In this document: positions 1-64,000 of the stretch, one piece after another | How the letters are laid out: each line of letters begins with the position of its first letter | How positions within the stretch are numbered: the stretch's first letter is position 1 | IMG/VR virus record: IMGVR_UViG_3300028197_001738 | Coordinates: 1-64,000 of that record | DNA length: 64,000 bases | Strand: one strand, 5' to 3' | Source of the DNA: a virus | Translations under genes and position numbers: made by a program | Notes under the pieces: model-generated | Database searches by the model: none | What the model saw: the letters and a program-made list of their open reading frames with translations, nothing else | What the model was told of the DNA's origin: nothing

Positions 1-1
1 T

Positions 2-253
2 CCACCGCCTCCTCCACCTCCGCCTCCTCCACCGCCTCCTCCACCCACTGCGACAGTTACGCCTACTGTGACAGTTACGCCTACTGTGACAGTTACGCCT
101 ACAGTGACAGTTACGCCTACAGTGACAGTTACGTCTACGGTAACAGTTACTCCTACCACAACTCCAACTCCGTCACCACCATCTTCTGCATATAGAGTGC
201 TAGCGCAAAGAGGAAGAATTGTCCCCAATATATCGAGCAGTATTAATCCTTAA
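2..253 (+). CDS. C-terminal end of a Pro/Thr-rich surface protein (partial)
   Basis: This is an open frame that enters from the left edge of the window and stops at TAA. It begins with about 15 consecutive prolines, continues with a Thr-Pro-Thr-Val-type stalk made of repeated T-V-T-P units, and ends in a short ordinary tail of about 25 residues. No start codon is visible in the window, so an internal ATG at 68 is not taken as the true start. The composition matches the poly-proline end of the adhesin at 7893-11612 and the Pro-Thr stalks of 6249-7862 and 56335-59403. It is therefore probably the end of another tail-fibre or adhesin-type protein. Its function cannot be assigned from this fragment. 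Confidence 0.6.
   Translation, partial: PPPPPPPPPPPPPPPTATVTPTVTVTPTVTVTPTVTVTPTVTVTSTVTVTPTTTPTPSPPSSAYRVLAQRGRIVPNISSSINP
54..150 (+). repeat. 18-bp tandem repeat encoding T-V-T-P-T-V
   Basis: About five head-to-tail copies of an 18-base unit (core ACGCCTACTGTGACAGTT) occur with a few substitutions. The period is a multiple of three, so gain or loss of a unit would change stalk length without breaking the frame. It lies inside the partial Pro/Thr-rich gene at the window's left edge. Confidence 0.75.
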
Positions 254-313
254 CAATGCAAGTCTAGTTGCTTAAAGTATTAAAATGTAAATAATTAAGA
301 GGTTTACGATAGT

Positions 314-326
314 GGTGTATCATTAA
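314..326 (+). promoter_or_regulatory. candidate phage promoter motif GGTGTATCATTAA
   Basis: It lies in the 105-base gap before the gene at 359. It shares the core GGTGTAT-(A/C)ATT with gaps at about 3063 and 14373, and resembles the TGTATTATAAT element at about 31058. The TGTATcAT portion resembles a bacterial -10 box. The rest of the gap shows nothing else convincing beyond a Shine-Dalgarno GGAG next to the following start. Confidence 0.4.
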
Positions 327-358
327 ATATGTGGCATTTTACATAATGGAGAAAAAAT

Positions 359-697
359 ATGGCTGATCCTAATACAGTAGGACATTTTTTGGAAAATATG
401 ACCACTTCTATGGTAAGCATAATTATAGCTTTAATTGGTTTCTGGAGCACATTTATTAAAGGCTTGGTAAATCGAAAAGACGTAGAAGAGATGATAGCTA
501 ATAATTCTCAATCTAGTCAATATTTAAAAGATAGAGAGTTTATCATGGATAGATTAAAAGATCATAAAGAAGATAGCGCAACTTTATTCAGAGCTTTAAG
601 TAAAAATACAGAAGTAATGAGTGAATTAAAAGTTCAAATAGCACTTTTAAGTAAAACTTTAGAAGCACTAGAACATAGAATCGAAAGGTCAACATAA
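359..697 (+). CDS. small membrane protein with coiled coil, holin/XhlA-like layout
   Basis: This is a 112-residue protein. After a short N-terminal head there is one hydrophobic segment at about residues 15-35 (SMVSIIIALIGFW core), then a long charged helical region rich in E, K, L and heptad-like spacing. One membrane anchor plus a coiled coil is the layout of haemolysin XhlA-type and other lysis-accessory proteins. No family-specific motif is visible, so this is layout only. A GGAG ribosome binding site lies just before the ATG, and a candidate promoter is about 40 bases upstream, making it the probable first gene of its transcript. Its stop overlaps the next start (TAATG). It could equally be a virion or superinfection membrane protein. 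Confidence 0.55.
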   Translation: MADPNTVGHFLENMTTSMVSIIIALIGFWSTFIKGLVNRKDVEEMIANNSQSSQYLKDREFIMDRLKDHKEDSATLFRALSKNTEVMSELKVQIALLSKTLEALEHRIERST

Positions 698-891
698 TGG
701 CAAATGATATAGAAATAATAACTGGCTCAGATCCTAAACACGGGACTATTGTTGTGGGACTACCTCCAACGGGTCCTTCTGTAGCTCCTGTTTATAGGAT
801 TAATACATATGTAACAAATTTACCAGCAAGTGGTGAGATTTTAGAAAAATATACTGATAGATTCGATGACCCAACATACTATTCTGCTTAA
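697..891 (+). CDS. small protein of unknown function
   Basis: This 64-residue protein has its start overlapping the stop of the preceding membrane protein (TAATG), which implies translational coupling. It has no cysteine, no membrane segment and no motif I recognise. It is mildly acidic and rich in T, P and I. It sits directly in front of the fibre gene at 909, so a small accessory or assembly factor for that fibre is possible. That is only inference from position. Confidence 0.55.
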   Translation: MANDIEIITGSDPKHGTIVVGLPPTGPSVAPVYRINTYVTNLPASGEILEKYTDRFDDPTYYSA

Positions 892-908
892 AATAATGCG
901 AGATTAAA

Positions 909-2840
909 ATGCCTAATGTAATTATTAAAATACGTAGAGATACAGCAGCAAATTGGAATGATGCCAATCCTACCCTAGTTCTGGGTGAAGCCGCCTATGA
1001 AACAGACACCAGAAAACTTAAAGTTGGTGATGGCATTGCTGATTGGGATAATTTAAACTATATTTATACTCATGAAGCTAACGACATAGATACTAAAGTA
1101 GCCTCTTTATTAACATCGGGCAGTGGAGTAGTATTAGATTACGATAGTGGTATTGGAGAACTAGCTATTTCCGCTATACCTTATATTGCTGGAAACTCTA
1201 TAGAAATTTCTAATAATATAGTTTCTTATACAGGCATATCAAGTTACGAAGCTGGCGAAGGTCTACAAATAACTAATACTAATTTAATTAGCTTTACGGG
1301 TCTTCCTCAATTTCAAGACACTTATGCAGGATCTATTAATAGTACTCATAATAATTGGAATCCTGGTGTGACAGCTCAAACTATTAGAGTAACAGGAGCC
1401 GACGGAATTTTAACAGGCATGTCTTCTGATGTATATCCCAATAGTATTTTTCTTAATATTGGGGATCAAAATATTACTATAAAACATGATCATCCTAATT
1501 CAGAAACCCAAAATAGATTTTTGGCCCCAAACAATAGGGATTATGTCGTTCCTCCAAGTGGAGGATCGGTAAGAATTATTAGAGATTATGTTGACAACTC
1601 TTGGAGAGTTTTAGGTTTTAGTAAAGACGGCATAGCAGATGAACAAGAGCAACAAGTCTATTCTTACGGTTCATCTAGTTTGGTTTTTGTTTATGATACC
1701 ACCAAAATTAGTGGTAAATCAATCATTTTCCCTGTCGGTGGTGTTAATCCTAACATAGAAGTTAATTGGGGAGATAGTAGTACTACCAAATATACAAGTA
1801 CAGGATTAAAATTTCATCACTATCCGAGTGACGGAACTTATGTTGTACAAGTAACTGGTAGTATGACAGCATTAGATTATTTAGTGTCTCCAAGTAACAA
1901 CTATGGCAAAGAAGCTTTGGTTAAATGCTTATCTTTCGGAACAGTAGGCTTAACATCTATCGATAGAGCTTTTTATAATTGTTCTAATTTAAATGAGTTG
2001 CCTTCAATATTATATACTGGAATTACAAGCATGGAAAATGCAGTATATGGAGCTACAAATTTAGATGATAGCAATTTAGTAACATGGAACACTAGCAATG
2101 TTACTAATATAGAAGGAATGTTTACAAATTCTGATACTTTTAATCAACAATTGTCAGCATGGAGTTTGTTTAATGTTACTAATTTAGATTCTGTTTTTGA
2201 AAATGCGTCAGCTTTTAATAGCAATGTTTCGTTATGGAATACTTCTAATGTCACCTCTACAAGATCTACTTTTAGGGGAGCAGCCAATTTTAATCAAGTT
2301 GTTGCAAGCTGGGATATGTCTAGGGTGACAGATATGTCATACATGTTTGCTGATGCTCAATCTTTCAACAGAGATTTAAGTTGGACGACAACTGCCTGTG
2401 CCAATATGGCTCATATGTTTAGCGGGTCTTTAGCTTTTGATTCTAGTGTAGATAGTTTTAATACTTCAAATGTAACAGATATGTCAGCTATGTTTGCTGA
2501 CTCTTTATCTTTCAATCAAAATATATCTAATTGGTCTACTTCTAGTGTAACAACAATGTCTCATATGTTTGACGGTGCAAGCTCTTTTAATCAAGACTTA
2601 AGTGGATGGGATATATCAGGATTGAATTCATCAAGTTCTCTTAATAACTTTATGAAAGGTGTTACATTAAGCACAAGCAATTATGATAATTTATTGAATT
2701 ATTGGAATACAAACAAAAACAGTTACCTTACAAATCTATCTCCTAATTTCGGACTTTCCAAACATTCTGCTTCAGCATCAGCAGCAAGGTCTGCATTAAT
2801 TAGTTATGGATGGGCTATCACAGACGGGGGCTTAGCATAA
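909..2840 (+). CDS. tail-fibre/receptor-binding protein with PKD-like domain and BspA-like (DUF285) repeats
   Basis: This 643-residue protein has four visible parts. Residues 1-50 match the short N-terminal domain common on phage fibres and Mtd-type proteins (I-R-R-D-T-A-A-N-W, then G-E-A-A-Y-E-T-D-T and K-V-G-D-G). A middle region ends in a fibre-like segment (RFLAPNNRDYVVPPSGG). A PKD-like stretch at about 275-325 contains NWGDSS and a D-G-T-Y-x-V-x-V strand. The C-terminal half, about 330-600, is a run of roughly 25-residue repeats of the type N-T-S-N-V-T-x-M-x-x-M-F-x-x-A-x-x-F-N-Q, the BspA/Mycoplasma DUF285 surface repeat. Such repeats mediate surface or protein contacts in bacteria. 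A role in host binding is likely. The next gene starts on its stop codon. Confidence 0.8.
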   Translation: MPNVIIKIRRDTAANWNDANPTLVLGEAAYETDTRKLKVGDGIADWDNLNYIYTHEANDIDTKVASLLTSGSGVVLDYDSGIGELAISAIPYIAGNSIEISNNIVSYTGISSYEAGEGLQITNTNLISFTGLPQFQDTYAGSINSTHNNWNPGVTAQTIRVTGADGILTGMSSDVYPNSIFLNIGDQNITIKHDHPNSETQNRFLAPNNRDYVVPPSGGSVRIIRDYVDNSWRVLGFSKDGIADEQEQQVYSYGSSSLVFVYDTTKISGKSIIFPVGGVNPNIEVNWGDSSTTKYTSTGLKFHHYPSDGTYVVQVTGSMTALDYLVSPSNNYGKEALVKCLSFGTVGLTSIDRAFYNCSNLNELPSILYTGITSMENAVYGATNLDDSNLVTWNTSNVTNIEGMFTNSDTFNQQLSAWSLFNVTNLDSVFENASAFNSNVSLWNTSNVTSTRSTFRGAANFNQVVASWDMSRVTDMSYMFADAQSFNRDLSWTTTACANMAHMFSGSLAFDSSVDSFNTSNVTDMSAMFADSLSFNQNISNWSTSSVTTMSHMFDGASSFNQDLSGWDISGLNSSSSLNNFMKGVTLSTSNYDNLLNYWNTNKNSYLTNLSPNFGLSKHSASASAARSALISYGWAITDGGLA

Positions 2841-3040
2841 TGACTCACATATCTATAAATCCAACAAATAAAACGGTCTATTGGATATTTTATAATACTT
2901 CTGATCAGACATATTTATCTGGCCAAACTGCCATAGGGCAAGTTTCTGAGGCTTCTGACCAAAATTGGTCTTTACACTTACAAACTACCATACATGAACA
3001 ATGGGTGGAAGAGTGTAATAATTTAGATATTAACACATAA
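2840..3040 (+). CDS. small protein of unknown function
   Basis: This 66-residue protein starts at the ATG that overlaps the TAA of the fibre gene (TAATG). An upstream in-frame start at 2810 would overlap the fibre gene and adds no sensible sequence, so the overlapping ATG is preferred. It is rich in Trp and Asn, with no membrane segment and no known motif. The small size and coupling to the fibre gene suggest a fibre-tip or chaperone-like accessory. That is inference only. Confidence 0.5.
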   Translation: MTHISINPTNKTVYWIFYNTSDQTYLSGQTAIGQVSEASDQNWSLHLQTTIHEQWVEECNNLDINT

Positions 3041-3062
3041 ATCATTTCTTATCTTAGGCATG

Positions 3063-3074
3063 GGTGTATATAAT
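3063..3074 (+). promoter_or_regulatory. candidate promoter motif GGTGTATATAAT
   Basis: It is found in the 59-base gap before 3100. The TATAAT box at 3069-3074 is preceded by GGTGTA, sharing GGTGTAT with the motifs at 314 and 14373. A good Shine-Dalgarno sequence (AGGAG) follows before the ATG at 3100. Confidence 0.45.
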
Positions 3075-3099
3075 TGTATACAATTGCAGGAGAATATAA

Positions 3100-3573
3100 A
3101 TGCGTTTTAAGCCAGGCTATAGAACTAGTGAATTTTGGTTTACATTAGTTAGTTTTGTATTTAGTGCTCTGTTTCTGACAGGTATAATCCAAGATAATGG
3201 CACTAAAGAAGAATTAATTAGTGTGGTAACCCATGCTGTCGAGAGTATTATATTGGTAGGGGGTCAAATCATTATTTTTTATAGATATGTCGCTAGTAGA
3301 GATAGACAAAAACGAGAATTCAATTATGACAATGAAAAAGCTATAGAAAGTCATGTCGGGGTTGGCAAGACTTATGATATTATTAATATAAATAATGCGG
3401 ACATAGGAGACCTGATACAATTACCACATATAGGCACAGCTATAGCTCAACGTATTATTGATTATAGATTAACCTATGACGGTTTTAAAGAGATTGAAGA
3501 TATTAAAAAAATAAAAGGTGTGGGCGATTCTATTTATCAAGAAATTAAAAATTTTATATCAATAAAAGGTTAA
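3100..3573 (+). CDS. membrane protein with C-terminal ComEA-like helix-hairpin-helix domain
   Basis: This is a 157-residue protein. Two hydrophobic segments (about residues 12-30 and 42-65) are followed by a charged linker. Residues about 92-157 form a ComEA-type double helix-hairpin-helix: I-N-I-N-N-A-D, then L-P-H-I-G-T-A-I-A-Q-R-I-I-D-Y-R, then I-K-K-I-K-G-V-G. In ComEA and related proteins this fold binds DNA without sequence specificity, usually outside the cytoplasmic membrane. The N-terminal pair of helices resembles small phage holin-like membrane modules. The protein may therefore tether DNA at the membrane, for instance during genome entry, but that is inference. It has its own promoter-like sequence and a clear AGGAG ribosome binding site. 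Confidence 0.7.
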   Translation: MRFKPGYRTSEFWFTLVSFVFSALFLTGIIQDNGTKEELISVVTHAVESIILVGGQIIIFYRYVASRDRQKREFNYDNEKAIESHVGVGKTYDIININNADIGDLIQLPHIGTAIAQRIIDYRLTYDGFKEIEDIKKIKGVGDSIYQEIKNFISIKG

Positions 3574-3581
3574 AACATAAC

Positions 3582-4025
3582 ATGAGCGAAACAACAAAAG
3601 ATCTAATCAGAAAAGAAGTAGCAGGTCTTATAGACGAAAGTAAAAAAGCTTTATCTGAGGTAAAAACTTTCGCTTTAGCAGAAGTGTGGAAGATACTACA
3701 ATTATTGACGGCTACTATTATTAGGCTAATTGAAAATTTAGGTAAAGATTTAAGTAGCCCAGAGAAAAAGACACTTGCTATGGAATTAATAGGTAAATTT
3801 TATGATGAAGTTTTTAAATATGTTGACGTCCCATGGGTTCCATCTCCTATAGAAAGTGTTCTTCATGGCTATCTCAAAAACATAATAATGTTATTGGTAG
3901 ATTCTGCTATTGATGCCATGGTTACTACATTCAGACAGGTTGGTATATTTTTAGATAAAGAAGTAGAGTCTCAGTCCGGAGACAATAATAACCTTGTTAA
4001 TGATTTTATAAACTCGATTACATAG
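3582..4025 (+). CDS. alpha-helical protein of unknown function
   Basis: This 147-residue protein starts 8 bases after the preceding gene. The sequence is almost entirely predicted helix, with amphipathic stretches around residues 25-50 and a more hydrophobic stretch around 95-120 (LKNIIMLLVDSAIDAMV). That stretch could be a membrane-associated helix, although no strong signal is present. No known motif is recognised. It belongs to a run of small genes (3100-5849) that ends in a papain-like peptidase. Membrane character is shared by its neighbours, which suggests a cell-envelope role. Confidence 0.5.
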   Translation: MSETTKDLIRKEVAGLIDESKKALSEVKTFALAEVWKILQLLTATIIRLIENLGKDLSSPEKKTLAMELIGKFYDEVFKYVDVPWVPSPIESVLHGYLKNIIMLLVDSAIDAMVTTFRQVGIFLDKEVESQSGDNNNLVNDFINSIT

Positions 4026-4040
4026 TACTGTGAGGAAATA

Positions 4041-4427
4041 ATGAATTTTACAGAAACTTTTAATGATTTTAGTGCTAGTCTAGGCCCAATGGATATAGCA
4101 CTATATGGTGGTGTTGGTATAGTTTTATGGGTTTTGTTTAAAGACAAATTAAGCCCCGTTCAAAAAACTGTATTAGATTTATTTAATGGAATAAAATCTA
4201 AAGTTAATATAGATGGTATTTCTGTCATAGATGAAACTGTTTCAGACAAATCAGACGCTAAGCAAAAAGATCTGTTCTTTGACTTAGTAGTATCTTGGAA
4301 ACAAACTAGGGACTTAGCTGTTCGCAGTGGATGCAATAAAGCTGTTGAGGTTGCAGATTCCATGTTTCCTTACTTAAGTCCTACAGTCTGTGGAGACAAT
4401 GAAAAGGTTGACAACAATGCAGAATAA
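4041..4427 (+). CDS. single-pass membrane protein of unknown function
   Basis: This 128-residue protein has one hydrophobic helix near the N terminus (about residues 18-34, IALYGGVGIVLWVLF) and then a soluble charged domain carrying two cysteines. A GAGGAA ribosome binding site precedes the ATG. Its 3' end overlaps the start region of the next gene. No family is recognised. The N-terminal anchor followed by a soluble domain suggests exposure on one side of the inner membrane. Confidence 0.5.
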   Translation: MNFTETFNDFSASLGPMDIALYGGVGIVLWVLFKDKLSPVQKTVLDLFNGIKSKVNIDGISVIDETVSDKSDAKQKDLFFDLVVSWKQTRDLAVRSGCNKAVEVADSMFPYLSPTVCGDNEKVDNNAE

Positions 4428-4920
4428 ACTTTTATTAGCAGCTGGTGTTGTTTTAATATTTCTGGGTGTTGTAAAACCTAATTTAAATAATTTATTGCCT
4501 GCAAATTCAAACACAGTATGCTCTGTAGAAAACTTTGTAACAGACGCCCCTGCTGATATTGAATTAATGAATAAGGCCGAAGTTGTTGTTAAAATATTAC
4601 AAGAGTCTGATGATTCAACAAAAAAACAAGACTGTTTAAAATTATCGGCTTTATATTCTGATATGTCTCAATTAATAGAACTAGACGGAGATGATCAGAT
4701 TATTAATAATACTGCGAATATTAGAAAAGCAAACAGTTTAGCTGGTAAAATGCTTAGACTCAATATCAAAGACAAATATCCTAATCTAGCAGAAGCTGCA
4801 CAAGATTTGTTATTTTTTCAATTAGGAAATAAAGACGTTAAACTAGATAAAGAACTTAGATCAAAAGCCATAGAGGCTTTTAGAGCTTTATCCTGGGCTT
4901 TTTATAGAGGTGGTAAATAA
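4399..4920 (+). CDS. exported or membrane-anchored protein of unknown function
   Basis: The protein has about 173 residues. The N terminus has a basic head followed by a hydrophobic stretch (LLLAAGVVLIFLGVV), which looks like a signal peptide or signal anchor. A mostly helical soluble domain with two cysteines follows. Three starts are possible: GTG at 4390, ATG at 4399 and ATG at 4417. The last has AAAAGG at a suitable distance, while 4399 has GGAGA very close. All overlap the preceding gene, so coupling is likely. No family is recognised. The next gene, a peptidase, starts after 2 bases. Confidence 0.5.
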   Translation: MKRLTTMQNKLLLAAGVVLIFLGVVKPNLNNLLPANSNTVCSVENFVTDAPADIELMNKAEVVVKILQESDDSTKKQDCLKLSALYSDMSQLIELDGDDQIINNTANIRKANSLAGKMLRLNIKDKYPNLAEAAQDLLFFQLGNKDVKLDKELRSKAIEAFRALSWAFYRGGK

Positions 4921-4922
4921 TA

Positions 4923-5849
4923 ATGCCAAGATTTACACCTAATGATCTTTATAATGAATACCGTAAAGGATTTAGTGGATGCTTATGGGAAGAGCATGTA
5001 TTTGAAGAATTAATTACCACTAGTAAGTATGCTTTTTTTAAAGATGGTGCTAAACGAATTAAAAATAGTGGTAAGGGAAAGCTATCAACACCTTTCAAAT
5101 CTGTATTAAAATTTGATAAAAATGCTTATATTGAAAGACAAACCACAGGAGATTGTGTTTCTCACGCGACACGTAATGGGTGCGATGTAACAAGAGCTGT
5201 GGAAATAGATATTAAGGGAGATAGAGAAAGCTGGGTCGCCAGAGGTGCTACAGAAGCAATATATGGAGCAAGAGGTCATGGTGGACAAGGCATGAGCTGT
5301 AGTAGAGCAGCTACATTTGTTAGTAAAACAGGAGGTGTGCTTGTTCGTAAAAATTATCCGGGAGTAGCAAATTTTAGCAAATACAACGGTAATATGGGTG
5401 CTAAATGGGGATCTAGAGGTCTTCCCGACAAAGTAATACAAAAAGCTGATGATCATCAAATCAGAACAGTTTCGTTGATTAAGACAGTAGAAGAAGCTAG
5501 AGACGCACTTGCCAATGGGTATGGTTTAAGTGTGTGTAGTGGTTATGGATTTTCTAATCGTAGAGACTCCAAGGGATTTGCTCGAAAAAGTGGGTCCTGG
5601 AATCACGCTATGTCCTGGACGGCTTGTGACGATACAGGTGATGAACCTGCCTTTCTTGTACAAAATAGCTGGGGTAAATTCAATAGTGGAGGACATCCAG
5701 AATGGGGTCCGATCCCAGATGGTTCTTTTTTAATACATGCAGATATAGCAGCAGGTATGCTTAGACAAAATGGCGCGTATGCTTTTAGCGACTTTAATGG
5801 TTTCCCCCCTCAAAAACTTCCGGACTACGGTTTCGTAGATTACTTATGA
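4923..5849 (+). CDS. papain-like cysteine peptidase (C1 family-like)
   Basis: This 308-residue protein shows the papain catalytic signature in order. The oxyanion Gln and nucleophile Cys lie in QTTGDCVSHA (Q73, C78), the catalytic His in SGSWNHAMSW (H228), and the orienting Asn in LVQNSWG (N248), as in the N-S-W-G of papains. There is no signal peptide and no obvious pro-peptide inhibitor domain, though the first 60 residues could be a short pro-region. Possible roles are virion protein maturation, cleavage of a host envelope protein, or self-processing of tail components. The sequence does not choose between them. It ends a series of small membrane-protein genes, and its stop overlaps the next ATG (ATGA). 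Confidence 0.85.
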   Translation: MPRFTPNDLYNEYRKGFSGCLWEEHVFEELITTSKYAFFKDGAKRIKNSGKGKLSTPFKSVLKFDKNAYIERQTTGDCVSHATRNGCDVTRAVEIDIKGDRESWVARGATEAIYGARGHGGQGMSCSRAATFVSKTGGVLVRKNYPGVANFSKYNGNMGAKWGSRGLPDKVIQKADDHQIRTVSLIKTVEEARDALANGYGLSVCSGYGFSNRRDSKGFARKSGSWNHAMSWTACDDTGDEPAFLVQNSWGKFNSGGHPEWGPIPDGSFLIHADIAAGMLRQNGAYAFSDFNGFPPQKLPDYGFVDYL

Positions 5850-6001
5850 AATTTTTAGATAAAATAGCCTTAAACAGATTTATTAAGATAATTACTGATT
5901 TTATACTTTCTATTATGAAAATGTTTCAACATACGAATAATAGTGTAAAACCAGAAAGAAAAAAACCCATCATTGATTTATTGAGGAGATGGATAAAGTG
6001 A
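5846..6001 (+). CDS. small basic protein of unknown function
   Basis: This 51-residue reading frame starts at an ATG overlapping the stop of the peptidase gene (ATGA) and ends inside the start of the next gene. It begins MKFLDKIALNRF and ends with a basic tail (E-R-K-K-P ... R-R-W-I-K). A central segment, F-I-K-I-I-T-D-F-I-L-S-I-M, is hydrophobic and amphipathic. Overlaps at both ends and gap-filling position support real coding. It may bind membranes. No family is recognised. Confidence 0.45.
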   Translation: MKFLDKIALNRFIKIITDFILSIMKMFQHTNNSVKPERKKPIIDLLRRWIK

Positions 6002-6246
6002 TTAATAAAATATTGTTAAGTACAATTGTGGCCTTGCCTTTAATTTTGGGTCAATCTAATTCAACTCAAACAAAAAGTTATTATAGTACTACTGCTGTGG
6101 TTTCTTTGGTGGGTGGTGTAATCAGTAGTTCTGATCAAGAAAACACAGAAAAGTATAAAAGAGAAGACTGTCCAGTGTGTGAAGGCAAAGGATGGTATAT
6201 GAGTGGCGATGGTATCAAAAAAATAACTTGTCAATATTGTGAATAA
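5989..6246 (+). CDS. small exported protein with DnaJ-type zinc motif
   Basis: This 85-residue protein has an N-terminal hydrophobic stretch (about residues 8-21) that looks like a signal peptide or anchor, with a second weaker hydrophobic patch at 36-46. The C terminus carries C-P-V-C-E-G-K-G-W, then C-Q-Y-C, which resembles half of a DnaJ cysteine-rich zinc-binding module (C-x-x-C-x-G-x-G). A zinc motif on a probably exported peptide is unusual. A GAGGAG ribosome binding site sits immediately before the start. It stands directly upstream of the two large adhesins. Confidence 0.55.
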   Translation: MDKVINKILLSTIVALPLILGQSNSTQTKSYYSTTAVVSLVGGVISSSDQENTEKYKREDCPVCEGKGWYMSGDGIKKITCQYCE

Positions 6247-6248
6247 GC

Positions 6249-7862
6249 ATGGCATTAGAATTAAATAACTGTAATAGTGCAAATTATAATTTTACGGCAG
6301 ACTGGAATAGTCAAGACGGGAATGTAAGCACGGTAGGATCTAACGGGAAAAGCAGTTATTATGGAACGTATGATCAAGCTGGAAATGTTTGGCAATTATT
6401 AGATTCCTTAAATGGTTCATACCAAGCCCTTAGAGGAGGAGCATATAATAGTATAGATACTAATATATCTAAAAATTATAGAAGTTCACAATATTTAGAT
6501 GCAAAAAGATCAAACCTTGGCTTTAGAATAGCAAAGAAGATAAATAATACAGATTCTTATAGTTCTTTCGTAAGTGTGACAGGAAGTAGTGTTCAAGACT
6601 CTACAACATACGGGGGAGTAGCTTACGATTTTAAACTGCAAACCTATCCAGTGACCAATACAGAATATGTCGAATTCTTAAATACAGTAGCTGTTGATGG
6701 GGCCCCAGGTAAAGAACTGTATCATATCAATATGGGTGTTTTCCCTCACGGAGGCATAGAAAGAAATGGAGAGTTTCCGACTTATACATATTCTATAAAA
6801 ACAGATATGGGGAATAAACCCATTAATTTTATTAATTGGTACTCTGCTGTTAGGTTTATTAACTGGATAAGCAACGGAAAACAAACAGATGTAGATACCA
6901 CAGAATCAGGAGTTTACACATTAAACGGGAATGTAAAAAGTTCTCCTCTTAATAAGAATACATACTGGCTACCAACAGAAAACGAATGGTACAAAGCTGC
7001 TTATTATGATCCCAGTTCTTCCACGTATTCGACTTATGCGACACAATCTAATTCATTACCAGATTCCGTTACTGTAGATTCCACAGGATACGCAGTAGAT
7101 ACAGCAAGCAATCCTGGGATTTGTATTAGTCCGACACCTACTCAGACCCATACTGCGAGTCGAACCCCAACAAATACTAGCACAGCATCTCCAACCCCAA
7201 CAAATACTAGCACATCCACGCAGACTCCCACAGCGACACCTACTAATACGGCAACACAAACTTCTACTGCTTCTACAACACCAACGCCAACTAACACCAA
7301 CACCTCTACTGTGACTCACACTCCTACTCATTCTTCTACAGTAACCCCCACAAGAACTCCTACTAATACTCCAACCGCTACGGCAACTCCAACTATCACC
7401 CCAACAGCTAGTACTACTCCTACAATAACTCCAAGTGTCACTAAATCTCAATGTCCTCAAGAAAAAATAGGTCAATTAATTTTTCAAGATAATATATTTT
7501 TAAATGATGCGATGGATATAGTGTATAAAGGTTTTGTGCTGTCTGGTAAAGTTATAGGACAAAATGTTTCTGTTTCCGAGGCTTTAGATGTTACACCTAC
7601 TACAACTCCTACACAAACACCAACCAATACATCAACTCCTACACAAACTCCGTCCAATACTCCAACAGGCACAACAACACCTACATCAACTCCTACTCCT
7701 ACAAACTCTAGAACACCACAGCAGACAGCGACAAACACCCACACGCCAACAGCCTCAGTCACATCAACACCAACTAATACCGAAACACCCACACCTACAC
7801 CTAGCGCAACAGAAAATTGGACAATTATATATGATGGTGGTGACGCATATGGAAATGTATAG
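6249..7862 (+). CDS. adhesin-like protein: permuted FGE/C-lectin domain plus Pro-Thr stalks
   Basis: This is a 537-residue protein. Residues 1-97 match the C-terminal half of formylglycine-generating-enzyme-like (FGE-sulfatase, C-lectin fold) domains: [14 protein letters not shown], then L-R-G-G-A-Y-N, then S-N-L-G-F-R-I-A. Residues about 108-278 match the N-terminal half: [13 protein letters not shown], then [12 protein letters not shown], then [16 protein letters not shown]. The halves are therefore in reversed order. Two Pro-Thr stalks (about 295-397 and 447-520) flank a 50-residue spacer that begins SQCPQEK. The domain is probably a binding module. The paired active-site cysteines of true FGE are not apparent. 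It starts 2 bases after the preceding gene. A host- or glycan-binding role is inferred. Confidence 0.75.
7131..7437 (+). repeat. Pro-Thr stalk-coding low-complexity repeat
   Basis: A degenerate run of ACN and CCN codons encodes T-P-T-N-T/S-T-P units. An exact internal repeat (CCAACAAATACTAGCACA) occurs twice near 7168 and 7198. A second run follows at 7591-7811 in the same gene. Confidence 0.8.
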
Positions 7863-7892
7863 CTCTATAAACCCAAAAATTTAAGAAATATT

Positions 7893-10800
7893 ATGTCAAA
7901 CACTTCCCTTCAACACAATTTACAACTTGATCCAACTCAGCATGTTATATTTAGCGAAGCTTTTAGGAATGGCGATAAACAACCCTTAAATGGAAGAACA
8001 TACTATAACAATCCCCTGTCTGTAACATTGTATGAAGGCGAAATTGCTAAAATAACAGCGACGGGATTGATAAATTTTAATAATCATTGTGACCCCTATA
8101 CTCCCGATGGTAGTGCTACATGTTCTAGTCAGACCGATATGGTCGGAGGTTCTCCTCCCGGAGCATTATATGGAAGATTAGGTTTAGGAAATATTTTCCG
8201 AATAGGGTCATCTTCTACAATTACTGTATCCAAAACACAAGTTTTACATTTATTTTTAATAGACAGACCAGCAGAAGATAATTCAGGTAGCTGGGATATT
8301 ACAGTAGATATTTCTAGTCTTCGAGCTGCTCGTAGAGATGAACAAAACTGTTTTAATAAATTAGATTCAGATTTGCCCCAAGGTTTAAATTGTTGTTCAT
8401 TCATACAAACAGCCCTTCCTAATAGTGCTAATTATGGTAAGAATGCCAATTGGAAAGGTAGTGTTAATTCAAGCCTGCCTTTCGTTTCAGGTAATATAAC
8501 GACTGTGGGCAGTAATGGAGGAGCTAGTTATTACGGAACGCGAGATCAAACAGGGAATGTTGCAGAGATTAACGACGCATATATAGTTGATCCTGTCGGA
8601 GGTGACTCTAGAGGTCTTAGAGGAGGATCTTTTGCAGAACAAATACAGTTTATTTCAAAATCTCATAGAGGGTCCGTGCCTGTTCAAGATGCAGGAGAAT
8701 TTAGTAGCGACATAGGATTTAGATTATCTTCTCCGTATGACGAAGGGGTGTATAGATTCCATAATCAATTTTTGCCTGTTCTTAATTCTGGAAATACCGC
8801 AGACTCTACGAGCTATGGGAATGTTGATTATAATTATTATATCACCAAATTCCCGATTAGTAATACTGAATATGTGCAATTCCTTAATACAGTGGATCCA
8901 AGCGGAGATAATCAGCAGGATTTATTTAAGTCATCTACTCAAAATTTTTATAGAGGCATATCTAACACAGGAACAGTAAGTGGTTCGATATACGGATGTG
9001 ATGTAAATATGGATTTCAAGCCAGTGAATTTGGTAGACTGGTTTAATGCTGCTAGATTTGCTAACTGGTTACATAATAAAGTTTCTATCGGCCCTGATGT
9101 TACTGGGGACGCAGCTACAGAAGATGGAGCTTATACTTTAAATGGCCTTAACAGCGGTGTTGTTTATGCTAATGCTGACGCAAAATACAGAATACCAACT
9201 GAAGATGAATGGTATAAAGCGGCTTATTATGATGGTTCTGTAGATAGTTATTGGAAATATGCGACACAAACCAATGACGACCCAGAACAAGTTTGTGCTA
9301 GTAACGCAGGAGATGGAGGACAGTGCGATCCTCTACCAACTCCAACAGCAACGCCGACGAGTACAGTAACCCCAACAAATACAGCTACCGCTGGTCCTAC
9401 TCCTACACAAACAGCTACAGCTACAGTTACTCCAACAAACACCGCTTCTGCTACAGCGACACCTACTAACACCCCTACTAACACCGTTACTCCAACTAAC
9501 ACTCCTACTTCATCTGTAACTCCTACTCAAACAGCTTCAGCAACAGCTACGACCACAGCTGTTCCTACGGCCACAGCTTCTGTGACACCGACACAAACAC
9601 CAACAAATACTCCTACAAATTCAGTTACTCCTACACAAACAGCTTCAGCAACAGCTACATCTACCACTACTGCCACTCCAACACAAACGCCAACAAATAC
9701 TCCTACTAATTCAGTAACTCCTACCACAACCCCAACAAATACGGCAACTACTACTGCCACGGCCACCACAACACACACTCCAACTAATACTCAAACACCA
9801 ACGAACACACCAACAAATAGTGTGACTCCTACTCAAACACCAACTAATACTGTTACTCCTTCTTCGACAAACACTAGTACTCCCACTCCCACAGCGACAA
9901 CAACGGGTACGGCTACTCCTTCTCCCACAGTCACTAGTACTGTCACTCCAAGTAACACTCAAACGAATACAGCAACTTTAACAGCTACTCCCACTAATTC
10001 CGCAACCCCTACTCAAACGCCAACGAACACGCCAACGCAAACTAATACGGCTAGCCCCAACAGCACACCAACGCTTACGACGACGAACACTCCGACCAAC
10101 ACCTTAACTCAGATGTTCTTCACTCCTACCCCAACGAATACCCCATCGAACACAGCTACTGTTACGCCAACAGCTACTACTACAGCAACAGCTACGCCTA
10201 CAAGTACCACAGAAGCAACAGCAACCCCTACAACAACACAGACAGCAACTGTCACGCCAACCTCATCAGTAACACCTACTATAACCCCTACAACAACTCA
10301 GACTCCAACCAATAGTCCAACCTCTTCTGTAACCCCAACGATAACTCCAACTAGTACTATAACTCCGAGTATTACTCCTACGATCACTCCTTCTGTAAGT
10401 GTCCTTGGGGACACGAACAACATGCAATTAGTTGTTGAAGTCGTTGACGCAGCAGTAACTAGTCAATCAACTCTAACAGTGCTTCTAGACCCAACTGATA
10501 CCTGTGTTATTAATTGGGGAGATGGTGAAGTGGAATATGTCACTAACGAACAACCATCAGTTTACACTCATACCTATTCGGCTAATGGAGTTTATAGAGC
10601 GTCAATTGTAAACCCAATTCAAAGAATAAGTTTTTATGGTTCGGTTGTATTGACCCATGTTTTGAGCTGGGGTAATTCTCCCGAATTAGGAAAATATCCA
10701 GGCTATGGAATGTTTGAACAATGTATAAATTTAGTAGGAGTCCCATCAATATTTCCCGCTAATCTTGTATTCGCATCATATATGTTTGCTGGTTGTAGAA

Positions 10801-11612
10801 AATTGGGCTCGATACCTATAGATCTTAGTGGATGGGACACAACAAGCATAGGTACTGCTGACTCAATGTTCAAAGGATGTATTTCTCTTGGTATGTATAG
10901 TCCTGTTGGTATTCAATATTGGAATTTACCATATCTCGCTGATGCATCCAGTATGTTTCAAGGATGTTTCTCTTTAAATGAATCTATATCCTGGAACCTT
11001 CCTAGTTTGTCAAAAGTAGACAACATGTTCAATAGCTGCAACCTGCTAAATAGCGATATCTCTATGCAGAACATGACTAATCTAAGTAATATTTATGCTA
11101 TGTTTATGGATTGTACTAGTCTTAATAGCAGCATTAATGTAAACACAGCGAACGCAACGTCAATGAGATACATGTTCTACAATTGTAATAGTTTAAATCA
11201 AAATTTAGCAGCAACTATGTCATTCGGCAAACTTGGACAAGGGGATGTTGCTACAAGATCTTGCTCGCTAGAAGGTTTCGCTGGAGGCGCAACAAAACTT
11301 ACTGGTGCCAACTACGATGGACTCTTGCAAGAGTGGAATGATAGTACTTATCCAGTAACTTTCACGAATGTAGATATGGGCCGATCCACTCCTAGCGTTG
11401 GCGCTGGTCAAAACGATAAAATCAGTCTTATTGATAAAGGCTGGACTATATTTGACGGAGAAAACCTCAATTTAAATCCTTCAGCACCTTCAGAGTGTGA
11501 ATTGGATACGCCATTTTATAGTGTGCCACCTCCACCTCCACAACTGCCACCGCCACCTCCACAACTGCCACCGCCTCCACCGCCGCCACCGCCGCCTCCA
11601 CCGCCATATTAG
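7893..11612 (+). CDS. multi-domain adhesin: LecA-like, permuted FGE, Pro-Thr stalk, PKD-like, BspA repeats, poly-Pro
   Basis: This is a 1239-residue protein. Residues about 10-150 form a beta-rich domain resembling LecA-type sugar-binding sandwiches (A-L-Y-G-R-L-G, then [11 protein letters not shown]), a weak match. Residues about 165-290 match the C-terminal half of an FGE/C-lectin domain ([11 protein letters not shown], then R-G-L-R-G-G-S, then I-G-F-R-L). Residues 310-464 match its N-terminal half ([13 protein letters not shown], then [13 protein letters not shown]), the reverse of the usual order. A Pro-Thr stalk fills about 480-837. A PKD-like domain ([10 protein letters not shown], then G-V-Y-R-A-S-I-V) lies at about 845-910. 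BspA/DUF285-like repeats (Y-M-F-A-G-C, S-M-F-K-G-C, A-M-F-M-D-C) lie at about 915-1136. The protein ends in about 28 mostly proline residues. The domain set suits a long, flexible host-binding fibre. Confidence 0.75.
9332..10404 (+). repeat. 1.07-kb Pro-Thr stalk-coding repeat region
   Basis: About 358 codons, almost all Thr, Pro, Asn, Ser, Ala or Val, form T-P-T-N-T-P-T and T-A-T-A-T units. Many near-identical 15-40 base stretches recur (for example ACTCCTACACAAACAGC near 9520 and 9630). One non-conforming island (Q-M-F-F) sits near 10110. The frame is kept throughout. Confidence 0.85.
11523..11609 (+). repeat. poly-proline coding repeat
   Basis: CCN-rich tandem units (CCACCTCCACCTCCACAACTG repeated, then CCG/CCT/CCA runs) encode P-P-P-P-P-Q-L twice and then an unbroken proline run at the adhesin's C terminus. 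The left edge of the window (1-47) carries a similar poly-proline run in another gene. Confidence 0.8.
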
Positions 11613-11619
11613 GAGTTTA

Positions 11620-12021
11620 ATGATGAACAATAAACAAATCGTAGAAAATTTAACCAAAAAAATATACGACAATATGGGCTATAATTCAGATTTAGACAAA
11701 GCAGGAAGCATACTTATTATACTAGCTTTAGCTGGTATAACTTTATCATTAATTAGAATAATACAAGAATGTAATAGCAACAAACTATCTAAGATGACAG
11801 AAGAAGAACAAACTCAGTTCTTGCAAAGTAGAATCAAAACTTTGTGCTCTAAGAATACTTGGATTAGTAAGTGGAGATTAAACAAGATTGTTAAGAGACA
11901 TTTATCAACAGAAGAGTACAAAATGTTTGGTAAAAAAGCAACGGACGCGATAATTAAGTCAGGGAAGAATATAGAATATAAAGAGTGTCATGCTTTAATG
12001 GGAGAATCAAATAATGTTTAG
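11620..12021 (+). CDS. single-pass membrane protein of unknown function
   Basis: The protein has 133 residues. The start is ATG at 11620 or 11623. AGGAG at 11611-11615 is four and seven bases away respectively, so 11623 has the better spacing. An upstream in-frame ATG at 11497 overlaps the adhesin and reads low-complexity His-rich sequence, so it is rejected. There is one hydrophobic helix (about residues 30-45, LIILALAGITLSLI), then a basic cytoplasmic-looking domain rich in K and R. It overlaps the next gene by 8 bases. No family is recognised. Confidence 0.5.
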   Translation: MMNNKQIVENLTKKIYDNMGYNSDLDKAGSILIILALAGITLSLIRIIQECNSNKLSKMTEEEQTQFLQSRIKTLCSKNTWISKWRLNKIVKRHLSTEEYKMFGKKATDAIIKSGKNIEYKECHALMGESNNV

Positions 12022-12262
12022 TATAATTATATGGTGTGTATATGGTATATTCGTAGGAGCTATTGCTAAAAGTATCGTTCCTGGAGAAGAAAATTTTGGT
12101 TTTTTTAAGACTATAGCACTAGGAGTAGCGGGCTCATATTGTGGAGGCGCAGTATTATATATGCTTGGCGAATATTCAGCAGTAGAGCCAGCTGGTATTT
12201 TTATGGGAATAGCAGGTTCTGTTTTAAGCTTAGTGTTATATAATAAATTAACGACTAAGTAA
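12014..12262 (+). CDS. transglycosylase-associated (GlsB/YeaQ/YmgE-like) membrane protein
   Basis: This 82-residue protein consists of three hydrophobic helices with the family's glycine-rich pattern: G-I-F-V-G-A-I-A-K near the N terminus, then a G-E-E-N-F-G-F-F loop, then A-L-G-V-A-G-S-Y-C-G-G, and a last helix rich in G and A. The length fits the family, whose members are small inner-membrane proteins of unclear stress-related function in bacteria. In a phage it may be a holin-like pore former or a membrane modulator. That is inference. It overlaps the upstream membrane-protein gene, so the two are probably co-translated. Confidence 0.7.
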   Translation: MFSIIIWCVYGIFVGAIAKSIVPGEENFGFFKTIALGVAGSYCGGAVLYMLGEYSAVEPAGIFMGIAGSVLSLVLYNKLTTK

Positions 12263-12281
12263 AAAACAACAAGGTCCATAA

Positions 12282-13889
12282 ATGCTTCCAAAAAATTTTG
12301 ATTGGGAATATTATATTTCTGCCAATCATGACCTACAAAAAGCTGGTATTCAGGACGAAACTTCTGCTATCAAACACTGGTTAGAAAATGGCTATAAAGA
12401 AAATCGTAAGTATTGCGGTTCGAAAAATACTCTGTCTCTGATCGTAGCATGTAAAGACCGAGTATACAATTTGGTCGAAGCATTAAATTCTTGGCTAGAA
12501 ATAGATAGAATTACAGAATGTATAATTGTAGATTATAATTCGAGTCCATCTGTATTAGAAAATGAATACTTTGAGTCTTTAAAAAATAATAGTAAAATTA
12601 AAATTGTTAGAGTTGTTAATAAAGAAAGATTTAATCTGGGGCAAGCATATAATATTGCAATAGATTACTGTAACAATAGAAATATATTAAAAATAGATGC
12701 TGATCATATATGTAAAGATTCTAGTTTTTTAGATTATTTTGTAGAACCCTATGTTCATACATGCTTTCTTCATGGAGACCACATTTTTTGTGATAGTGGT
12801 CTTTCTGGATTTTGCCTTTTCCCTAAAGAAGCGAATGTTTATTATAGAGAAGACCTAAATGCGTGGGGTCATGATGATTTAGATTTCTACAATCGTCTTA
12901 GGCAAAAACCTCATCCTTACGACCCAAAACAAAAATTGAAAGAAGTTATATTTTTTAATATTGACAAGTATATAGAACACAAGCCCCATGCAACAGATAC
13001 TCATTATTATCAAAACAAACACAAAAATAACCATTTAAATAAATCACTATGTTTAATTAATCCTTATTTAGAACCATTAAGACAAGAATATAAATTAAAT
13101 AATAACGAAGAAATTATTTTTAATAATAAAAAAACTATAGATAAAATTTATTGTATTAATCTTGAGCACAGGACGGATAGATGGCAAAACTGTAATAACA
13201 TAACAAATATAGAACGTTTCGATGCTGTTAATACTAGTGATGTTACGGATCAATATATTCAAAACGGGTTAACTTACAAACCTATCGATACGGAAGTAGC
13301 CATATATTTTTATGTACATTCTGGAGCCTATGGAGCATATTTAAGTCATTACTTATTATGGCAGAAAATAGTTGCCAGTGATGTAGACTATGCTTTGGTA
13401 TTAGAAGACGACATAGAGTTAAGTAGTGTTACAAATTTTTTAGACTCTAATCTTTTAATCGAAGAGTATGATTTTATACAACTTTCTAAAAAAATTAGAT
13501 TTGATATATATAACAACGCAATATTTGACGGTGCAGAATCGTATATTATATCTAACAAAGGAGCAAACACGCTATTGTCCTTAACTCATTCTCCATTTTT
13601 ATTTGACAAGTTGGGCGTAAACAAGTATAATAATGCAAACTATGTCGATTCTGTGTCTAATAATTATCGATGGTCAGAACAACCAGCCATCACTTGTCCC
13701 GTAGATAAGTTTATGGGGTATGCTTGTCAGACGGGGTTATTAAAATTTTTCTTGTATCCAACTATTAATATAGATAAAGAATTGTCAAAAAAATCGAACA
13801 TAGCAATAGAAGGTAGTATTAATGCTTGGAATTTTGATTATAATACTATTAAGCATTATTCTAAATTGATTGGAAACATAAATGAGTAG
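12282..13889 (+). CDS. two-domain glycosyltransferase (GT2-like plus GT25-like)
   Basis: This is a 535-residue protein. Residues 1-40 hold a short motif seen in front of some glycosyltransferases (F-D-W-E-Y-Y-I-S-A-N-H-D-L, then H-W-x-x-x-G). Residues about 48-220 look like a GT-A/GT2 domain: LSLIVACKDRVYN, then N-L-G-Q-A-Y-N-I-A, and a D-A-D metal-binding triad. From about 287 a GT25-type domain begins with KIYCINLEHRTDRW, continues with YGAYLSHYLLW and has LEDDIEL near 373. GT25 enzymes act on lipopolysaccharide or glycoproteins. The two domains suggest successive sugar transfers. The substrate is unknown. Its end overlaps the dCMP deaminase start by 8 bases. It stands apart from the glycosyltransferase cassette at 31.5-38 kb. 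Confidence 0.8.
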   Translation: MLPKNFDWEYYISANHDLQKAGIQDETSAIKHWLENGYKENRKYCGSKNTLSLIVACKDRVYNLVEALNSWLEIDRITECIIVDYNSSPSVLENEYFESLKNNSKIKIVRVVNKERFNLGQAYNIAIDYCNNRNILKIDADHICKDSSFLDYFVEPYVHTCFLHGDHIFCDSGLSGFCLFPKEANVYYREDLNAWGHDDLDFYNRLRQKPHPYDPKQKLKEVIFFNIDKYIEHKPHATDTHYYQNKHKNNHLNKSLCLINPYLEPLRQEYKLNNNEEIIFNNKKTIDKIYCINLEHRTDRWQNCNNITNIERFDAVNTSDVTDQYIQNGLTYKPIDTEVAIYFYVHSGAYGAYLSHYLLWQKIVASDVDYALVLEDDIELSSVTNFLDSNLLIEEYDFIQLSKKIRFDIYNNAIFDGAESYIISNKGANTLLSLTHSPFLFDKLGVNKYNNANYVDSVSNNYRWSEQPAITCPVDKFMGYACQTGLLKFFLYPTINIDKELSKKSNIAIEGSINAWNFDYNTIKHYSKLIGNINE

Positions 13890-14340
13890 GCCGGATTGGA
13901 CAGATTATTTTTTAGGATTAGCCAAAGTTGTTTCACAGAGGAGTCACGACATACACACTAAGCATGGCTGCGTAATTACAGATCAACAGCATAGAATATT
14001 AGGAGTTGGCTACAATGGCTTTCCAAAAGGCATGGATGATGGATCTCTTCCTACTTCTCGTCCAGAAAAATATCGCTGGATGATTCATGCAGAAAGAAAT
14101 GCATTGTCTAATTGCGTCATTCGTCCAGACAATGGGATTGCTTACATAACAGGACAATGTTGCAATGACTGTATCATGTCTTTGTGGCAAGAAGGCGTTA
14201 CTCATATTGTTATGTCTGACACTCACGGGACTCATTTGTTTGATGAGAGAGAACAAAACATTTTCGATTTATTTGTAAAACAAACAGGTATTAAAATTTC
14301 AAAATGTACACCAAATTTATCTTGGATAAAAAAAATATAG
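13882..14340 (+). CDS. deoxycytidylate (dCMP) deaminase-like protein
   Basis: This 152-residue protein has a zinc-dependent deaminase motif with H69-A-E71 (MIHAERNAL) and C94-N-D-C97 (TGQCCNDCIMS) as likely metal ligands and proton shuttle. The substrate-loop sequence GYNGFPKGMDD is typical of dCMP deaminases. The enzyme converts dCMP to dUMP, feeding dTMP synthesis. The PC that normally opens the second motif is replaced by CC. It lies next to ribonucleotide reductase, which supports a role in nucleotide supply. It overlaps the upstream glycosyltransferase gene by 8 bases and ends before a 154-base regulatory gap. Confidence 0.85.
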   Translation: MSRPDWTDYFLGLAKVVSQRSHDIHTKHGCVITDQQHRILGVGYNGFPKGMDDGSLPTSRPEKYRWMIHAERNALSNCVIRPDNGIAYITGQCCNDCIMSLWQEGVTHIVMSDTHGTHLFDEREQNIFDLFVKQTGIKISKCTPNLSWIKKI

Positions 14341-14372
14341 TTAGCTAAAAGAATTTTTGGGGATTACCGGAT

Positions 14373-14386
14373 GGTGTATAATTAAT
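14373..14386 (+). promoter_or_regulatory. candidate promoter in the ribonucleotide reductase leader
   Basis: GGTGTATAATTAAT contains TATAAT at 14377-14382 and shares GGTGTAT with motifs at 314 and 3063. A weak TTGGGG lies 14 bases upstream of the TATAAT. The rest of the 154-base gap contains two short related segments, TTCGGCCCTT near 14403 and TTCGGGCCTT near 14463. Their GGCCC and GGGCC cores could pair. An AAGGAG ribosome binding site precedes 14495. No cobalamin-riboswitch signature is seen. Confidence 0.5.
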
Positions 14387-14494
14387 ACAATCAATACTTT
14401 ATTCGGCCCTTGTCTACTCTAACAAATGATTTATCATATCTATGACAGAATCAATCTTCATTTCGGGCCTTACAGATATTTTTAAGGAGTCAGT

Positions 14495-16693
14495 ATGTCG
14501 GCATTAAACGAGTTACAAAATTATACTTTTGTTAGTAAATACGCTAGATGGGTAGAAGCCGAGAATCGCAGAGAAACTTGGAAAGAAGCAGTTGATCGTG
14601 TCAAAAATATGATGCTAACTTATTATGCTGAAAAAGACGTCAAGAAAGAAATAGAGTGGGCTTATGACCTGATGTTTAAAAAGAAAATTTTGGGTAGCCA
14701 AAGAGCTTTGCAATTTGGAGGAGAGCCTATTCTTAAACGTCATGCAAAAATTTATAATTGCACTAGTTCGCATTGCGACAGACCTAGGTTTTTTCAAGAG
14801 TGTTTTTGGCTATTACTTTGCGGTAGTGGCACTGGCTTTAGTGTTCAAAAACATCATATAGCTAAACTACCTAATTTATCACAAACAAAAAAAGATAAGC
14901 GTAAGGGTGTAAAATATAAAATAGAAGATAGTATTGAAGGATGGTCTGATGCTCTTGGTATCTTATTAAGCTCATACTTTAATAAGCCTAGCGAATCACG
15001 GTTTTCTGAGTATAAAGATAAGTATATTATCTTTGATTATTCTAATATTCGTGAAAAGGGAGCTCAACTATCTTCGGGAGTAGGCAAAGCCCCAGGCTTT
15101 GAACCCTTACAAAATGGATTAGAAAAGATTAGAGAGTTACTAGATAGGTGTGTTGCTAATGAACAAAAAAAACTTCGACCTCTCGATGCTTATGATATTA
15201 TTATGCACAGCAGCGATGCTGTATTATCTGGTGGTGTTCGTAGAAGTGCGTCGTTAGCTTTATTTAGTGCTGATGATGAAAATATGGCCAAAGCCAAAAC
15301 TGGGAATTGGTATATAGATAATCCCCAAAGGGCCAGAAGTAACAACTCAGCACTACTCCTCAAAGATACTACCACATATGATGAATTCAATAGTCTTATG
15401 GAGTCCGTAAAAGAGTTTGGAGAGCCTGGATTTATTTGGAGCGACTCAACAGAGATGACTTTTAATCCATGCGTAGAAGTGGGCATGTGGCCCGTTGATG
15501 AAAAAACAGGAAAATCGGGCTGGCAGGGGTGTAATCTTTCTACTATTAATTGTTCGTCTTTGGTAGATGAAGATGATTTTTATGAAAGATGTAAAGCTGC
15601 TGCTATTATAGGTACTCTTCAAGCAGGTTTTACAGACTTAGATTATTTGGGTCAAGTTAGTAAAGATATTTTTGATAGAGAGGCTCTATTAGGCGTTTCA
15701 TTAACAGGCATTATGGAAAAACATGAGTTAGTATTAACAGAAAAAGTACTAAAGAAAGGAGCTAAAATAGCAGTTGATACCAACCAAAAACTAGCCAAAA
15801 TAATAGCTATCAATCAGGCCGCTAGAGTAACGTGTTTAAAACCAGAAGGAACTAGCAGCAGTATGCTTGGAACCAGCTCTGGAATCCATCCTCATCATGC
15901 TAAAAGATATATTAGACATGTACAAGCAAATATTTTAGAGGCTCCGTATCTGCACTTTAAAAGTTACAATCCATTAGCTTGTGAAAAATCATCATGGTCT
16001 GCTAACGACACAGATGAAGTAGTCAAATTCCCCATCGAAGTTCCAGATGGGTCTAAATTAAAAAATCAATTGCCAGCAGTAGAGATGCTATCCGTTGTTA
16101 AGGATGCACAAAGGAATTGGGTGCATTCTGGAAAAAATAGATCTTTATGCACACAAGACTTTCTGAGTCATAATGTTAGCAATACAGTAACAGTACAGCC
16201 AGATGAATGGGAGTCTGTTACTAAATTCATTTACAACAATAGAAAGTTTTTCGCTGGTATTAGCCTAATACCTCAAAGTGGAGATAAAGATTATCCCCAA
16301 GCTCCCTTTACTACTGTTTATACAAGCAGAGAGATTGCAAAAGAATACGGTGACGCTGCTTTATGGTGTTCAGGCTTAATAGAATTAGGCTTAAATGCTT
16401 TTGATAATAATTTATGGTCCGCTTGTGACTATATAACATTAAATCAAGACACAGATCAAGATGGAGAAGATAAAAAGTTATTTTCTTTAAAAATGAAAAG
16501 ATTTTCAAAAAAATATTTCGATGACGATACAAAAAGATTAACTTATTGTATGAAAGATGTATATAACTGGAAAATTTATACTGACTTGTATGAGAGTTTT
16601 TCTAAAGTCGATTATACGCAACTATTAGAAACAGAGGACAATACCGTAGGAATAGAGGAAATTAGTTGCGCTGGCGGCGCATGTCTAATCTAA
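14495..16693 (+). CDS. nrdJ: class II (adenosylcobalamin-dependent) ribonucleotide reductase
   Basis: This 732-residue protein is of the length and layout of monomeric class II ribonucleoside-triphosphate reductases. Visible landmarks are the N-terminal SQRALQFGG, C-G-S-G-T-G-F-S-V-Q around 109-118, the active-site N-P-C-V-E (N324, C326, E328), GWQGCNLSTIN, and P-E-G-T-S-S near 450. The C terminus C-A-G-G-A-C carries the swinging redox cysteines. It reduces ribonucleotides to deoxyribonucleotides, and the radical would come from vitamin B12 supplied by the host. No small-subunit gene accompanies it, as expected for class II. It has its own promoter-like leader and an AAGGAG ribosome binding site. 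Activity on NTP or NDP is not decided here. Confidence 0.85.
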   Translation: MSALNELQNYTFVSKYARWVEAENRRETWKEAVDRVKNMMLTYYAEKDVKKEIEWAYDLMFKKKILGSQRALQFGGEPILKRHAKIYNCTSSHCDRPRFFQECFWLLLCGSGTGFSVQKHHIAKLPNLSQTKKDKRKGVKYKIEDSIEGWSDALGILLSSYFNKPSESRFSEYKDKYIIFDYSNIREKGAQLSSGVGKAPGFEPLQNGLEKIRELLDRCVANEQKKLRPLDAYDIIMHSSDAVLSGGVRRSASLALFSADDENMAKAKTGNWYIDNPQRARSNNSALLLKDTTTYDEFNSLMESVKEFGEPGFIWSDSTEMTFNPCVEVGMWPVDEKTGKSGWQGCNLSTINCSSLVDEDDFYERCKAAAIIGTLQAGFTDLDYLGQVSKDIFDREALLGVSLTGIMEKHELVLTEKVLKKGAKIAVDTNQKLAKIIAINQAARVTCLKPEGTSSSMLGTSSGIHPHHAKRYIRHVQANILEAPYLHFKSYNPLACEKSSWSANDTDEVVKFPIEVPDGSKLKNQLPAVEMLSVVKDAQRNWVHSGKNRSLCTQDFLSHNVSNTVTVQPDEWESVTKFIYNNRKFFAGISLIPQSGDKDYPQAPFTTVYTSREIAKEYGDAALWCSGLIELGLNAFDNNLWSACDYITLNQDTDQDGEDKKLFSLKMKRFSKKYFDDDTKRLTYCMKDVYNWKIYTDLYESFSKVDYTQLLETEDNTVGIEEISCAGGACLI

Positions 16694-16715
16694 TTTATTC
16701 TGAAAGGTTAACAAA

Positions 16716-17426
16716 TTGAGAAAACGAAAAAAAAATCCGACTATTAATGCTACAAATAAGCTAGTTCCAGATGATTTTGTACTTGGATTTAAAAATAGAC
16801 TTAAACCCAGAACAATAAATCAAAAAGAATATATCAGAGCCATAGCAGAAAATACTATTACTTTTTGTCAAGGGGTTGCTGGAAGCGGAAAAACTCACAT
16901 AGCTGTGGGTATGGCTTTAGAATATCTGCTTGACAACAAAGTAGACAAAATTGTAATAACAAGACCTGTTGTAGAAGCTGGAGAAAAACTAGGTTATTTA
17001 CCTGGAACAGCAGAGGAAAAACTTCATCCGTATTTATTGCCTTTGTTTGATGAAATTAATTATTTCTTACATATGCAATCTTACTCTAAATTAAAAGTAG
17101 GTAGACAAATAGAAGTTGTTCCTTTGGGTCTTATGAGAGGCAGGAGTTTTCATAATGCTTTCATAGTAGCAGATGAGTGCCAAAATGCATCTTACGATCA
17201 ATTAAAAATGCTTTTGACACGTATTGGCGTAGATAGTAAAATGGTCCTAACGGGAGATGTAGATCAATCAGACTTAAGAGAAGAACAAAGGGGTGGTTTT
17301 TCGTCTCTTATTAATTATCTGAATGGAGTAGATGACCTATCTATAACTACTTTAGATGGTTCTGATATTGTGAGAAATCCTATTATTGTTAATATATTAA
17401 ATAGATTAAATGAGTACAAACGTTGA
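16716..17426 (+). CDS. phoH: PhoH-like ATPase
   Basis: This 236-residue protein has a Walker A motif GVAGSGKT (53-60) and a Walker B region AFIVADECQN (about 148-157). It also has the family's I-T-R-P-V-V-E-A-G-E-K-L-G-Y-L-P-G block and TGDVDQSDL near the end. PhoH proteins are P-loop NTPases, some with RNA helicase-like activity, and are frequent in phages of aquatic bacteria. The start is TTG at 16716, chosen because GAAAGG lies 8 bases upstream and no ATG precedes the conserved region. It overlaps the following HNH gene by 17 bases. Confidence 0.85.
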   Translation: MRKRKKNPTINATNKLVPDDFVLGFKNRLKPRTINQKEYIRAIAENTITFCQGVAGSGKTHIAVGMALEYLLDNKVDKIVITRPVVEAGEKLGYLPGTAEEKLHPYLLPLFDEINYFLHMQSYSKLKVGRQIEVVPLGLMRGRSFHNAFIVADECQNASYDQLKMLLTRIGVDSKMVLTGDVDQSDLREEQRGGFSSLINYLNGVDDLSITTLDGSDIVRNPIIVNILNRLNEYKR

Positions 17427-18006
17427 CAAGAAAAAATGTTTATTATTAAATGCAGACTATGCTCCAATTAAAATAATTTCTTGGAAACAGGCAATGGTAT
17501 TAGACTATAAGAATAAGTCTAAAAATCATTCAATAATAGATATTTTAGAATATTATGAAAATATGTATGTAGCTGGTACAGATGAAAAAAAATATTCTGT
17601 GCCAGCTATTATGCGTATTAAAAAATACATTAATATATATAAGCACAAAATTAATTTTTCTCGTAAAAACCTATTTATCAGAGATAAATTTTCTTGTCAA
17701 TATTGTGGCAAACAATTAATTGGTACACAGTTGACATATGACCATGTAATCCCCAAATCTAGATATAAGCCGTTCTATAAGAAAAGCACCAGCTGGTCAA
17801 ATATAGTTACCTCATGCAGAAAATGTAATATAAAGAAGGGCAATAAAACCCCTGATGAGGCAGGTATGAAACTGATTAATAAACCGTTAAGACCCTTTTA
17901 TAGCGTTGAGTACTTGCCTATGTACCTTGAGGTTGTTAGTATAAGTGAAGATTCTACATATCATTGCTGGAAACCTTATATTAAACATATAATCAATAAT
18001 GAATAA
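17410..18006 (+). CDS. HNH endonuclease
   Basis: This 198-residue protein is an HNH nuclease with a zinc-binding frame: C96-Q-Y-C99, D111-H112, N131, C136-R-K-C139 and N140. The N-terminal part (LLLNADYAPIKIISW and about 80 following residues) is the conserved companion region of a stand-alone HNH family widespread in bacteria and phages. It may cut DNA during recombination or packaging, or act as a homing nuclease. No intron or intein is seen next to it. The start overlaps PhoH by 17 bases, so the two are probably co-expressed. Confidence 0.85.
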   Translation: MSTNVDKKKCLLLNADYAPIKIISWKQAMVLDYKNKSKNHSIIDILEYYENMYVAGTDEKKYSVPAIMRIKKYINIYKHKINFSRKNLFIRDKFSCQYCGKQLIGTQLTYDHVIPKSRYKPFYKKSTSWSNIVTSCRKCNIKKGNKTPDEAGMKLINKPLRPFYSVEYLPMYLEVVSISEDSTYHCWKPYIKHIINNE

Positions 18007-18400
18007 TTTCTATATAAAAAGTACAAATTACGATAGTAAAAATTTTTGTGCCATGGGTCAGGAAGACTATATAGATAAAAATGGAGACCCAAGAATCGAA
18101 GAAAATGATAGTGATAAAATAGCAGCTAAAATTATTTTCAATAAAAAATCTAGACAAGTAAATCAAAAAGATTTATCTAAATCGTATTTTATAAAGATCA
18201 ATCCGAAGATGGAAGTTTTTAATCCCATAGAGTTACTATCTAGTGTGAACAATAAACAAACAAATCATTTTATAGAAAACACATGCAAGAGTGAATGGTT
18301 TTTCAAAGAAGTAGATATGCATGTTTTTAACAAATACTTAAATTTTTTGAAATTAAAAAATGTAAAACTGATTAAGGATATTCAAAGAGATTTAAAATAA
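17999..18400 (+). CDS. unknown protein, paralogue of the product of 19041-19427
   Basis: This 133-residue protein overlaps the HNH gene by 8 bases. It aligns by eye with the protein encoded at 19041-19427: a D-P-R-I/Y-P-R-I block followed by A-A-K/M-A-K-K, then Y-F-I-K-I and Y-Y-I-R-K, then F-N-P-I-E-L/Y-N-P-L-S-Q, and a C-terminal L-K-N-V-K-L-I-K-D versus T-K-D-I-K-I-L-N-Q. No catalytic motif or membrane segment is seen. The function is unknown. It is interleaved with zinc-ribbon and small unknown genes before the recombinase. Confidence 0.55.
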   Translation: MNNFYIKSTNYDSKNFCAMGQEDYIDKNGDPRIEENDSDKIAAKIIFNKKSRQVNQKDLSKSYFIKINPKMEVFNPIELLSSVNNKQTNHFIENTCKSEWFFKEVDMHVFNKYLNFLKLKNVKLIKDIQRDLK

Positions 18401-18401
18401 A

Positions 18402-18743
18402 ATGCCAATATATTCTTATTGTTGTAAAAAGTGTAGCCAAACATTTGAGATGTTTTTTAATTACAGTAATTACAAAGATAAACCTAAATGTGAAATTTGT
18501 GGATCAAAGGACACGGATAGACAAATAACACTAGATGCCGCAACAATAAATGGTTCTGTTAAAAAATCAGATTCTGAATTAAAGATTGGTGATTTAGCTA
18601 ACAGAAATAGAGATAAACTATCACAAGATGAAAAGATACACCTATATAATAAACACAATGAATATAAACAAGATAAACCAGCAAGCAAATTACCTCCAGG
18701 TGCTAAAAGACTTAAAAAGACTAAAGGTGTAAAATGGACATAG
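18402..18743 (+). CDS. FmdB-type zinc-ribbon protein
   Basis: This 113-residue protein begins M-P-I-Y-S-Y-C-C-K-K-C, followed by F-E and a second C-E-I-C-G-S at about 33-38. This is the FmdB/CxxC-CxxC single zinc-ribbon layout (usually M-P-x-Y-x-Y-x-C). A K/D-rich low-structure tail of about 70 residues follows and ends in a basic patch. FmdB-like domains occur on small bacterial and phage proteins with possible nucleic-acid or protein binding, and no specific role is established. It starts one base after the upstream gene and overlaps the next by 10 bases. Confidence 0.7.
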   Translation: MPIYSYCCKKCSQTFEMFFNYSNYKDKPKCEICGSKDTDRQITLDAATINGSVKKSDSELKIGDLANRNRDKLSQDEKIHLYNKHNEYKQDKPASKLPPGAKRLKKTKGVKWT

Positions 18744-19051
18744 ATAAAACCTTAGAGCAAATATCTAATTTAGATAAGCAAAAAATAAAACACAGAGACT
18801 ACGAGAATCAGTCCGAATTATTTGATACCGAAGCCCCTATGCCTATTATTACAGACTCAGATCATGAAATCGTAATAGAGTTATCTATGAATTTGCTTTC
18901 TAAAAATTCAGAAGATACTGCTGCCTTACCAGAGACTCAGCCTATGTATCACAACAACTACTGGATACCTTTACAGTCTGGAATAAATCCAGAAGAATAC
19001 TGTAAAACTTTTTTAAATCATTTTCAAAACGCAATTACTGGTGCAATATAA
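18734..19051 (+). CDS. acidic protein of unknown function
   Basis: This 105-residue acidic protein overlaps its neighbours on both sides by about 10 bases. A hydrophilic N-terminal half is followed by a more ordered C-terminal part containing YWIPLQSGINPEEYC. No known motif is recognised. Its position between FmdB-like and paralogous unknown genes suggests a small accessory of the replication and recombination block. Confidence 0.5.
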   Translation: MDIDKTLEQISNLDKQKIKHRDYENQSELFDTEAPMPIITDSDHEIVIELSMNLLSKNSEDTAALPETQPMYHNNYWIPLQSGINPEEYCKTFLNHFQNAITGAI

Positions 19052-19427
19052 CATGGAAGATTTTAATATAAATCATATTGATAATGATAATAGCGGTGTT
19101 TTTTCTTATTACTATAGTTTTTTAGATGATTCTGATTTTGAAGACTCTTTAGGATATCCTAGAATTAAAGATCTAGATAATAGGGCTATGGCAAAAAAAG
19201 TTTGTGCTGACAAAGAACAGCAAAGCCATTACTATATTAGAAAGGGCTACGACAGTAAAATATATAATCCTTTATCACAAATTGCGTCTAAGAGTAAATT
19301 TAATATAACAGACAATTCAGACAATATGCGTTTTAAATTAGTTAGCAAAAAAGCTTTTGATTTATTTATGATATACCTGTCAACAAAAGATATAAAAATA
19401 TTAAACCAAACAGAGAGAGAAGTATAA
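19041..19427 (+). CDS. unknown protein, paralogue of the product of 17999-18400
   Basis: This 128-residue protein is the second member of a local pair (see 17999-18400). The shared core includes Y-P-R-I-K-D-L-D, A-M-A-K-K-V, Y-Y-I-R-K-G, Y-N-P-L-S-Q-I and a C-terminal F-D-L-F-M-I-Y-L. The N terminus is strongly acidic (D-N-D-N-S-G, D-D-S-D-F-E-D). The start overlaps the upstream gene by 11 bases. The function is unknown. Confidence 0.55.
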   Translation: MQYNMEDFNINHIDNDNSGVFSYYYSFLDDSDFEDSLGYPRIKDLDNRAMAKKVCADKEQQSHYYIRKGYDSKIYNPLSQIASKSKFNITDNSDNMRFKLVSKKAFDLFMIYLSTKDIKILNQTEREV

Positions 19428-19429
19428 TT

Positions 19430-19759
19430 ATGGCTGATATAAGTAATACAAAAAAATATGCAATCTTATGGTTAAATTCTTTGGGTAGAGACATTTCTAC
19501 TATTAGTTCTGAACTTAAGATTTCTAAAGATAAAGTATTAGGCATTGTAACTGAAAGCGGTTCTGTTTCCGAAGAAACTACTCAGGCTCAATCTCAAACA
19601 AGCAAAGATCTCATGATCACACGTACTGCTGGGAAAGGCGTTAATTCTGTAGCAATAATGACCAAAGAGGCGTCGGAAGTTGGGGATGCTAAATTAAAGA
19701 ATGCTCAGAAACAAACGTATGATGATTTAGAAAAAGGTATATTTAGACCTACAAAATAA
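19430..19759 (+). CDS. small protein with probable N-terminal helix-turn-helix
   Basis: This is a 109-residue protein. Residues about 7-38 (K-Y-A-I-L-W-L-N-S-L-G, then I-S-T-I-S-S-E-L-K-I-S-K-D-K-V) have the spacing of a helix-turn-helix of the resolvase/sigma-like kind. A polar linker rich in S, T and Q follows, then a charged C-terminal tail. It may bind DNA and regulate or recruit replication proteins. It is located two genes before the recombinase. No exact family is assigned. Confidence 0.5.
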   Translation: MADISNTKKYAILWLNSLGRDISTISSELKISKDKVLGIVTESGSVSEETTQAQSQTSKDLMITRTAGKGVNSVAIMTKEASEVGDAKLKNAQKQTYDDLEKGIFRPTK

Positions 19760-19783
19760 TTTTTTGGATATTTAACTTTTATA

Positions 19784-20206
19784 ATGAAAAATACATTTCC
19801 CTCCCGTTACTCTAATGGGATAACAGTCTCTGCTGCACAATATATAACTGAGCTTATATGTGAAAATAAAGCTAAAATAGACAAAGAAGATCTGTATTAT
19901 AGATTTTGGTTGACTAAAAAATGGGATAAATATTATAGAAATCAAATAGCTTCTGCGAATAAGCTTGTTAAACAATATGATCCAAGAGCTATCATTCTAG
20001 CATTAAAAGACAAAAAAGCCCAAAAAATATATTCTTTGCGGGCCCCTCACTTAAAAGATATTATAGAGTATCACCAAGATATACTTGATAGCAAAAATCA
20101 AAGCTTTACTCTTGAGTTAGACAGAAAAGAAAACAAAACATTTAAGAAAATAGAACCAAAGAAAAATATAATTTCTAAAATAAAGGATTTAGATGATGGG
20201 CTTTAA
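19784..20206 (+). CDS. basic protein of unknown function upstream of the recombinase
   Basis: This 140-residue protein is lysine-rich and mostly helical. It begins N-T-F-P-S-R-Y-S-N-G-I-T, which recalls proteins encoded beside phage recombinases. A central YYRFWLTKKWDKYYRNQI segment is notable. It overlaps the recombinase gene by 14 bases, implying coupled expression. A role as recombinase partner or DNA-binding accessory is inferred from position and charge only. Confidence 0.5.
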   Translation: MKNTFPSRYSNGITVSAAQYITELICENKAKIDKEDLYYRFWLTKKWDKYYRNQIASANKLVKQYDPRAIILALKDKKAQKIYSLRAPHLKDIIEYHQDILDSKNQSFTLELDRKENKTFKKIEPKKNIISKIKDLDDGL

Positions 20207-21215
20207 AGAAGATGTAATCAAAAAATTTGGAGATCAAGTAATATTATCTGCAAATGCTATAGTAGATAAAAAATTAGTTATAATACCTTTTAGTCCTTCA
20301 CTAGATATGGCTCTAAATGGAGGAGTACCAGAAGGTAGCTTTATGGTGTTGACAGGACAGCCGAAATGTGGGAAAACAACTTCTGCTTTATCCTTTGCCG
20401 CTATAGCACAGAGAGAAATTTATAAAGGAGAGTTAAAAAAAGATAGACATGTGTACTATCTAAACATAGAAGGTAGATTGAAGAAAAGGGATTTAGAAGG
20501 AATACCAGATTTAGACTTAGAAAGATTTGAAGTTATAGGTTCACAGCAAGGCAAAATTCTACACGCAGAAGAGTACTTACAAATCGCAGAGAGAATTATA
20601 AACGAAGAGCCTGGATCTATAGTAATTATCGATTCTTATTCGGCTTTATGTACAGAAGCAGAAATCACGGCAGATATGGGGAAAATGCAAAGAGCTGACG
20701 GAGCTAAATTGTTAGCTAAATTTTGCAGAAAGGTGGCCAATGTCATACCTGTTAATAAAAATGTAGTTATAGGTATTACTCATCTTATGGGTAATCCAAC
20801 AGGATATGGAGCAGAATTTAAAGAAAAGTCTGGTCAAGCTATTGCTTATCAAACAGATGTTAAGCTGAGAGCAAAAACTTTTAAACCGTGGGTCTTGGGT
20901 GCTGATGGCACACAGATAGGACAACAAGTAGAATGGCAAGTAGCATGCTCTGCGCTCGGACCTCCTGGTGCTGTAACCACTGGTTACATCAGATATGGCT
21001 GTGGTATAGATCAACATATGGAAATTATATCAATAGCTTGTGATGTTGGATTGATCAACAAAGCGGGAGCTTGGTATTCTTTAGATTTTTTGGAAGACAA
21101 AGAAAAGAAGAAGCAGAAGTTGCAAGGTACTGAGAAGATTAGAACATTTTTACTAGAGAACCCTAAAGCTTTCGAGAAACTATCAGCCGCTATTAAAGAA
21201 ACTATGGGCATATAA
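20193..21215 (+). CDS. RecA/UvsX-like recombinase
   Basis: This 340-residue protein has a Walker A motif GQPKCGKT (55-62) and Walker B hydrophobic strand S-I-V-I-I-D-S-Y-S-A-L at about 140-150. A RecA-like segment follows with V-V-I-G-I-T-H at about 191. The N-terminal S-P-S-L-D-M-A-L-N-G-G-V-P-E-G-S matches the RecA core entry. It would form filaments on single-stranded DNA and drive strand exchange in phage recombination-dependent replication. The Cys in the P-loop, in place of the usual Ser, is a small oddity. The start is ATG at 20193 or 20196. The gene overlaps its upstream neighbour and is 2 bases from the nuclease at 21218. Confidence 0.85.
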   Translation: MMGFKEDVIKKFGDQVILSANAIVDKKLVIIPFSPSLDMALNGGVPEGSFMVLTGQPKCGKTTSALSFAAIAQREIYKGELKKDRHVYYLNIEGRLKKRDLEGIPDLDLERFEVIGSQQGKILHAEEYLQIAERIINEEPGSIVIIDSYSALCTEAEITADMGKMQRADGAKLLAKFCRKVANVIPVNKNVVIGITHLMGNPTGYGAEFKEKSGQAIAYQTDVKLRAKTFKPWVLGADGTQIGQQVEWQVACSALGPPGAVTTGYIRYGCGIDQHMEIISIACDVGLINKAGAWYSLDFLEDKEKKKQKLQGTEKIRTFLLENPKAFEKLSAAIKETMGI

Positions 21216-21217
21216 AT

Positions 21218-21628
21218 ATGTTAATTAAAGATTTGGACGGCAAATCTCATAATTGGACTTTACTTGGGAATATAGCTCATGGACAAATTTCTAATAAGTC
21301 CAACGGGCATTTAGAAGCAAGAAAATTATTATCTGGTGTTTTTCCTACATTGCAGATATTAGAAGAAGTACCTATTCGATTAAGAAAATCACAAACTTTA
21401 TATTTAGATTTTTATTTACCATTAAATAAATTGTGCGTAGAAGTTCACGGTGAGCAACATTATAGATTTATAACACACTACCATCGTAATCAAATAGGTT
21501 TTTTGAAACACAAGAAGAGAGACAAGGAAAAGATGGAGTGGTGTGAAATTAATGATATTAAATATGTGGAATTGCCTTACAATGAGAATTTAGACCAGTG
21601 GAAACAAAGGATAGACAGTGAACACTAA
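21218..21628 (+). CDS. Vsr-like/PD-(D/E)XK endonuclease
   Basis: This 136-residue protein has a nuclease core at about residues 62-85: L-Y-L-D-F-Y-L-P, then L-C-V-E-V-H-G-E-Q-H-Y-R-F. This is the D...E-x-x-G-x-Q-H pattern of Vsr-like and T4 Y05I-type PD-(D/E)XK enzymes. It is followed by K-K-R-D-K-E-K-M-E-W-C and Y-V-E-L-P-Y, typical of the fold's end. It probably nicks or cleaves DNA, perhaps branched or mismatched substrates, next to the recombinase. It overlaps the next gene by 11 bases. The exact substrate cannot be told. Confidence 0.7.
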   Translation: MLIKDLDGKSHNWTLLGNIAHGQISNKSNGHLEARKLLSGVFPTLQILEEVPIRLRKSQTLYLDFYLPLNKLCVEVHGEQHYRFITHYHRNQIGFLKHKKRDKEKMEWCEINDIKYVELPYNENLDQWKQRIDSEH

Positions 21629-22103
21629 AGAACAAGTATCTGAATGGGATAAAGTACTAGATGAGTACGAAAATACTCTTGGGTTTACTTCTTATGAGAT
21701 GCATAATAAATTTTCTGACGACGAACTCAATTTATACTTTACTATGAATAGAGACTCGATAGAAAAATTAACCCCAGAAGACTGTGCTCAAATAGCTATG
21801 AGATTATCTCAATACTCCTTGTTTATTCAAAGAACATTGAATAGAGAAATAGCTAGACATAATTGGGCAGAAGAGACTATTAAGGAAACTATTGCGGACG
21901 AGATCAATAACTATAAGGGTTATGGTTATATAGAAAAATCACTACAGGCCATCAAACACAATGATAAAGCGAATTCTTTAAATAAAATAAAAAAATATGC
22001 AAAACAAAGAATGGACAGAATGTCTTACATAGCTAACAACGTAAAAAATTTATCAGATATCTTATTAGCTGTACAGAAAACAAAGGTGAAACATGGATCT
22101 TAA
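21618..22103 (+). CDS. helical protein of unknown function in the recombination block
   Basis: This 161-residue, mainly helical protein is rich in E, K, N and Y. An acidic N-terminal half is followed by a basic coiled region (residues about 115-150). No cysteine motif or catalytic signature is seen. It overlaps the nuclease by 11 bases and the next gene by 11 bases. Because it sits between recombinase and helicase genes, an accessory such as a mediator or loader is conceivable. I do not recognise its family. Confidence 0.5.
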   Translation: MNTKEQVSEWDKVLDEYENTLGFTSYEMHNKFSDDELNLYFTMNRDSIEKLTPEDCAQIAMRLSQYSLFIQRTLNREIARHNWAEETIKETIADEINNYKGYGYIEKSLQAIKHNDKANSLNKIKKYAKQRMDRMSYIANNVKNLSDILLAVQKTKVKHGS

Positions 22104-22503
22104 TGAACTCTTTAAAGACAAGAATCAAATTAAAAGTCTTATTACATTATTACAACAGGTTGTTGATTCTCAAGAAACAGAAGATGAGTCAAAAATAGAA
22201 GACACCGAGCAACAGGAAGCACAACCCAACAGTAAGATAAAGACCAGAGAATCTCGTAGAGTCGTAAAAAATAACGGGTTTGTGAATAAATTTGACAGTA
22301 TGTCAGAATTTAATTCCTTCAAAGCGGATGGTGCCATAGACAAAGTTTTATCTCAACAGCCTCCTGTAGCCAGAACTAGAGAATTTGAAGCGATAAATGT
22401 CGTATGTAGAGTATGTGGAAAACAAGAAAATGTAAATCCGTCATTAGCTCATGAAGGCCCAGCTAGATATAAGTGTAACAATTGTTCCAAATTACCAGGA
22501 TAA
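22093..22503 (+). CDS. zinc-ribbon protein upstream of the helicase
   Basis: This 136-residue protein has a charged, poorly ordered N-terminal half with an acidic patch (E-T-E-D-E-S, E-D-T-E-Q-Q-E). A C-terminal zinc ribbon has C-R-V-C-G and C-N-N-C with 18 residues between. This form often occurs in phage proteins that bind nucleic acid or replisome parts. It stands 4 bases before the DnaB-like helicase gene, so it could be a helicase or primase accessory. That is inference. Confidence 0.6.
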   Translation: MDLNELFKDKNQIKSLITLLQQVVDSQETEDESKIEDTEQQEAQPNSKIKTRESRRVVKNNGFVNKFDSMSEFNSFKADGAIDKVLSQQPPVARTREFEAINVVCRVCGKQENVNPSLAHEGPARYKCNNCSKLPG

Positions 22504-22507
22504 ATAA

Positions 22508-23974
22508 ATGATACTTTGTGATCCTTCGTCAGAACGTGCTGTTCTCAGCGGTGTTTTGAAGTACGGAGAAGATGCTTTTTTGGATATTGCAGATGTTCTT
22601 CAGTCTTCATCATTTACTATTGATAGCAATCAAATTATTTATAAATGTATAAAAAACATTTGTGAAAAAGAACAAAAACCATCTATAGACATAGCTTCAA
22701 TATATTCAGCAGCTCAGGAGTTGGATTTATCTCATGTCTTTGATAAAAAAGATGAAGTTCAGCACCTAAAAGCAATATTTGATTTCCCTGTGAATCTTGC
22801 GAATGTAAGAAAATTTGCTGTAAAAATTCGTAAACTAGAAATTGCAAGACTATTACATTCCGAACTAAAAGACACTCAAAATAAATTATTGGACATTAAT
22901 GGTAGCGAGTCCATATCAACAATTTTAGGTATCGCTGAAGAAGCAGTATTTAACTTCGGAAGTCAATTAGGTACAGACTCAGAAGCTGCGCCATCAATGA
23001 TGGCAGAAGGTATTGAAGAATATATTGATGAGCTTAGAGAAAATCCAATAGACCAAGTTGGTATACCTACTGGATTTCCTGTTTATGATCAGTCTATAGG
23101 AGGGGGTTTACGTAGAGGTACTATTAATGTTATCGGAGCTAGACCTAAAGTTGGTAAAACTTTGTTATCAGACAATATGGGTTTTCATATAGCTAACAAG
23201 CTGAAGATACCTGTTTTAAATATGGACACAGAGATGACAAAGAATGATCATATACATCGCCTATTGGCTATGTCTACAGAAATAGAAATGTCTAAAATAG
23301 AAACTGGTCAGTTTGCAGATTCAGCAGCTTTAAATGAAAAAATTAATCAAGGAGCGCAAAGCCTAAAAGAATCTCCTTTGTTTCATAAAAGCATAGCAGG
23401 CAAATCTTTTGATGAGCAGCTTTCTATTATGAGAAGATGGTTACTTAAAGAAGTAGGGCTGAATGACGACGGGACCGCAAAAGAATGTGTTATATTTTAT
23501 GATTATTTGAAACTCATGGATTCTGCTGGAATTAATCAAGACCTAAAAGAATATCAAGTTCTGGGATTTATGATGACCGCTTTGCACAATTTTGCTATGA
23601 GATATCAAGTACCCATAGTGGCCTTTGTTCAATTAAACAGAGATGGTATCACAAAAGAATCAACAGATTCTGCATCTGGATCAGATAGAATTATTTGGCT
23701 GTGTAGTAACTTTACTATATTCAAAAGAAAATCTGACGAAGAAATTGCAGAAGATGGTGCTGATGTAGGAAACAGAAAATTAGTTCCTGTAATTAGCAGA
23801 CATGGTGGAGGCTTAGATGACAATGACTATATTAATTGTAAAATGAAAGGTTGGTGCGCAAAAATAATTGAGGGTAATACTAAACTAGAGGTATCTAATA
23901 ATATTAAGTCACAAAATGATGGGTTTATACTAGATGAAGACAGCAATTCGGAAGATGAAATCAACTTCGTATGA
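22508..23974 (+). CDS. dnaB: DnaB-like replicative helicase
   Basis: This is a 488-residue protein. The N-terminal domain begins PSSERAVLSGVLKYG, typical of DnaB. The RecA-like C-terminal domain has Walker A G-A-R-P-K-V-G-K-T (210-218), then a D-T-E-M block (L-N-M-D-T-E-M) and ECVIFYDYLKLM as the Walker B region. F-V-Q-L-N-R follows, and then S-G-S-D-R-I in place of the usual sensor loop. It unwinds DNA at the fork as a ring, working with the primase encoded next, which overlaps it. It matches the usual helicase size and is complete. Confidence 0.9.
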   Translation: MILCDPSSERAVLSGVLKYGEDAFLDIADVLQSSSFTIDSNQIIYKCIKNICEKEQKPSIDIASIYSAAQELDLSHVFDKKDEVQHLKAIFDFPVNLANVRKFAVKIRKLEIARLLHSELKDTQNKLLDINGSESISTILGIAEEAVFNFGSQLGTDSEAAPSMMAEGIEEYIDELRENPIDQVGIPTGFPVYDQSIGGGLRRGTINVIGARPKVGKTLLSDNMGFHIANKLKIPVLNMDTEMTKNDHIHRLLAMSTEIEMSKIETGQFADSAALNEKINQGAQSLKESPLFHKSIAGKSFDEQLSIMRRWLLKEVGLNDDGTAKECVIFYDYLKLMDSAGINQDLKEYQVLGFMMTALHNFAMRYQVPIVAFVQLNRDGITKESTDSASGSDRIIWLCSNFTIFKRKSDEEIAEDGADVGNRKLVPVISRHGGGLDDNDYINCKMKGWCAKIIEGNTKLEVSNNIKSQNDGFILDEDSNSEDEINFV

Positions 23975-25046
23975 TCAGAATCAGATTAAAGTTATAGCAG
24001 ACCTTGTGTGTGAAGACATAGAGGGCTTGTTAGAAGCTTTGGGTGTAGAAGAATACAAACTTTTAGACAATATGGTAATTACAAGTTGCCCTATTCATGG
24101 GGGAGATAATTCTTCAGCCTTAAATCTGTACCACACAGGAGACTCTTATAGAGGGAATTGGAAATGCAGGTCTCATAAATGTGAAGAGACCTTCATGCCT
24201 TCTGTTATAGGTTTTATTAGAGGCTGTTTATCTAGAATGAAATACGGCTGGGAAAAAGATGGTGATACTACAGCATCTTTTAAAGAGGCTTTAGAGTATG
24301 CTGTTAAATTTACTAAGCAAGACCCTAGTAATATTAAGGTTTCTAAAACAGCTAAAGAGAAAAATAAATTTGTTAATAATATTAGATACATACAATCCTC
24401 TCCAGTAAACAACAAAGTTAGCAATGGTGTTGGTAGAGACACAGTAAAAAACAATTTAAATATTCCATCAGAGTATTTTATCTCTAGAAATTTTAATAAA
24501 AACATACTTATTAAGTATGATGTAGGAGAATGCAAAACAGCAGGTAAAGAAATGTATGGAAGAGCAGTTGTGCCTATATATGATAATAGTCATAAATATA
24601 TGATAGGTTGTTCTGGCAGGACGCTAGATGATAACATTAAGCCTAAATGGAGGCATAGTACAGGCTTCAAGTCTGAGAACGTATTGTATAACTATTGGTA
24701 TGCTCAAAAACATATTCAAGAAACAGGTATTGCTATTTTAGTAGAAAGCCCCGGAAATGTATGGAAACTTGAAGAGGCCGGAATACATAATTCTTTAGCT
24801 ATATTTGGAGCATCAATAGCCGATAAACAAAAAATGATGCTAGATATATCTGGAGCAATGACTATAATTACTATTATGGACAACGATGAAGCGGGGGTAA
24901 AAGCTTCAGAACAAATAAAATTTAAATGCTGCAGAACATACAATGTAAAAAATATTGCTATCAAAAGTCATAATGATATAGGGGAAATGACATCAGAAGA
25001 AATCAAAAAAATAATCATACCCGAAATTAAGGACTGTTACAAATGA
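23934..25046 (+). CDS. dnaG: DnaG-like primase
   Basis: This is a 370-residue protein. An N-terminal CHC2-type zinc finger has C52-P-I-H55 and later C78 and C83, with an S-A-L-N-L beta segment between. A TOPRIM-like region starts near residue 266 (I-L-V-E-S-P-G-N) and carries D-N-D-E-A-G near 315. It makes RNA primers at the fork. It is shorter than bacterial DnaG and seems to lack a large helicase-interaction domain. The start is uncertain: ATG at 23934 overlaps the helicase by 41 bases, and ATG at 23955 is also in frame. It overlaps the dNMP kinase gene by 4 bases. Confidence 0.85.
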   Translation: MKTAIRKMKSTSYDQNQIKVIADLVCEDIEGLLEALGVEEYKLLDNMVITSCPIHGGDNSSALNLYHTGDSYRGNWKCRSHKCEETFMPSVIGFIRGCLSRMKYGWEKDGDTTASFKEALEYAVKFTKQDPSNIKVSKTAKEKNKFVNNIRYIQSSPVNNKVSNGVGRDTVKNNLNIPSEYFISRNFNKNILIKYDVGECKTAGKEMYGRAVVPIYDNSHKYMIGCSGRTLDDNIKPKWRHSTGFKSENVLYNYWYAQKHIQETGIAILVESPGNVWKLEEAGIHNSLAIFGASIADKQKMMLDISGAMTIITIMDNDEAGVKASEQIKFKCCRTYNVKNIAIKSHNDIGEMTSEEIKKIIIPEIKDCYK

Positions 25047-25639
25047 ATATAGTAGCACTTGCTGGAACAAAACAATCTGGAAAAACTTCCTCTTGTGTAT
25101 TTATTCAACAAGCATTCGATGCTTTGCCGGAAACGCAAGGAGTAGCTAAAATATATAATTTTGCTGACCCTCTAAAACAGATGTGTCTTGATATTTTCGG
25201 CTTCAAACGTAGTCAATGCTATGGTTCTGATGAAGATAAAAACGAACTTATAGACTGCTATTGGCCTCAATCTGGAAAACAAATGACAAGCAGGGAAGTT
25301 ATGCAATATGTCGGCACTGACGTTTTTCGGAAGATACAAACAAATGTATGGTCTGATGCAACTATGAGATTGATAAAATCTGAAAATCCTGATTTGGCAT
25401 TAATAGCAGACTGCCGTTTTCCTAATGAGGTTGACGTTGTTAAAAAAGCTGGGGGAGTAGTCATAAAACTTAATAGATCTCCTTATAGGTCTACACACGC
25501 TAGTGAGACAGCACTAGACGAATCGGTTTATGATAGTTCCAACTTTGATTTAATTATAGATAACTCCGAAATGATTCTTGGGGCTAAAAATAATATTATT
25601 TTAAATTACTTATCAGATAAAGGAATACTATCATTATAA
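25043..25639 (+). CDS. deoxynucleoside monophosphate kinase
   Basis: This 198-residue protein has a P-loop A-G-T-K-Q-S-G-K-T-S near residues 7-16. The body is typical of phage T4 gp1-like dNMP kinases, with A-D-P-L-K-Q-M near 43, T-S-R-E-V-M-Q-Y-V-G-T-D-V-F-R near 82-96, and A-D-C-R-F-P-N-E near 127-134. It phosphorylates dNMPs to dNDPs, complementing ribonucleotide reductase and dCMP deaminase. The ATG overlaps the primase stop (ATGA), and its 3' end overlaps the presumed start of the RecB-like nuclease. Confidence 0.85.
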   Translation: MNIVALAGTKQSGKTSSCVFIQQAFDALPETQGVAKIYNFADPLKQMCLDIFGFKRSQCYGSDEDKNELIDCYWPQSGKQMTSREVMQYVGTDVFRKIQTNVWSDATMRLIKSENPDLALIADCRFPNEVDVVKKAGGVVIKLNRSPYRSTHASETALDESVYDSSNFDLIIDNSEMILGAKNNIILNYLSDKGILSL

Positions 25640-26676
25640 TTACATATTTTAGAAGCTCCTCTTACAACACCCACTCTATGTGCGAACAGCAGTACTTTAT
25701 AGAGTACGTCCTTGGATGGAGAGGCCCTTCGGGACAAAAGGCTGATAAGGGTACTATTGTACATAAAATTTTAGAAATATTGGCTGTAATCAAACAAGCT
25801 CAACAAAATAATCAAGAAGAAATAAATGATGATCTTTTGGGCCCGATAAGTACCGATAGCTATAATCTCAATACAATTATACATGACGTATATGAATATT
25901 ATACTACCAGAACACCTCATCATAAGTGGACCGCTAAAGATTATAAAGATTGCCATGCTTGGACCTACAAGGCAATAGATTTTAATGACGGAATGTTTGA
26001 TCCAAGAAATAGAAATATATTGTGCCCAGAACAACATTTCGATTTTGAAATTAAAAAACCATGGTCTAAATATAGTTATAAATTGCCAGATGGTAAAAAC
26101 TTAGAAGGTAATTTAGCTATGAAAGGAACCATAGATTTAATTACGCTGGTAAATGAAGATACTATTGAAATTATAGATTGGAAAACAGGAAGAAGGTTAG
26201 ATTGGGCTACCGGTAAAGAAAAAACACAAGAAAAACTTGAGACAGATCCTCAATTAAGAATATATCATTATGCCATTAAACATTTGTATCCCCATATAAA
26301 ACATATCATATTTTCAATTTATTATATCAATGATGGGGGTCCTTTTACTGTTTGTTTCGATGACAAAGATTTGATTTCTACAGAAGATATGTTGCGAGCT
26401 AAATTCAACACTATCAAAGCTGTTAAGCGTCCTAAATTAAAGAAAAGTTGGATGTGTACAAAGTTATGCCATTTTGGTAAAACAACTTTTGAAAATTCTA
26501 TACTTGACCCGACGGTTGAATATAGAGATAATCAAGTATGTAGTAAAGGTTCGTACATGACAAAGTGCGAACAAATTAAACACGATATAGAACTATACGG
26601 TATAGACACTTCTATGGCTCTATATAAACATCCTAATCACTCATTTGGTTCATATCAAGCCCCAGGTTCTGCATGA
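25633..26676 (+). CDS. RecB/Cas4-like PD-(D/E)XK exonuclease, probable non-AUG start
   Basis: The first ATG in this frame is at 25678, but the conserved entry motif of RecB-like nucleases is encoded upstream of it: S-S-S-Y-N-T-H-S-M-C-E-Q-Q-Y. The frame is open from 25621 and contains no ATG, GTG or TTG before 25678. AAAGGA at 25619-25624 is well placed for an ATC at 25630 or ATT at 25633, whereas 25678 has no ribosome binding site. I therefore place the start at 25633, giving 347 residues. The nuclease core follows: H in G-T-I-V-H-K-I-L, then GTIDLI (D) and IEIIDWKTGR (D-W-K), and a late cysteine pair. It would process DNA ends for recombination. Choosing ATG at 25678 would cost 15 residues. 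Confidence 0.75.
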   Translation: MIITYFRSSSYNTHSMCEQQYFIEYVLGWRGPSGQKADKGTIVHKILEILAVIKQAQQNNQEEINDDLLGPISTDSYNLNTIIHDVYEYYTTRTPHHKWTAKDYKDCHAWTYKAIDFNDGMFDPRNRNILCPEQHFDFEIKKPWSKYSYKLPDGKNLEGNLAMKGTIDLITLVNEDTIEIIDWKTGRRLDWATGKEKTQEKLETDPQLRIYHYAIKHLYPHIKHIIFSIYYINDGGPFTVCFDDKDLISTEDMLRAKFNTIKAVKRPKLKKSWMCTKLCHFGKTTFENSILDPTVEYRDNQVCSKGSYMTKCEQIKHDIELYGIDTSMALYKHPNHSFGSYQAPGSA

Positions 26677-28541
26677 AAAACTATAGCGCATTACATGTCC
26701 ATTCCCATTACAGTTTGATGGATGGTCTTTCTAAACCTTTGCAGATAGCTGACAGATGTAAAGAAGTAGGTATTACAAGCTGTGCCATTACTGATCACGG
26801 CTCCATATCTGGTGCTGTTCAATTCTTTTCGGCTATGAAAAACCAAGGAATTAAACCGATACTGGGATGTGAAATATATGTTTGTAAGGAAAGTCCTGAA
26901 ATAAAAAACAAAACCAATAGTAAACTAAGTCATTTTTTATTATTATCAAAAAATTATGAAGGTTGGAGATCTTTAATTAATATTATTTCAGAATCAAATT
27001 TAGAATGTAATTTTTATCGAAAGCCAAGGCTAGATTTTAACACTCTGGCAAATCTATTAGATGGTAATATTATCGGATATTGTGGACACATGGGGTCCGT
27101 GTTGGCAAACGATCTGATGTCTTCTTCTGAAAATGACATAGGTAAGATAGGCTCAGAATTTGTTGCACATATGAAAGACATTTTTGGTTCTGATAACTTT
27201 TTTCTAGAATCACAGTTAATGGATAAAGAAAATACACCAGAACAAATAGAGATTACAGAACACATACGTAGAATTGCAGAAAACACAAACACTAAAGTAA
27301 TATGTACTCCTGATGCTCATTATTGTAGAAAAGAAGATGCGGTAGATCAGCGCATACTGTTGTGCAATAATCTAAAAACAACATTAGTGGAGATCAACAG
27401 AAAACTACTAAACGACGAAGAAGTTCCTATGTCTTGTTTTTTTAAATCAGATAATTTTCATATATTGTCTCCAGAAGAAATGCAAGAATTACATACAGAA
27501 GAAGAAATCGAAAACACTTTATACGTAGATAGCTTATGTGAAGACTATACCATATTAGATAAACCTATCTTACCCGATTTTAAATGTCCTAAAGGTATGG
27601 ATTCAGCTGAATACTTAAGACATTTGTGTAGACAGGGCTGGAAAAATAAAATTGAACACGATGTAGATAAAAATATGCATGCAAAATATGTTGATAGAAT
27701 TAAATATGAATTAGATGTTTTGCAAGGTGCGGATTTATCCAGCTATTTTTTAATTGTTCAAGATATAGTTCAATATGTTAAAGACAGTTCTTGGCTACCC
27801 GGCCCAGGCAGAGGGTCTGCTGCAGGATGTTTGGTATCTTATCTAATAGGAATAACTTCTATTGATCCAATTAAATATGATCTTATTTTCGAAAGATTTT
27901 ATAATGCAGGTAGAAATACCGGCGGGCATATTTCTATGCCTGATATTGATATAGACGTTCCAATTAACAAGAGAGAAGAGATAATCTCATATATTAAAAA
28001 GCAATATGGTGAAGATAAAGTTTCTCAAATGATAACTTTTAATACCATGAAAGGTAGAGGAGCTTTAAAAGAGGTTCTTAGAGTTTATGGAAATATAACC
28101 TTTGATGAAATGAATAAGATTACTAAATTTATACCAGACGAAGCAAAAATAGCAGATGAGTTGCAAGAAATGAGAGAAGACACAGGAGAGGCTTCTATTA
28201 TAAGATGGGCATTAGAAAATAATGTTGACAAACTAAAGGAATGGTGCTATATTAATGATGAGGGGCAGCTATCAGGGCCTCTAGCTAAAAGATTTGAACA
28301 GGCTATAAGGTTAGAAGGAACTAAATCAAATCAATCAAAACATGCTGCTGGTATCGTAATAAGTAAAGATCCTTTAAGAAGTGTTTGTCCAATGGTATAC
28401 GATTCTAAAAATAAACAATCAATTGCCGGAATGGAAATGCAAGACCTTGAGAGTTTAGGTGTAATTAAATTTGACGTCCTTGGCATAGCCATGTTAGACA
28501 AAATTATGACTATATCTAATATACTAAAAACTGGAGAATAA
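26673..28541 (+). CDS. dnaE: DNA polymerase III alpha subunit, N-terminal half (PHP and palm)
   Basis: This 622-residue protein begins with a PHP domain (H8-V-H10-S-H12, then A-I-T-D-H-G-S). It continues through the C-family polymerase core with GPGRGSAAGCLVSYLIG and the catalytic P-D424-I-D426-I-D motif. It ends just after V-I-K-F-D601-V-L-G, which corresponds to the third catalytic aspartate. All three metal-binding aspartates are thus in this half. The fingers, beta-binding and OB regions are in a separate gene at 29410-31041. The sequence stops right after the palm with no intein-like cysteine end. It overlaps the nuclease upstream by 4 bases. Confidence 0.9.
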   Translation: MKNYSALHVHSHYSLMDGLSKPLQIADRCKEVGITSCAITDHGSISGAVQFFSAMKNQGIKPILGCEIYVCKESPEIKNKTNSKLSHFLLLSKNYEGWRSLINIISESNLECNFYRKPRLDFNTLANLLDGNIIGYCGHMGSVLANDLMSSSENDIGKIGSEFVAHMKDIFGSDNFFLESQLMDKENTPEQIEITEHIRRIAENTNTKVICTPDAHYCRKEDAVDQRILLCNNLKTTLVEINRKLLNDEEVPMSCFFKSDNFHILSPEEMQELHTEEEIENTLYVDSLCEDYTILDKPILPDFKCPKGMDSAEYLRHLCRQGWKNKIEHDVDKNMHAKYVDRIKYELDVLQGADLSSYFLIVQDIVQYVKDSSWLPGPGRGSAAGCLVSYLIGITSIDPIKYDLIFERFYNAGRNTGGHISMPDIDIDVPINKREEIISYIKKQYGEDKVSQMITFNTMKGRGALKEVLRVYGNITFDEMNKITKFIPDEAKIADELQEMREDTGEASIIRWALENNVDKLKEWCYINDEGQLSGPLAKRFEQAIRLEGTKSNQSKHAAGIVISKDPLRSVCPMVYDSKNKQSIAGMEMQDLESLGVIKFDVLGIAMLDKIMTISNILKTGE

Positions 28542-28542
28542 A

Positions 28543-28722
28543 ATGGTTAAAAAATTTAGAGAATTAAATGTCGGAGATCAGTTTACTTATGCTGGTACTC
28601 AGTATATAAAAATGAATCCTGTAAAAGTAAGCTGTTGTAGATCAGTTAATATGCATGTTGTGGGAAACACATCACAAAGAACTTTTTTAAACCCAGATGT
28701 AGAGGTTACAGTTAATGCCTAA
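28543..28722 (+). CDS. small protein between the polymerase halves
   Basis: This 59-residue protein follows the polymerase N-half by one base and overlaps the exonuclease start by 8 bases. It begins M-V-K-K-F-R-E-L-N-V-G-D-Q-F and has Y-I-K-M and V-K-V-S-C-C-R-S-V-N-M, then F-L-N-P-D-V-E-V at the end. This looks like a small beta-barrel phage protein family of unknown role. I see no catalytic residues. Its position suggests it travels with the replicase genes. Confidence 0.6.
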   Translation: MVKKFRELNVGDQFTYAGTQYIKMNPVKVSCCRSVNMHVVGNTSQRTFLNPDVEVTVNA

Positions 28723-29407
28723 TTTTCAGAAGATATGCGTTTTTGACATGGAAACGGACGGGGCTAAACCTGATAAGTGCAGCCCCGTTCAAATCGCAGC
28801 CATTATGATTGATCCTAATAGGCTGGAAATTATTAAGGATTCGGAATTCAATATTACATTAAAGCCATTGGCTTTAGAAGATGATAAGGACTATGACTAT
28901 AGTGATTCCGATGTGTTAGACTTTCATGCTAAAGTCCAAGGATGTTCAAAAGAAAATATTTTGGATAAGTGGAAGGACTATCCTAAGCAAGAACTGGGTT
29001 GGAAAAATTTTGTTTCTTATCTAGATATGTATCATACTAGGTCTGAAAGAAAATCATGTTTCACAGCACCAATTGCTGCAGGTTATAATATTAATGGTTT
29101 TGATTTAAAAATAGTTGAGAGACTAAGTTCTAAATACAAAAATGTTAATAAAGAGGGAAGATCAAATTTATTTTTCCCTAGAGACGTTATAGATGTAATG
29201 AATTTAATTTTTTATTGGTTTGAAGGAAATAATGAACTAAAGAACTATAAAATGGATAATCTTAGAGAATATTTCGGTATGGATAAAGATGGAGCACATG
29301 ATGCCCTCAAGGATGTACAAGATACAGCAGGGTTACTTATTCGTTTTTTGAAATTGCATAGAAATGTTGCTCAAAAAGTCAGTTTTAGAGATTCTTTTGT
29401 TCAGTAA
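28715..29407 (+). CDS. dnaQ: DnaQ-like 3'-5' proofreading exonuclease
   Basis: This 230-residue DEDD-family exonuclease shows motif I F-D11-M-E13-T-D-G, motif II G-Y-N-I-N-G-F-D near 122-129, and motif III H-D-A-L-K-D-V-Q-D-T near 195-204. The last has the H...D spacing of DEDDh enzymes. It would proofread for the split DnaE polymerase. It lies between the two polymerase genes, 2 bases before the second half. The extra loop between motif I and motif II makes it a little larger than a minimal epsilon domain. Confidence 0.85.
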   Translation: MPNFQKICVFDMETDGAKPDKCSPVQIAAIMIDPNRLEIIKDSEFNITLKPLALEDDKDYDYSDSDVLDFHAKVQGCSKENILDKWKDYPKQELGWKNFVSYLDMYHTRSERKSCFTAPIAAGYNINGFDLKIVERLSSKYKNVNKEGRSNLFFPRDVIDVMNLIFYWFEGNNELKNYKMDNLREYFGMDKDGAHDALKDVQDTAGLLIRFLKLHRNVAQKVSFRDSFVQ

Positions 29408-29409
29408 TT

Positions 29410-31041
29410 ATGTCAGAATATTTTGCTTTTTCTTGTGGCTGTAAGTTCAAAGTCTTAAATAAAGATTGCGATCCTCCACTTATTGATTTTAATCCTGAAT
29501 TAGAGTCTATAAATCTTAATTGTGAAAAAACTTGGGATCTGATATCTTCTGGTAATACCAAAGGGTGTTTCCAGTTAGAATCTCGCTTAGGCCAGACAAT
29601 GGCCAAGAAGCTAAAACCCTCAAATATTAATGAGCTTTCTGGATTGATAAGTATTCTTAGGCCGGGATGCCTAGAAGCTTATCGTGATGGAAAAAGTGTT
29701 TCCAGTCATTATATAGACAAAAAGAATGGTTTGGAATCAATTGATTATTTTCATCCCGCTTTGGAGCCTATTTTAAAACATACATATTCTGAAATGATTT
29801 ATCAAGAACAAGCTATGTCTATATCTAAAGAATTGGCTGGTTTTGATCTACAACAAGCTGATGAATTAAGAAAAGCTATTGGTAAGAAACAAGCAGATAA
29901 AATGGCAAAGCTTAAAAAGAGCTTTATCAAAGGTTGTGCAAAAAGAAAGTCTGTGTCTAAAGATGAGTCAGAACAGATATTTGGATGGATTGAAAAATCC
30001 CAGAGGTATTTATTTAATGCCAGTCATTCTATTAGTTATGCCATGAATGCCTATCTGTCTGCTTATGCTAAAGCGCATTTCCCTAAAATATTCTTTGCTT
30101 CATATTTACGTTTTGCCAAAGACAAAATGGATTCTCAACAAGAGATTAAAGAGTTGGTAAGAAATGCTAATGAAATGGATATTAAAATTAGCATACCTGA
30201 TTTAAGAAATCTCAATGAATTTTTTATCCTAAAAAACAAAATCATATACTTCGGCCTAACAGACATAAAAGGCGTCGGTCAGTCCGTATATAAAAAAATA
30301 ATAAAGATGGCAGAAGAAAAAGATATTATTGAGTATAGTTGGCTGGAAACTTTATTTGAAGTACTATTAAATATTAATTCAACTGCCAGTAAAGCACTAA
30401 TTTCTTGTGGTGCTCTGGATTATTATAAAAAAAATAGAACAGATATGTTATTCAATTATGATCTTATTTCTGAATTAACAAAAAAAGAATCAGACATATG
30501 CAGAAACATTATATCTGAGTCTAAAAATAAAGATATCAAAATAATAAAAGTGCTAGAGCAACTACTAGAAGCCCCTAGAATACAGAAAAATAGAAAAAAA
30601 ATAATAAATAATATAATTAGCAGTATCAAGAAACCTCCTTACTCCCTGATAGATAAGATAGAGTGGCTGTCCGACTCCGAAAACAATATGCTCGGTGCAT
30701 CAATTACGTGTTTTAAAATTGATACATATGATACTGCTATGGCTAACTGTAATTGTAAAAGCTTTAAAACTTCAGTTGTAAGTAGTAATATTGTCATTGC
30801 TGGAGAAATTAATAATATAAATATTATTAAAACCAAAAAAGGTAAAAATCCTGGACAAGAAATGGCTTTTGTTAGTATTGAAGATCAGTACGGAATACTA
30901 GACTCTGTAATATTTTTCCCTGAACAACTGTCTAAATATAGAACACATCTTTTCAATGGCAATATCTTAATATTCAGCGGTAACAAAAGCAAAGATAAGG
31001 ACGGATTGATAGTAGAAAAATGTTTTATGCCAGCGACTTGA
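29410..31041 (+). CDS. dnaE: DNA polymerase III alpha subunit, C-terminal half (fingers, helix-hairpin-helix, OB-fold)
   Basis: This is a 543-residue protein. After about 45 lead residues with C-G-C and D-C-D, it picks up where the N-half stops: T-K-G-C-F-Q-L-E-S-R, then L-R-P-G-C-L and Y-Q-E-Q-A-M, then GFDLQQADELRKAIGKK, then FNASHSISYAMNAY. A helix-hairpin-helix-like L-T-D-I-K-G-V-G near 291 and an OB-fold segment near 450-540 complete it. The two genes together give about 1165 residues, close to full-length DnaE. The lead region may be the docking surface for the N-half. No intein signature is seen. The gene ends in the -35 box of the SSB promoter. Confidence 0.9.
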   Translation: MSEYFAFSCGCKFKVLNKDCDPPLIDFNPELESINLNCEKTWDLISSGNTKGCFQLESRLGQTMAKKLKPSNINELSGLISILRPGCLEAYRDGKSVSSHYIDKKNGLESIDYFHPALEPILKHTYSEMIYQEQAMSISKELAGFDLQQADELRKAIGKKQADKMAKLKKSFIKGCAKRKSVSKDESEQIFGWIEKSQRYLFNASHSISYAMNAYLSAYAKAHFPKIFFASYLRFAKDKMDSQQEIKELVRNANEMDIKISIPDLRNLNEFFILKNKIIYFGLTDIKGVGQSVYKKIIKMAEEKDIIEYSWLETLFEVLLNINSTASKALISCGALDYYKKNRTDMLFNYDLISELTKKESDICRNIISESKNKDIKIIKVLEQLLEAPRIQKNRKKIINNIISSIKKPPYSLIDKIEWLSDSENNMLGASITCFKIDTYDTAMANCNCKSFKTSVVSSNIVIAGEINNINIIKTKKGKNPGQEMAFVSIEDQYGILDSVIFFPEQLSKYRTHLFNGNILIFSGNKSKDKDGLIVEKCFMPAT

Positions 31042-31068
31042 CACCATAAAACCAGCATGTATTATAAT
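31038..31068 (+). promoter_or_regulatory. sigma70-like promoter of SSB
   Basis: A perfect TTGACA at 31038-31043 and a perfect TATAAT at 31063-31068 are separated by 19 bases, slightly longer than the optimum. The -35 box overlaps the stop of the upstream polymerase gene. The TGTATTATAAT sequence recalls the GGTGTAT-ATT motif of other gaps. Confidence 0.7.
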
Positions 31069-31108
31069 GTATTGAACGATAACTAATTACTTTCTCGGAG
31101 ATTAATTT

Positions 31109-31504
31109 ATGAATATTACATTGTTGAGAGGCAACCTAGCCCGTGACCCTGACTTAAGAGTTGTTAATACTGGAGGCAAACAAACTTCTGTAGTGAATTT
31201 TACAGTAGCTGTATCCAGAGAGTACACTAAGTCTGACGGGACAAAAGATAAGGTTACCTCTTTTATTAATTGCGAAGCTTGGGATACCGGAGCTGAAGTT
31301 ATCAATGAATCCTTTAATAAAGGGGACTTGGTTATGATTGAAGGATCTTTAAGGAATGATTCTTGGGAAAAGGATGGTGTTAAACACAGCACTCTAAAGA
31401 TTAGGGTTAATAATTTCTCAAAAATCACTAAGTTGTCTAGATATAAGCAGCAGCAACCTGCCAGCACAGAAGACTCTAGTAAAGAAGAAACTGTCGCCTT
31501 TTAA
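31109..31504 (+). CDS. ssb: single-stranded DNA-binding protein
   Basis: This is a 131-residue protein. A typical OB-fold SSB begins M-N-I-T-L-L-R-G-N-L-A-R-D-P-D-L-R, with F-T-V-A-V-S-R-E-Y and I-N-C-E-A-W-D, then GDLVMIEGSLRNDSW and L-K-I-R-V-N-N-F. It ends in a short disordered tail with E-E-T-V-A-F, whose acidic-hydrophobic tip resembles the protein-interaction tip of bacterial SSBs. It has its own TTGACA/TATAAT promoter and a strong terminator right after it, indicating high independent expression. A CGGAG ribosome binding site precedes the ATG. Confidence 0.95.
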   Translation: MNITLLRGNLARDPDLRVVNTGGKQTSVVNFTVAVSREYTKSDGTKDKVTSFINCEAWDTGAEVINESFNKGDLVMIEGSLRNDSWEKDGVKHSTLKIRVNNFSKITKLSRYKQQQPASTEDSSKEETVAF

Positions 31505-31527
31505 CTAGTAATCATAGGATCTTAGAT

Positions 31528-31558
31528 AATAGGGGGGAGTTAATCCCCCCTATTTTAT
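31528..31558 (+). terminator. rho-independent terminator of SSB
   Basis: There is a perfect 10-bp stem (AATAGGGGGG / CCCCCCTATT) with a 7-base loop AGTTAAT, followed by TTATAT. It lies 23 bases after the SSB stop. The stem is almost symmetric, so it would also stop transcription from the right, although no gene lies on the minus strand here. Confidence 0.9.
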
Positions 31559-31562
31559 ATAT

Positions 31563-33221
31563 ATGAAACCAAAACTTAAAATTTTAATGTGCTCTGAAGC
31601 AAGCTTTCTTAGTTCCGGATTTGGAACATATACAAAAGAGCTTTTGACTAGATTACACAACACAGAAAAGTATAACATAGCAGAATTTGCTTCTTACGGC
31701 TATGTCAATGATCATAGGGATAAAGACATCCCTTGGAAATATTATGCTAATGCAGTAAGAGAGAATGACAGCAGGCATAGAGAATATTCCTCTCGGCAGG
31801 ACAACCAATTTGGAAGATGGAGATTTGAAAAAGTATTGCTGGATTTTAAGCCAGATGTTGTAGTTGATATAAGGGATTACTGGATGAGTGCTTATCAAGG
31901 TATTTCTCCTTTAAGAAAATATTTTCACTGGATTCTAATGCCCACAGTCGACTCTGCTCCACAGCAAGAAGATTGGATTGATACTTATCTTTCTGCCGAT
32001 GCCATATTTAGCTATTCTGACTGGGGAGGACAAGTTATTCAGCAGCAAAGCAGTGGTGCTGTAAACTATATAGATACTGCATCTCCCGGAGTGGATTTAA
32101 ATATCTTTAAACCACAAAACAAAGCCGCTTGCAAAGCATATCTGGGTATTCCAGAAGATTCCATAATTATAGGATCTGTGATGAGAAATCAAAAACGAAA
32201 ACTTATTCCAGAATTACTCCACGCTTTCAGATCGGTATTAGACAACTTAAAAGAAAACAAAGAAGATGAAAAGGCTAAAAAACTATTTCTTTATCTTCAT
32301 ACTAGCTATCCCGATATGGGTTGGGACATCCCCGAACTATTGAAAGATTTAAGATTATGTAATAAGGTGTTTTTTACATATAGCTGTAGAGGATGTAAAA
32401 ATATTAAATCGACTACATTTTCAGGCCCACAAAAAACTTGCAGTAAATGCATGAACAATGCTTGCTTCTTACCCTCTGTCACAGACGGTATCGAACAAGA
32501 AGATTTAAGCAAAATATATAATACTTTTGATATGTATGTTCAGTATTCCATATGCGAAGGTTTTGGTATGCCTCAAGTGGAGGCCGGAGCCTGTGGAGTA
32601 CCCATTGCCACCGTAGACTACAGCGCTATGTGTGACATTGTTAAAAAGTTAAATGCTTTTGCTGTGCCTCCTAAAACTATTTTTAAAGAAATGGAAACTA
32701 AAGCATATCGTGTCTATCCAGATAACGACATCCTAGAACAGCATATACTAAATTTTATAGACAAGCCATCTCCGATACGAAGTCGAATGGGTTCTGAGGT
32801 AAGATCCTTAACAGAACAAAACTACTGCTGGAATAGAATAGCCAAGGTGTGGGAAAAATATTTAGACGAACTCGACGATAGAGGATACAGGTCAGACTGG
32901 AACGCAGAAGCTACTTATATACAAGAGCATGAAATGAATAAAGATGTGTCTAGCGTTCAAAATTTATTTAAATATTGTGCTACGTATGTTTCTGATTTAT
33001 CTAAAATTGGTAGCTATAAATTTTTAAATATACTTAAAGACTCAGACTATGGTTTTACCGTTAAAGGCCCTACTTCCATAGTCCCTGCTGGTAAACAGGA
33101 TATGGAGAATTTCTTTCAAATGTATGCCAAAGCCCATAACACTGCTGAAAAAGCCAGAGTGTCAGGAGCAACATCTCAAGAAGACTTTATAGTATATGCC
33201 AAAATGAAAGCATCTTCATAA
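31563..33221 (+). CDS. GT4-family glycosyltransferase with zinc-ribbon-like insert
   Basis: This 552-residue protein has the GT-B entry S-S-G-F-G-T-Y-T-K-E-L-L and the C-terminal donor-binding motif C-E-G-F-G-M-P-Q-V-E-A-G-A-C-G-V-P-I, an E-x7-E type signature of GT4 retaining enzymes. A cysteine cluster at about 278-300 (C-R-G-C-K, then C-S-K-C) looks like a zinc ribbon inserted in the C-terminal domain. A C-terminal extension of about 100 residues has no match I can name. It starts a roughly 6.5-kb cassette immediately after the SSB terminator. The substrate is unknown. Confidence 0.8.
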   Translation: MKPKLKILMCSEASFLSSGFGTYTKELLTRLHNTEKYNIAEFASYGYVNDHRDKDIPWKYYANAVRENDSRHREYSSRQDNQFGRWRFEKVLLDFKPDVVVDIRDYWMSAYQGISPLRKYFHWILMPTVDSAPQQEDWIDTYLSADAIFSYSDWGGQVIQQQSSGAVNYIDTASPGVDLNIFKPQNKAACKAYLGIPEDSIIIGSVMRNQKRKLIPELLHAFRSVLDNLKENKEDEKAKKLFLYLHTSYPDMGWDIPELLKDLRLCNKVFFTYSCRGCKNIKSTTFSGPQKTCSKCMNNACFLPSVTDGIEQEDLSKIYNTFDMYVQYSICEGFGMPQVEAGACGVPIATVDYSAMCDIVKKLNAFAVPPKTIFKEMETKAYRVYPDNDILEQHILNFIDKPSPIRSRMGSEVRSLTEQNYCWNRIAKVWEKYLDELDDRGYRSDWNAEATYIQEHEMNKDVSSVQNLFKYCATYVSDLSKIGSYKFLNILKDSDYGFTVKGPTSIVPAGKQDMENFFQMYAKAHNTAEKARVSGATSQEDFIVYAKMKASS

Positions 33222-34190
33222 ATGAATATTTTATATGTAGGACCATATAGACAAGATAATTTTTATGGCTTGTATTCTCAAGCAGTTATACAAGATTTGG
33301 GATCAAAACATAATTTAAAACTTAGACCTATATTTTATAATAGCTCACAAATTCAACGAGAAACTCTACCTAATATATTCCCACAACTAGAAAATCAAAC
33401 ACTAGAGAGCTATGATTGTCTAATACAGCATGTGGCACTACAAGATATACTATATACTAACGCTTTCAAAAGAAATATAGTAATTCCTATTATAGATCAT
33501 GAATATGATGACGGTCTTATATCTAACAAAGGTGTTGATGAATTTTTCTTAGACTCTGACTGCGAAAACATACCTTTACCAGAACAAAAGGTAAAGAAAT
33601 TTGAATTAAACCTAGACTTTTCAGTTGACAAAAATCAAATTTTTGATATTGGTCCATTAATAGCAACACGCAAGCTGTATTTTGTTGGGGACTATCAAGA
33701 CAATATAGATATTATATTAAGTACTATTAGGTCTTTTGTATATCTCAACAATTTCTTGGATACAGATATCAGCCTAGCTCTGTTTGTTTTTAATATTAGT
33801 GCTCAAGAAATACAACAAATCAAAGAATACATTAAAAAAGTATATGGTGTTTTTGGCTATAAATTCATAGTTGATAAAATTTCTATCACCCCATTATCTA
33901 TGAATATACAAAATATATTATCTGCACATAATTCTGGTAATATTTTCTTAAATTTAAACACACACGCATGTAATGCAATAAATTCTGTGATTGCTACTAG
34001 TCTATCTAAAGAAGTAGTTGATTTTGAATTAAATAATGATATTAGTAATTTATACATCAATGAAAAACCAACTAAACAATGGATAAAAACTTACACGGAT
34101 AAGTCTATAGTCAACAGTATAAAAACCCATTTCACTGCCAAAAATACGAAACAACCAATTAAGCACAAAAAAATAAATAACTTATTATGA
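33222..34190 (+). CDS. divergent glycosyltransferase-like protein
   Basis: This 322-residue protein starts directly at the stop of the upstream gene and overlaps the following start by 4 bases. The N terminus M-N-I-L-Y-V-G-P-Y-R has a GT-B-like first strand and loop, and G-L-Y-S-Q-A-V-I follows. The C-terminal half shows F-L-N-L-N-T-H-A-C-N-A-I-N-S-V, where a GT-B donor-site helix would lie. Standard E-x7-E residues are not evident. It may be an inactive or highly diverged enzyme of the cassette. The role is uncertain. Confidence 0.55.
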   Translation: MNILYVGPYRQDNFYGLYSQAVIQDLGSKHNLKLRPIFYNSSQIQRETLPNIFPQLENQTLESYDCLIQHVALQDILYTNAFKRNIVIPIIDHEYDDGLISNKGVDEFFLDSDCENIPLPEQKVKKFELNLDFSVDKNQIFDIGPLIATRKLYFVGDYQDNIDIILSTIRSFVYLNNFLDTDISLALFVFNISAQEIQQIKEYIKKVYGVFGYKFIVDKISITPLSMNIQNILSAHNSGNIFLNLNTHACNAINSVIATSLSKEVVDFELNNDISNLYINEKPTKQWIKTYTDKSIVNSIKTHFTAKNTKQPIKHKKINNLL

Positions 34191-35044
34191 AATCATTACC
34201 TGTAGCTAATATAGTCAATAGTCTAATATATCAAGATAATTTTAATATCGTTTATGATAGTCATGGAAGCTTATTTGATCTGATTATAAAATCTATGGAC
34301 TTTGCCATACACGACGCAGATATTGCTCATTCGGATATGTGGTATCATTCATTTTTAACTAATAATCCTATAAATTTCACAAATAAATATATGAACACAG
34401 CTATATCTTCTCATTTAAATACATTGGCGATTTTTCATGATGGAGTACCTCCTCAACTCAAAAAAGAGGATGTAATGATATTGCAAAATCAAATTAAAAA
34501 TTCAATTAAGATATTAACAGATGGATCTTTAGCGAGTCAGTGGCTTCCGTCAGATGACAAATGGTATACTGTTAATTATGGCATTCCCTATATAGATCAT
34601 GAGGAAGAAGACAGGACAATAGATTGTATCTTATTTAATTTTAGACAAAATAATAATATCACATCATTATTTGACAATATTAAGAAGTCTATCCCTAATA
34701 GTATGATGATGAATGAGTTACCCAAGAGTTTGGAGGAATTATATTCCATACTAGATAAAACTAAAATTTGTATTGATTTCGACAATCGTATAAATTCCTT
34801 AGTTGCAGCATCAAGGGGATGTTTTAATATAACTTCCTATGAGAACACTTTAATAGGATATTACGAAAGAATTAATTCTACAGAAAGTATTGATCAACTT
34901 ATCCTAAATTGTTTGCAACAGATAGATAAAGACAAGACTATTGAACAAATTAATTTTATAAAACAGCACTATTCGTTTGATATATTTGCAGAAAATTTAA
35001 CAAAGATAATTTCGCATATTTCTAAAGAGGTATTTTTATTATGA
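34187..35044 (+). CDS. divergent glycosyltransferase-like protein
   Basis: This 285-residue protein overlaps its neighbours by 4 bases on both sides. Patterns suggest a GT-B fold: I-F-H-D-G-V-P-P near residues 85-92, S-I-K-I-L-T-D-G-S and Y-G-I-P-Y-I-D in the middle, and I-C-I-D-F-D-N-R-I-N-S-L-V-A-A-S-R-G in the C-terminal half, as in the donor-binding helix region. The classic catalytic motif is not clearly conserved. A role in glycan modification is inferred from the cassette. Confidence 0.5.
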   Translation: MKSLPVANIVNSLIYQDNFNIVYDSHGSLFDLIIKSMDFAIHDADIAHSDMWYHSFLTNNPINFTNKYMNTAISSHLNTLAIFHDGVPPQLKKEDVMILQNQIKNSIKILTDGSLASQWLPSDDKWYTVNYGIPYIDHEEEDRTIDCILFNFRQNNNITSLFDNIKKSIPNSMMMNELPKSLEELYSILDKTKICIDFDNRINSLVAASRGCFNITSYENTLIGYYERINSTESIDQLILNCLQQIDKDKTIEQINFIKQHYSFDIFAENLTKIISHISKEVFLL

Positions 35045-35457
35045 GAAGAAGCATAAATATTATATGTGATGACTACCGCAATATAGCAGAGGGGTTTGAG
35101 TCAGTCCATATATCTTCTATTAGTAATTTGGTAGATTTTTCTATAGACACTATATTGTATTATAACATAGGTTATTCTCAAAAAGTTGAATCTAAAAAGA
35201 ATTTGCAAGTACTGTCTAATAAACTACGACCTGGAGGATCTATGGTTGTGAAATTTACTAATCTCGATCTGATATGTAAAAACTATTTAGATAAAAAAAT
35301 AAAAAACAATGAATTAATTGACGCTATTAAACATATTAATACCGGGATGTCTGTAGACGAAATGTTTACATTTATAAATAATGATTCTCTAAGAATAACA
35401 AAAATAGCTAAAGAAAATAATGATATTTCTATGGTAGTTACTAAGGTTAGAGTATGA
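35041..35457 (+). CDS. methyltransferase-like fragment or degenerate protein
   Basis: This 138-residue protein overlaps its neighbours by 4 bases at both ends. It contains L-S-N-K-L-R-P-G-G-S-M-V-V-K-F-T-N, which resembles the post-motif region of class I SAM-dependent methyltransferases. The glycine-rich SAM-binding motif I expected upstream is missing, and the protein is too short for a full Rossmann methyltransferase. It may be a structural remnant, an inactive subunit or a different fold. It lies inside the glycosyltransferase-like cassette. Confidence 0.5.
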   Translation: MRRSINIICDDYRNIAEGFESVHISSISNLVDFSIDTILYYNIGYSQKVESKKNLQVLSNKLRPGGSMVVKFTNLDLICKNYLDKKIKNNELIDAIKHINTGMSVDEMFTFINNDSLRITKIAKENNDISMVVTKVRV

Positions 35458-36239
35458 CAAATAAAACAATAGGAACAGACTGTTCTAGATGCCACTTTTC
35501 ATCACCCATTACTGAAAACAATAACTGTGAATTTAATATTATTGACAATATTAAAGACATTAAAGAGGTAACAGAAAAAAACGGATATTATTACGTCAAC
35601 AACTATAGTTGTGCGTACGCTTTCCCTAAAGACAAAATTAAAGAATTACTAGAACCATTTCCAGATTTAGATGTAGTGGAATATTCTAAATACAGAAGGT
35701 ATGTAAAATATTATTTGATTATAAACAATATGGACAGTAAAGAAGGAATTGATTATATATGTGAACAGATTAATAAATTAACGATAAAACCACAAGCGAT
35801 ATCTATATTAGTTAAATCCACAGATATGGTTAGCCTTATCGAAGAATGCAACGAAAAAATAAATCATGTTGATGACATGGTATGGAGACTACATAATTTT
35901 AAAAATAAAGACATATCAGAATCAATGGCTATGCACACTGTGTTAAGCACAAGTTCTCATTTAAAGAAATGTCATTTTATTTGGTCTTTAAACGACACAG
36001 ATTTATTATATTCTGCCGATAACAAGCTGATAGAGAATATTAATTTTATTGCAAATGTTATTCAGCCTCCAGTGGGTATACTTAAATCTAAAAAATCAAA
36101 TAATTATCATAGCAATATTTTCATTACTAAAAGCAATTACCAAAATCTAATTAGTCAATTATCTCAAGATCTTGACAAAGCCATTCAAATGTTTCTAGAA
36201 GAAGAACCGGAAGCAGAAATAACTATTTATGATGATTAA
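35454..36239 (+). CDS. unknown protein of the glycan cassette
   Basis: This 261-residue protein overlaps the gene before it by 4 bases and the next by 11. The N terminus has C-S-R-C and further cysteines at about 25 and 54, which could form a small metal site. The rest is helical and strand-mixed with a mildly acidic C-terminal tail (E-E-E-P-E-A-E). F-I-W-S-L-N-D-T-D-L-L recalls a GT-A-like strand with a D-x-D motif, but this is weak. No family is named. Confidence 0.45.
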   Translation: MTNKTIGTDCSRCHFSSPITENNNCEFNIIDNIKDIKEVTEKNGYYYVNNYSCAYAFPKDKIKELLEPFPDLDVVEYSKYRRYVKYYLIINNMDSKEGIDYICEQINKLTIKPQAISILVKSTDMVSLIEECNEKINHVDDMVWRLHNFKNKDISESMAMHTVLSTSSHLKKCHFIWSLNDTDLLYSADNKLIENINFIANVIQPPVGILKSKKSNNYHSNIFITKSNYQNLISQLSQDLDKAIQMFLEEEPEAEITIYDD

Positions 36240-36915
36240 TGCTCTTATAATAGCATCTGAAATCACCAAAGGCATGAAATCTCTAGGTTCGAGATCGATG
36301 CTTAATATCAATTCAAAGAATAAAATTATTGATCAACAAATATCTTCTATCAAAACTATTCACAGAAATGCAGAAATTACCATTTCTTGTGGTTTTGAAT
36401 ATGAAAAAATAAATAATTATATTAACAAAAGATATAAAAACATTCAATTAATACATAATAAAGACTATGAAACAACCAATGAAGCCAGAGATATAGAATT
36501 ATTTTTAATCGATAAAAAACCTGATGATATAGATTATTTGTTTATAATCAGCGGTGGCGTTTTATTAAAAAAGAAGGCTATCTCTTTTACTAAAATCAAA
36601 AAGTCCTCAAGAATTTTTTTAATGAGAAGTGTAAAAAATAATTTTAAATTGGGGTGTTCAAAAAAAGATAATATAGAGTATGTGTTTTATGACTTAGACA
36701 TACCTTGGTGTGAGTGCTTATTATTGAATAAAGAAAGTGTTATTAAATTAAAATCTTTTATACAAGGAAACAACGTATTAAATATGTATTTGTTTGAAAT
36801 GTTGAACAGCATACTCACAATAGACGATATCCAACCGTGCTATATTAATAAAAATGACATAATGAAAATTACAAGTTTTGCAGATATAACTAGGGCTAAA
36901 AGTTTTATAACATGA
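36229..36915 (+). CDS. nucleotidyltransferase-like (GT-A fold) protein
   Basis: This 228-residue protein starts at ATG 36229 or 36232. The N terminus N-A-L-I-I-A-S-E-I-T-K-G-M-K-S-L-G-S-R-S-M-L resembles sugar nucleotidyltransferases and MobA-like GT-A proteins, where a G-x-G-x-R loop binds the nucleotide. Here the glycine loop is degenerate. I-I-S-G-G-V-L-L near 108 could be the strand carrying the metal site, but the aspartate is replaced by glycine. It may be a non-catalytic or diverged enzyme. It overlaps the next gene by 4 bases. Confidence 0.5.
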   Translation: MMINALIIASEITKGMKSLGSRSMLNINSKNKIIDQQISSIKTIHRNAEITISCGFEYEKINNYINKRYKNIQLIHNKDYETTNEARDIELFLIDKKPDDIDYLFIISGGVLLKKKAISFTKIKKSSRIFLMRSVKNNFKLGCSKKDNIEYVFYDLDIPWCECLLLNKESVIKLKSFIQGNNVLNMYLFEMLNSILTIDDIQPCYINKNDIMKITSFADITRAKSFIT

Positions 36916-37619
36916 AAAAAATATTTATAGAATCGATAAACAATAAACTGTTTACAAACCTGAGAATAATTAAAGACAATATACAAATATTTAATGGCAA
37001 CTTAGGTAACAATATATATCAAATATTTTATAAAACTAAATTTGATTCGATAATTATAGCATCAGTTATTAACGAAAGTATAGTCCAGTTTGCAGAAGAG
37101 TTTAAAGATAAAAAAGTATACATATACGATCAAAATAGATCGCTAGATCAAAATATAATAGACAACAACAAGTCTATAGATTTTATCTTGCCATCAAACA
37201 ACAAAACCAATAAACAAGGCAATAGACTAAACATAAACACAAATATGATAAACGATCAGTTGCTACAAAATACTGATGGCTCTAAGCAAAACTATATATC
37301 ATGCTTTTTAGACAGCGTACAAATATTACCACAAGAACTAAATTCAGAACTTTATCCAAACTCGCACAAAAAAATTAAAATGTTTAACAATGTAAAAATA
37401 CAACATCCTCAAAATCTTGGGATAATAACAGAAAGAGAACGGCTTAAAATTCTATCTGAGTCAGAATATTATTTAAATTTAGACGATCAATATGTTATAG
37501 AGGCTGCTATCAATGGATGTAAAATTCTTAGCCTAGAATCTTTGTCAAAATTAAAGCCTATGGATTACGACATCCCTGAATATGAAACATATCAAAACTT
37601 TATTAAGGAATACATATGA
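36912..37619 (+). CDS. glycosyltransferase-like protein, C-terminal GT-B motif
   Basis: This 235-residue protein overlaps its neighbours by 4 bases at both ends. The C-terminal part Y-L-N-L-D-D-Q-Y-V-I-E-A-A-I-N-G-C-K-I-L resembles the donor-binding helix of GT-B enzymes (E-A-x-x-x-G). The N-terminal two thirds have no clear motif. It may be a shortened GT-B protein. It belongs to the coupled cassette, and its substrate is unknown. Confidence 0.5.
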   Translation: MKKIFIESINNKLFTNLRIIKDNIQIFNGNLGNNIYQIFYKTKFDSIIIASVINESIVQFAEEFKDKKVYIYDQNRSLDQNIIDNNKSIDFILPSNNKTNKQGNRLNINTNMINDQLLQNTDGSKQNYISCFLDSVQILPQELNSELYPNSHKKIKMFNNVKIQHPQNLGIITERERLKILSESEYYLNLDDQYVIEAAINGCKILSLESLSKLKPMDYDIPEYETYQNFIKEYI

Positions 37620-38092
37620 GAGAACTACCAGATATAGGAGTAGTATTATTAAATCTGGATAATAGTCCTGTTTACTCTTTAATTTTAAAAAATTTATCAA
37701 CAATGGCTAGTAAACTACCATACAACCAAGTTGTAGTCTTTTCTAGTTCTTGCACTATCGCAGACACTCAACATGTCCCAGTTCTGCATATAAGTCACGC
37801 TAAATTCTTCCGTGGTATTTTAATACATATCGATGTAAGCGGTTTGATTATTAGTCAGAATTTCCCTAATCTTACTGATAGATATTTATTTGCTTTTGAC
37901 ACCCCTTGGGTTGGTCAAGAAGTAGGGTATAAACAGTGGAAAAGTCTTTTTATAGATAATAATTTAAAAATAATTAGTGCTAATGTTAGTATAGATAATA
38001 TATATAATTTGTGTTGGAAAGAACCATCAGGAATAGCGGAGGATTTTAATCATGAAAGAATACTCGACATTATCGAAAAAACAAAAAGTTGA
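37616..38092 (+). CDS. unknown last protein of the glycan cassette
   Basis: This 158-residue protein begins by overlapping the previous gene by 4 bases and ends by overlapping the endonuclease by 41 bases. It alternates beta strands and helices (V-V-L-L-N-L-D, Q-V-V-V-F-S-S-S-C). F-A-F-D-T-P-W could be part of a Rossmann-like fold. No catalytic motif is recognised. Its role is inferred only from the cassette. Confidence 0.45.
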   Translation: MRELPDIGVVLLNLDNSPVYSLILKNLSTMASKLPYNQVVVFSSSCTIADTQHVPVLHISHAKFFRGILIHIDVSGLIISQNFPNLTDRYLFAFDTPWVGQEVGYKQWKSLFIDNNLKIISANVSIDNIYNLCWKEPSGIAEDFNHERILDIIEKTKS

Positions 38093-38843
38093 TCTTATAG
38101 ACAAGCTTTATGTTAAAGAAAATAAAAGTTTTGCTGATATAGCAAAAATTTATGGAACATATCCCAATAAAATACTGAGAGACGCGAAGTCTTTTAATGT
38201 GCCTATTCGGACCAAGTCTGAAGCTCAAAAGAACGCACTTAAAACAGGTAAGCACAGACATCCGACCAAGGGGAAGGAAAGATCAGAAGACATTAAAAAC
38301 AAAATAGGTAAAAGCGTAATGAGTGCTTGGGAAAATTTAACAGAATCTGAGTTAAATGATAGAAAAACAAAAGCTCAAGAGAATTGGAGTAAATTAACAG
38401 AAGATAAAAAACTGTCTATTCAAAAATCTGCTACAGATGCTGTTAGATTAGCAAGCAAACTGGGTTCAAAGTTAGAACACTATTTATTAAGAAAACTTAT
38501 AGATAGCGGCTATGCTGTAGACTTTCACAAAGAGCACACTTTGGTAAATACAAAATTGCAGATTGACCTTTTTGTTAGAGACAATAATATAGCAATAGAA
38601 GTCGATGGCCCTTCTCACTTTGCTCCCGTGTGGGGTGAAGAAGTGCTAAAAAGGAATATTGCTTATGATCAAAAAAAAGAAGGACTAATTATAGGCAAGG
38701 GATGGCACTTGATAAGAGTGCAACAGCAAAAAGACTTTTCAAAAACAAGAGCCGACTTTCTTTTCGAAAAATTAAGAAATGCAATTGTTCAAATCATAGA
38801 TTCAAATTCGGATACTGTACTATCGCTAACTATAGAGGATTAA
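38052..38843 (+). CDS. HTH/NUMOD-type Vsr-like endonuclease
   Basis: This is a 263-residue protein. An N-terminal helix-turn-helix (A-D-I-A-K-I-Y-G-T-Y-P-N-K-I) is followed by a NUMOD3-like charged repeat (G-K-H-R-H, then E-R-S-E-D-I-K-N-K-I-G-K-S-V). The C-terminal nuclease has I-D-L-F-V-R-D-N-N-I-A-I-E-V-D-G-P-S-H, the D...E-V-D-G-x-x-H core of Vsr-like/EDxHD enzymes, and G-W-H-L-I-R-V-Q closes the fold. The layout is that of phage homing endonucleases. GGAGG about 9 bases before the ATG supports this start despite the 41-base overlap. Confidence 0.75.
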   Translation: MKEYSTLSKKQKVDLIDKLYVKENKSFADIAKIYGTYPNKILRDAKSFNVPIRTKSEAQKNALKTGKHRHPTKGKERSEDIKNKIGKSVMSAWENLTESELNDRKTKAQENWSKLTEDKKLSIQKSATDAVRLASKLGSKLEHYLLRKLIDSGYAVDFHKEHTLVNTKLQIDLFVRDNNIAIEVDGPSHFAPVWGEEVLKRNIAYDQKKEGLIIGKGWHLIRVQQQKDFSKTRADFLFEKLRNAIVQIIDSNSDTVLSLTIED

Positions 38844-38844
38844 A

Positions 38845-39570
38845 ATGGCAAAAAAAGCATCTACTAAAAATAATTTGGAAACCAAAGAAATAACCAAAGA
38901 AATAAGCAGTCCCAATATTACGGATGTCGAATGGACTGAATATGTTTTAGGATTATTGTCTGATGACGAAAAAATCAAAGGCAACCCTACAACAGATGGT
39001 CTTAGGAGAGTGTTTGAAATAGCTTTAGATTGTATCATAGTGGATTCTACATCAGAAGTTTCTCAGGCTCCAGATCCAGACAATGGAAATAGAGCTACTG
39101 TAGTCCATGGTCTCAGCTATATTTTAAATGACAGCACTCTCACCCCAGAAACTAAATGCAGGACCGTAAACGGTGCGGCAGACGTATACTGGGGCAATTG
39201 TGACAAGATATTTAGAAACCATCCTGTTGCTGTAGCAGAAACTAGAGCAGAAGGAAGGGCTCTTAGAAGAGGTCTTAGATTAAGAAAGGTTGTTGCTGCT
39301 GAAGAAATTGCAGAAAATATAGAAGATGACATTGATGGAAATAATGCTGGGAAAATTACTAATAATCAAATTAATTTTATAGATGTAATATCAGCAAGAT
39401 TAAATGTGAATGTTTTAGAGTTATTGAAATCAAATAAATTAAATAAAGATAATATATATGATATTGACCATTCTTCTGCTGTGTCTATTATTAGATTGTT
39501 ATCTGGATATCAGCAAAACATGAGTGATATATCAGAAAAAATTACGGGCTACTCTAAAGACTGGAAATAA
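38845..39570 (+). CDS. probable single-strand annealing protein (Rad52/Sak-like)
   Basis: This 241-residue protein carries the block A-V-A-E-T-R-A-E-G-R-A-L-R-R-G-L-R-L, a hallmark of phage single-strand annealing and Rad52/Sak-like recombinases. Upstream it has N-P-T-T-D-G-L-R-R-V-F-E, a known lead segment of that type. The C-terminal part is variable and may bind other recombination proteins. The protein would anneal complementary single strands during replication, alongside the RecA-like recombinase. The exact family is not settled by eye. It starts one base after the upstream nuclease gene. Confidence 0.6.
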   Translation: MAKKASTKNNLETKEITKEISSPNITDVEWTEYVLGLLSDDEKIKGNPTTDGLRRVFEIALDCIIVDSTSEVSQAPDPDNGNRATVVHGLSYILNDSTLTPETKCRTVNGAADVYWGNCDKIFRNHPVAVAETRAEGRALRRGLRLRKVVAAEEIAENIEDDIDGNNAGKITNNQINFIDVISARLNVNVLELLKSNKLNKDNIYDIDHSSAVSIIRLLSGYQQNMSDISEKITGYSKDWK

Positions 39571-39572
39571 AC

Positions 39573-39893
39573 ATGAAGGCATCATATAAGGCTAACGACA
39601 AACTGCAATTTGAAGTTCAGGGAGAAGGTCAGAAAGAAATATTTAAAGAACTGGCCGCAATACAAGAAATTTTTGGAGAAACAAAATGCGGTGTGTGTGG
39701 GTCTGAGAACATTAAATTTGTAGTAAGAGCTGTTGATGACAACGAATACTATGAATTGCGATGTATGGACTGTGGAGCTGTTCTTGCTTTTGGTCAGCAC
39801 AAAAAGGGAGGAACTCTCTTTCCTAAACGTAAAGACGAAAAGGGAGAATACATGCCGAATAAAGGATGGTATAAATGGACTAACGCTAAGTAG
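39573..39893 (+). CDS. zinc-ribbon protein of unknown function
   Basis: This 106-residue protein has a central C-G-V-C-G-S...C-M-D-C-G zinc ribbon with about 22 residues between pairs, a preceding acidic and helical N terminus, and a conserved-looking basic tail (P-K-R-K-D-E-K, then G-W-Y-K-W). Similar small ribbon proteins occur next to phage recombination genes. It starts 2 bases after the annealing-protein gene, so it may be a partner. It is the last gene on the plus strand and its stop lies inside the palindrome at the strand switch. Confidence 0.65.
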   Translation: MKASYKANDKLQFEVQGEGQKEIFKELAAIQEIFGETKCGVCGSENIKFVVRAVDDNEYYELRCMDCGAVLAFGQHKKGGTLFPKRKDEKGEYMPNKGWYKWTNAK

Positions 39894-39905
39894 CGTTACC
39901 ATTTA
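39872..39905. terminator. palindromic bidirectional terminator at the strand switch
   Basis: The core TAACGCTA AG TAGCGTTA (39881-39898) is flanked by TAAATGG on the left (39872-39878) and CCATTTA on the right (39899-39905), with an AC bulge. The stop codons of both convergent genes lie within it. There is no long U-run, so the hairpin might act with the antisense or collision effect of convergent genes. Confidence 0.65.
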
Positions 39906-40267
39906 CCCTCTGGACATTTTTCAGATTCCCATGATAATTTGCTAATATATTTTCTGTGTTGAAAAACGGGACAACCGCATTTATCACAGCTGTAATTATT
40001 AAAAAATTCACAACTTTCACATATTGAATATCTTTTAGATATAGTTTCATCAGGTGCTAATTTCATACCTTGAGATATATGCTCTGAAGTAGCCTTAGCA
40101 AAATTTTTCACCTTATTAATAAAAGATGGCTTACTTTCATTGGGTCTTTTAAAAGTCGTATTACGACAAGGAAAAACTGGAGGCTGTCCATCATTCGAGC
40201 GTAACTGGATATTGCAGTTACTACATCTGTACCATCCCTGTCCTTCTACAATAAAATCACAAAGCAT
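39896..40267 (-). CDS. cysteine-rich zinc-binding protein
   Basis: This 123-residue protein has three cysteine pairs in order: C-S-N-C near residues 15-18, C-E-S-C near 83-86, and C-D-K-C-G-C-P near 93-99, with a further C near 118. This suggests two zinc sites linked by a helical basic segment. It follows the giant structural gene by 2 bases on the minus strand and is the last gene of that operon. It may be a structural or head/tail assembly accessory. No family is certain. Confidence 0.6.
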   Translation of the reverse strand: MLCDFIVEGQGWYRCSNCNIQLRSNDGQPPVFPCRNTTFKRPNESKPSFINKVKNFAKATSEHISQGMKLAPDETISKRYSICESCEFFNNYSCDKCGCPVFQHRKYISKLSWESEKCPEGKW

Positions 40268-40269
40268 TA

Positions 40270-43200
40270 TTAATCTCCAGTATATTCATGAGGAATCATG
40301 AAAGCATCGAATTCTGACACTATCTGTCCTTGCTCCCTATTTTCTGCTCCATCAACACTTCCCATATATGCTCTATACGATAACTCATTAAGAAGTTGCA
40401 TTAATCTAGTATTGCTAGTTTTTTGCAGATTAGAATCTTCATCAAACTCATAACATTGCCACATATAGGGAAAGTTATACAAATATCCTTGAGCTATTGT
40501 TGTTTGTATAGGTTGAAGAGGTGCAACTCTTGAGTCTTGTCTGTATTCTGTAACATCTCCATATCTATAAAGAGTAGCAAGCAAGTCTACTCCTCTTAAG
40601 CTCCTGGGTATTTTTCTAAACTTTACTCTTAAATCTTTAGTATTATCTAGATTAAAAATGTTTGTCACCCTTGATGGAGCACCCACTCTCAAACCATCGT
40701 CTTCTGGATCTAAAGCTGATAGTAGCCCCAAGCCTCCTGGAGAACCATCAGTGCAAGCAGGATCATCCCCAATTCCTAATACGGAATTGACATCTGCTGA
40801 ATAATCATTTCCTATTAATCCTTCTTCAATTGCTTTTTTGGGAGGCAAAATGTTAGAAGCTGGTAAAGCTACTTCATAATATTCTCTAACCAAAACGATA
40901 TAATTCTGTGAAGCATTTGAGCCGATATCTTGTGTTGTTGGCATATAAAAAGTTCTAAAAACATCATATGTTGCCCAACCAGCAATAGATGGATATTTCT
41001 TTTCTAATTCTTCTTTTTGTTTTTGTACTGTTTCTTCTGGTATTGTATACGTAGGAGATAGTGTTTGACGAAAATCAACTGAACCGATTGGATTATCACC
41101 GAACTCTAATTGTTCTACTCCTTCGTCCCCCGCTGAGAAACCTCCACCATAAGCAAACTGAGGACACACATTATTATCAATTTGACCTTCTTGACCTTGA
41201 AGATTGGGATCTAAAAATGCACAACTAGTTACTGTTTTAATTAGAACTTTAGGTCGGAGTTCTTCTGCAATAGAGCATGATTGCTTGGGATCAATATTTA
41301 TCCAGTATAGATTATTATTTATTGAGTAATCTACATCATAAGTATTTATATTATTATCAGTAACAGATAATGTCGCTACAACATGAGAAGTAACATCCTC
41401 CTCAGCTATTTGTAACAATAGTCTTTTCAAAGAATTTCCTTCTGCGCATAATTTTTCTATATTATCAGACAACTTTATTAAAGCATTTACTTCATCTGAA
41501 TCTTTGGAATTATCATAATACAACAAGGCTGTCGATATCGAAGGTTCTAATTTAAAAAACTTGCGTATTTCTTCCATAGATAATTTTTCTGGAATAATAG
41601 ACTCGGTGACCTCTCCGTCTAAAGTTTCTAATCTTTTGTTGATATCACTCTTGGTATTTCCATATAGATTAACCTTATTAGATATAGTCATATCTCCTTG
41701 AAACATTAATTGATAATCAGACCAAAGATCTTCTTCATATATATCATTAAAATCTTTATTTTTTATATAAATAATTTCATGCTTTTTATTCTGGTATTTA
41801 TAATCTTTATATTTATTTTCAAAAGTCTCTTTTATCTCTGCTAAAGTATCAGGAGTTACAATATCGCTATCTATTACTCTTTTTTTCTTTTCTTCTTCTC
41901 TGTCATCAAAAACTTCTTGAAAATTTAATAATTCATTAATACTACAACTGAAACCCCTTGTTTTCGATTTTATAAAATCAGAAAAAGAGCTAGTATTCTT
42001 ATCATATAATAATATTTTATTGTATTTAAATTTATTATTATCTCTATTATTGTATATTTCATACAACTTTTTAATTTTATTGACTTTGTCAAACTCATTT
42101 ACAAAAAACTTATTATGTAATAAAGATATGTCTCCATAGCTACCACGACTAAATAAATTATTTTTTGGTGGATATATAGGGTGTTTGGCAGAAGTCCATT
42201 GATCATCGTAGCTTGAATCATTAATCTCTCCGTCGAATTTAAACTGATTAGTAGGATCTGATCCTATATTTTCTTCATCTTCCAAAGTATCTGCAATACT
42301 CGTAACAGGATCGATAATTGCTATTACGCTATTATCAAGACTCATGACTTTATTTCTGCCTACTAGAGTGTCTCCCTGTGCTGGGCAGAATACTCCTTCT
42401 TTTTCATCAGAAAGGGCAAATATAGAAACATGCTTATTGTCTAATATAATTTTTGCTTTACCTAATATTGTAGCTGTTGTTTCTTCAAAATCTCCTGTGC
42501 TATCTATAATGTTCATATCTTCATCAACATCATATAGATCATAAGGTATAGAATTTTCTATTTTTATAACAGTTATATTACATCTATTACCGATAGCACT
42601 ATATGTATCATCATCGAATATGTGATATGCACTACCTATATTACTATTTAATAAATCTATTGTTTCACTACCTGGTTCATACAGTTCGGACTTACTGGAA
42701 ACAATCGAATATTCAAAATTAGATAATAGTATTTCTAAATCCGTAGACCCATTAGAAATAGGAGTAATGTCTCTAAGCATAGTTTTAATTCTGGGAGTAT
42801 TAGATAGTCTAAAGATAGATGCTTCAAGATTATACCAAAAAGCACCATCCTTACTAACATTAAGCAAAATTTTATCTCCAGACCCAAACTGGTATCCATC
42901 ATGATTAAGAGCATATATTTCTCCTTGCTTTCTATCAGCACCTCTCCATTTTCGTGTTTGAGAAAAGTAATCAAATATTTGTCCATAAGCAGAATTACTA
43001 GCAGACCCCGCTATACTAGCCCCAGCAGCAGCAGCACCAGCACCAGCAAAACCCAAACCTGCCCCAGCAGCACCTGCAGCAAGTATAGAGACCGTTGCGG
43101 AGCTTGGAAATTCGGGAGGTCCAGCAATTGCAATATCTGTTTTAAAAGGATTGTCTGTGTTATTCGGACAGGGTGTGAAGTCTTGAATATATTGAAAAGG

Positions 43201-46200
43201 AGCATTAACATTAGCCAAAGGCATTAGTTCTAGCATTCCTGTAAGGTCAGCAATAAAACTATTACCATAATACCCACTATCTTTATTTATTGGTTGTGTT
43301 TGATAGTCTATGAATCCCAGGATATCACTACCACTTCCATAGTGTTCGCTATCATTACTTGTTGGAACTGGTTTGGTTTCGGAATCTACATGTAAAATAG
43401 TTTCCCATGTGCATAAAGTGCTGAATTTTTGTGTAGACGTAACTTTACTGCTGGGCTGTGTAAAATTATTGTATAAAACATTACTTTTAACATTATCGTA
43501 AGGTCCCATTAAGTCTGTTTCATTAACTACTGCTATTTTTAAACTAAATTTTGTTTGTGAATCAAAAGCATCTCCCTGCTGTTTAGGCATTTGGTCTTTA
43601 CAGGGGCCAGTTTCAGGACCCGGATTGACAAAAAGAATCTTATTATGGAATTTACTGAATGTATTGCATGGTATAGTTAGTCCATTGCGAGGTATTATTT
43701 TGTCCATGAGGTGATGATCTTCAGACGAAAATCCCATTGCTGCTGTTGTTGGTTTTAATGAGCTAAAATTATCAACAGCTGTATATCTGGTATCGAACCT
43801 ACCATCAGCAGAATTATTAGTTTCAGCATTATCAGAAAATTTTAAAGATAAATTAAATTCGTTATTTTTTACGTATTCCTGATTCAAAAGCATTAACTTA
43901 AAAGGTTTTTGAGGAGCAGTGGAATTTATAGTTGTTAGTTCAGTTAAATAACTTTTAAGTAATTCTACATCTACATGTCCTTCAATAGTTTCTTTAATTC
44001 CTGTGTTTGAAAAATAGTCTTCTAATTGTTTTTTAATATTACTATCAGTATTAGACCATTTTATATCCGTTGATTGATACTGAGTAGAGCTACTAAAAAC
44101 CTGATCTAAAAATGGCTCGTCAACATTTATTAAGTCAGGATATTTAAGTTCTCTCTTACCCCGGCCCTTTTGAGCATCTATTTCTTTTTCTGACAATTCT
44201 GCTTCTAGCCATATTACTAAATCTTGAGTATTTACATAGTTAAAAAATCTTAAATTTACTTCTAAGTCTTTTATTTGGAAAGAATTAACTCTAGGGTCTC
44301 TTAATTCTAAATCAGAATCCATATCATCTTCGGGAAGTCCTCCCTTTCTTAGTAGTTCTTCCAATTCTGGAGATAAATCTTTTAGATTGTTAGCTGGTCC
44401 AGTAACTCCAAATTCATATAATGTTTCATAATCGAGAGAACTATTTTCTTTTGTTGTTATAAAAAATTCATCATTCACATCATAATTTAGAGAAAGAGTT
44501 CTTTCCATTTGTTTAGGATAGCCACCAGCCAACATTCTATAACCATGAGTAGACTCATATTGAATTTCAGATCCGCTTGTCATAACCTTTTTATTCGTAT
44601 TATAGGCATCTGCATATTCTTTATGCAACTGATTGATAGTGTTTTGAAATCGCATTCTCTTATTAAAACTGTTCCCTGCTGCCCCACCTCCTTGAGCAGG
44701 GGGACACTCGCACAGAGGATCCCACCGAACACCCTTAGCTATTCCTAAACTTACAGTACTAGTAAATATCTTAGGACTATTGTATGTGACGCCTCCTAAA
44801 TTTATAATACTACTACTGTCAATATTTAATTTAGGTCCATTAAAAGTAAATGAATCTCTAGCTCCGGGGTTGAATTTTAAAACAGAAGATTTGTTGATAT
44901 CTATTCCGTCAACCCATCCACTATTAGGAATAAACGAACCCTTTTTAAAATTTACGTAAAAATCTCGACTGTCCACACTATCTATTATAGCATCGCTAGC
45001 TTTAGGATAACATAACTTATGCCTAGGAATATTTGCACTTTCTTCTTCATCTTCTTGAGCCTGAGGGCCAGATTGAGCATCTGCGATGTTATTATTTATT
45101 TCTTTGGATTTGGCTAGTTCACTAAGATCGTCCAAAGGATATCCAGTAATCGGAGGATATGTTATATCGAGTCCTAAAGCAACATCAGGTAATTCTAATT
45201 CGTTGTGAAAATTTGTTTTTTGCTCACTATCTAGACTATTATAACCCCCATAAGATCTTAACGGGCTACCACGATCAGTAGAGAATGTAGTCAATCCAAA
45301 AGTTTTAGTTTGACGTTCGTCCGGCATTGCTGCTAAAGCAAAACCTAAATAATTATTGGTATAGCCAAGCGTATTTCCTGTAACACCTTGACCAGCAGCT
45401 CTTCTTTCATATGCAGATATTGTGTTTGAAAATAGAGATAAACAATCCGAACATTCTGTACTTCCATTCCTGACTTTTTCTACAATAATTCTATCTACAT
45501 AGACTCTAATGTCGCTGTTGTTCATATTGTATTTAACATTATATAATGAACCGCTAGTTTCTCCTGTATTAATTAATACTTTACCACCATCTGTTTCGTC
45601 AATGGCATTAAATATAAATTTACTTCCTGATAATTGCATAACTGTAGATGAGAGAAAAGCACTTTCGACAACCTTAAAATTTGTAGAGACAGGCCAAACA
45701 GCACCTTCTGCTTTAAATGCTACCTTAGTCATTGATCCAGCTACAACTTTTATCCCCCTAGGATTTAGAGCAATCGGATTTCTTTGAGCTCTAAAAAATT
45801 TATTATACTTATTGATGAGAACATTAGTATTAACTATTTCTCTTGTTCTATTCATATAGTTATCATAGCTATAAGTGGCTGTCTCGTTTTTTTCTGTTTC
45901 TACGATAAAAGTTTTATATTTAACATGAACACCAAAAGGACCAGATATAGTACACTTAACCGTGATGGCCCCATAATCAGAAGGCAATATATCAACTATA
46001 TCGGCTGTAGAAGTATTATATAAAGTTCTCTTTCCTGTTCCAGAAATATTTGTGTCTGTAAATTTAATCTCTGGTCCACTAACATGCTCCCATAAAACAC
46101 CAAAGTCACTTAGCGCTTCATTGCTAGCGAGGAAGAAGGTCCAATCTTCCCTCCCAACCATAACTGCTTGAGAAAGAATAGGGAAAAATGCAGATAAGCT

Positions 46201-47844
46201 AATAATTGGTGCGTTAATTTCTTCAGCAGGTCTAGGATCATCCGATGACAAAACCTGAGGAAATGCTGGATTATTATCAATAGACGATTCTCCTGGTAGT
46301 ACTCGATCTGGGAATGAAGGATTCTGGGAAGCCGCAGGGAGAGGTATGAAAGTAAACACATTTGATAAAACCGACCAAGGAGCATCTCTTGGAATCCCGT
46401 CTGTAACTACTCCAGAGTCTGTCGTATTATCATAAGCCATAGCTATATTTATATTGAGTCGAGGTCCCCAATATGGCTCTATTCCATCATATAGAGGTAT
46501 CCTGTTTTCTGCAATTTTGTCTCCTTTAACTTTTGATACAATATTCAGTTCGGCATAAGGATTGAATTCAGGGTTGTCGTTATTTATCTTGGATAATATT
46601 GTAATATTCTTGGTTTCAAATTGTTGAGTTGCTGTTACTGTTTGACCCAAAGAGCTAGCGTTATTAGTAACAAGATCAGAAACTTGGGTAATGGCAATAT
46701 TGTCTCCATTTTTTATATCAAAACTACCCAAGTTAACTGTACCTCCATCTCTTAACGCCAATTTTGCTCCATACTTATGAAATAATTTATTGAATACCTG
46801 ATCTGGAGTTCTTAGTATACCTCTAGTAGGTAAAGGGTTTTCATTCTGTGTGCCTGTGTCTTGATTTAAATTTAGGTCTGTATTTAAAGATGCTGAATTT
46901 AACTCAGCACTAATGTAAGATAACGCTGTCTTTAAATTCGTATCTCCGTTAAGAAAATTATTTTTGATATTTTTTATTGAATCTAGACGCAAAGCTTCGA
47001 TATGAAAATTAGAAACTAAAGGACTACTAGCCAAATATTTTGATAAGTTTTTTAGTCTTCTACGATATTGCGCGTCTCCAAGTACCAATTTCCGCAGATC
47101 ATATGTTATAGCATTATATATAGCATTATAAGATTTATACAGTGCTGGTGATATAAAACTTTTGTCTGGCAGACCCACAGCCTGATTCTCTGTATAAGAA
47201 AAAACATCTCCATCAGGTATCCATAATTCTGTGGTTGTCTCATTTAAATAAAGCTTATAGCTTTCTTCATTATATTTAGGCCCCAGTATTTCTGAAGCCT
47301 CTTTTACAGCGGAATTTTCTATTATTGGAGTATCAGATGTTGATGATAAAACCCTATCTTCTGGAAGTTTTATAAAAGGACCATTTCCATCGCTTGTATA
47401 AAATGGAATATGGGTTGCTAAATTTTCCCAACTAAAAAATCTTTCTTCACTGTTATCAACTAATTTTCTTGACCAATACATCAAGCCTTCTGTAACAGTA
47501 AATGGGAATTCATAACTATTTAGTCTCCAGCATATGGACATATAACCATCAGAATATCCAAAATTACGAAAGTCTGGATTAAAAGTTACATAATCATTAA
47601 TTCCTATAGAGTTTTTATTGTATACTCCTCTATTGCTTATTTTTTGAATATCACTATTAGCAGAAAGAAGTGTCGGAGTCCAATGTTCTTTTGGCTGCAA
47701 AGAAGGTAATAACGTGTTATCAATTGAGATATTAGAGACACTACCATCAAACCAATCCTCTATGGTTTCTTTAGCACTGCTAACTTCCGGTTTAATTAAA
47801 TCATCAGACAGATAACTGTCGACGATAGTACAATCTGCTACCAT
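40270..47844 (-). CDS. giant structural (tail/baseplate-type) protein of 2524 residues
   Basis: This is a single uninterrupted frame of 2524 residues. It is rich in N, S, D and T and mostly beta-like. There is one strikingly hydrophobic Gly/Ala run at about residues 1575-1625 (A-A-G-A-A-G-A-G-L-G-F-A-G-A-G). No enzymatic motif is obvious. Its size, its place in a late-type minus-strand operon with another giant gene, and the absence of frameshifts suggest a virion protein such as a tail, baseplate or fibre-attachment component. The Gly/Ala run might insert into a membrane during infection. That is inference. Confidence 0.6.
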   Translation of the reverse strand: MVADCTIVDSYLSDDLIKPEVSSAKETIEDWFDGSVSNISIDNTLLPSLQPKEHWTPTLLSANSDIQKISNRGVYNKNSIGINDYVTFNPDFRNFGYSDGYMSICWRLNSYEFPFTVTEGLMYWSRKLVDNSEERFFSWENLATHIPFYTSDGNGPFIKLPEDRVLSSTSDTPIIENSAVKEASEILGPKYNEESYKLYLNETTTELWIPDGDVFSYTENQAVGLPDKSFISPALYKSYNAIYNAITYDLRKLVLGDAQYRRRLKNLSKYLASSPLVSNFHIEALRLDSIKNIKNNFLNGDTNLKTALSYISAELNSASLNTDLNLNQDTGTQNENPLPTRGILRTPDQVFNKLFHKYGAKLALRDGGTVNLGSFDIKNGDNIAITQVSDLVTNNASSLGQTVTATQQFETKNITILSKINNDNPEFNPYAELNIVSKVKGDKIAENRIPLYDGIEPYWGPRLNINIAMAYDNTTDSGVVTDGIPRDAPWSVLSNVFTFIPLPAASQNPSFPDRVLPGESSIDNNPAFPQVLSSDDPRPAEEINAPIISLSAFFPILSQAVMVGREDWTFFLASNEALSDFGVLWEHVSGPEIKFTDTNISGTGKRTLYNTSTADIVDILPSDYGAITVKCTISGPFGVHVKYKTFIVETEKNETATYSYDNYMNRTREIVNTNVLINKYNKFFRAQRNPIALNPRGIKVVAGSMTKVAFKAEGAVWPVSTNFKVVESAFLSSTVMQLSGSKFIFNAIDETDGGKVLINTGETSGSLYNVKYNMNNSDIRVYVDRIIVEKVRNGSTECSDCLSLFSNTISAYERRAAGQGVTGNTLGYTNNYLGFALAAMPDERQTKTFGLTTFSTDRGSPLRSYGGYNSLDSEQKTNFHNELELPDVALGLDITYPPITGYPLDDLSELAKSKEINNNIADAQSGPQAQEDEEESANIPRHKLCYPKASDAIIDSVDSRDFYVNFKKGSFIPNSGWVDGIDINKSSVLKFNPGARDSFTFNGPKLNIDSSSIINLGGVTYNSPKIFTSTVSLGIAKGVRWDPLCECPPAQGGGAAGNSFNKRMRFQNTINQLHKEYADAYNTNKKVMTSGSEIQYESTHGYRMLAGGYPKQMERTLSLNYDVNDEFFITTKENSSLDYETLYEFGVTGPANNLKDLSPELEELLRKGGLPEDDMDSDLELRDPRVNSFQIKDLEVNLRFFNYVNTQDLVIWLEAELSEKEIDAQKGRGKRELKYPDLINVDEPFLDQVFSSSTQYQSTDIKWSNTDSNIKKQLEDYFSNTGIKETIEGHVDVELLKSYLTELTTINSTAPQKPFKLMLLNQEYVKNNEFNLSLKFSDNAETNNSADGRFDTRYTAVDNFSSLKPTTAAMGFSSEDHHLMDKIIPRNGLTIPCNTFSKFHNKILFVNPGPETGPCKDQMPKQQGDAFDSQTKFSLKIAVVNETDLMGPYDNVKSNVLYNNFTQPSSKVTSTQKFSTLCTWETILHVDSETKPVPTSNDSEHYGSGSDILGFIDYQTQPINKDSGYYGNSFIADLTGMLELMPLANVNAPFQYIQDFTPCPNNTDNPFKTDIAIAGPPEFPSSATVSILAAGAAGAGLGFAGAGAAAAGASIAGSASNSAYGQIFDYFSQTRKWRGADRKQGEIYALNHDGYQFGSGDKILLNVSKDGAFWYNLEASIFRLSNTPRIKTMLRDITPISNGSTDLEILLSNFEYSIVSSKSELYEPGSETIDLLNSNIGSAYHIFDDDTYSAIGNRCNITVIKIENSIPYDLYDVDEDMNIIDSTGDFEETTATILGKAKIILDNKHVSIFALSDEKEGVFCPAQGDTLVGRNKVMSLDNSVIAIIDPVTSIADTLEDEENIGSDPTNQFKFDGEINDSSYDDQWTSAKHPIYPPKNNLFSRGSYGDISLLHNKFFVNEFDKVNKIKKLYEIYNNRDNNKFKYNKILLYDKNTSSFSDFIKSKTRGFSCSINELLNFQEVFDDREEEKKKRVIDSDIVTPDTLAEIKETFENKYKDYKYQNKKHEIIYIKNKDFNDIYEEDLWSDYQLMFQGDMTISNKVNLYGNTKSDINKRLETLDGEVTESIIPEKLSMEEIRKFFKLEPSISTALLYYDNSKDSDEVNALIKLSDNIEKLCAEGNSLKRLLLQIAEEDVTSHVVATLSVTDNNINTYDVDYSINNNLYWINIDPKQSCSIAEELRPKVLIKTVTSCAFLDPNLQGQEGQIDNNVCPQFAYGGGFSAGDEGVEQLEFGDNPIGSVDFRQTLSPTYTIPEETVQKQKEELEKKYPSIAGWATYDVFRTFYMPTTQDIGSNASQNYIVLVREYYEVALPASNILPPKKAIEEGLIGNDYSADVNSVLGIGDDPACTDGSPGGLGLLSALDPEDDGLRVGAPSRVTNIFNLDNTKDLRVKFRKIPRSLRGVDLLATLYRYGDVTEYRQDSRVAPLQPIQTTIAQGYLYNFPYMWQCYEFDEDSNLQKTSNTRLMQLLNELSYRAYMGSVDGAENREQGQIVSEFDAFMIPHEYTGD

Positions 47845-47861
47845 TTTTATTCTATCCTACT

Positions 47862-50800
47862 TTAATTCATAGATGTTAATGTCCATGATCCGTCTATAAA
47901 AGAAAAAACTCCAGGGGCTCCTGAATAAACTTTAAAATCTAATGGGTTATTAAAATTAACTACCAAATCACTGCTTACTGCTCCTGTTTTAGATTTAGCA
48001 TATGCTGTATCAATATTAGCCTCTCCATTATTTATAACTCCTAGGGCCACTATATTAGGCTTGCTAATAGGTTCATAATAACCAAGATCAGGATTATACC
48101 TACACAATAACCTAACACCAGCAGGAGCACTGTATCCTGCTCTATCTATAACATATACTAGTCTTCTAAACCCCTTAGGTAAAGGTTCAGTTATATATTC
48201 TAAATCATCAATATATCCCCTAACAACATTAGTATAGAAAAATATATCAGGATCTCTAATTAGATCTTGTTCTAACGTAATATATACCATTTTATATGGG
48301 CATCCGCTATCAGTTTTTTCACTAATATAATCAGCTAATGTAGAGTTGTCAATTTTATTAGTAACAATATATGGTGGCAATAATTCTTCTCCACAGCCAC
48401 CATCTCCTCCAACCCAGACTCTGCGTTCATGATCCCATCGCAAGTCTACAGGACCAACAGGCCAAGTATCAGGTTTAGATGCCCAATTTTCACTAAAATA
48501 CTTACTAGGTTTTTTACTCATAACCCATTGACTACCGTCCCATGAATATCTTTTTGTAATAATATCCCCTAAATGAAGCAAGAAAAAAGGATTATCTTTT
48601 GTTTTCCTTATTGGTTCAAATGCTCCTGGATGTGTCATATCATTGAATCCTTTTCCGTCCAACTTAAATCTTTTCGGTCTTCCTTTTTCATCTATTTCTA
48701 GCGGCTCATCACTATAATTAGGTATGGGGTAACCATCTTTATCATACCCCCATCCGTGAACCATTAAGGGACCTCTTAGCGAAAAGAATCTTTGATTATT
48801 TAAGAAAAGTGTTCCTTCTGCCTCTTTTGATTCAAAATCAAATTCTTCAAAAGCAGGAGGTATCGTTGAACTCTGAGTGTTTCTGCCGTGGAAATTATCA
48901 AGATTTGCTTCTATACCAGGAAGTTGTTGACCTCTACCAACAACTCTAATACTATGTGTATCAGGAATATTCCCGGATGGATACGCATTAGGATTAGCAA
49001 ATTCTCCACGAGGAACAACCACAGGATTTAAAGAATAAAAATTTATACCTATATCTTTAGATTTAGGATCAGAGTTTAATACTACACGAGGAGCCTTGTC
49101 TTTAGTTGGTTTCTCGTCTAAGAATTTATCATAAGACACTCTAGAAGCATTACAGTTTGGACAAGCATACTTAACAGTTTGTCTATCTTCGGAATTAGGA
49201 TAATTCACAAACGTATCTTCAATATATCCGACATTTTTACATATGTGACAATAAGCTTTGGTTGCATAGCCGTCAAGTACTGCAGGTATGTTTCCACTTT
49301 CTAATGTAGCAAGCCTTGTTTGTGCTGTTGTGAAATTTGATAAATTGTGTGTAGAATGATAGGATGTAGCATAAAAAGAAACAGGAGATAATAAACCGTC
49401 TAGGCTCATAGCAGATTTAACATTATAGCCTTGCAATAATTCTGGACCTACTTCTTCAGCCATAAATAATCCAGCCCAAGATTCCATTTGTTTATTTTTA
49501 ATCATTTTTTGAGCATCACTACCATTATTACTGGCCGCTATGAAATGCCTAGATGATCCTATCAATAACTCTCCTGGACTATTTCCAAACATACTATCTG
49601 AATATAAGTCAGCAGCCTCTTTTAAGACATCAGTAGTGTTTGTTTGGTTTTCTATAATAGATAAAACTTCTTCCGCTAATTGATTTGTGCTACTGTTTTG
49701 ATTAGTTAGCACCTCATTACCCAGTTTCAGAAATCTTTGGTTTATTTTTTTCTGAGTATCAGACAGTTCTTTGTTATAACTACCCATTTTTGGATTGTAG
49801 GAGCCAATATTATATGAGGTAGTCACTCCTTCTGTAGCGACCGAAATATTAATACCTTGAACAAAAGGATATCCTTGATTATATGTAGAGCTTTGATCTA
49901 AAAATGTACATTTAAAATCCTGACTTACAAAACCTCCTTGCGTATTATAATCTTGCATTTTTATGGATTCAGTATCAACAGAATAAGGAGATACCAAAGT
50001 ATTAGCGCTAGTAGAAAATTGAGACCCTATAGTAAAAATAGGAGGTCCTAAAATTTTAACAGAACCATTTTCTTCTGTAGTCAAATAATTTTCTTTGGCA
50101 TTTATATCCCAAATAACGGCTTTGTCAAGTAAAGAGGTTCCTCCATAATTCCAAGGAACGTAGTCACTGTTGCTCTCTACAGTAATATTGTCTACTAAGT
50201 TTTCTACGATAGTGTCAGGATTGTTTACATAGCTCCATATATTGTTTTTATTTAAATCTGGATAGTTTGCCCACGGACCATAAACATATCTATTGCTTTC
50301 TACTGGAATAGCAGCAAAAAACGGCTGTGCTGCTTTTGCTCCCATTTTCCTGTGATTGGCTGATACGTTAGTTTTGGAACCTTTTTCTAGTAAATTACCT
50401 TCTTTGATTACCGGTGTAAGAAAATTACTTTCTAGATATTCCATATGATCATATTCGTCTTGTGTTAAGTCAAAACCGGTCCCAACTAATTCAGGTTCTC
50501 CATTCTCATCTATTCTATATTTTCTTGCTGCTCCTGTTGCGTATCTATAAAAAGATATATCTTCACTGGCAACATTAGGCATCACGTAACCGTTTGGATC
50601 ATGCTCATAGGCATAAGTAGTTGTGTTTAATTCAATTCTATTACCAATAGAAATAATAGCTCTAGGATCACTCAAAAACTCTGGTCTGCCATATGCTATT
50701 TTAGCATTGTTGTCTATAGAAGCTTTTTTATAAAGTTTTTTGCCTCCTGCACAAGGATCTGCGTCTGCGCCATAAGCAGAAACAAAACCTACATTATAAG

Positions 50801-53800
50801 GAACAACAACATGCTCTTTGCTATCTCCAGCTGTTGACCATTTAATAGAAGGAATTAAGAAACTGTCTTCATTAACAAATACTTTAGCTGTCGCATTTAA
50901 ATTACCGTTGTTTTGCTCTAATGCTTCTTCGGCTGTGCATTCTATGGCAGCAGGCATATCTGCTGTTACTGCCGCTGCCTGTCTTTTTAAAGCTTGAAAT
51001 TTTTTAAAACCTTTGAATGTCTCCTCGTCCATCCCTACGAAACTCTGCTTTAAGTACTCATCAGTTTCACTACCTGTTAATTCTAGGTATCCATCAAGTG
51101 CGCAAGTCAGAACGATATTGGGTGCTCCATTATCCATCGTTTGAGGACAAACTATTCTAAATGTCCAATTGCTTAAAGGTCCAACAAAAGGTTGTCTTAT
51201 AAATTGAACTTGTTCAAGCACGACCAACTCTACAAATAATTCATTAATTGCTTGGGCTCTTATCCCTGATAGTTTTTTAGCTTTTTCTAAAGCACTAAGA
51301 GCACACCATGCTTTTTTAGTATAATCAACTTTATCGCTAACATTAAATCCTAACAGAGGAGGTATCATACCCTGTTCATCTGTTAGAGCTGACCAGTAAG
51401 CTCCTCCTACCATAACTCCATCATCAATGAAATTACCTGGCTCTTCCCATGCTGATCTAGCTAAAGAATATTCACTAAATGTTTTGGCGCTACCTGAATA
51501 AACAAAAAGATCTCCTCCTCTAAAACCAGGTATATTAAAATTAGAGTACGCCTGATCTCTATAGCTTTGCATATATGGAATTTTAACCATATATTTTTTA
51601 CCATAATACTTACTAGCCAAAGTAGAAAGAAAATTAGTTAATATTTTAAGGTCATTAATAAAACCAGGATGCATAAGCATAGAAAAATTAATATCTGATA
51701 TTTTGCTTTTTTGAGCACCTTTTCTTTTACCTGGTCCTCCACCAGCATTTGCAACATTATTATCATTACCATGAGCTGCTAATTCTGAGGGAGATCTTGT
51801 CAGACCTTTCTTATTAGACACAACACCACTTGATATTTGAACACCTTTATCTTGCCAGCATTCTAATAACATTAAAAATAAATCTGGTTTTGTGCTTGGC
51901 ATTTTAGCCAAACAATATTTTAAATAACTTTCCCAACCAGACATAGCAGCTCGAAGCTCTGATTCTGTTACCAAAAATCCAGTACCTTTAAAATTTATTT
52001 CTCTTTTTAATTCAGGAGTTATATTTGGTTGAGTAGGGGGTACTCCTGTAGGAGGTATAGTTTCAGGATTTCCAGGACTATCACCACCAGATGCTAAGTC
52101 ATCAGGGTCTTGATCAAGCCCTTTGTCGGTTCCAGGTAAAGCTCCACTATCTTTACCGAAAAAAGCTTTGTCATAAACAGAAACTAAAGGACCACAACTA
52201 ACCGGAGGCAATTCATTTATATCAAAAGCTACACATAATTGACCTGTCCAACTATCTAGCCAAACAGGTCTAATATAATTATGCATGTTCGAGTCTTGCG
52301 AGACCGGGAAAGTTCTATCATATTTAAAACCGAAAAAAGGACAAATAGAGTCTTTAAATATAGGTATATATCTATTAGATTGGTCGATATTTGTTATAGT
52401 TGTCTCTGAACCTGAACTACCAAGGGTTCCTAGACTTCCAAAGAGAGCGGTTCCAAGAAGACCGCCACTAAAAAGACTACCTATAGACGGTGTTGTTTGT
52501 GTATCGGCTTGCTTAAATACTCCCAATAAAGTTAATGGACTCCCAACTGCTGTAAAACCAACAACATTGTTGCCTATGTTGCCAGCTAAACCAATTCCAG
52601 GAAGTTTAGCGGCATCAGTAATATTATCTATAATAGGTAGCCCGGTGTTTTCATCTATAGCAAAGTCTTTATTACTATAAACATCTAAACAACTTGCGTC
52701 TCTAGAAAATACGGTGTCGTCCACCCAAAGATTGTTTGGATCAGTAAACGAATTTCCAGTAATAAACTTTCTTACTTTTTCGTCGGTATCTATAATAGCA
52801 TTATAATTACCGTGAATTTGATCTCCTAATTGTGGATTTCTGGTCGATGTCGCCATAGGAACTTTGTATTTGTCCGTAACAATATCGTCGAATCTTCTAA
52901 AATTAATAAACTCTGCAGTAACTGGATTCCATATATAATTATCTTGATTGAAAGCTAATCTATAATTTTTAACTTGATATATTCTTTTTTGCTTACCTCC
53001 TATCATTACTGATCTAACATTAGCTTCTTTATTTTTTCTTTGACCAGAAGAACTAGATGTAGCAGCATACCCACTATTTACTAATTCGTTAACAACATAA
53101 TTGATTGTATATGGCTTTATATAATTTTCTTTAGGTACAGCTTTTACTTTTAATATATTATAAGGATTACTCTGTTGCACTAAAGATTCAGCAAAGACCC
53201 AATAATTTTGTTGACCATTCAGTTCTAGCATTTGGTTTAAAAAATCACTAATTCTTAAAATCCCACCCTTAGCCTCTACTCTAAAATCATCAGGAGGTAT
53301 TTCTATTTCAGATAGATCTAAAGCAAATTCTGTTCTAGGGATACCATTATGATCGAGTGTTGGAGGTATAACCCCAAAAGCATTATTTCGAAAAGAAGTT
53401 TGAATATTTAGATATCCCGTACTTTCAACTTTCTGCATCACTTTTGATAGTATTCTGCCAAAAGGAGAAAACATATTTTTAGATTGCCATTTTAATTGAC
53501 TCTTATCTGTAGAAGAAGTCAAAACCTTTAAAGCCTGCAATGCTAATCTGTAGGATATTCCTTTTTCATTCTTATTTGCTCCTCCAAAACCAGCAGGACC
53601 TAACGAATCAAGGAAACCATAGGCATTAAAAGTGTTATGTAAATTTCCAGATTTTATATTCGCCGTAGCGTCCAATGAACCTGCATAATTTCTTGGTGCT
53701 CCATAAATATCGCCAGGAGCCATAGAGAATACTGTTCCTGCGTATTGATCTAAAATAATATGAGAATTTTCTAATAGAGAACCAGCTGATTCTATTTCTA

Positions 53801-54371
53801 CTTTGAAAAAATTTCTTCCATTTCTAAAATTTCGTTCCCATCCTTTGACAATTCCAGTAAAAGTCATATTATCAAATTTAAAAAATACCGCAACTCCTAT
53901 TATATCATAAACATTAGTGTTTGTATTATCTATACTTCCATTCTCATTAATTTTAGTTCCTGTCGCAAAAAACCCAGGATCTTCAGCTAACCAGTATTTT
54001 GAAACAACGCCGCTGTCTGTCCACGTATAATATATTTTACCAGGAACATTTTTTTCTTTAGGAGGATTAGGATCTCCATCCTTATCCACTCTTGCAGGAT
54101 CGTAGGGTTTTCCTAATTCATCGATATAGCAATCCTCATCTGTACTGCAAGTATGGTAATGGTCATCTCCATAAGACGGAACATCATTAAATGGGTTTAT
54201 CGGATTTGTTCCGTTATAACAAGTTAACGGTTGAAAATCTTCTACTAATTCTACTGTGCATGTAGAACTTGTTCCTCCCCAACCAAGATTCATGTTGACA
54301 GACACAACGCTTGCGCCTAAAAATAAAGTTTGTCCTATAACTTTGGTGCCGTCACATTTAGTAGTAGCCAT
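47862..54371 (-). CDS. giant structural (tail hub/baseplate-type) protein of 2169 residues
   Basis: This is a single frame of 2169 residues. The N terminus (to about 230) has N-M-T-F-T-G-I-V-K-G-W-E-R and F-K-V-E-I-E-S-A-G-S-L-L, which resembles tail-hub or gp27-like domains where G-I-V...W is followed by a beta strand. A zinc-like knuckle is at about 1705-1740 (C-H-I-C, then C-P-N-C). A Gly/Ala-rich patch is near 640-660. No lysozyme or protease motif was found. It lies between the 2524-residue and 648-residue structural-looking genes. Tail hub or baseplate assignment is tentative. Confidence 0.55.
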   Translation of the reverse strand: MATTKCDGTKVIGQTLFLGASVVSVNMNLGWGGTSSTCTVELVEDFQPLTCYNGTNPINPFNDVPSYGDDHYHTCSTDEDCYIDELGKPYDPARVDKDGDPNPPKEKNVPGKIYYTWTDSGVVSKYWLAEDPGFFATGTKINENGSIDNTNTNVYDIIGVAVFFKFDNMTFTGIVKGWERNFRNGRNFFKVEIESAGSLLENSHIILDQYAGTVFSMAPGDIYGAPRNYAGSLDATANIKSGNLHNTFNAYGFLDSLGPAGFGGANKNEKGISYRLALQALKVLTSSTDKSQLKWQSKNMFSPFGRILSKVMQKVESTGYLNIQTSFRNNAFGVIPPTLDHNGIPRTEFALDLSEIEIPPDDFRVEAKGGILRISDFLNQMLELNGQQNYWVFAESLVQQSNPYNILKVKAVPKENYIKPYTINYVVNELVNSGYAATSSSSGQRKNKEANVRSVMIGGKQKRIYQVKNYRLAFNQDNYIWNPVTAEFINFRRFDDIVTDKYKVPMATSTRNPQLGDQIHGNYNAIIDTDEKVRKFITGNSFTDPNNLWVDDTVFSRDASCLDVYSNKDFAIDENTGLPIIDNITDAAKLPGIGLAGNIGNNVVGFTAVGSPLTLLGVFKQADTQTTPSIGSLFSGGLLGTALFGSLGTLGSSGSETTITNIDQSNRYIPIFKDSICPFFGFKYDRTFPVSQDSNMHNYIRPVWLDSWTGQLCVAFDINELPPVSCGPLVSVYDKAFFGKDSGALPGTDKGLDQDPDDLASGGDSPGNPETIPPTGVPPTQPNITPELKREINFKGTGFLVTESELRAAMSGWESYLKYCLAKMPSTKPDLFLMLLECWQDKGVQISSGVVSNKKGLTRSPSELAAHGNDNNVANAGGGPGKRKGAQKSKISDINFSMLMHPGFINDLKILTNFLSTLASKYYGKKYMVKIPYMQSYRDQAYSNFNIPGFRGGDLFVYSGSAKTFSEYSLARSAWEEPGNFIDDGVMVGGAYWSALTDEQGMIPPLLGFNVSDKVDYTKKAWCALSALEKAKKLSGIRAQAINELFVELVVLEQVQFIRQPFVGPLSNWTFRIVCPQTMDNGAPNIVLTCALDGYLELTGSETDEYLKQSFVGMDEETFKGFKKFQALKRQAAAVTADMPAAIECTAEEALEQNNGNLNATAKVFVNEDSFLIPSIKWSTAGDSKEHVVVPYNVGFVSAYGADADPCAGGKKLYKKASIDNNAKIAYGRPEFLSDPRAIISIGNRIELNTTTYAYEHDPNGYVMPNVASEDISFYRYATGAARKYRIDENGEPELVGTGFDLTQDEYDHMEYLESNFLTPVIKEGNLLEKGSKTNVSANHRKMGAKAAQPFFAAIPVESNRYVYGPWANYPDLNKNNIWSYVNNPDTIVENLVDNITVESNSDYVPWNYGGTSLLDKAVIWDINAKENYLTTEENGSVKILGPPIFTIGSQFSTSANTLVSPYSVDTESIKMQDYNTQGGFVSQDFKCTFLDQSSTYNQGYPFVQGINISVATEGVTTSYNIGSYNPKMGSYNKELSDTQKKINQRFLKLGNEVLTNQNSSTNQLAEEVLSIIENQTNTTDVLKEAADLYSDSMFGNSPGELLIGSSRHFIAASNNGSDAQKMIKNKQMESWAGLFMAEEVGPELLQGYNVKSAMSLDGLLSPVSFYATSYHSTHNLSNFTTAQTRLATLESGNIPAVLDGYATKAYCHICKNVGYIEDTFVNYPNSEDRQTVKYACPNCNASRVSYDKFLDEKPTKDKAPRVVLNSDPKSKDIGINFYSLNPVVVPRGEFANPNAYPSGNIPDTHSIRVVGRGQQLPGIEANLDNFHGRNTQSSTIPPAFEEFDFESKEAEGTLFLNNQRFFSLRGPLMVHGWGYDKDGYPIPNYSDEPLEIDEKGRPKRFKLDGKGFNDMTHPGAFEPIRKTKDNPFFLLHLGDIITKRYSWDGSQWVMSKKPSKYFSENWASKPDTWPVGPVDLRWDHERRVWVGGDGGCGEELLPPYIVTNKIDNSTLADYISEKTDSGCPYKMVYITLEQDLIRDPDIFFYTNVVRGYIDDLEYITEPLPKGFRRLVYVIDRAGYSAPAGVRLLCRYNPDLGYYEPISKPNIVALGVINNGEANIDTAYAKSKTGAVSSDLVVNFNNPLDFKVYSGAPGVFSFIDGSWTLTSMN

Positions 54372-54373
54372 GA

Positions 54374-56320
54374 TTAATGATCCATATATCCTTTACCTAT
54401 TTCACAATTTTGATATATCCATGTCACAGATCTACTATATCTACCTTGATTAGCAGACCAAGACTCGTTATCCGACTGAGTGTAAACTAATCCATTTGTA
54501 GTCTTAGCCGTAATAAGTTTACTAGTTACAAAAGGCTGGTTTCCGATTATTAAATCCTGTATAGTACCATACACCCTTCCTCCAGTATATAATGGACATT
54601 CCTTATCTGTTAATAATGTTCCTTTAACACTAGAAGGTGGGACAACAACAATACTGATATTAATAGTTTTAGTACTAGCACTTCTGCCTGTTCTAGATAA
54701 AATAGGACCTAATGCTCTACCGGGAACTGCTATAGTAGCTACCTCATCACGAGGAACAGCAAAACTTACATCAATATTTTCACTTAAAACACCACTAATA
54801 ATTCTCAATCTATTATTATATTCTGCAGTATATCCTATGGTTCCTTTTCTTGGATTGTGACTTTCTGTTAAACTATTACAGGTTGGAGAAAGAGGTCTTT
54901 CTTTACTATAAATGGGGTTGTTAGGAGGATCTGTAGTCTTTGCTGGGTCTGTATATTGTAAAGTTCTGTCCGAAGAATTCATGCCTATGCATGCTCTACG
55001 ATACAAATGTGGTTTAATGTCGTCTGTCCATCCTGTGATAGCATTGCCATATCTTGCAGACCCGTTCATACTAGAAACAAGACCAGGCTTTGTTTGGTCG
55101 TCAAGTTTTTGATAAGCTATAGTTCTATCGGCTGGTGATTCAGCATTGAGATTTATCCCACTTGCTGGGGCTATATCTAAAGCTGGATCTTGACTATATA
55201 ATTGCAAACCGGCAATATTACCAACAACTCTTACAGTTTTTGTCATATCTTCAGAGGTAGAAGTTTCAATAGTATATTCTTCTGTATAAGGGATTCCTGT
55301 TGGTAGAGCTAACCAGCTTTCAGTAATTTCATAATTACTATAATCTATATTAATAGAACGAACATGATTATATAAATTAGTGTTCGATGCAGAAGATCCC
55401 CCACCATTTCCATTTGGTGGCCATACAACAAACGGCATAACTCCACTGCCTGCATCTGCACTATCAACAACTCCTCTGTCAATTTGAGCTAAAACCCAAT
55501 CTCTAGCCTGGCTTAAATTATTACCCCTAGCGACTTCAGATGTTAAACATTGTCCACTTGGCTTTGTCATACCTCTTGCAGAAACTGTATGTGTTATACG
55601 GAATTGAGGAATATCTATTATATCAATACTTGTGCTGCTAGTATTACCTCCACCTACATTGCCTGGAGGAATAGTGGAGTTTGGAGTTGCACTAAGTATA
55701 GGATTACTAAATTCTGGTCTTTGGTGGGAAATATCATTTTGGAAAAATGTTGCATAAGTATTATCTATACTTTCTACTGACCACCTGTCTGTTTTATCTG
55801 TTACCCAATCTTCTGAGGACAAACCACTTAAAGGCGTTACTTGTTCTAAACTTACAGTATAGTCAATAGTGCTTGTCCAATTATCTGGAGTTTGATTAAA
55901 AGAAATATCTGTTAATGTTGACCCCGAAGCAGAAAAAATTGACGCTCCATCACACTTTATTTGAAAATCCCCGTAAGGACAAGATCTGAACAAAGTATTT
56001 AATCCACTGGCTGCTCCGAGCAAACCTGTAATACCGCTACCTGGGGGTTTTAGCTCTACATTATCAGCAGGATTATTATACCTAACTATTTTACCTTCTA
56101 TATTAATAGATGTAGTTTGAATACTGGGAATATCACTAGAGTTTTTTTGAACACTAGTAGAAATATTAACAAAAGGCACCGGTCCTGTTATTTCGGCTAG
56201 CTCTTGTTCATTATAGAAAATCTGTGTACCTTTATTCTGAGTAGCATCTTGGACTACTACAGTCTTGTTATTTTCACTGTTTGACGAATCACCGTCAAGT
56301 AATAGGTTTGAGTACACCAT
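54374..56320 (-). CDS. virion structural-type protein of unknown function
   Basis: This 648-residue protein has no membrane segment and is mostly beta-like, with N, S, T and G abundant. Isolated cysteines (C-P-Y-G-D-F near 113, and others later) may form disulfides or metal sites. It is co-linear with the giant tail-type genes (2-base spacing to the next gene), and the length is typical of tail or baseplate proteins. I do not recognise a family. A structural role comes from context only. Confidence 0.5.
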   Translation of the reverse strand: MVYSNLLLDGDSSNSENNKTVVVQDATQNKGTQIFYNEQELAEITGPVPFVNISTSVQKNSSDIPSIQTTSINIEGKIVRYNNPADNVELKPPGSGITGLLGAASGLNTLFRSCPYGDFQIKCDGASIFSASGSTLTDISFNQTPDNWTSTIDYTVSLEQVTPLSGLSSEDWVTDKTDRWSVESIDNTYATFFQNDISHQRPEFSNPILSATPNSTIPPGNVGGGNTSSTSIDIIDIPQFRITHTVSARGMTKPSGQCLTSEVARGNNLSQARDWVLAQIDRGVVDSADAGSGVMPFVVWPPNGNGGGSSASNTNLYNHVRSINIDYSNYEITESWLALPTGIPYTEEYTIETSTSEDMTKTVRVVGNIAGLQLYSQDPALDIAPASGINLNAESPADRTIAYQKLDDQTKPGLVSSMNGSARYGNAITGWTDDIKPHLYRRACIGMNSSDRTLQYTDPAKTTDPPNNPIYSKERPLSPTCNSLTESHNPRKGTIGYTAEYNNRLRIISGVLSENIDVSFAVPRDEVATIAVPGRALGPILSRTGRSASTKTINISIVVVPPSSVKGTLLTDKECPLYTGGRVYGTIQDLIIGNQPFVTSKLITAKTTNGLVYTQSDNESWSANQGRYSRSVTWIYQNCEIGKGYMDH

Positions 56321-56334
56321 ATCATTTTTAATTC

Positions 56335-59300
56335 CTATGTAATTGGAGCAGTATTTCTAGCCCTGTACTTAATAATTACTATGCCGCTTCCTCCGGTGGC
56401 TGAAGCTCCTCCTGCTCCTCCAGTATTTGCTGCTCCAGGCGCTCTTCTAGAACCACCTCCGCTGGATGCTCCTCCTCCACAAGAACCTCCTTCTCCGTCT
56501 CCTCCTCCGCCTCCTCCGAATTGATTACTATTTATACATCCATCTGCTATGTCTACGGTTAAACCAGCACCACCATTACCTCCTCTTGTCTGACATCCTG
56601 AGTTGCAACTGCCCCAACCTGCTCCAGCTCCTCCTCCTCCTCCTATGCCTGCTCCTCCTCCACCAGCAATGCAACTGCCGGAACCAAAAGCAGCACCGGT
56701 GTAACCCTGAAGACAGCCATCATTATTACTTAGTGGTCCGCCGTATTTTGCACCGTTCAATTCTATGCAATCACTAGTTCCGTTAGGGTATGTAGTTGGG
56801 TCAGCTGCTATTTGAGCTGCTGTTAGAATAATGAGATCATCAGGATTCTTGCCGCAATCATATTCTTCTGTTGCTCCCCATGGAGCTTGAATCAAGCCAG
56901 CGCCAGGATATCTGCATCCCTGACCACCACCACTTGCTCCTCTACTACCAGGGAAAGCTGTGTTGCCCCTTAATTCTCCACTTCCACCAAAACCACCACC
57001 ACGAGCAACCAGCACCCTTTTTTTTACAGCGTCTCCATCAGGCTGATCTCCTGTTTGACTTGTTGTTTTGTATCTAATTATAACTATTCCGCTTGCTCCG
57101 CTAGCCCAAGGACCACCTCCACCCCCACCAGTATTAGGTGTTCCGTTTGTTTGAGCCGTCGCACCATACCCTGTTCGACCAGGTTTATAGCTTTGTCCAC
57201 CACCTCCGCCATTTCCTTCGGCTGGGGTGTTGTTATATTGTCCAGTATAGAACAAACCAGCCCAGAAGCCTGTTAGACGACCTCCTTGTGCCTCATTGCC
57301 TCTACCTCCGCCTCCTACTCCTCTTAGGTAATAAGCGTTGTCTCCTACACCTTGAGGGCTTCCGCCTCCTCCACCGCCATACCATTGTGTTGTTCCAGAT
57401 ATATCGGTTCCGTATGAAGATCCCCCATCTCCTCCTTTATTATGCCAGGCTGGGCCGCTTCCTTGAGTTGGGTCCCAAGATAGACTACCTCTTCCGGAGA
57501 TACCGGCTCCAGTAGCCCCTCCTCCTCCACCGCCCGACACGGTAGAAGAACCAGATTCAGAATATCCTTGAGGACCTCCAGCAAAACCTTCGCCAGAATC
57601 TCCTCCTTCATTAGCAGATCCAGGACTACCTCCATTAGCTTCTATAATCAATGAGTTTCCTGAGATAGATGAATTAGATCCACTTTGCTTATATATGCCT
57701 CCATCACCAATAACAATATTATATTGCCCTGTAGATGGGAAAATTATATCTCGTTGATGCTTAACACCACCGCTGCCTCCTCCTCCACCAATTAATGATT
57801 CATTTGGTGATCTTCCAGCTCCTCCGCCACCCCCAACAACTAGAATATCAAATTTTGCATCAGCGGGCAAGCTGCCAATGCCGAATGTTCCATTTTGTTT
57901 AAAGGTATGTATGGTATATTCTCCAACAGTAGTTTTTTCTCCACCATTAGCAAATATTTCTGTGTCTGGAGCATCTGGGTCTTGTGGCTCAGGAGCAGCG
58001 CCATTATAGAATATACTACTGTTCTTACCCCTAGCTCCAGGGGCTCCGCCATCTCCAACATGTATGTCGTAAACTCCAGCTCCATCTGCACCATTTTGAT
58101 TTAAAGAATAAGATGTTCTTAATGCAGCTCCTCCTGATCCTCCTCCACCAGCAGCTCTATTTACTGGGCCGCTTCCGCCGCCTCCACCACCTCCCATTAA
58201 GAAGACATCGAAAACAGCGTCATTATCTATAGTATTAATCGTAAAGGTATCATCATTTGTAAAGATATGAACATTATAATCTCCTTGAGTACACAATGTG
58301 CCACCAGTGGCATCGACGTTAGGAACTCTAGCTCTACATACCTGTAGTTCTCCTATCCAATTCCCTGATGTTGCAGCAACGGACTCCCAAGCATTTGTCA
58401 CATCGTTCCATGCCCAATGAAATTGAGCTCCAGGATTAGGATAATTTGTTTGATTAACAAACAACCCACACTTTGCCATACTATCAATAAGGCAAATTTC
58501 TACATTGTTTTCAGCTTCTATTTGTCTGATTTTGTTAATAGTTATTTGATCAAGTCTTACGGTAGCTGTTCCATTTTGTGTATCTAAACCATATCTAGCA
58601 GCAATCTTTTCTGGAGCACAAAAGTACAGAGAAAAACCTGGAGTATGACTTGGTGTCGGTGTTGGGGTGTGAGTATTAGTTGCCGTAGGAGTTGCTGTAG
58701 CCGTAGCAGTAGGAGTTGCTGTTGCTGTAGCTGTGGGAGTAGCTGTTCCTGTTGCTGTTGCTGTGGCTGTTGCAGTAGGGGTTGCTGTTGCTGTTTCTGT
58801 AGCAGTATTAGTCACAGCAGGAGTGTGTGTATTAGTTGGCGTTATACTAGGAGTAGGAGTATTTGTAGGTGTTTCTGTTTGCGTAGGAGTTGGTGTTTTT
58901 GTTGGCGTTCTACTAGCAGTAGCAGTAGGAGTACTAAAAGCTGTTGCTGTGTTCGTTGGAGTAGGGGTATTACTTGCAGTATTAGACGGAGTAACAGTAT
59001 TAGTAGGAGTTATAGTAGGAGTGACGCTATTAGTAGGAGTAGGACTAGCTGTAGCCGTTGTAGTAGGTGTAGCCGTTGTAGTAGTAGTAGGTGTATTAGT
59101 TGGGGTTTTAGTTGGTGTGACTGTAGGAGTAGGAGTTGGACATAAGTAAACAGTGTTTTGTGAATAAACATCTCCATTAAAGTTATTGGTAGTTATAACT
59201 TCAAGCAAAACCAAATTTACATGTTGACTTTTTCTCAATAAAAAAGGAACAGTTTTCTTATTAGAATTAGCGGTAAAAGTAACTGTATCTCTATCTATTT

Positions 59301-59403
59301 CAGCGAATTCATCATAAGTGTTTCTTAGCTTAACCTTAACAGTATATTCATTTCCTACAATAAGATCTTCTAGATCAATATTTATAATGTCTGTTGTTAT
59401 CAT
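56335..59403 (-). CDS. Gly-rich tail protein with Pro-Thr stalk
   Basis: This is a 1022-residue protein. Residues 1-85 resemble one degenerate copy of the NWP/CxDC module of the upstream genes ([13 protein letters not shown], ending [10 protein letters not shown]). Residues about 88-265 are a Pro-Thr stalk ([12 protein letters not shown]). A 90-residue ordered segment follows. From about 360 to 1015 there are Gly-rich domains, opening with [13 protein letters not shown] and [13 protein letters not shown], closing with G-I-V-I-I-R-Y and G-I-V-I-I-K-Y. These are typical of phage Gly-rich tail and fibre domains. It is likely to be a host-contact fibre. Confidence 0.7.
58640..59150 (-). repeat. 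Pro-Thr stalk-coding repeat, minus strand
   Basis: The minus strand encodes about 170 residues of T-P-T-N-T and T-A-T-A-T-P type. On the plus strand it reads GTAGGAGTTGCTGTAGC-like and GTTGCTGTTGCTGT repeats. The style is that of the plus-strand stalks at 7.1-7.8 and 9.3-10.4 kb, although the gene is on the other strand and in a different protein. Confidence 0.85.
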
Positions 59404-59442
59404 TTTTTATCCTAGTAATATAAAGTTGACTAAAAAGCTACA

Positions 59443-61368
59443 CTATTCTAAATAAGTAGCGTTGGAATTGCATTCCTCGCCACATAAAAGACCTAAAAAT
59501 CCAAGAGATTCTGCACCTGTGCCGATATCTGTTAATGTAGCTTGTGCCAAACCTTGTTCTCTATTAGTAAGTGCTGTAGTCATAAGAACAGGAACAACAG
59601 CTTTTCCATTTCTTCCTATATAAACAACACCTGTGTGAGGAACAAAATTAACCTGACCAGATAGGCTAGCTAACTGATATTTGTAAGCTGTATCTGGATT
59701 TGCACCTGTAATAGAAACAAACATCATATCTGTGCCAGAGCAACATGATAGCGGTAATTCTAAAATAGGAGCACCGGAGAAACTAATAGTTGAGCAATTT
59801 AAACAAGGCAAGCAATCATTGCACTGCATATCAATATTGGCTCCTTCATAATATAATCCAGAACACTCTTTATTATATAATACTGTATGAAATTTATTAA
59901 ATTTATTTTCATACTCTTGATTGTAAGAGGTGATATTGTAAGCTAAAGCCCCAGGGTTATTGAGAGCATCTCCTGTTGGTAAAGCAAAAATAGCTTTATG
60001 TCCAAACGTTTGAGTCGTTTCTCTAGCTCTAAATTCTCCAGAAGGAGGATCCGCTATAACAGGCCAATTCCCATCTATACTTTCAAATTTATAACCATAA
60101 GTTGTTTTAGGTGTCAAATTATCAAATGTTACAGTAAAATCGCTAACTTGAGAAGCAGCAGAAATTTCCACATCAGTATCTTTAATAATAATATCTTTAT
60201 CAGTAGACATAGTAACTTCTGGATCAATAAAGCAATCGTCACAGGATAGAGTAAATTGATTACTTACCCCTGCTTGTAATTGACAATTTGCTGGCTCTAC
60301 ATAAAGATATAATGTATTCATCTTATGATCTTTTTGAAGACACACGTTCGTTGCTGTTAGTATGCCGTTGTTGCCAACATTACACACATCTTCAGAATCA
60401 CAAAAAGAATACATAGAATCTAAAGCGTAGAAAGTATTGTTGTTTGCAATAAAAGTTCCAGAAACATTAGTTAGATTTATTGGCCAGTTGCCACCAGCTG
60501 AATGAAATTGATAATTATAGCTTTTATTCTTTTGTACATTATTAATTTTTGCATGTAAATGCCCTGTACTCCCAGTATTCTTAGTAAGCTCTACATCTTG
60601 TATATCTTCAACAGAAATATTACCTAGACAGTCTTGACAAGAAAATGTCATAGGATCACTGGTGTAAATTTGTTGACTATTACAATCTTGGTCAGCAATA
60701 AGCTCCATACCGATTGTGGCCGTTAGATCAAAATCATCAAAACATGTAGGAGTAGTATTATTAAAAATATTGTCAGAAATAATACCCGTTGCTTCGTTAA
60801 AAGTAATTCTGCTATATACTTGAGAAGATGCGCTATTGGGGACAAATGTTCCAGAAATATTGGAAATAGTTACGGGCCAATTGCCTCCCAAAGAATAAAA
60901 TTTATATGTATATTTTTTGTTTGGAATTAGATTAGTTAAATCTATTTTAATATCTGAGCTATTACCCATAGCGGTAGATAATGTGTTTATGTAAGTAGGT
61001 TCAACCGAAGGTTTGCTGGTGCAGTCTTCACAGTTAACTCTAATATTTTTTGTTAATTGTACCGCGTCGTTGGCATCTTTTTTTATAATTAATTCTAAAA
61101 CAGAATAAACGTCAGTAGATTTAATATCACAAGATTCAATACTGTACGGAAGTAAGTTTAATTCACCTTGGCAAGACCCTGTTGTAGAGCAGAACTGCAG
61201 TCCTGTATTAACATCATAGGTAGTGCTATAAGCGTCAGAAGCAATCACTCCAGATTTTGCTCCTAACAAAGCTGGCCAATTACCACCAAGACCATTCCAC
61301 ATATAACTATATGTAGCATTTGGTTCTAAACCACTTATTTTAACGGAAACATTTTTGTAATTAGACAT
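59443..61368 (-). CDS. tandem NWP/CxDC-module protein (five copies)
   Basis: This 641-residue protein consists of five tandem modules of about 130 residues. Each contains Y-x-Y-x-x-x-x-x-G-G-N-W-P near its start, S-G-x-F/I about ten residues later, and C-x-D-C near its end. The four clear WP cores are A-T-Y-S-Y-M-W, Y-T-Y-K-F, Y-N-Y-Q-F and Y-G-Y-K-F. The fifth (Y-K-Y-Q-L-A-S-L-S-G) has lost the WP. A second cysteine motif F-C-S-T-T-G-S-C occurs mid-module. The function is unknown. Regular copies, no signal peptide and a late-operon location suggest a virion surface protein. Confidence 0.65.
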   Translation of the reverse strand: MSNYKNVSVKISGLEPNATYSYMWNGLGGNWPALLGAKSGVIASDAYSTTYDVNTGLQFCSTTGSCQGELNLLPYSIESCDIKSTDVYSVLELIIKKDANDAVQLTKNIRVNCEDCTSKPSVEPTYINTLSTAMGNSSDIKIDLTNLIPNKKYTYKFYSLGGNWPVTISNISGTFVPNSASSQVYSRITFNEATGIISDNIFNNTTPTCFDDFDLTATIGMELIADQDCNSQQIYTSDPMTFSCQDCLGNISVEDIQDVELTKNTGSTGHLHAKINNVQKNKSYNYQFHSAGGNWPINLTNVSGTFIANNNTFYALDSMYSFCDSEDVCNVGNNGILTATNVCLQKDHKMNTLYLYVEPANCQLQAGVSNQFTLSCDDCFIDPEVTMSTDKDIIIKDTDVEISAASQVSDFTVTFDNLTPKTTYGYKFESIDGNWPVIADPPSGEFRARETTQTFGHKAIFALPTGDALNNPGALAYNITSYNQEYENKFNKFHTVLYNKECSGLYYEGANIDMQCNDCLPCLNCSTISFSGAPILELPLSCCSGTDMMFVSITGANPDTAYKYQLASLSGQVNFVPHTGVVYIGRNGKAVVPVLMTTALTNREQGLAQATLTDIGTGAESLGFLGLLCGEECNSNATYLE

Positions 61369-61382
61369 AATTTGGTACCTTG

Positions 61383-63032
61383 TTATTCTATATCTGCTGA
61401 AACAAAACTTACTGAATCGGATAGTTTACAATCTGTACATGTGACTCTGAAAATATTACTCTCAAATATATTGGCTTGGCAATCAGATTCTTGAACATAT
61501 AATCTAACATCAACATATTCTGGTAAATCATTTTGATAAGCCTTCACGGTCTTGCTTGTGTCTACATAGGGGTTGTAATCCATAACATACGTAAACCCTG
61601 AAGGACAAGATCCAGTGGACTCACAAAGAGTAAAAGGGAAATCTATGGTTTGATAAGAAAGTTCAGGACGTATAATACCAGTAGATAAAGGAATGTATAG
61701 AGGCCAGTTACTACCCTCCTCCGATTCTATATAATAATTATATATTTTCTTAACATCTAGATCTGTTAGTTTGGCCTGAACAGAGACTCCATCTCCTCTA
61801 CTTAAGCTAACCTCTTTAACTCCTTTAGCAGAAAGCTCCGGAGTAGGATCAGGAGGAAAACAATCATCACAACCTAAATGCATAATATTAGACTTTATAG
61901 ACTGATCTGGACAATCTAGTGCTGATACGCTCATTGTAATTTTAGCTTCATAATCATCTTTGTTAAACAAGCATCCGTCTTCTAGCTGATAGTCCAATAC
62001 TTTGTCATGAGATTGTATAGCTAATCCAGTAGCTTCGGAAAATTCTACATACGAATCTATACAATATGTATTTGTAGGGGAATGGAACATTCCTGTAATG
62101 TTATCCATAATCACAGGCCAGTTAGACCTAATGGCTGAGTATTCATACTTATATTGTCTGTATGGAACAATACCACTAACTATGGCAACAAATTCGGCAT
62201 AATTGTTATTGTTTTCTGTTAGTACTAATCGACTAGGTATTCCTAATATGGGTTTGGGTAGACAGTCATTACAGTCTAGATTCATAGTATTGCTATAGAC
62301 TTCATCATAATCACAAGAATCAGGCTCTATGTATAATCTCAAATTGCAAAAATTTTGATTATTATTCATGCATGTAGGATCTAAATCATAAGCCATAACA
62401 CTGTCAGAGCCATTTGGACAAACACCCGTGCCTTCACAGAACACAACCTTGGTTGGTATCATACAGTTATCTTCTGCTGCTAATATTTGTCCTGTGGGAG
62501 GATATACTTTAGCTGGCCAGTTAGCATCAACAGATTCATATCTATAGTTGTATCTTTCTTTGGGAACTAAACCTCTTACATTAGCAGTAAACTCTATGTT
62601 ATTTGTAGCTGTTTGTTGATTATCTAACACAATATTATTTGTAAGGGTGTATTGTTCAGGTAGCTCAACAGAGACATTGGGTATGCATGTGTCACATGTT
62701 ACATAAACGGGATCGCTAAAAACCTGAATACTTGGGTCCTCTACTAAGGATGCTTTTAGTCTAACAAAAGCAAATACGTCAGATCTATCTTTTGTGCATG
62801 TCTTAGTCATAGAATATGGCATAGTCTGTGTATCCTCTGAACATCCACTAGATGAACAAAAAGAAACAGCAGCTGAAACAGAACCACTTTTAGCAACAGC
62901 AGTGAATTCTCCAGATGTTGGTAAAACAGTAGCTGGCCAATTACCGCCTAAACCCTCTACTGTAAATGAGTAATTTAATCGTTTTAATAGGCCGTTTAAT
63001 TCAAAATTGATAGGAACAGTATTATTTGGCAT
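61383..63032 (-). CDS. tandem NWP/CxDC-module protein (four copies)
   Basis: This 549-residue protein has four modules of the same type as 59443-61368. WP cores follow L-N-Y-S-F, Y-N-Y-R-Y, Y-K-Y-E-Y and Y-N-Y-Y-I. Module-end C-x-x-C motifs are C-D-T-C, C-N-D-C, C-D-D-C and C-T-D-C. Mid-module cysteine motifs C-S-S-S-G-C and C-E-G-T-G-V-C are present. Gene boundaries fall on module boundaries: it begins one residue before a module and ends just after one. It is 14 bases from the next gene in the array. Confidence 0.65.
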   Translation of the reverse strand: MPNNTVPINFELNGLLKRLNYSFTVEGLGGNWPATVLPTSGEFTAVAKSGSVSAAVSFCSSSGCSEDTQTMPYSMTKTCTKDRSDVFAFVRLKASLVEDPSIQVFSDPVYVTCDTCIPNVSVELPEQYTLTNNIVLDNQQTATNNIEFTANVRGLVPKERYNYRYESVDANWPAKVYPPTGQILAAEDNCMIPTKVVFCEGTGVCPNGSDSVMAYDLDPTCMNNNQNFCNLRLYIEPDSCDYDEVYSNTMNLDCNDCLPKPILGIPSRLVLTENNNNYAEFVAIVSGIVPYRQYKYEYSAIRSNWPVIMDNITGMFHSPTNTYCIDSYVEFSEATGLAIQSHDKVLDYQLEDGCLFNKDDYEAKITMSVSALDCPDQSIKSNIMHLGCDDCFPPDPTPELSAKGVKEVSLSRGDGVSVQAKLTDLDVKKIYNYYIESEEGSNWPLYIPLSTGIIRPELSYQTIDFPFTLCESTGSCPSGFTYVMDYNPYVDTSKTVKAYQNDLPEYVDVRLYVQESDCQANIFESNIFRVTCTDCKLSDSVSFVSADIE

Positions 63033-63037
63033 ATTGA

Positions 63038-64000
63038 TTACCTGATAAATGATATGGTACTAGTATTACTATACACTTTATTTCCTGGACAGTCATAAGA
63101 TTCGACAGCTGCACGAACTTTAACATTATATACACTAGTTAATATGTCTTCCCCTGCTAAAAAAGTAGGATATTTGGGAACATCATAATTAGGTATATTA
63201 TCTCCTCCCTGTGGACATAATCCACTAGTAGGACATAAGAAAAATCTGGTGTTTTTTTGAACAGCTAAATCAGATCCTTTTTTGGCCGTTATAACTCCTC
63301 CAGTAGGAGAAACAAAAATTATGGGCCATTCTGCATCTAGTATTTCTATACTATAATTAAAATTTGTATCTTTTTCAAAAACCCCACCAGGACTTTTGTC
63401 CGTTGGCGTAAGAGCAAAATTAAATTCATGATAAGCAAAGCCGTCGAAATCTTCTTCTATTATTGTTTTTTCATTAAGAGTAGCACCCTCTGTGTCTGTA
63501 ATTTCTATTTGATAATTATCTGGTAAACAATCTTCACAAATTACAGTTTGTTGATCGCCATAAACTTGTAAATCTGGACGTATTACAGGACTTAAACCTA
63601 AGCGGATATTAGCATATTTGATACTATTGTCTCTCATCAAACATCCATCATTTATAGAATAATCTATTACATTATCTCCGCAAACAACTCCTGTTGCTGG
63701 ACAAAATAGTAAATTTACATCAATTTTACCAGTATCTTTAGAAGGTTTAATTAAGCCAGAAACAGGGGAGATATTAACTGGCCAGTTTGCAGCAACGCTT
63801 TCCACATTATAAGAATATACCTCAAAAGGTCTTAAGTTAGATAAATTAAATACTATATCAGCAGAATTATTCTCTGTCAATTTTATCTGAGATATTCCAT
63901 TTGTTGATTGAACATTAAATAATAATGGTGGTTCATCTTCAGAAACGTCACCATCGCCATCTCCTCCCCCATCTCCGCCCCCATCTCCCCCATCTTCAGG
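63038..64000 (-). CDS. tandem NWP/CxDC-module protein, start outside the window (partial)
   Basis: This is an open minus-strand frame running off the right edge. The visible part has 321 residues. From the edge it reads an acidic Gly/Asp-rich run (P-E-D-G-G-D-G-G-G-D), then two modules with Y-S-Y-N-V...N-W-P-V and F-N-Y-S-I...E-W-P-I, and mid-module C-P-A-T-G and C-P-T-S-G motifs. A TTG inside the frame at 63880 is not the real start. It precedes the other two module genes in the transcript, and a 5-base gap separates it from the next one. Confidence 0.65.
   Translation of the reverse strand, partial: PEDGGDGGGDGGGDGDGDVSEDEPPLLFNVQSTNGISQIKLTENNSADIVFNLSNLRPFEVYSYNVESVAANWPVNISPVSGLIKPSKDTGKIDVNLLFCPATGVVCGDNVIDYSINDGCLMRDNSIKYANIRLGLSPVIRPDLQVYGDQQTVICEDCLPDNYQIEITDTEGATLNEKTIIEEDFDGFAYHEFNFALTPTDKSPGGVFEKDTNFNYSIEILDAEWPIIFVSPTGGVITAKKGSDLAVQKNTRFFLCPTSGLCPQGGDNIPNYDVPKYPTFLAGEDILTSVYNVKVRAAVESYDCPGNKVYSNTSTISFIR

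Follow-up and report, generated by a model that had tools for sequence, protein, structure and literature searches.

Two adjacent genes in the window, i.e., the whole 64,000-nucleotide stretch analyzed here (positions 1 to 64,000 of the 95,663-base virus record IMGVR_UViG_3300028197_001738), encode proteins, P1 and P2, in which the halves of a domain related to formylglycine-generating enzyme (FGE) and C-type lectins (CLec) stand in swapped order. First and second half refer below to the ordinary order of this domain. The relevant features are:

909..2840, + strand: context protein of tail-fibre type, with the major tropism determinant N-terminal domain (Mtd_N, PF18454, E 6e-15), P2-like DUF285 repeats (PF03382, E 9.5e-91) and PHROG tail fibre matches
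6249..7862, + strand: P1, intact ORF of 537 aa; a single FGE/CLec domain in permuted order, then Thr/Pro-rich linkers; PF03781 in two swapped pieces
6270..6272, + strand: P1 Cys8 codon, outer-register cysteine at the new N-terminus (alignment column 12), co-occurring with the C-terminal cysteine
6270..6536, + strand: second half of the P1 FGE domain (GNVW...RGG...GFR), first in the chain; custom half-model E 4e-33, PF03781 155-255
6537..6563, + strand: P1 link of ~9 residues leading from the old C-terminus to the old N-terminus (gap between half-models; between model strands E95-97 and E107-110)
6564..7094, + strand: first half of the P1 FGE domain (NTEYVEFLN...YATQS), second in the chain; custom half-model E 8e-62, PF03781 36-138
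7122..7124, + strand: P1 Cys292 codon, partner cysteine right after the new C-terminus, ahead of the Thr/Pro-rich linker (alignment column 546)
7893..11612, + strand: P2, intact ORF of 1239 aa; N-terminal region without family match, FGE domain in permuted order, long Thr/Pro-rich stalk and DUF285 repeats (Pfam)
8421..8732, + strand: second half of the P2 FGE domain, first in the chain (half-model match; PF03781 162-253)
8733..8765, + strand: P2 link of ~11 residues between the old termini (half-model gap)
8766..9317, + strand: first half of the P2 FGE domain, second in the chain (half-model match; PF03781 35-141)

A sequence-only reading of this DNA had claimed that the second half precedes the first in both proteins and had proposed a separate profile search with each half. 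Searched alone, P1 residues 16-96 matched PF03781 positions 155-255 (E 6e-6) and residues 127-267 matched positions 36-138 (E 1.4e-12). In P2, the half placed first matched positions 162-253 at E 3e-4, just short of the curated cut-off, and the half placed second matched positions 35-141 at E 2.5e-12. Thus, all four halves map to PF03781, and in both proteins positions ~155-255 precede positions ~35-140, joined by ~9-12 residues. The comparison of P1 with the PHROG family phrog_18508 revealed the identical swap; this family is labeled 'kinase' yet matches the FGE-like halves of P1, and the label looks wrong. Custom half-models, which include the window proteins, again gave the swapped order at E values of approximately 1e-25 to 1e-62, a signal well outside what chance would give and one that recurs in ~90 viral units; the sequence-only observation is thereby confirmed. 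P1 begins directly with NNCNSANYN...GNVW...RGG...GFR, and no first half lies ahead of it: the preceding ORF (5989-6246) encodes an unrelated protein of 85 aa. This agrees with the earlier statement that P1 opens with the C-terminal half and that no intact domain stands upstream. A start-site or frame error masking an upstream first half of P1 was rejected for the same reason, the 5' flank being an unrelated short ORF. The arrangement was also said to be common to two paralogues, and its reach proved wider: a third swapped-order copy lies beyond the window in the same record (68926-69831, − strand).

To place P1 and P2 among their relatives, we collected homologous units from viral contigs in IMG/VR as well as from genomes of bacteria and archaea, and located the halves with models derived from the window proteins plus relatives. 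After removal of near-duplicates, 87 units show the P1/P2 order (85 from other viral contigs and the two in the window), all of them viral. Three further viral units (L196, L200, and L279) have a second permuted order, giving ~90 permuted units in all. Viral units in ordinary order number about a dozen, and the bacterial units, taken from the best 80 of at least 286 loci, are in ordinary order in 79 of 79 cases with no permuted one among them. In a separate profile search of 294 Planctomycetota genomes, with eight candidates scored per genome, no match spanned the permuted order at E ≤ 1e-70; viral records, mostly outside the profile, gave spanning matches mostly of 1e-87 to 1e-127, the weakest at ~1e-64 to 1e-74. 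At this depth of bacterial sampling, occasional permuted units may still exist in bacteria. Among the 50,697 named phage records of INPHARED, two different members of the family returned no matches.

Several viral proteins have more elaborate architectures. L042 carries, in residues 820-1430 of its ORF, a permuted FGE domain with an ordinary-order FGE domain nested in a loop, as does L257, and in L015 and L186 an ordinary-order domain directly follows the permuted one in the same chain. In L274 and L308, and also in L006, L227, and L292, a long stretch separates the second from the first half and is apparently inserted in the new link; in L274 and L308 this stretch looks Ig-like by eye.

Since several units occur in some viral proteins, and those of L192 and L307 are spaced closely enough to make the register ambiguous, the swapped order could in principle arise from a tandem array of ordinary domains read out of register, with its outer halves lost or mis-annotated. 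However, the link between the swapped halves, measured as the gap between half-models, is nearly constant (median 8 residues, range 5-17), whereas separate units mostly lie tens to hundreds of residues apart. Stretches with more than 50% Thr/Pro/Ser precede 38 and follow 41 of the 87 units, and protein ends also serve as bounds. Moreover, in 55 closed ORFs a single second half is followed by a single first half, with no other part of the family present, which refutes the array for those proteins and leaves it hardly credible for the family.

The same ORFs bear on the second possibility raised from the sequence, namely that the domain is completed by its neighbor, the first half of P1 pairing with the second half of P2. 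In its favor, the two genes adjoin, and in both of them the domain starts with the second half. Against it, P1 and P2 each hold both halves, and the 55 closed viral ORFs contain one complete unit each, so that neighbors are unnecessary. The shortest of these single-unit ORFs measure 315-336 aa, and L041, with 315 aa, consists of nearly nothing besides the domain. An AlphaFold2 model of P1 residues 1-296, computed with 65 permuted relatives, showed one compact domain (pLDDT 91.8, pTM 0.91) rather than two incomplete domains without packing between them. The idea of completion by a neighbor did not survive these results and has a very remote chance of being correct; as modeled, one chain would be enough for the whole fold.

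Foldseek comparison of the P1 model with the PDB gave FGE-family structures as leading matches: 1y4j (a paralogue of human FGE), PorKN (9mzu), TvpA (2y3c), and FGE (6muj, 2q17). The alignments cover ~73-113 columns, about a third of the chain, with TM values of 0.16-0.23, as expected from an order-dependent alignment, which recovers just a single part of a domain in permuted order. At the sequence level, no solved relative was significant, the best being TvpA (2y3c, E 0.63), and the viral structure library contained no meaningful match to the domain. Solved FGE-type CLec folds have their N- and C-termini in neighboring antiparallel strands, β1 and β5 (PMC6328139), and therefore a short link can join the old termini.

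Sequence order and coevolution are blind to whether contacts form within or between chains, and the alignment is equally compatible with an intermolecular swap, in which each head of an oligomeric fibre would be built from two chains, one copy supplying the second half and another the first. Trimers are frequent among fibre proteins, which speaks for such an arrangement. Yet AlphaFold2 is confident for the monomer, and the cysteine pair described below fits closure within the chain, although it would fit other arrangements too. The link of 5-17 residues joins direct antiparallel neighbors and is easily closed within one chain (PMC6328139). We regard the swap between chains as unlikely. Taken together, the closed single-unit ORFs, the compact model and the ordinary order of the matching library families suggest, with a probability of roughly 0.88, that the domains of P1 and P2 represent a natural circular permutation of the FGE/CLec fold, as the sequence-only reading had proposed.

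The ring-aligned units were used to build a tree, in which a branch with support 95 has 89 of the 90 permuted rows on the same side. The number of order changes on the tree is two without L274 and L308, which were dropped from a second tree because their order is uncertain, and three with them. Both were scored as ordinary by the script, yet are placed inside the permuted group and show a leading second half followed by the Ig-like stretch; they are more likely permuted units with an insertion. The permuted viral unit L181 falls away from the main permuted group, pairing there with L098, a planctomycete unit in ordinary order, and possibly reflects a second permutation event or recombination.

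These data suggest that the permutation was mainly one event in a viral lineage (89 of 90 units). The old C-terminus, past G-F-R in strand β5, is joined by a link of ~9 residues to the old N-terminus in strand β1, and the new ends come from a break in the loop that runs from the '...YATQS...GDG' segment to the 'NSANFN...GNVxEW' segment, with the permuted domain presumably continuing to fold as a single unit. Most likely, an ordinary domain was first duplicated in tandem, with a short link between the copies, after which the first half of the leading copy and the second half of the trailing copy were lost. Ordinary domains in tandem, with a similar junction of 12-14 residues, are found in bacteria (L061, L099, L115, and L132). 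Such tandems are the intermediates that this route needs and make it possible, although they come from bacteria rather than from the viral lineage.

A few members appear to have been re-cut later at a second site. In L196, L200, and L279 the order is the last ~50 positions of the first half, then the second half, then the first ~130 positions of the first half. Consequently, these units contain the ordinary junction as well as the permuted link, and their ends lie just before the IPTENEW helix. L200, the only second-site permutant modeled, yielded a compact AlphaFold2 structure (pLDDT 89.7, pTM 0.90). Its series of strands and helices is a cyclic rotation of that of the P1 model, as read from the DSSP lists side by side without superposition.

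Many permuted units also have a pair of cysteines flanking the cut, the first within NFNxC close to the new N-terminus, the second within PTC close to the new C-terminus. Across the 87 units, 37 have both cysteines, 48 have neither and one unit each is discordant in either direction (p 2.8e-22, uncorrected for relatedness). In phylogenetically independent pairs, 5.5 of 6 changed in the same direction and none in the opposite one, the p value of 0.03 being the limit of what six pairs give for columns that were picked after the pattern had been seen. Two control cysteine positions showed no association by the independent-pairs test. In ordinary-order relatives the cysteine is absent at both matching places in 78 of 84 units, and the three second-site permutants, in which this loop is uncut, have no cysteine at the matching places in their sequences. 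In P1 and the units closest to it, the pair stands in an outer register (Cys8 with Cys292 in P1); here 8 of 13 units have the cysteines at the exact columns, with one independent pair lending weak support. Because the flanking cysteines co-occur almost perfectly and are nearly absent in ordinary-order relatives, they probably form a disulfide that, in many members, would re-close the opened loop outside the cell. Cysteines at alignment columns 256 (helix 1, TNC) and 544 (C-terminal tail) of the permuted units, of which 17 have both, 55 have neither and 15 are discordant, possibly form a further disulfide.

What the permutation means for these viruses can be read in two ways. It may be real but neutral, left behind by duplication and trimming and then fixed in a single viral lineage. 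Duplication is the general source of natural permutations, many of which are silent, and the one main origin fits this view. The second cut site inside the permuted clade suggests that topology matters, and the possible second origin represented by L181 beside L098 and the cysteine pair specific to the opened loop point the same way, all three short of proof. Neutrality is possible but less likely than not. Alternatively, and we advance this tentatively at somewhat less than even odds, the FGE/CLec domain in this phage lineage might be a closed ring that evolution has re-cut, so that topology itself becomes a source of receptor-range variation. Such a ring could have been opened at one site in ~90 units, often stapled by a disulfide, and at another before the IPTENEW helix in L196, L200, and L279, and it could also accommodate the Ig-like insertions in the new link of L274 and L308 and the ordinary domain nested in L042. 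If the ring view is true, re-cutting would re-aim the binding face relative to the stalk in phage fibres.

The genomic context points to a location of the permuted-domain proteins on virion fibres. In addition to the tail-fibre-type protein upstream of P1, the third copy adjoins a tape-measure-like gene, and in L012 a single chain unites RCC1 repeats with a permuted domain, Mtd_N and a phage tail repeat. Of 21 records, 14 show a match to the terminase family (phrog_2), though several of these matches are weak and partial. Elsewhere in the window, the phage DNA polymerase (26673-31041) is split into two ORFs matching phrog_405 positions 42-610 and 622-1074, with an RNase_T-type exonuclease ORF (28715-29407) between them, and two very long ORFs of 2524 and 2169 aa occupy 40270-47844 and 47862-54371 on the − strand.

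Two other roles were considered for the domain and rejected. FGE-type catalysis was dismissed since the copper-binding cysteine pair of FGE is missing: neither P1 nor P2 has any cysteine between RGG and GFR, and not a single one of the 90 permuted units carries two. A diversity-generating retroelement (DGR) was likewise set aside, as no reverse transcriptase (RVT_1) was detected in the present record or in 20 other permuted-domain records, some of which are possibly incomplete. Catalysis and retroelement-driven variation are therefore both unlikely. Judging from their context, it is more likely than not that the permuted domains act as receptor-binding or display heads. Placed between the Thr/Pro-rich stalks of fibre-like virion proteins, such heads would most likely be non-catalytic and would bind through the face formed by their variable loops, which lie between R-G-G and G-F-R.

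Circular permutation and the FGE/CLec fold are each known, and the permuted viral family is undescribed in the libraries and papers searched. Pfam, PHROGs, and NCBIfam contain, as far as they match, the ordinary order only and no permuted FGE/CLec family, and the literature search, in which subscription papers were mostly not covered, turned up no account of a permuted FGE/CLec domain. The sequence-only reading had named a database family with this order as normal as grounds for giving up the permutation; no such family appeared among the matches in the three libraries, but the order is indeed the normal one within the undescribed family of viral contigs. Natural circular permutations that found a large, diversified family are uncommon, and the FGE/C-type lectin fold is a scaffold of massive sequence variation in phages and bacteria. 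Because profiles of the ordinary order see two weak fragments, many phage adhesins have probably been missed or misread. The family amounts to a natural experiment in which a single fold is cut at two sites, co-occurring cysteines flank the cut and relatives in ordinary order can serve as a reference, and it suggests display scaffolds with variable loops away from the termini.

Compared with known systems, PorK/GldK, PorN, and EgtB/OvsA share the FGE fold and give weak profile or fold matches to the permuted domains, but have the ordinary order and unrelated functions, and their scores are far under the curated cut-offs. Ordinary-order FGE proteins from Planctomycetota, Verrucomicrobiota, and other groups are the closest ordinary-order sequence relatives among the best 80 of at least 286 loci, where their first half is 43-56% identical to the query lead sequence; they differ in the uniformly ordinary order of their 79 units, nearly all of which also lack the cysteines in the corresponding loop. 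In DGR variable proteins with an FGE-type CLec fold (TvpA, TaqVP, and Mtd), the variable region lies at the very C-terminus (PMC6328139), whereas that of the permuted units is internal and no reverse transcriptase was detected in their 21 records. The two groups share the fold subtype, TvpA is among the top PDB matches, and the Mtd N-terminal domain is found in the neighbor of P1 and P2 and, in L012, in the same chain as the permuted domain. From the FGE-sulfatase/SUMF1-like domain (PF03781), the permuted units are set apart by their swapped halves, and P1 and P2 by the lack of active-site cysteines between R-G-G and G-F-R; both halves are nevertheless homologous to it, its signature segments are present and the leading structural matches belong to the FGE family.
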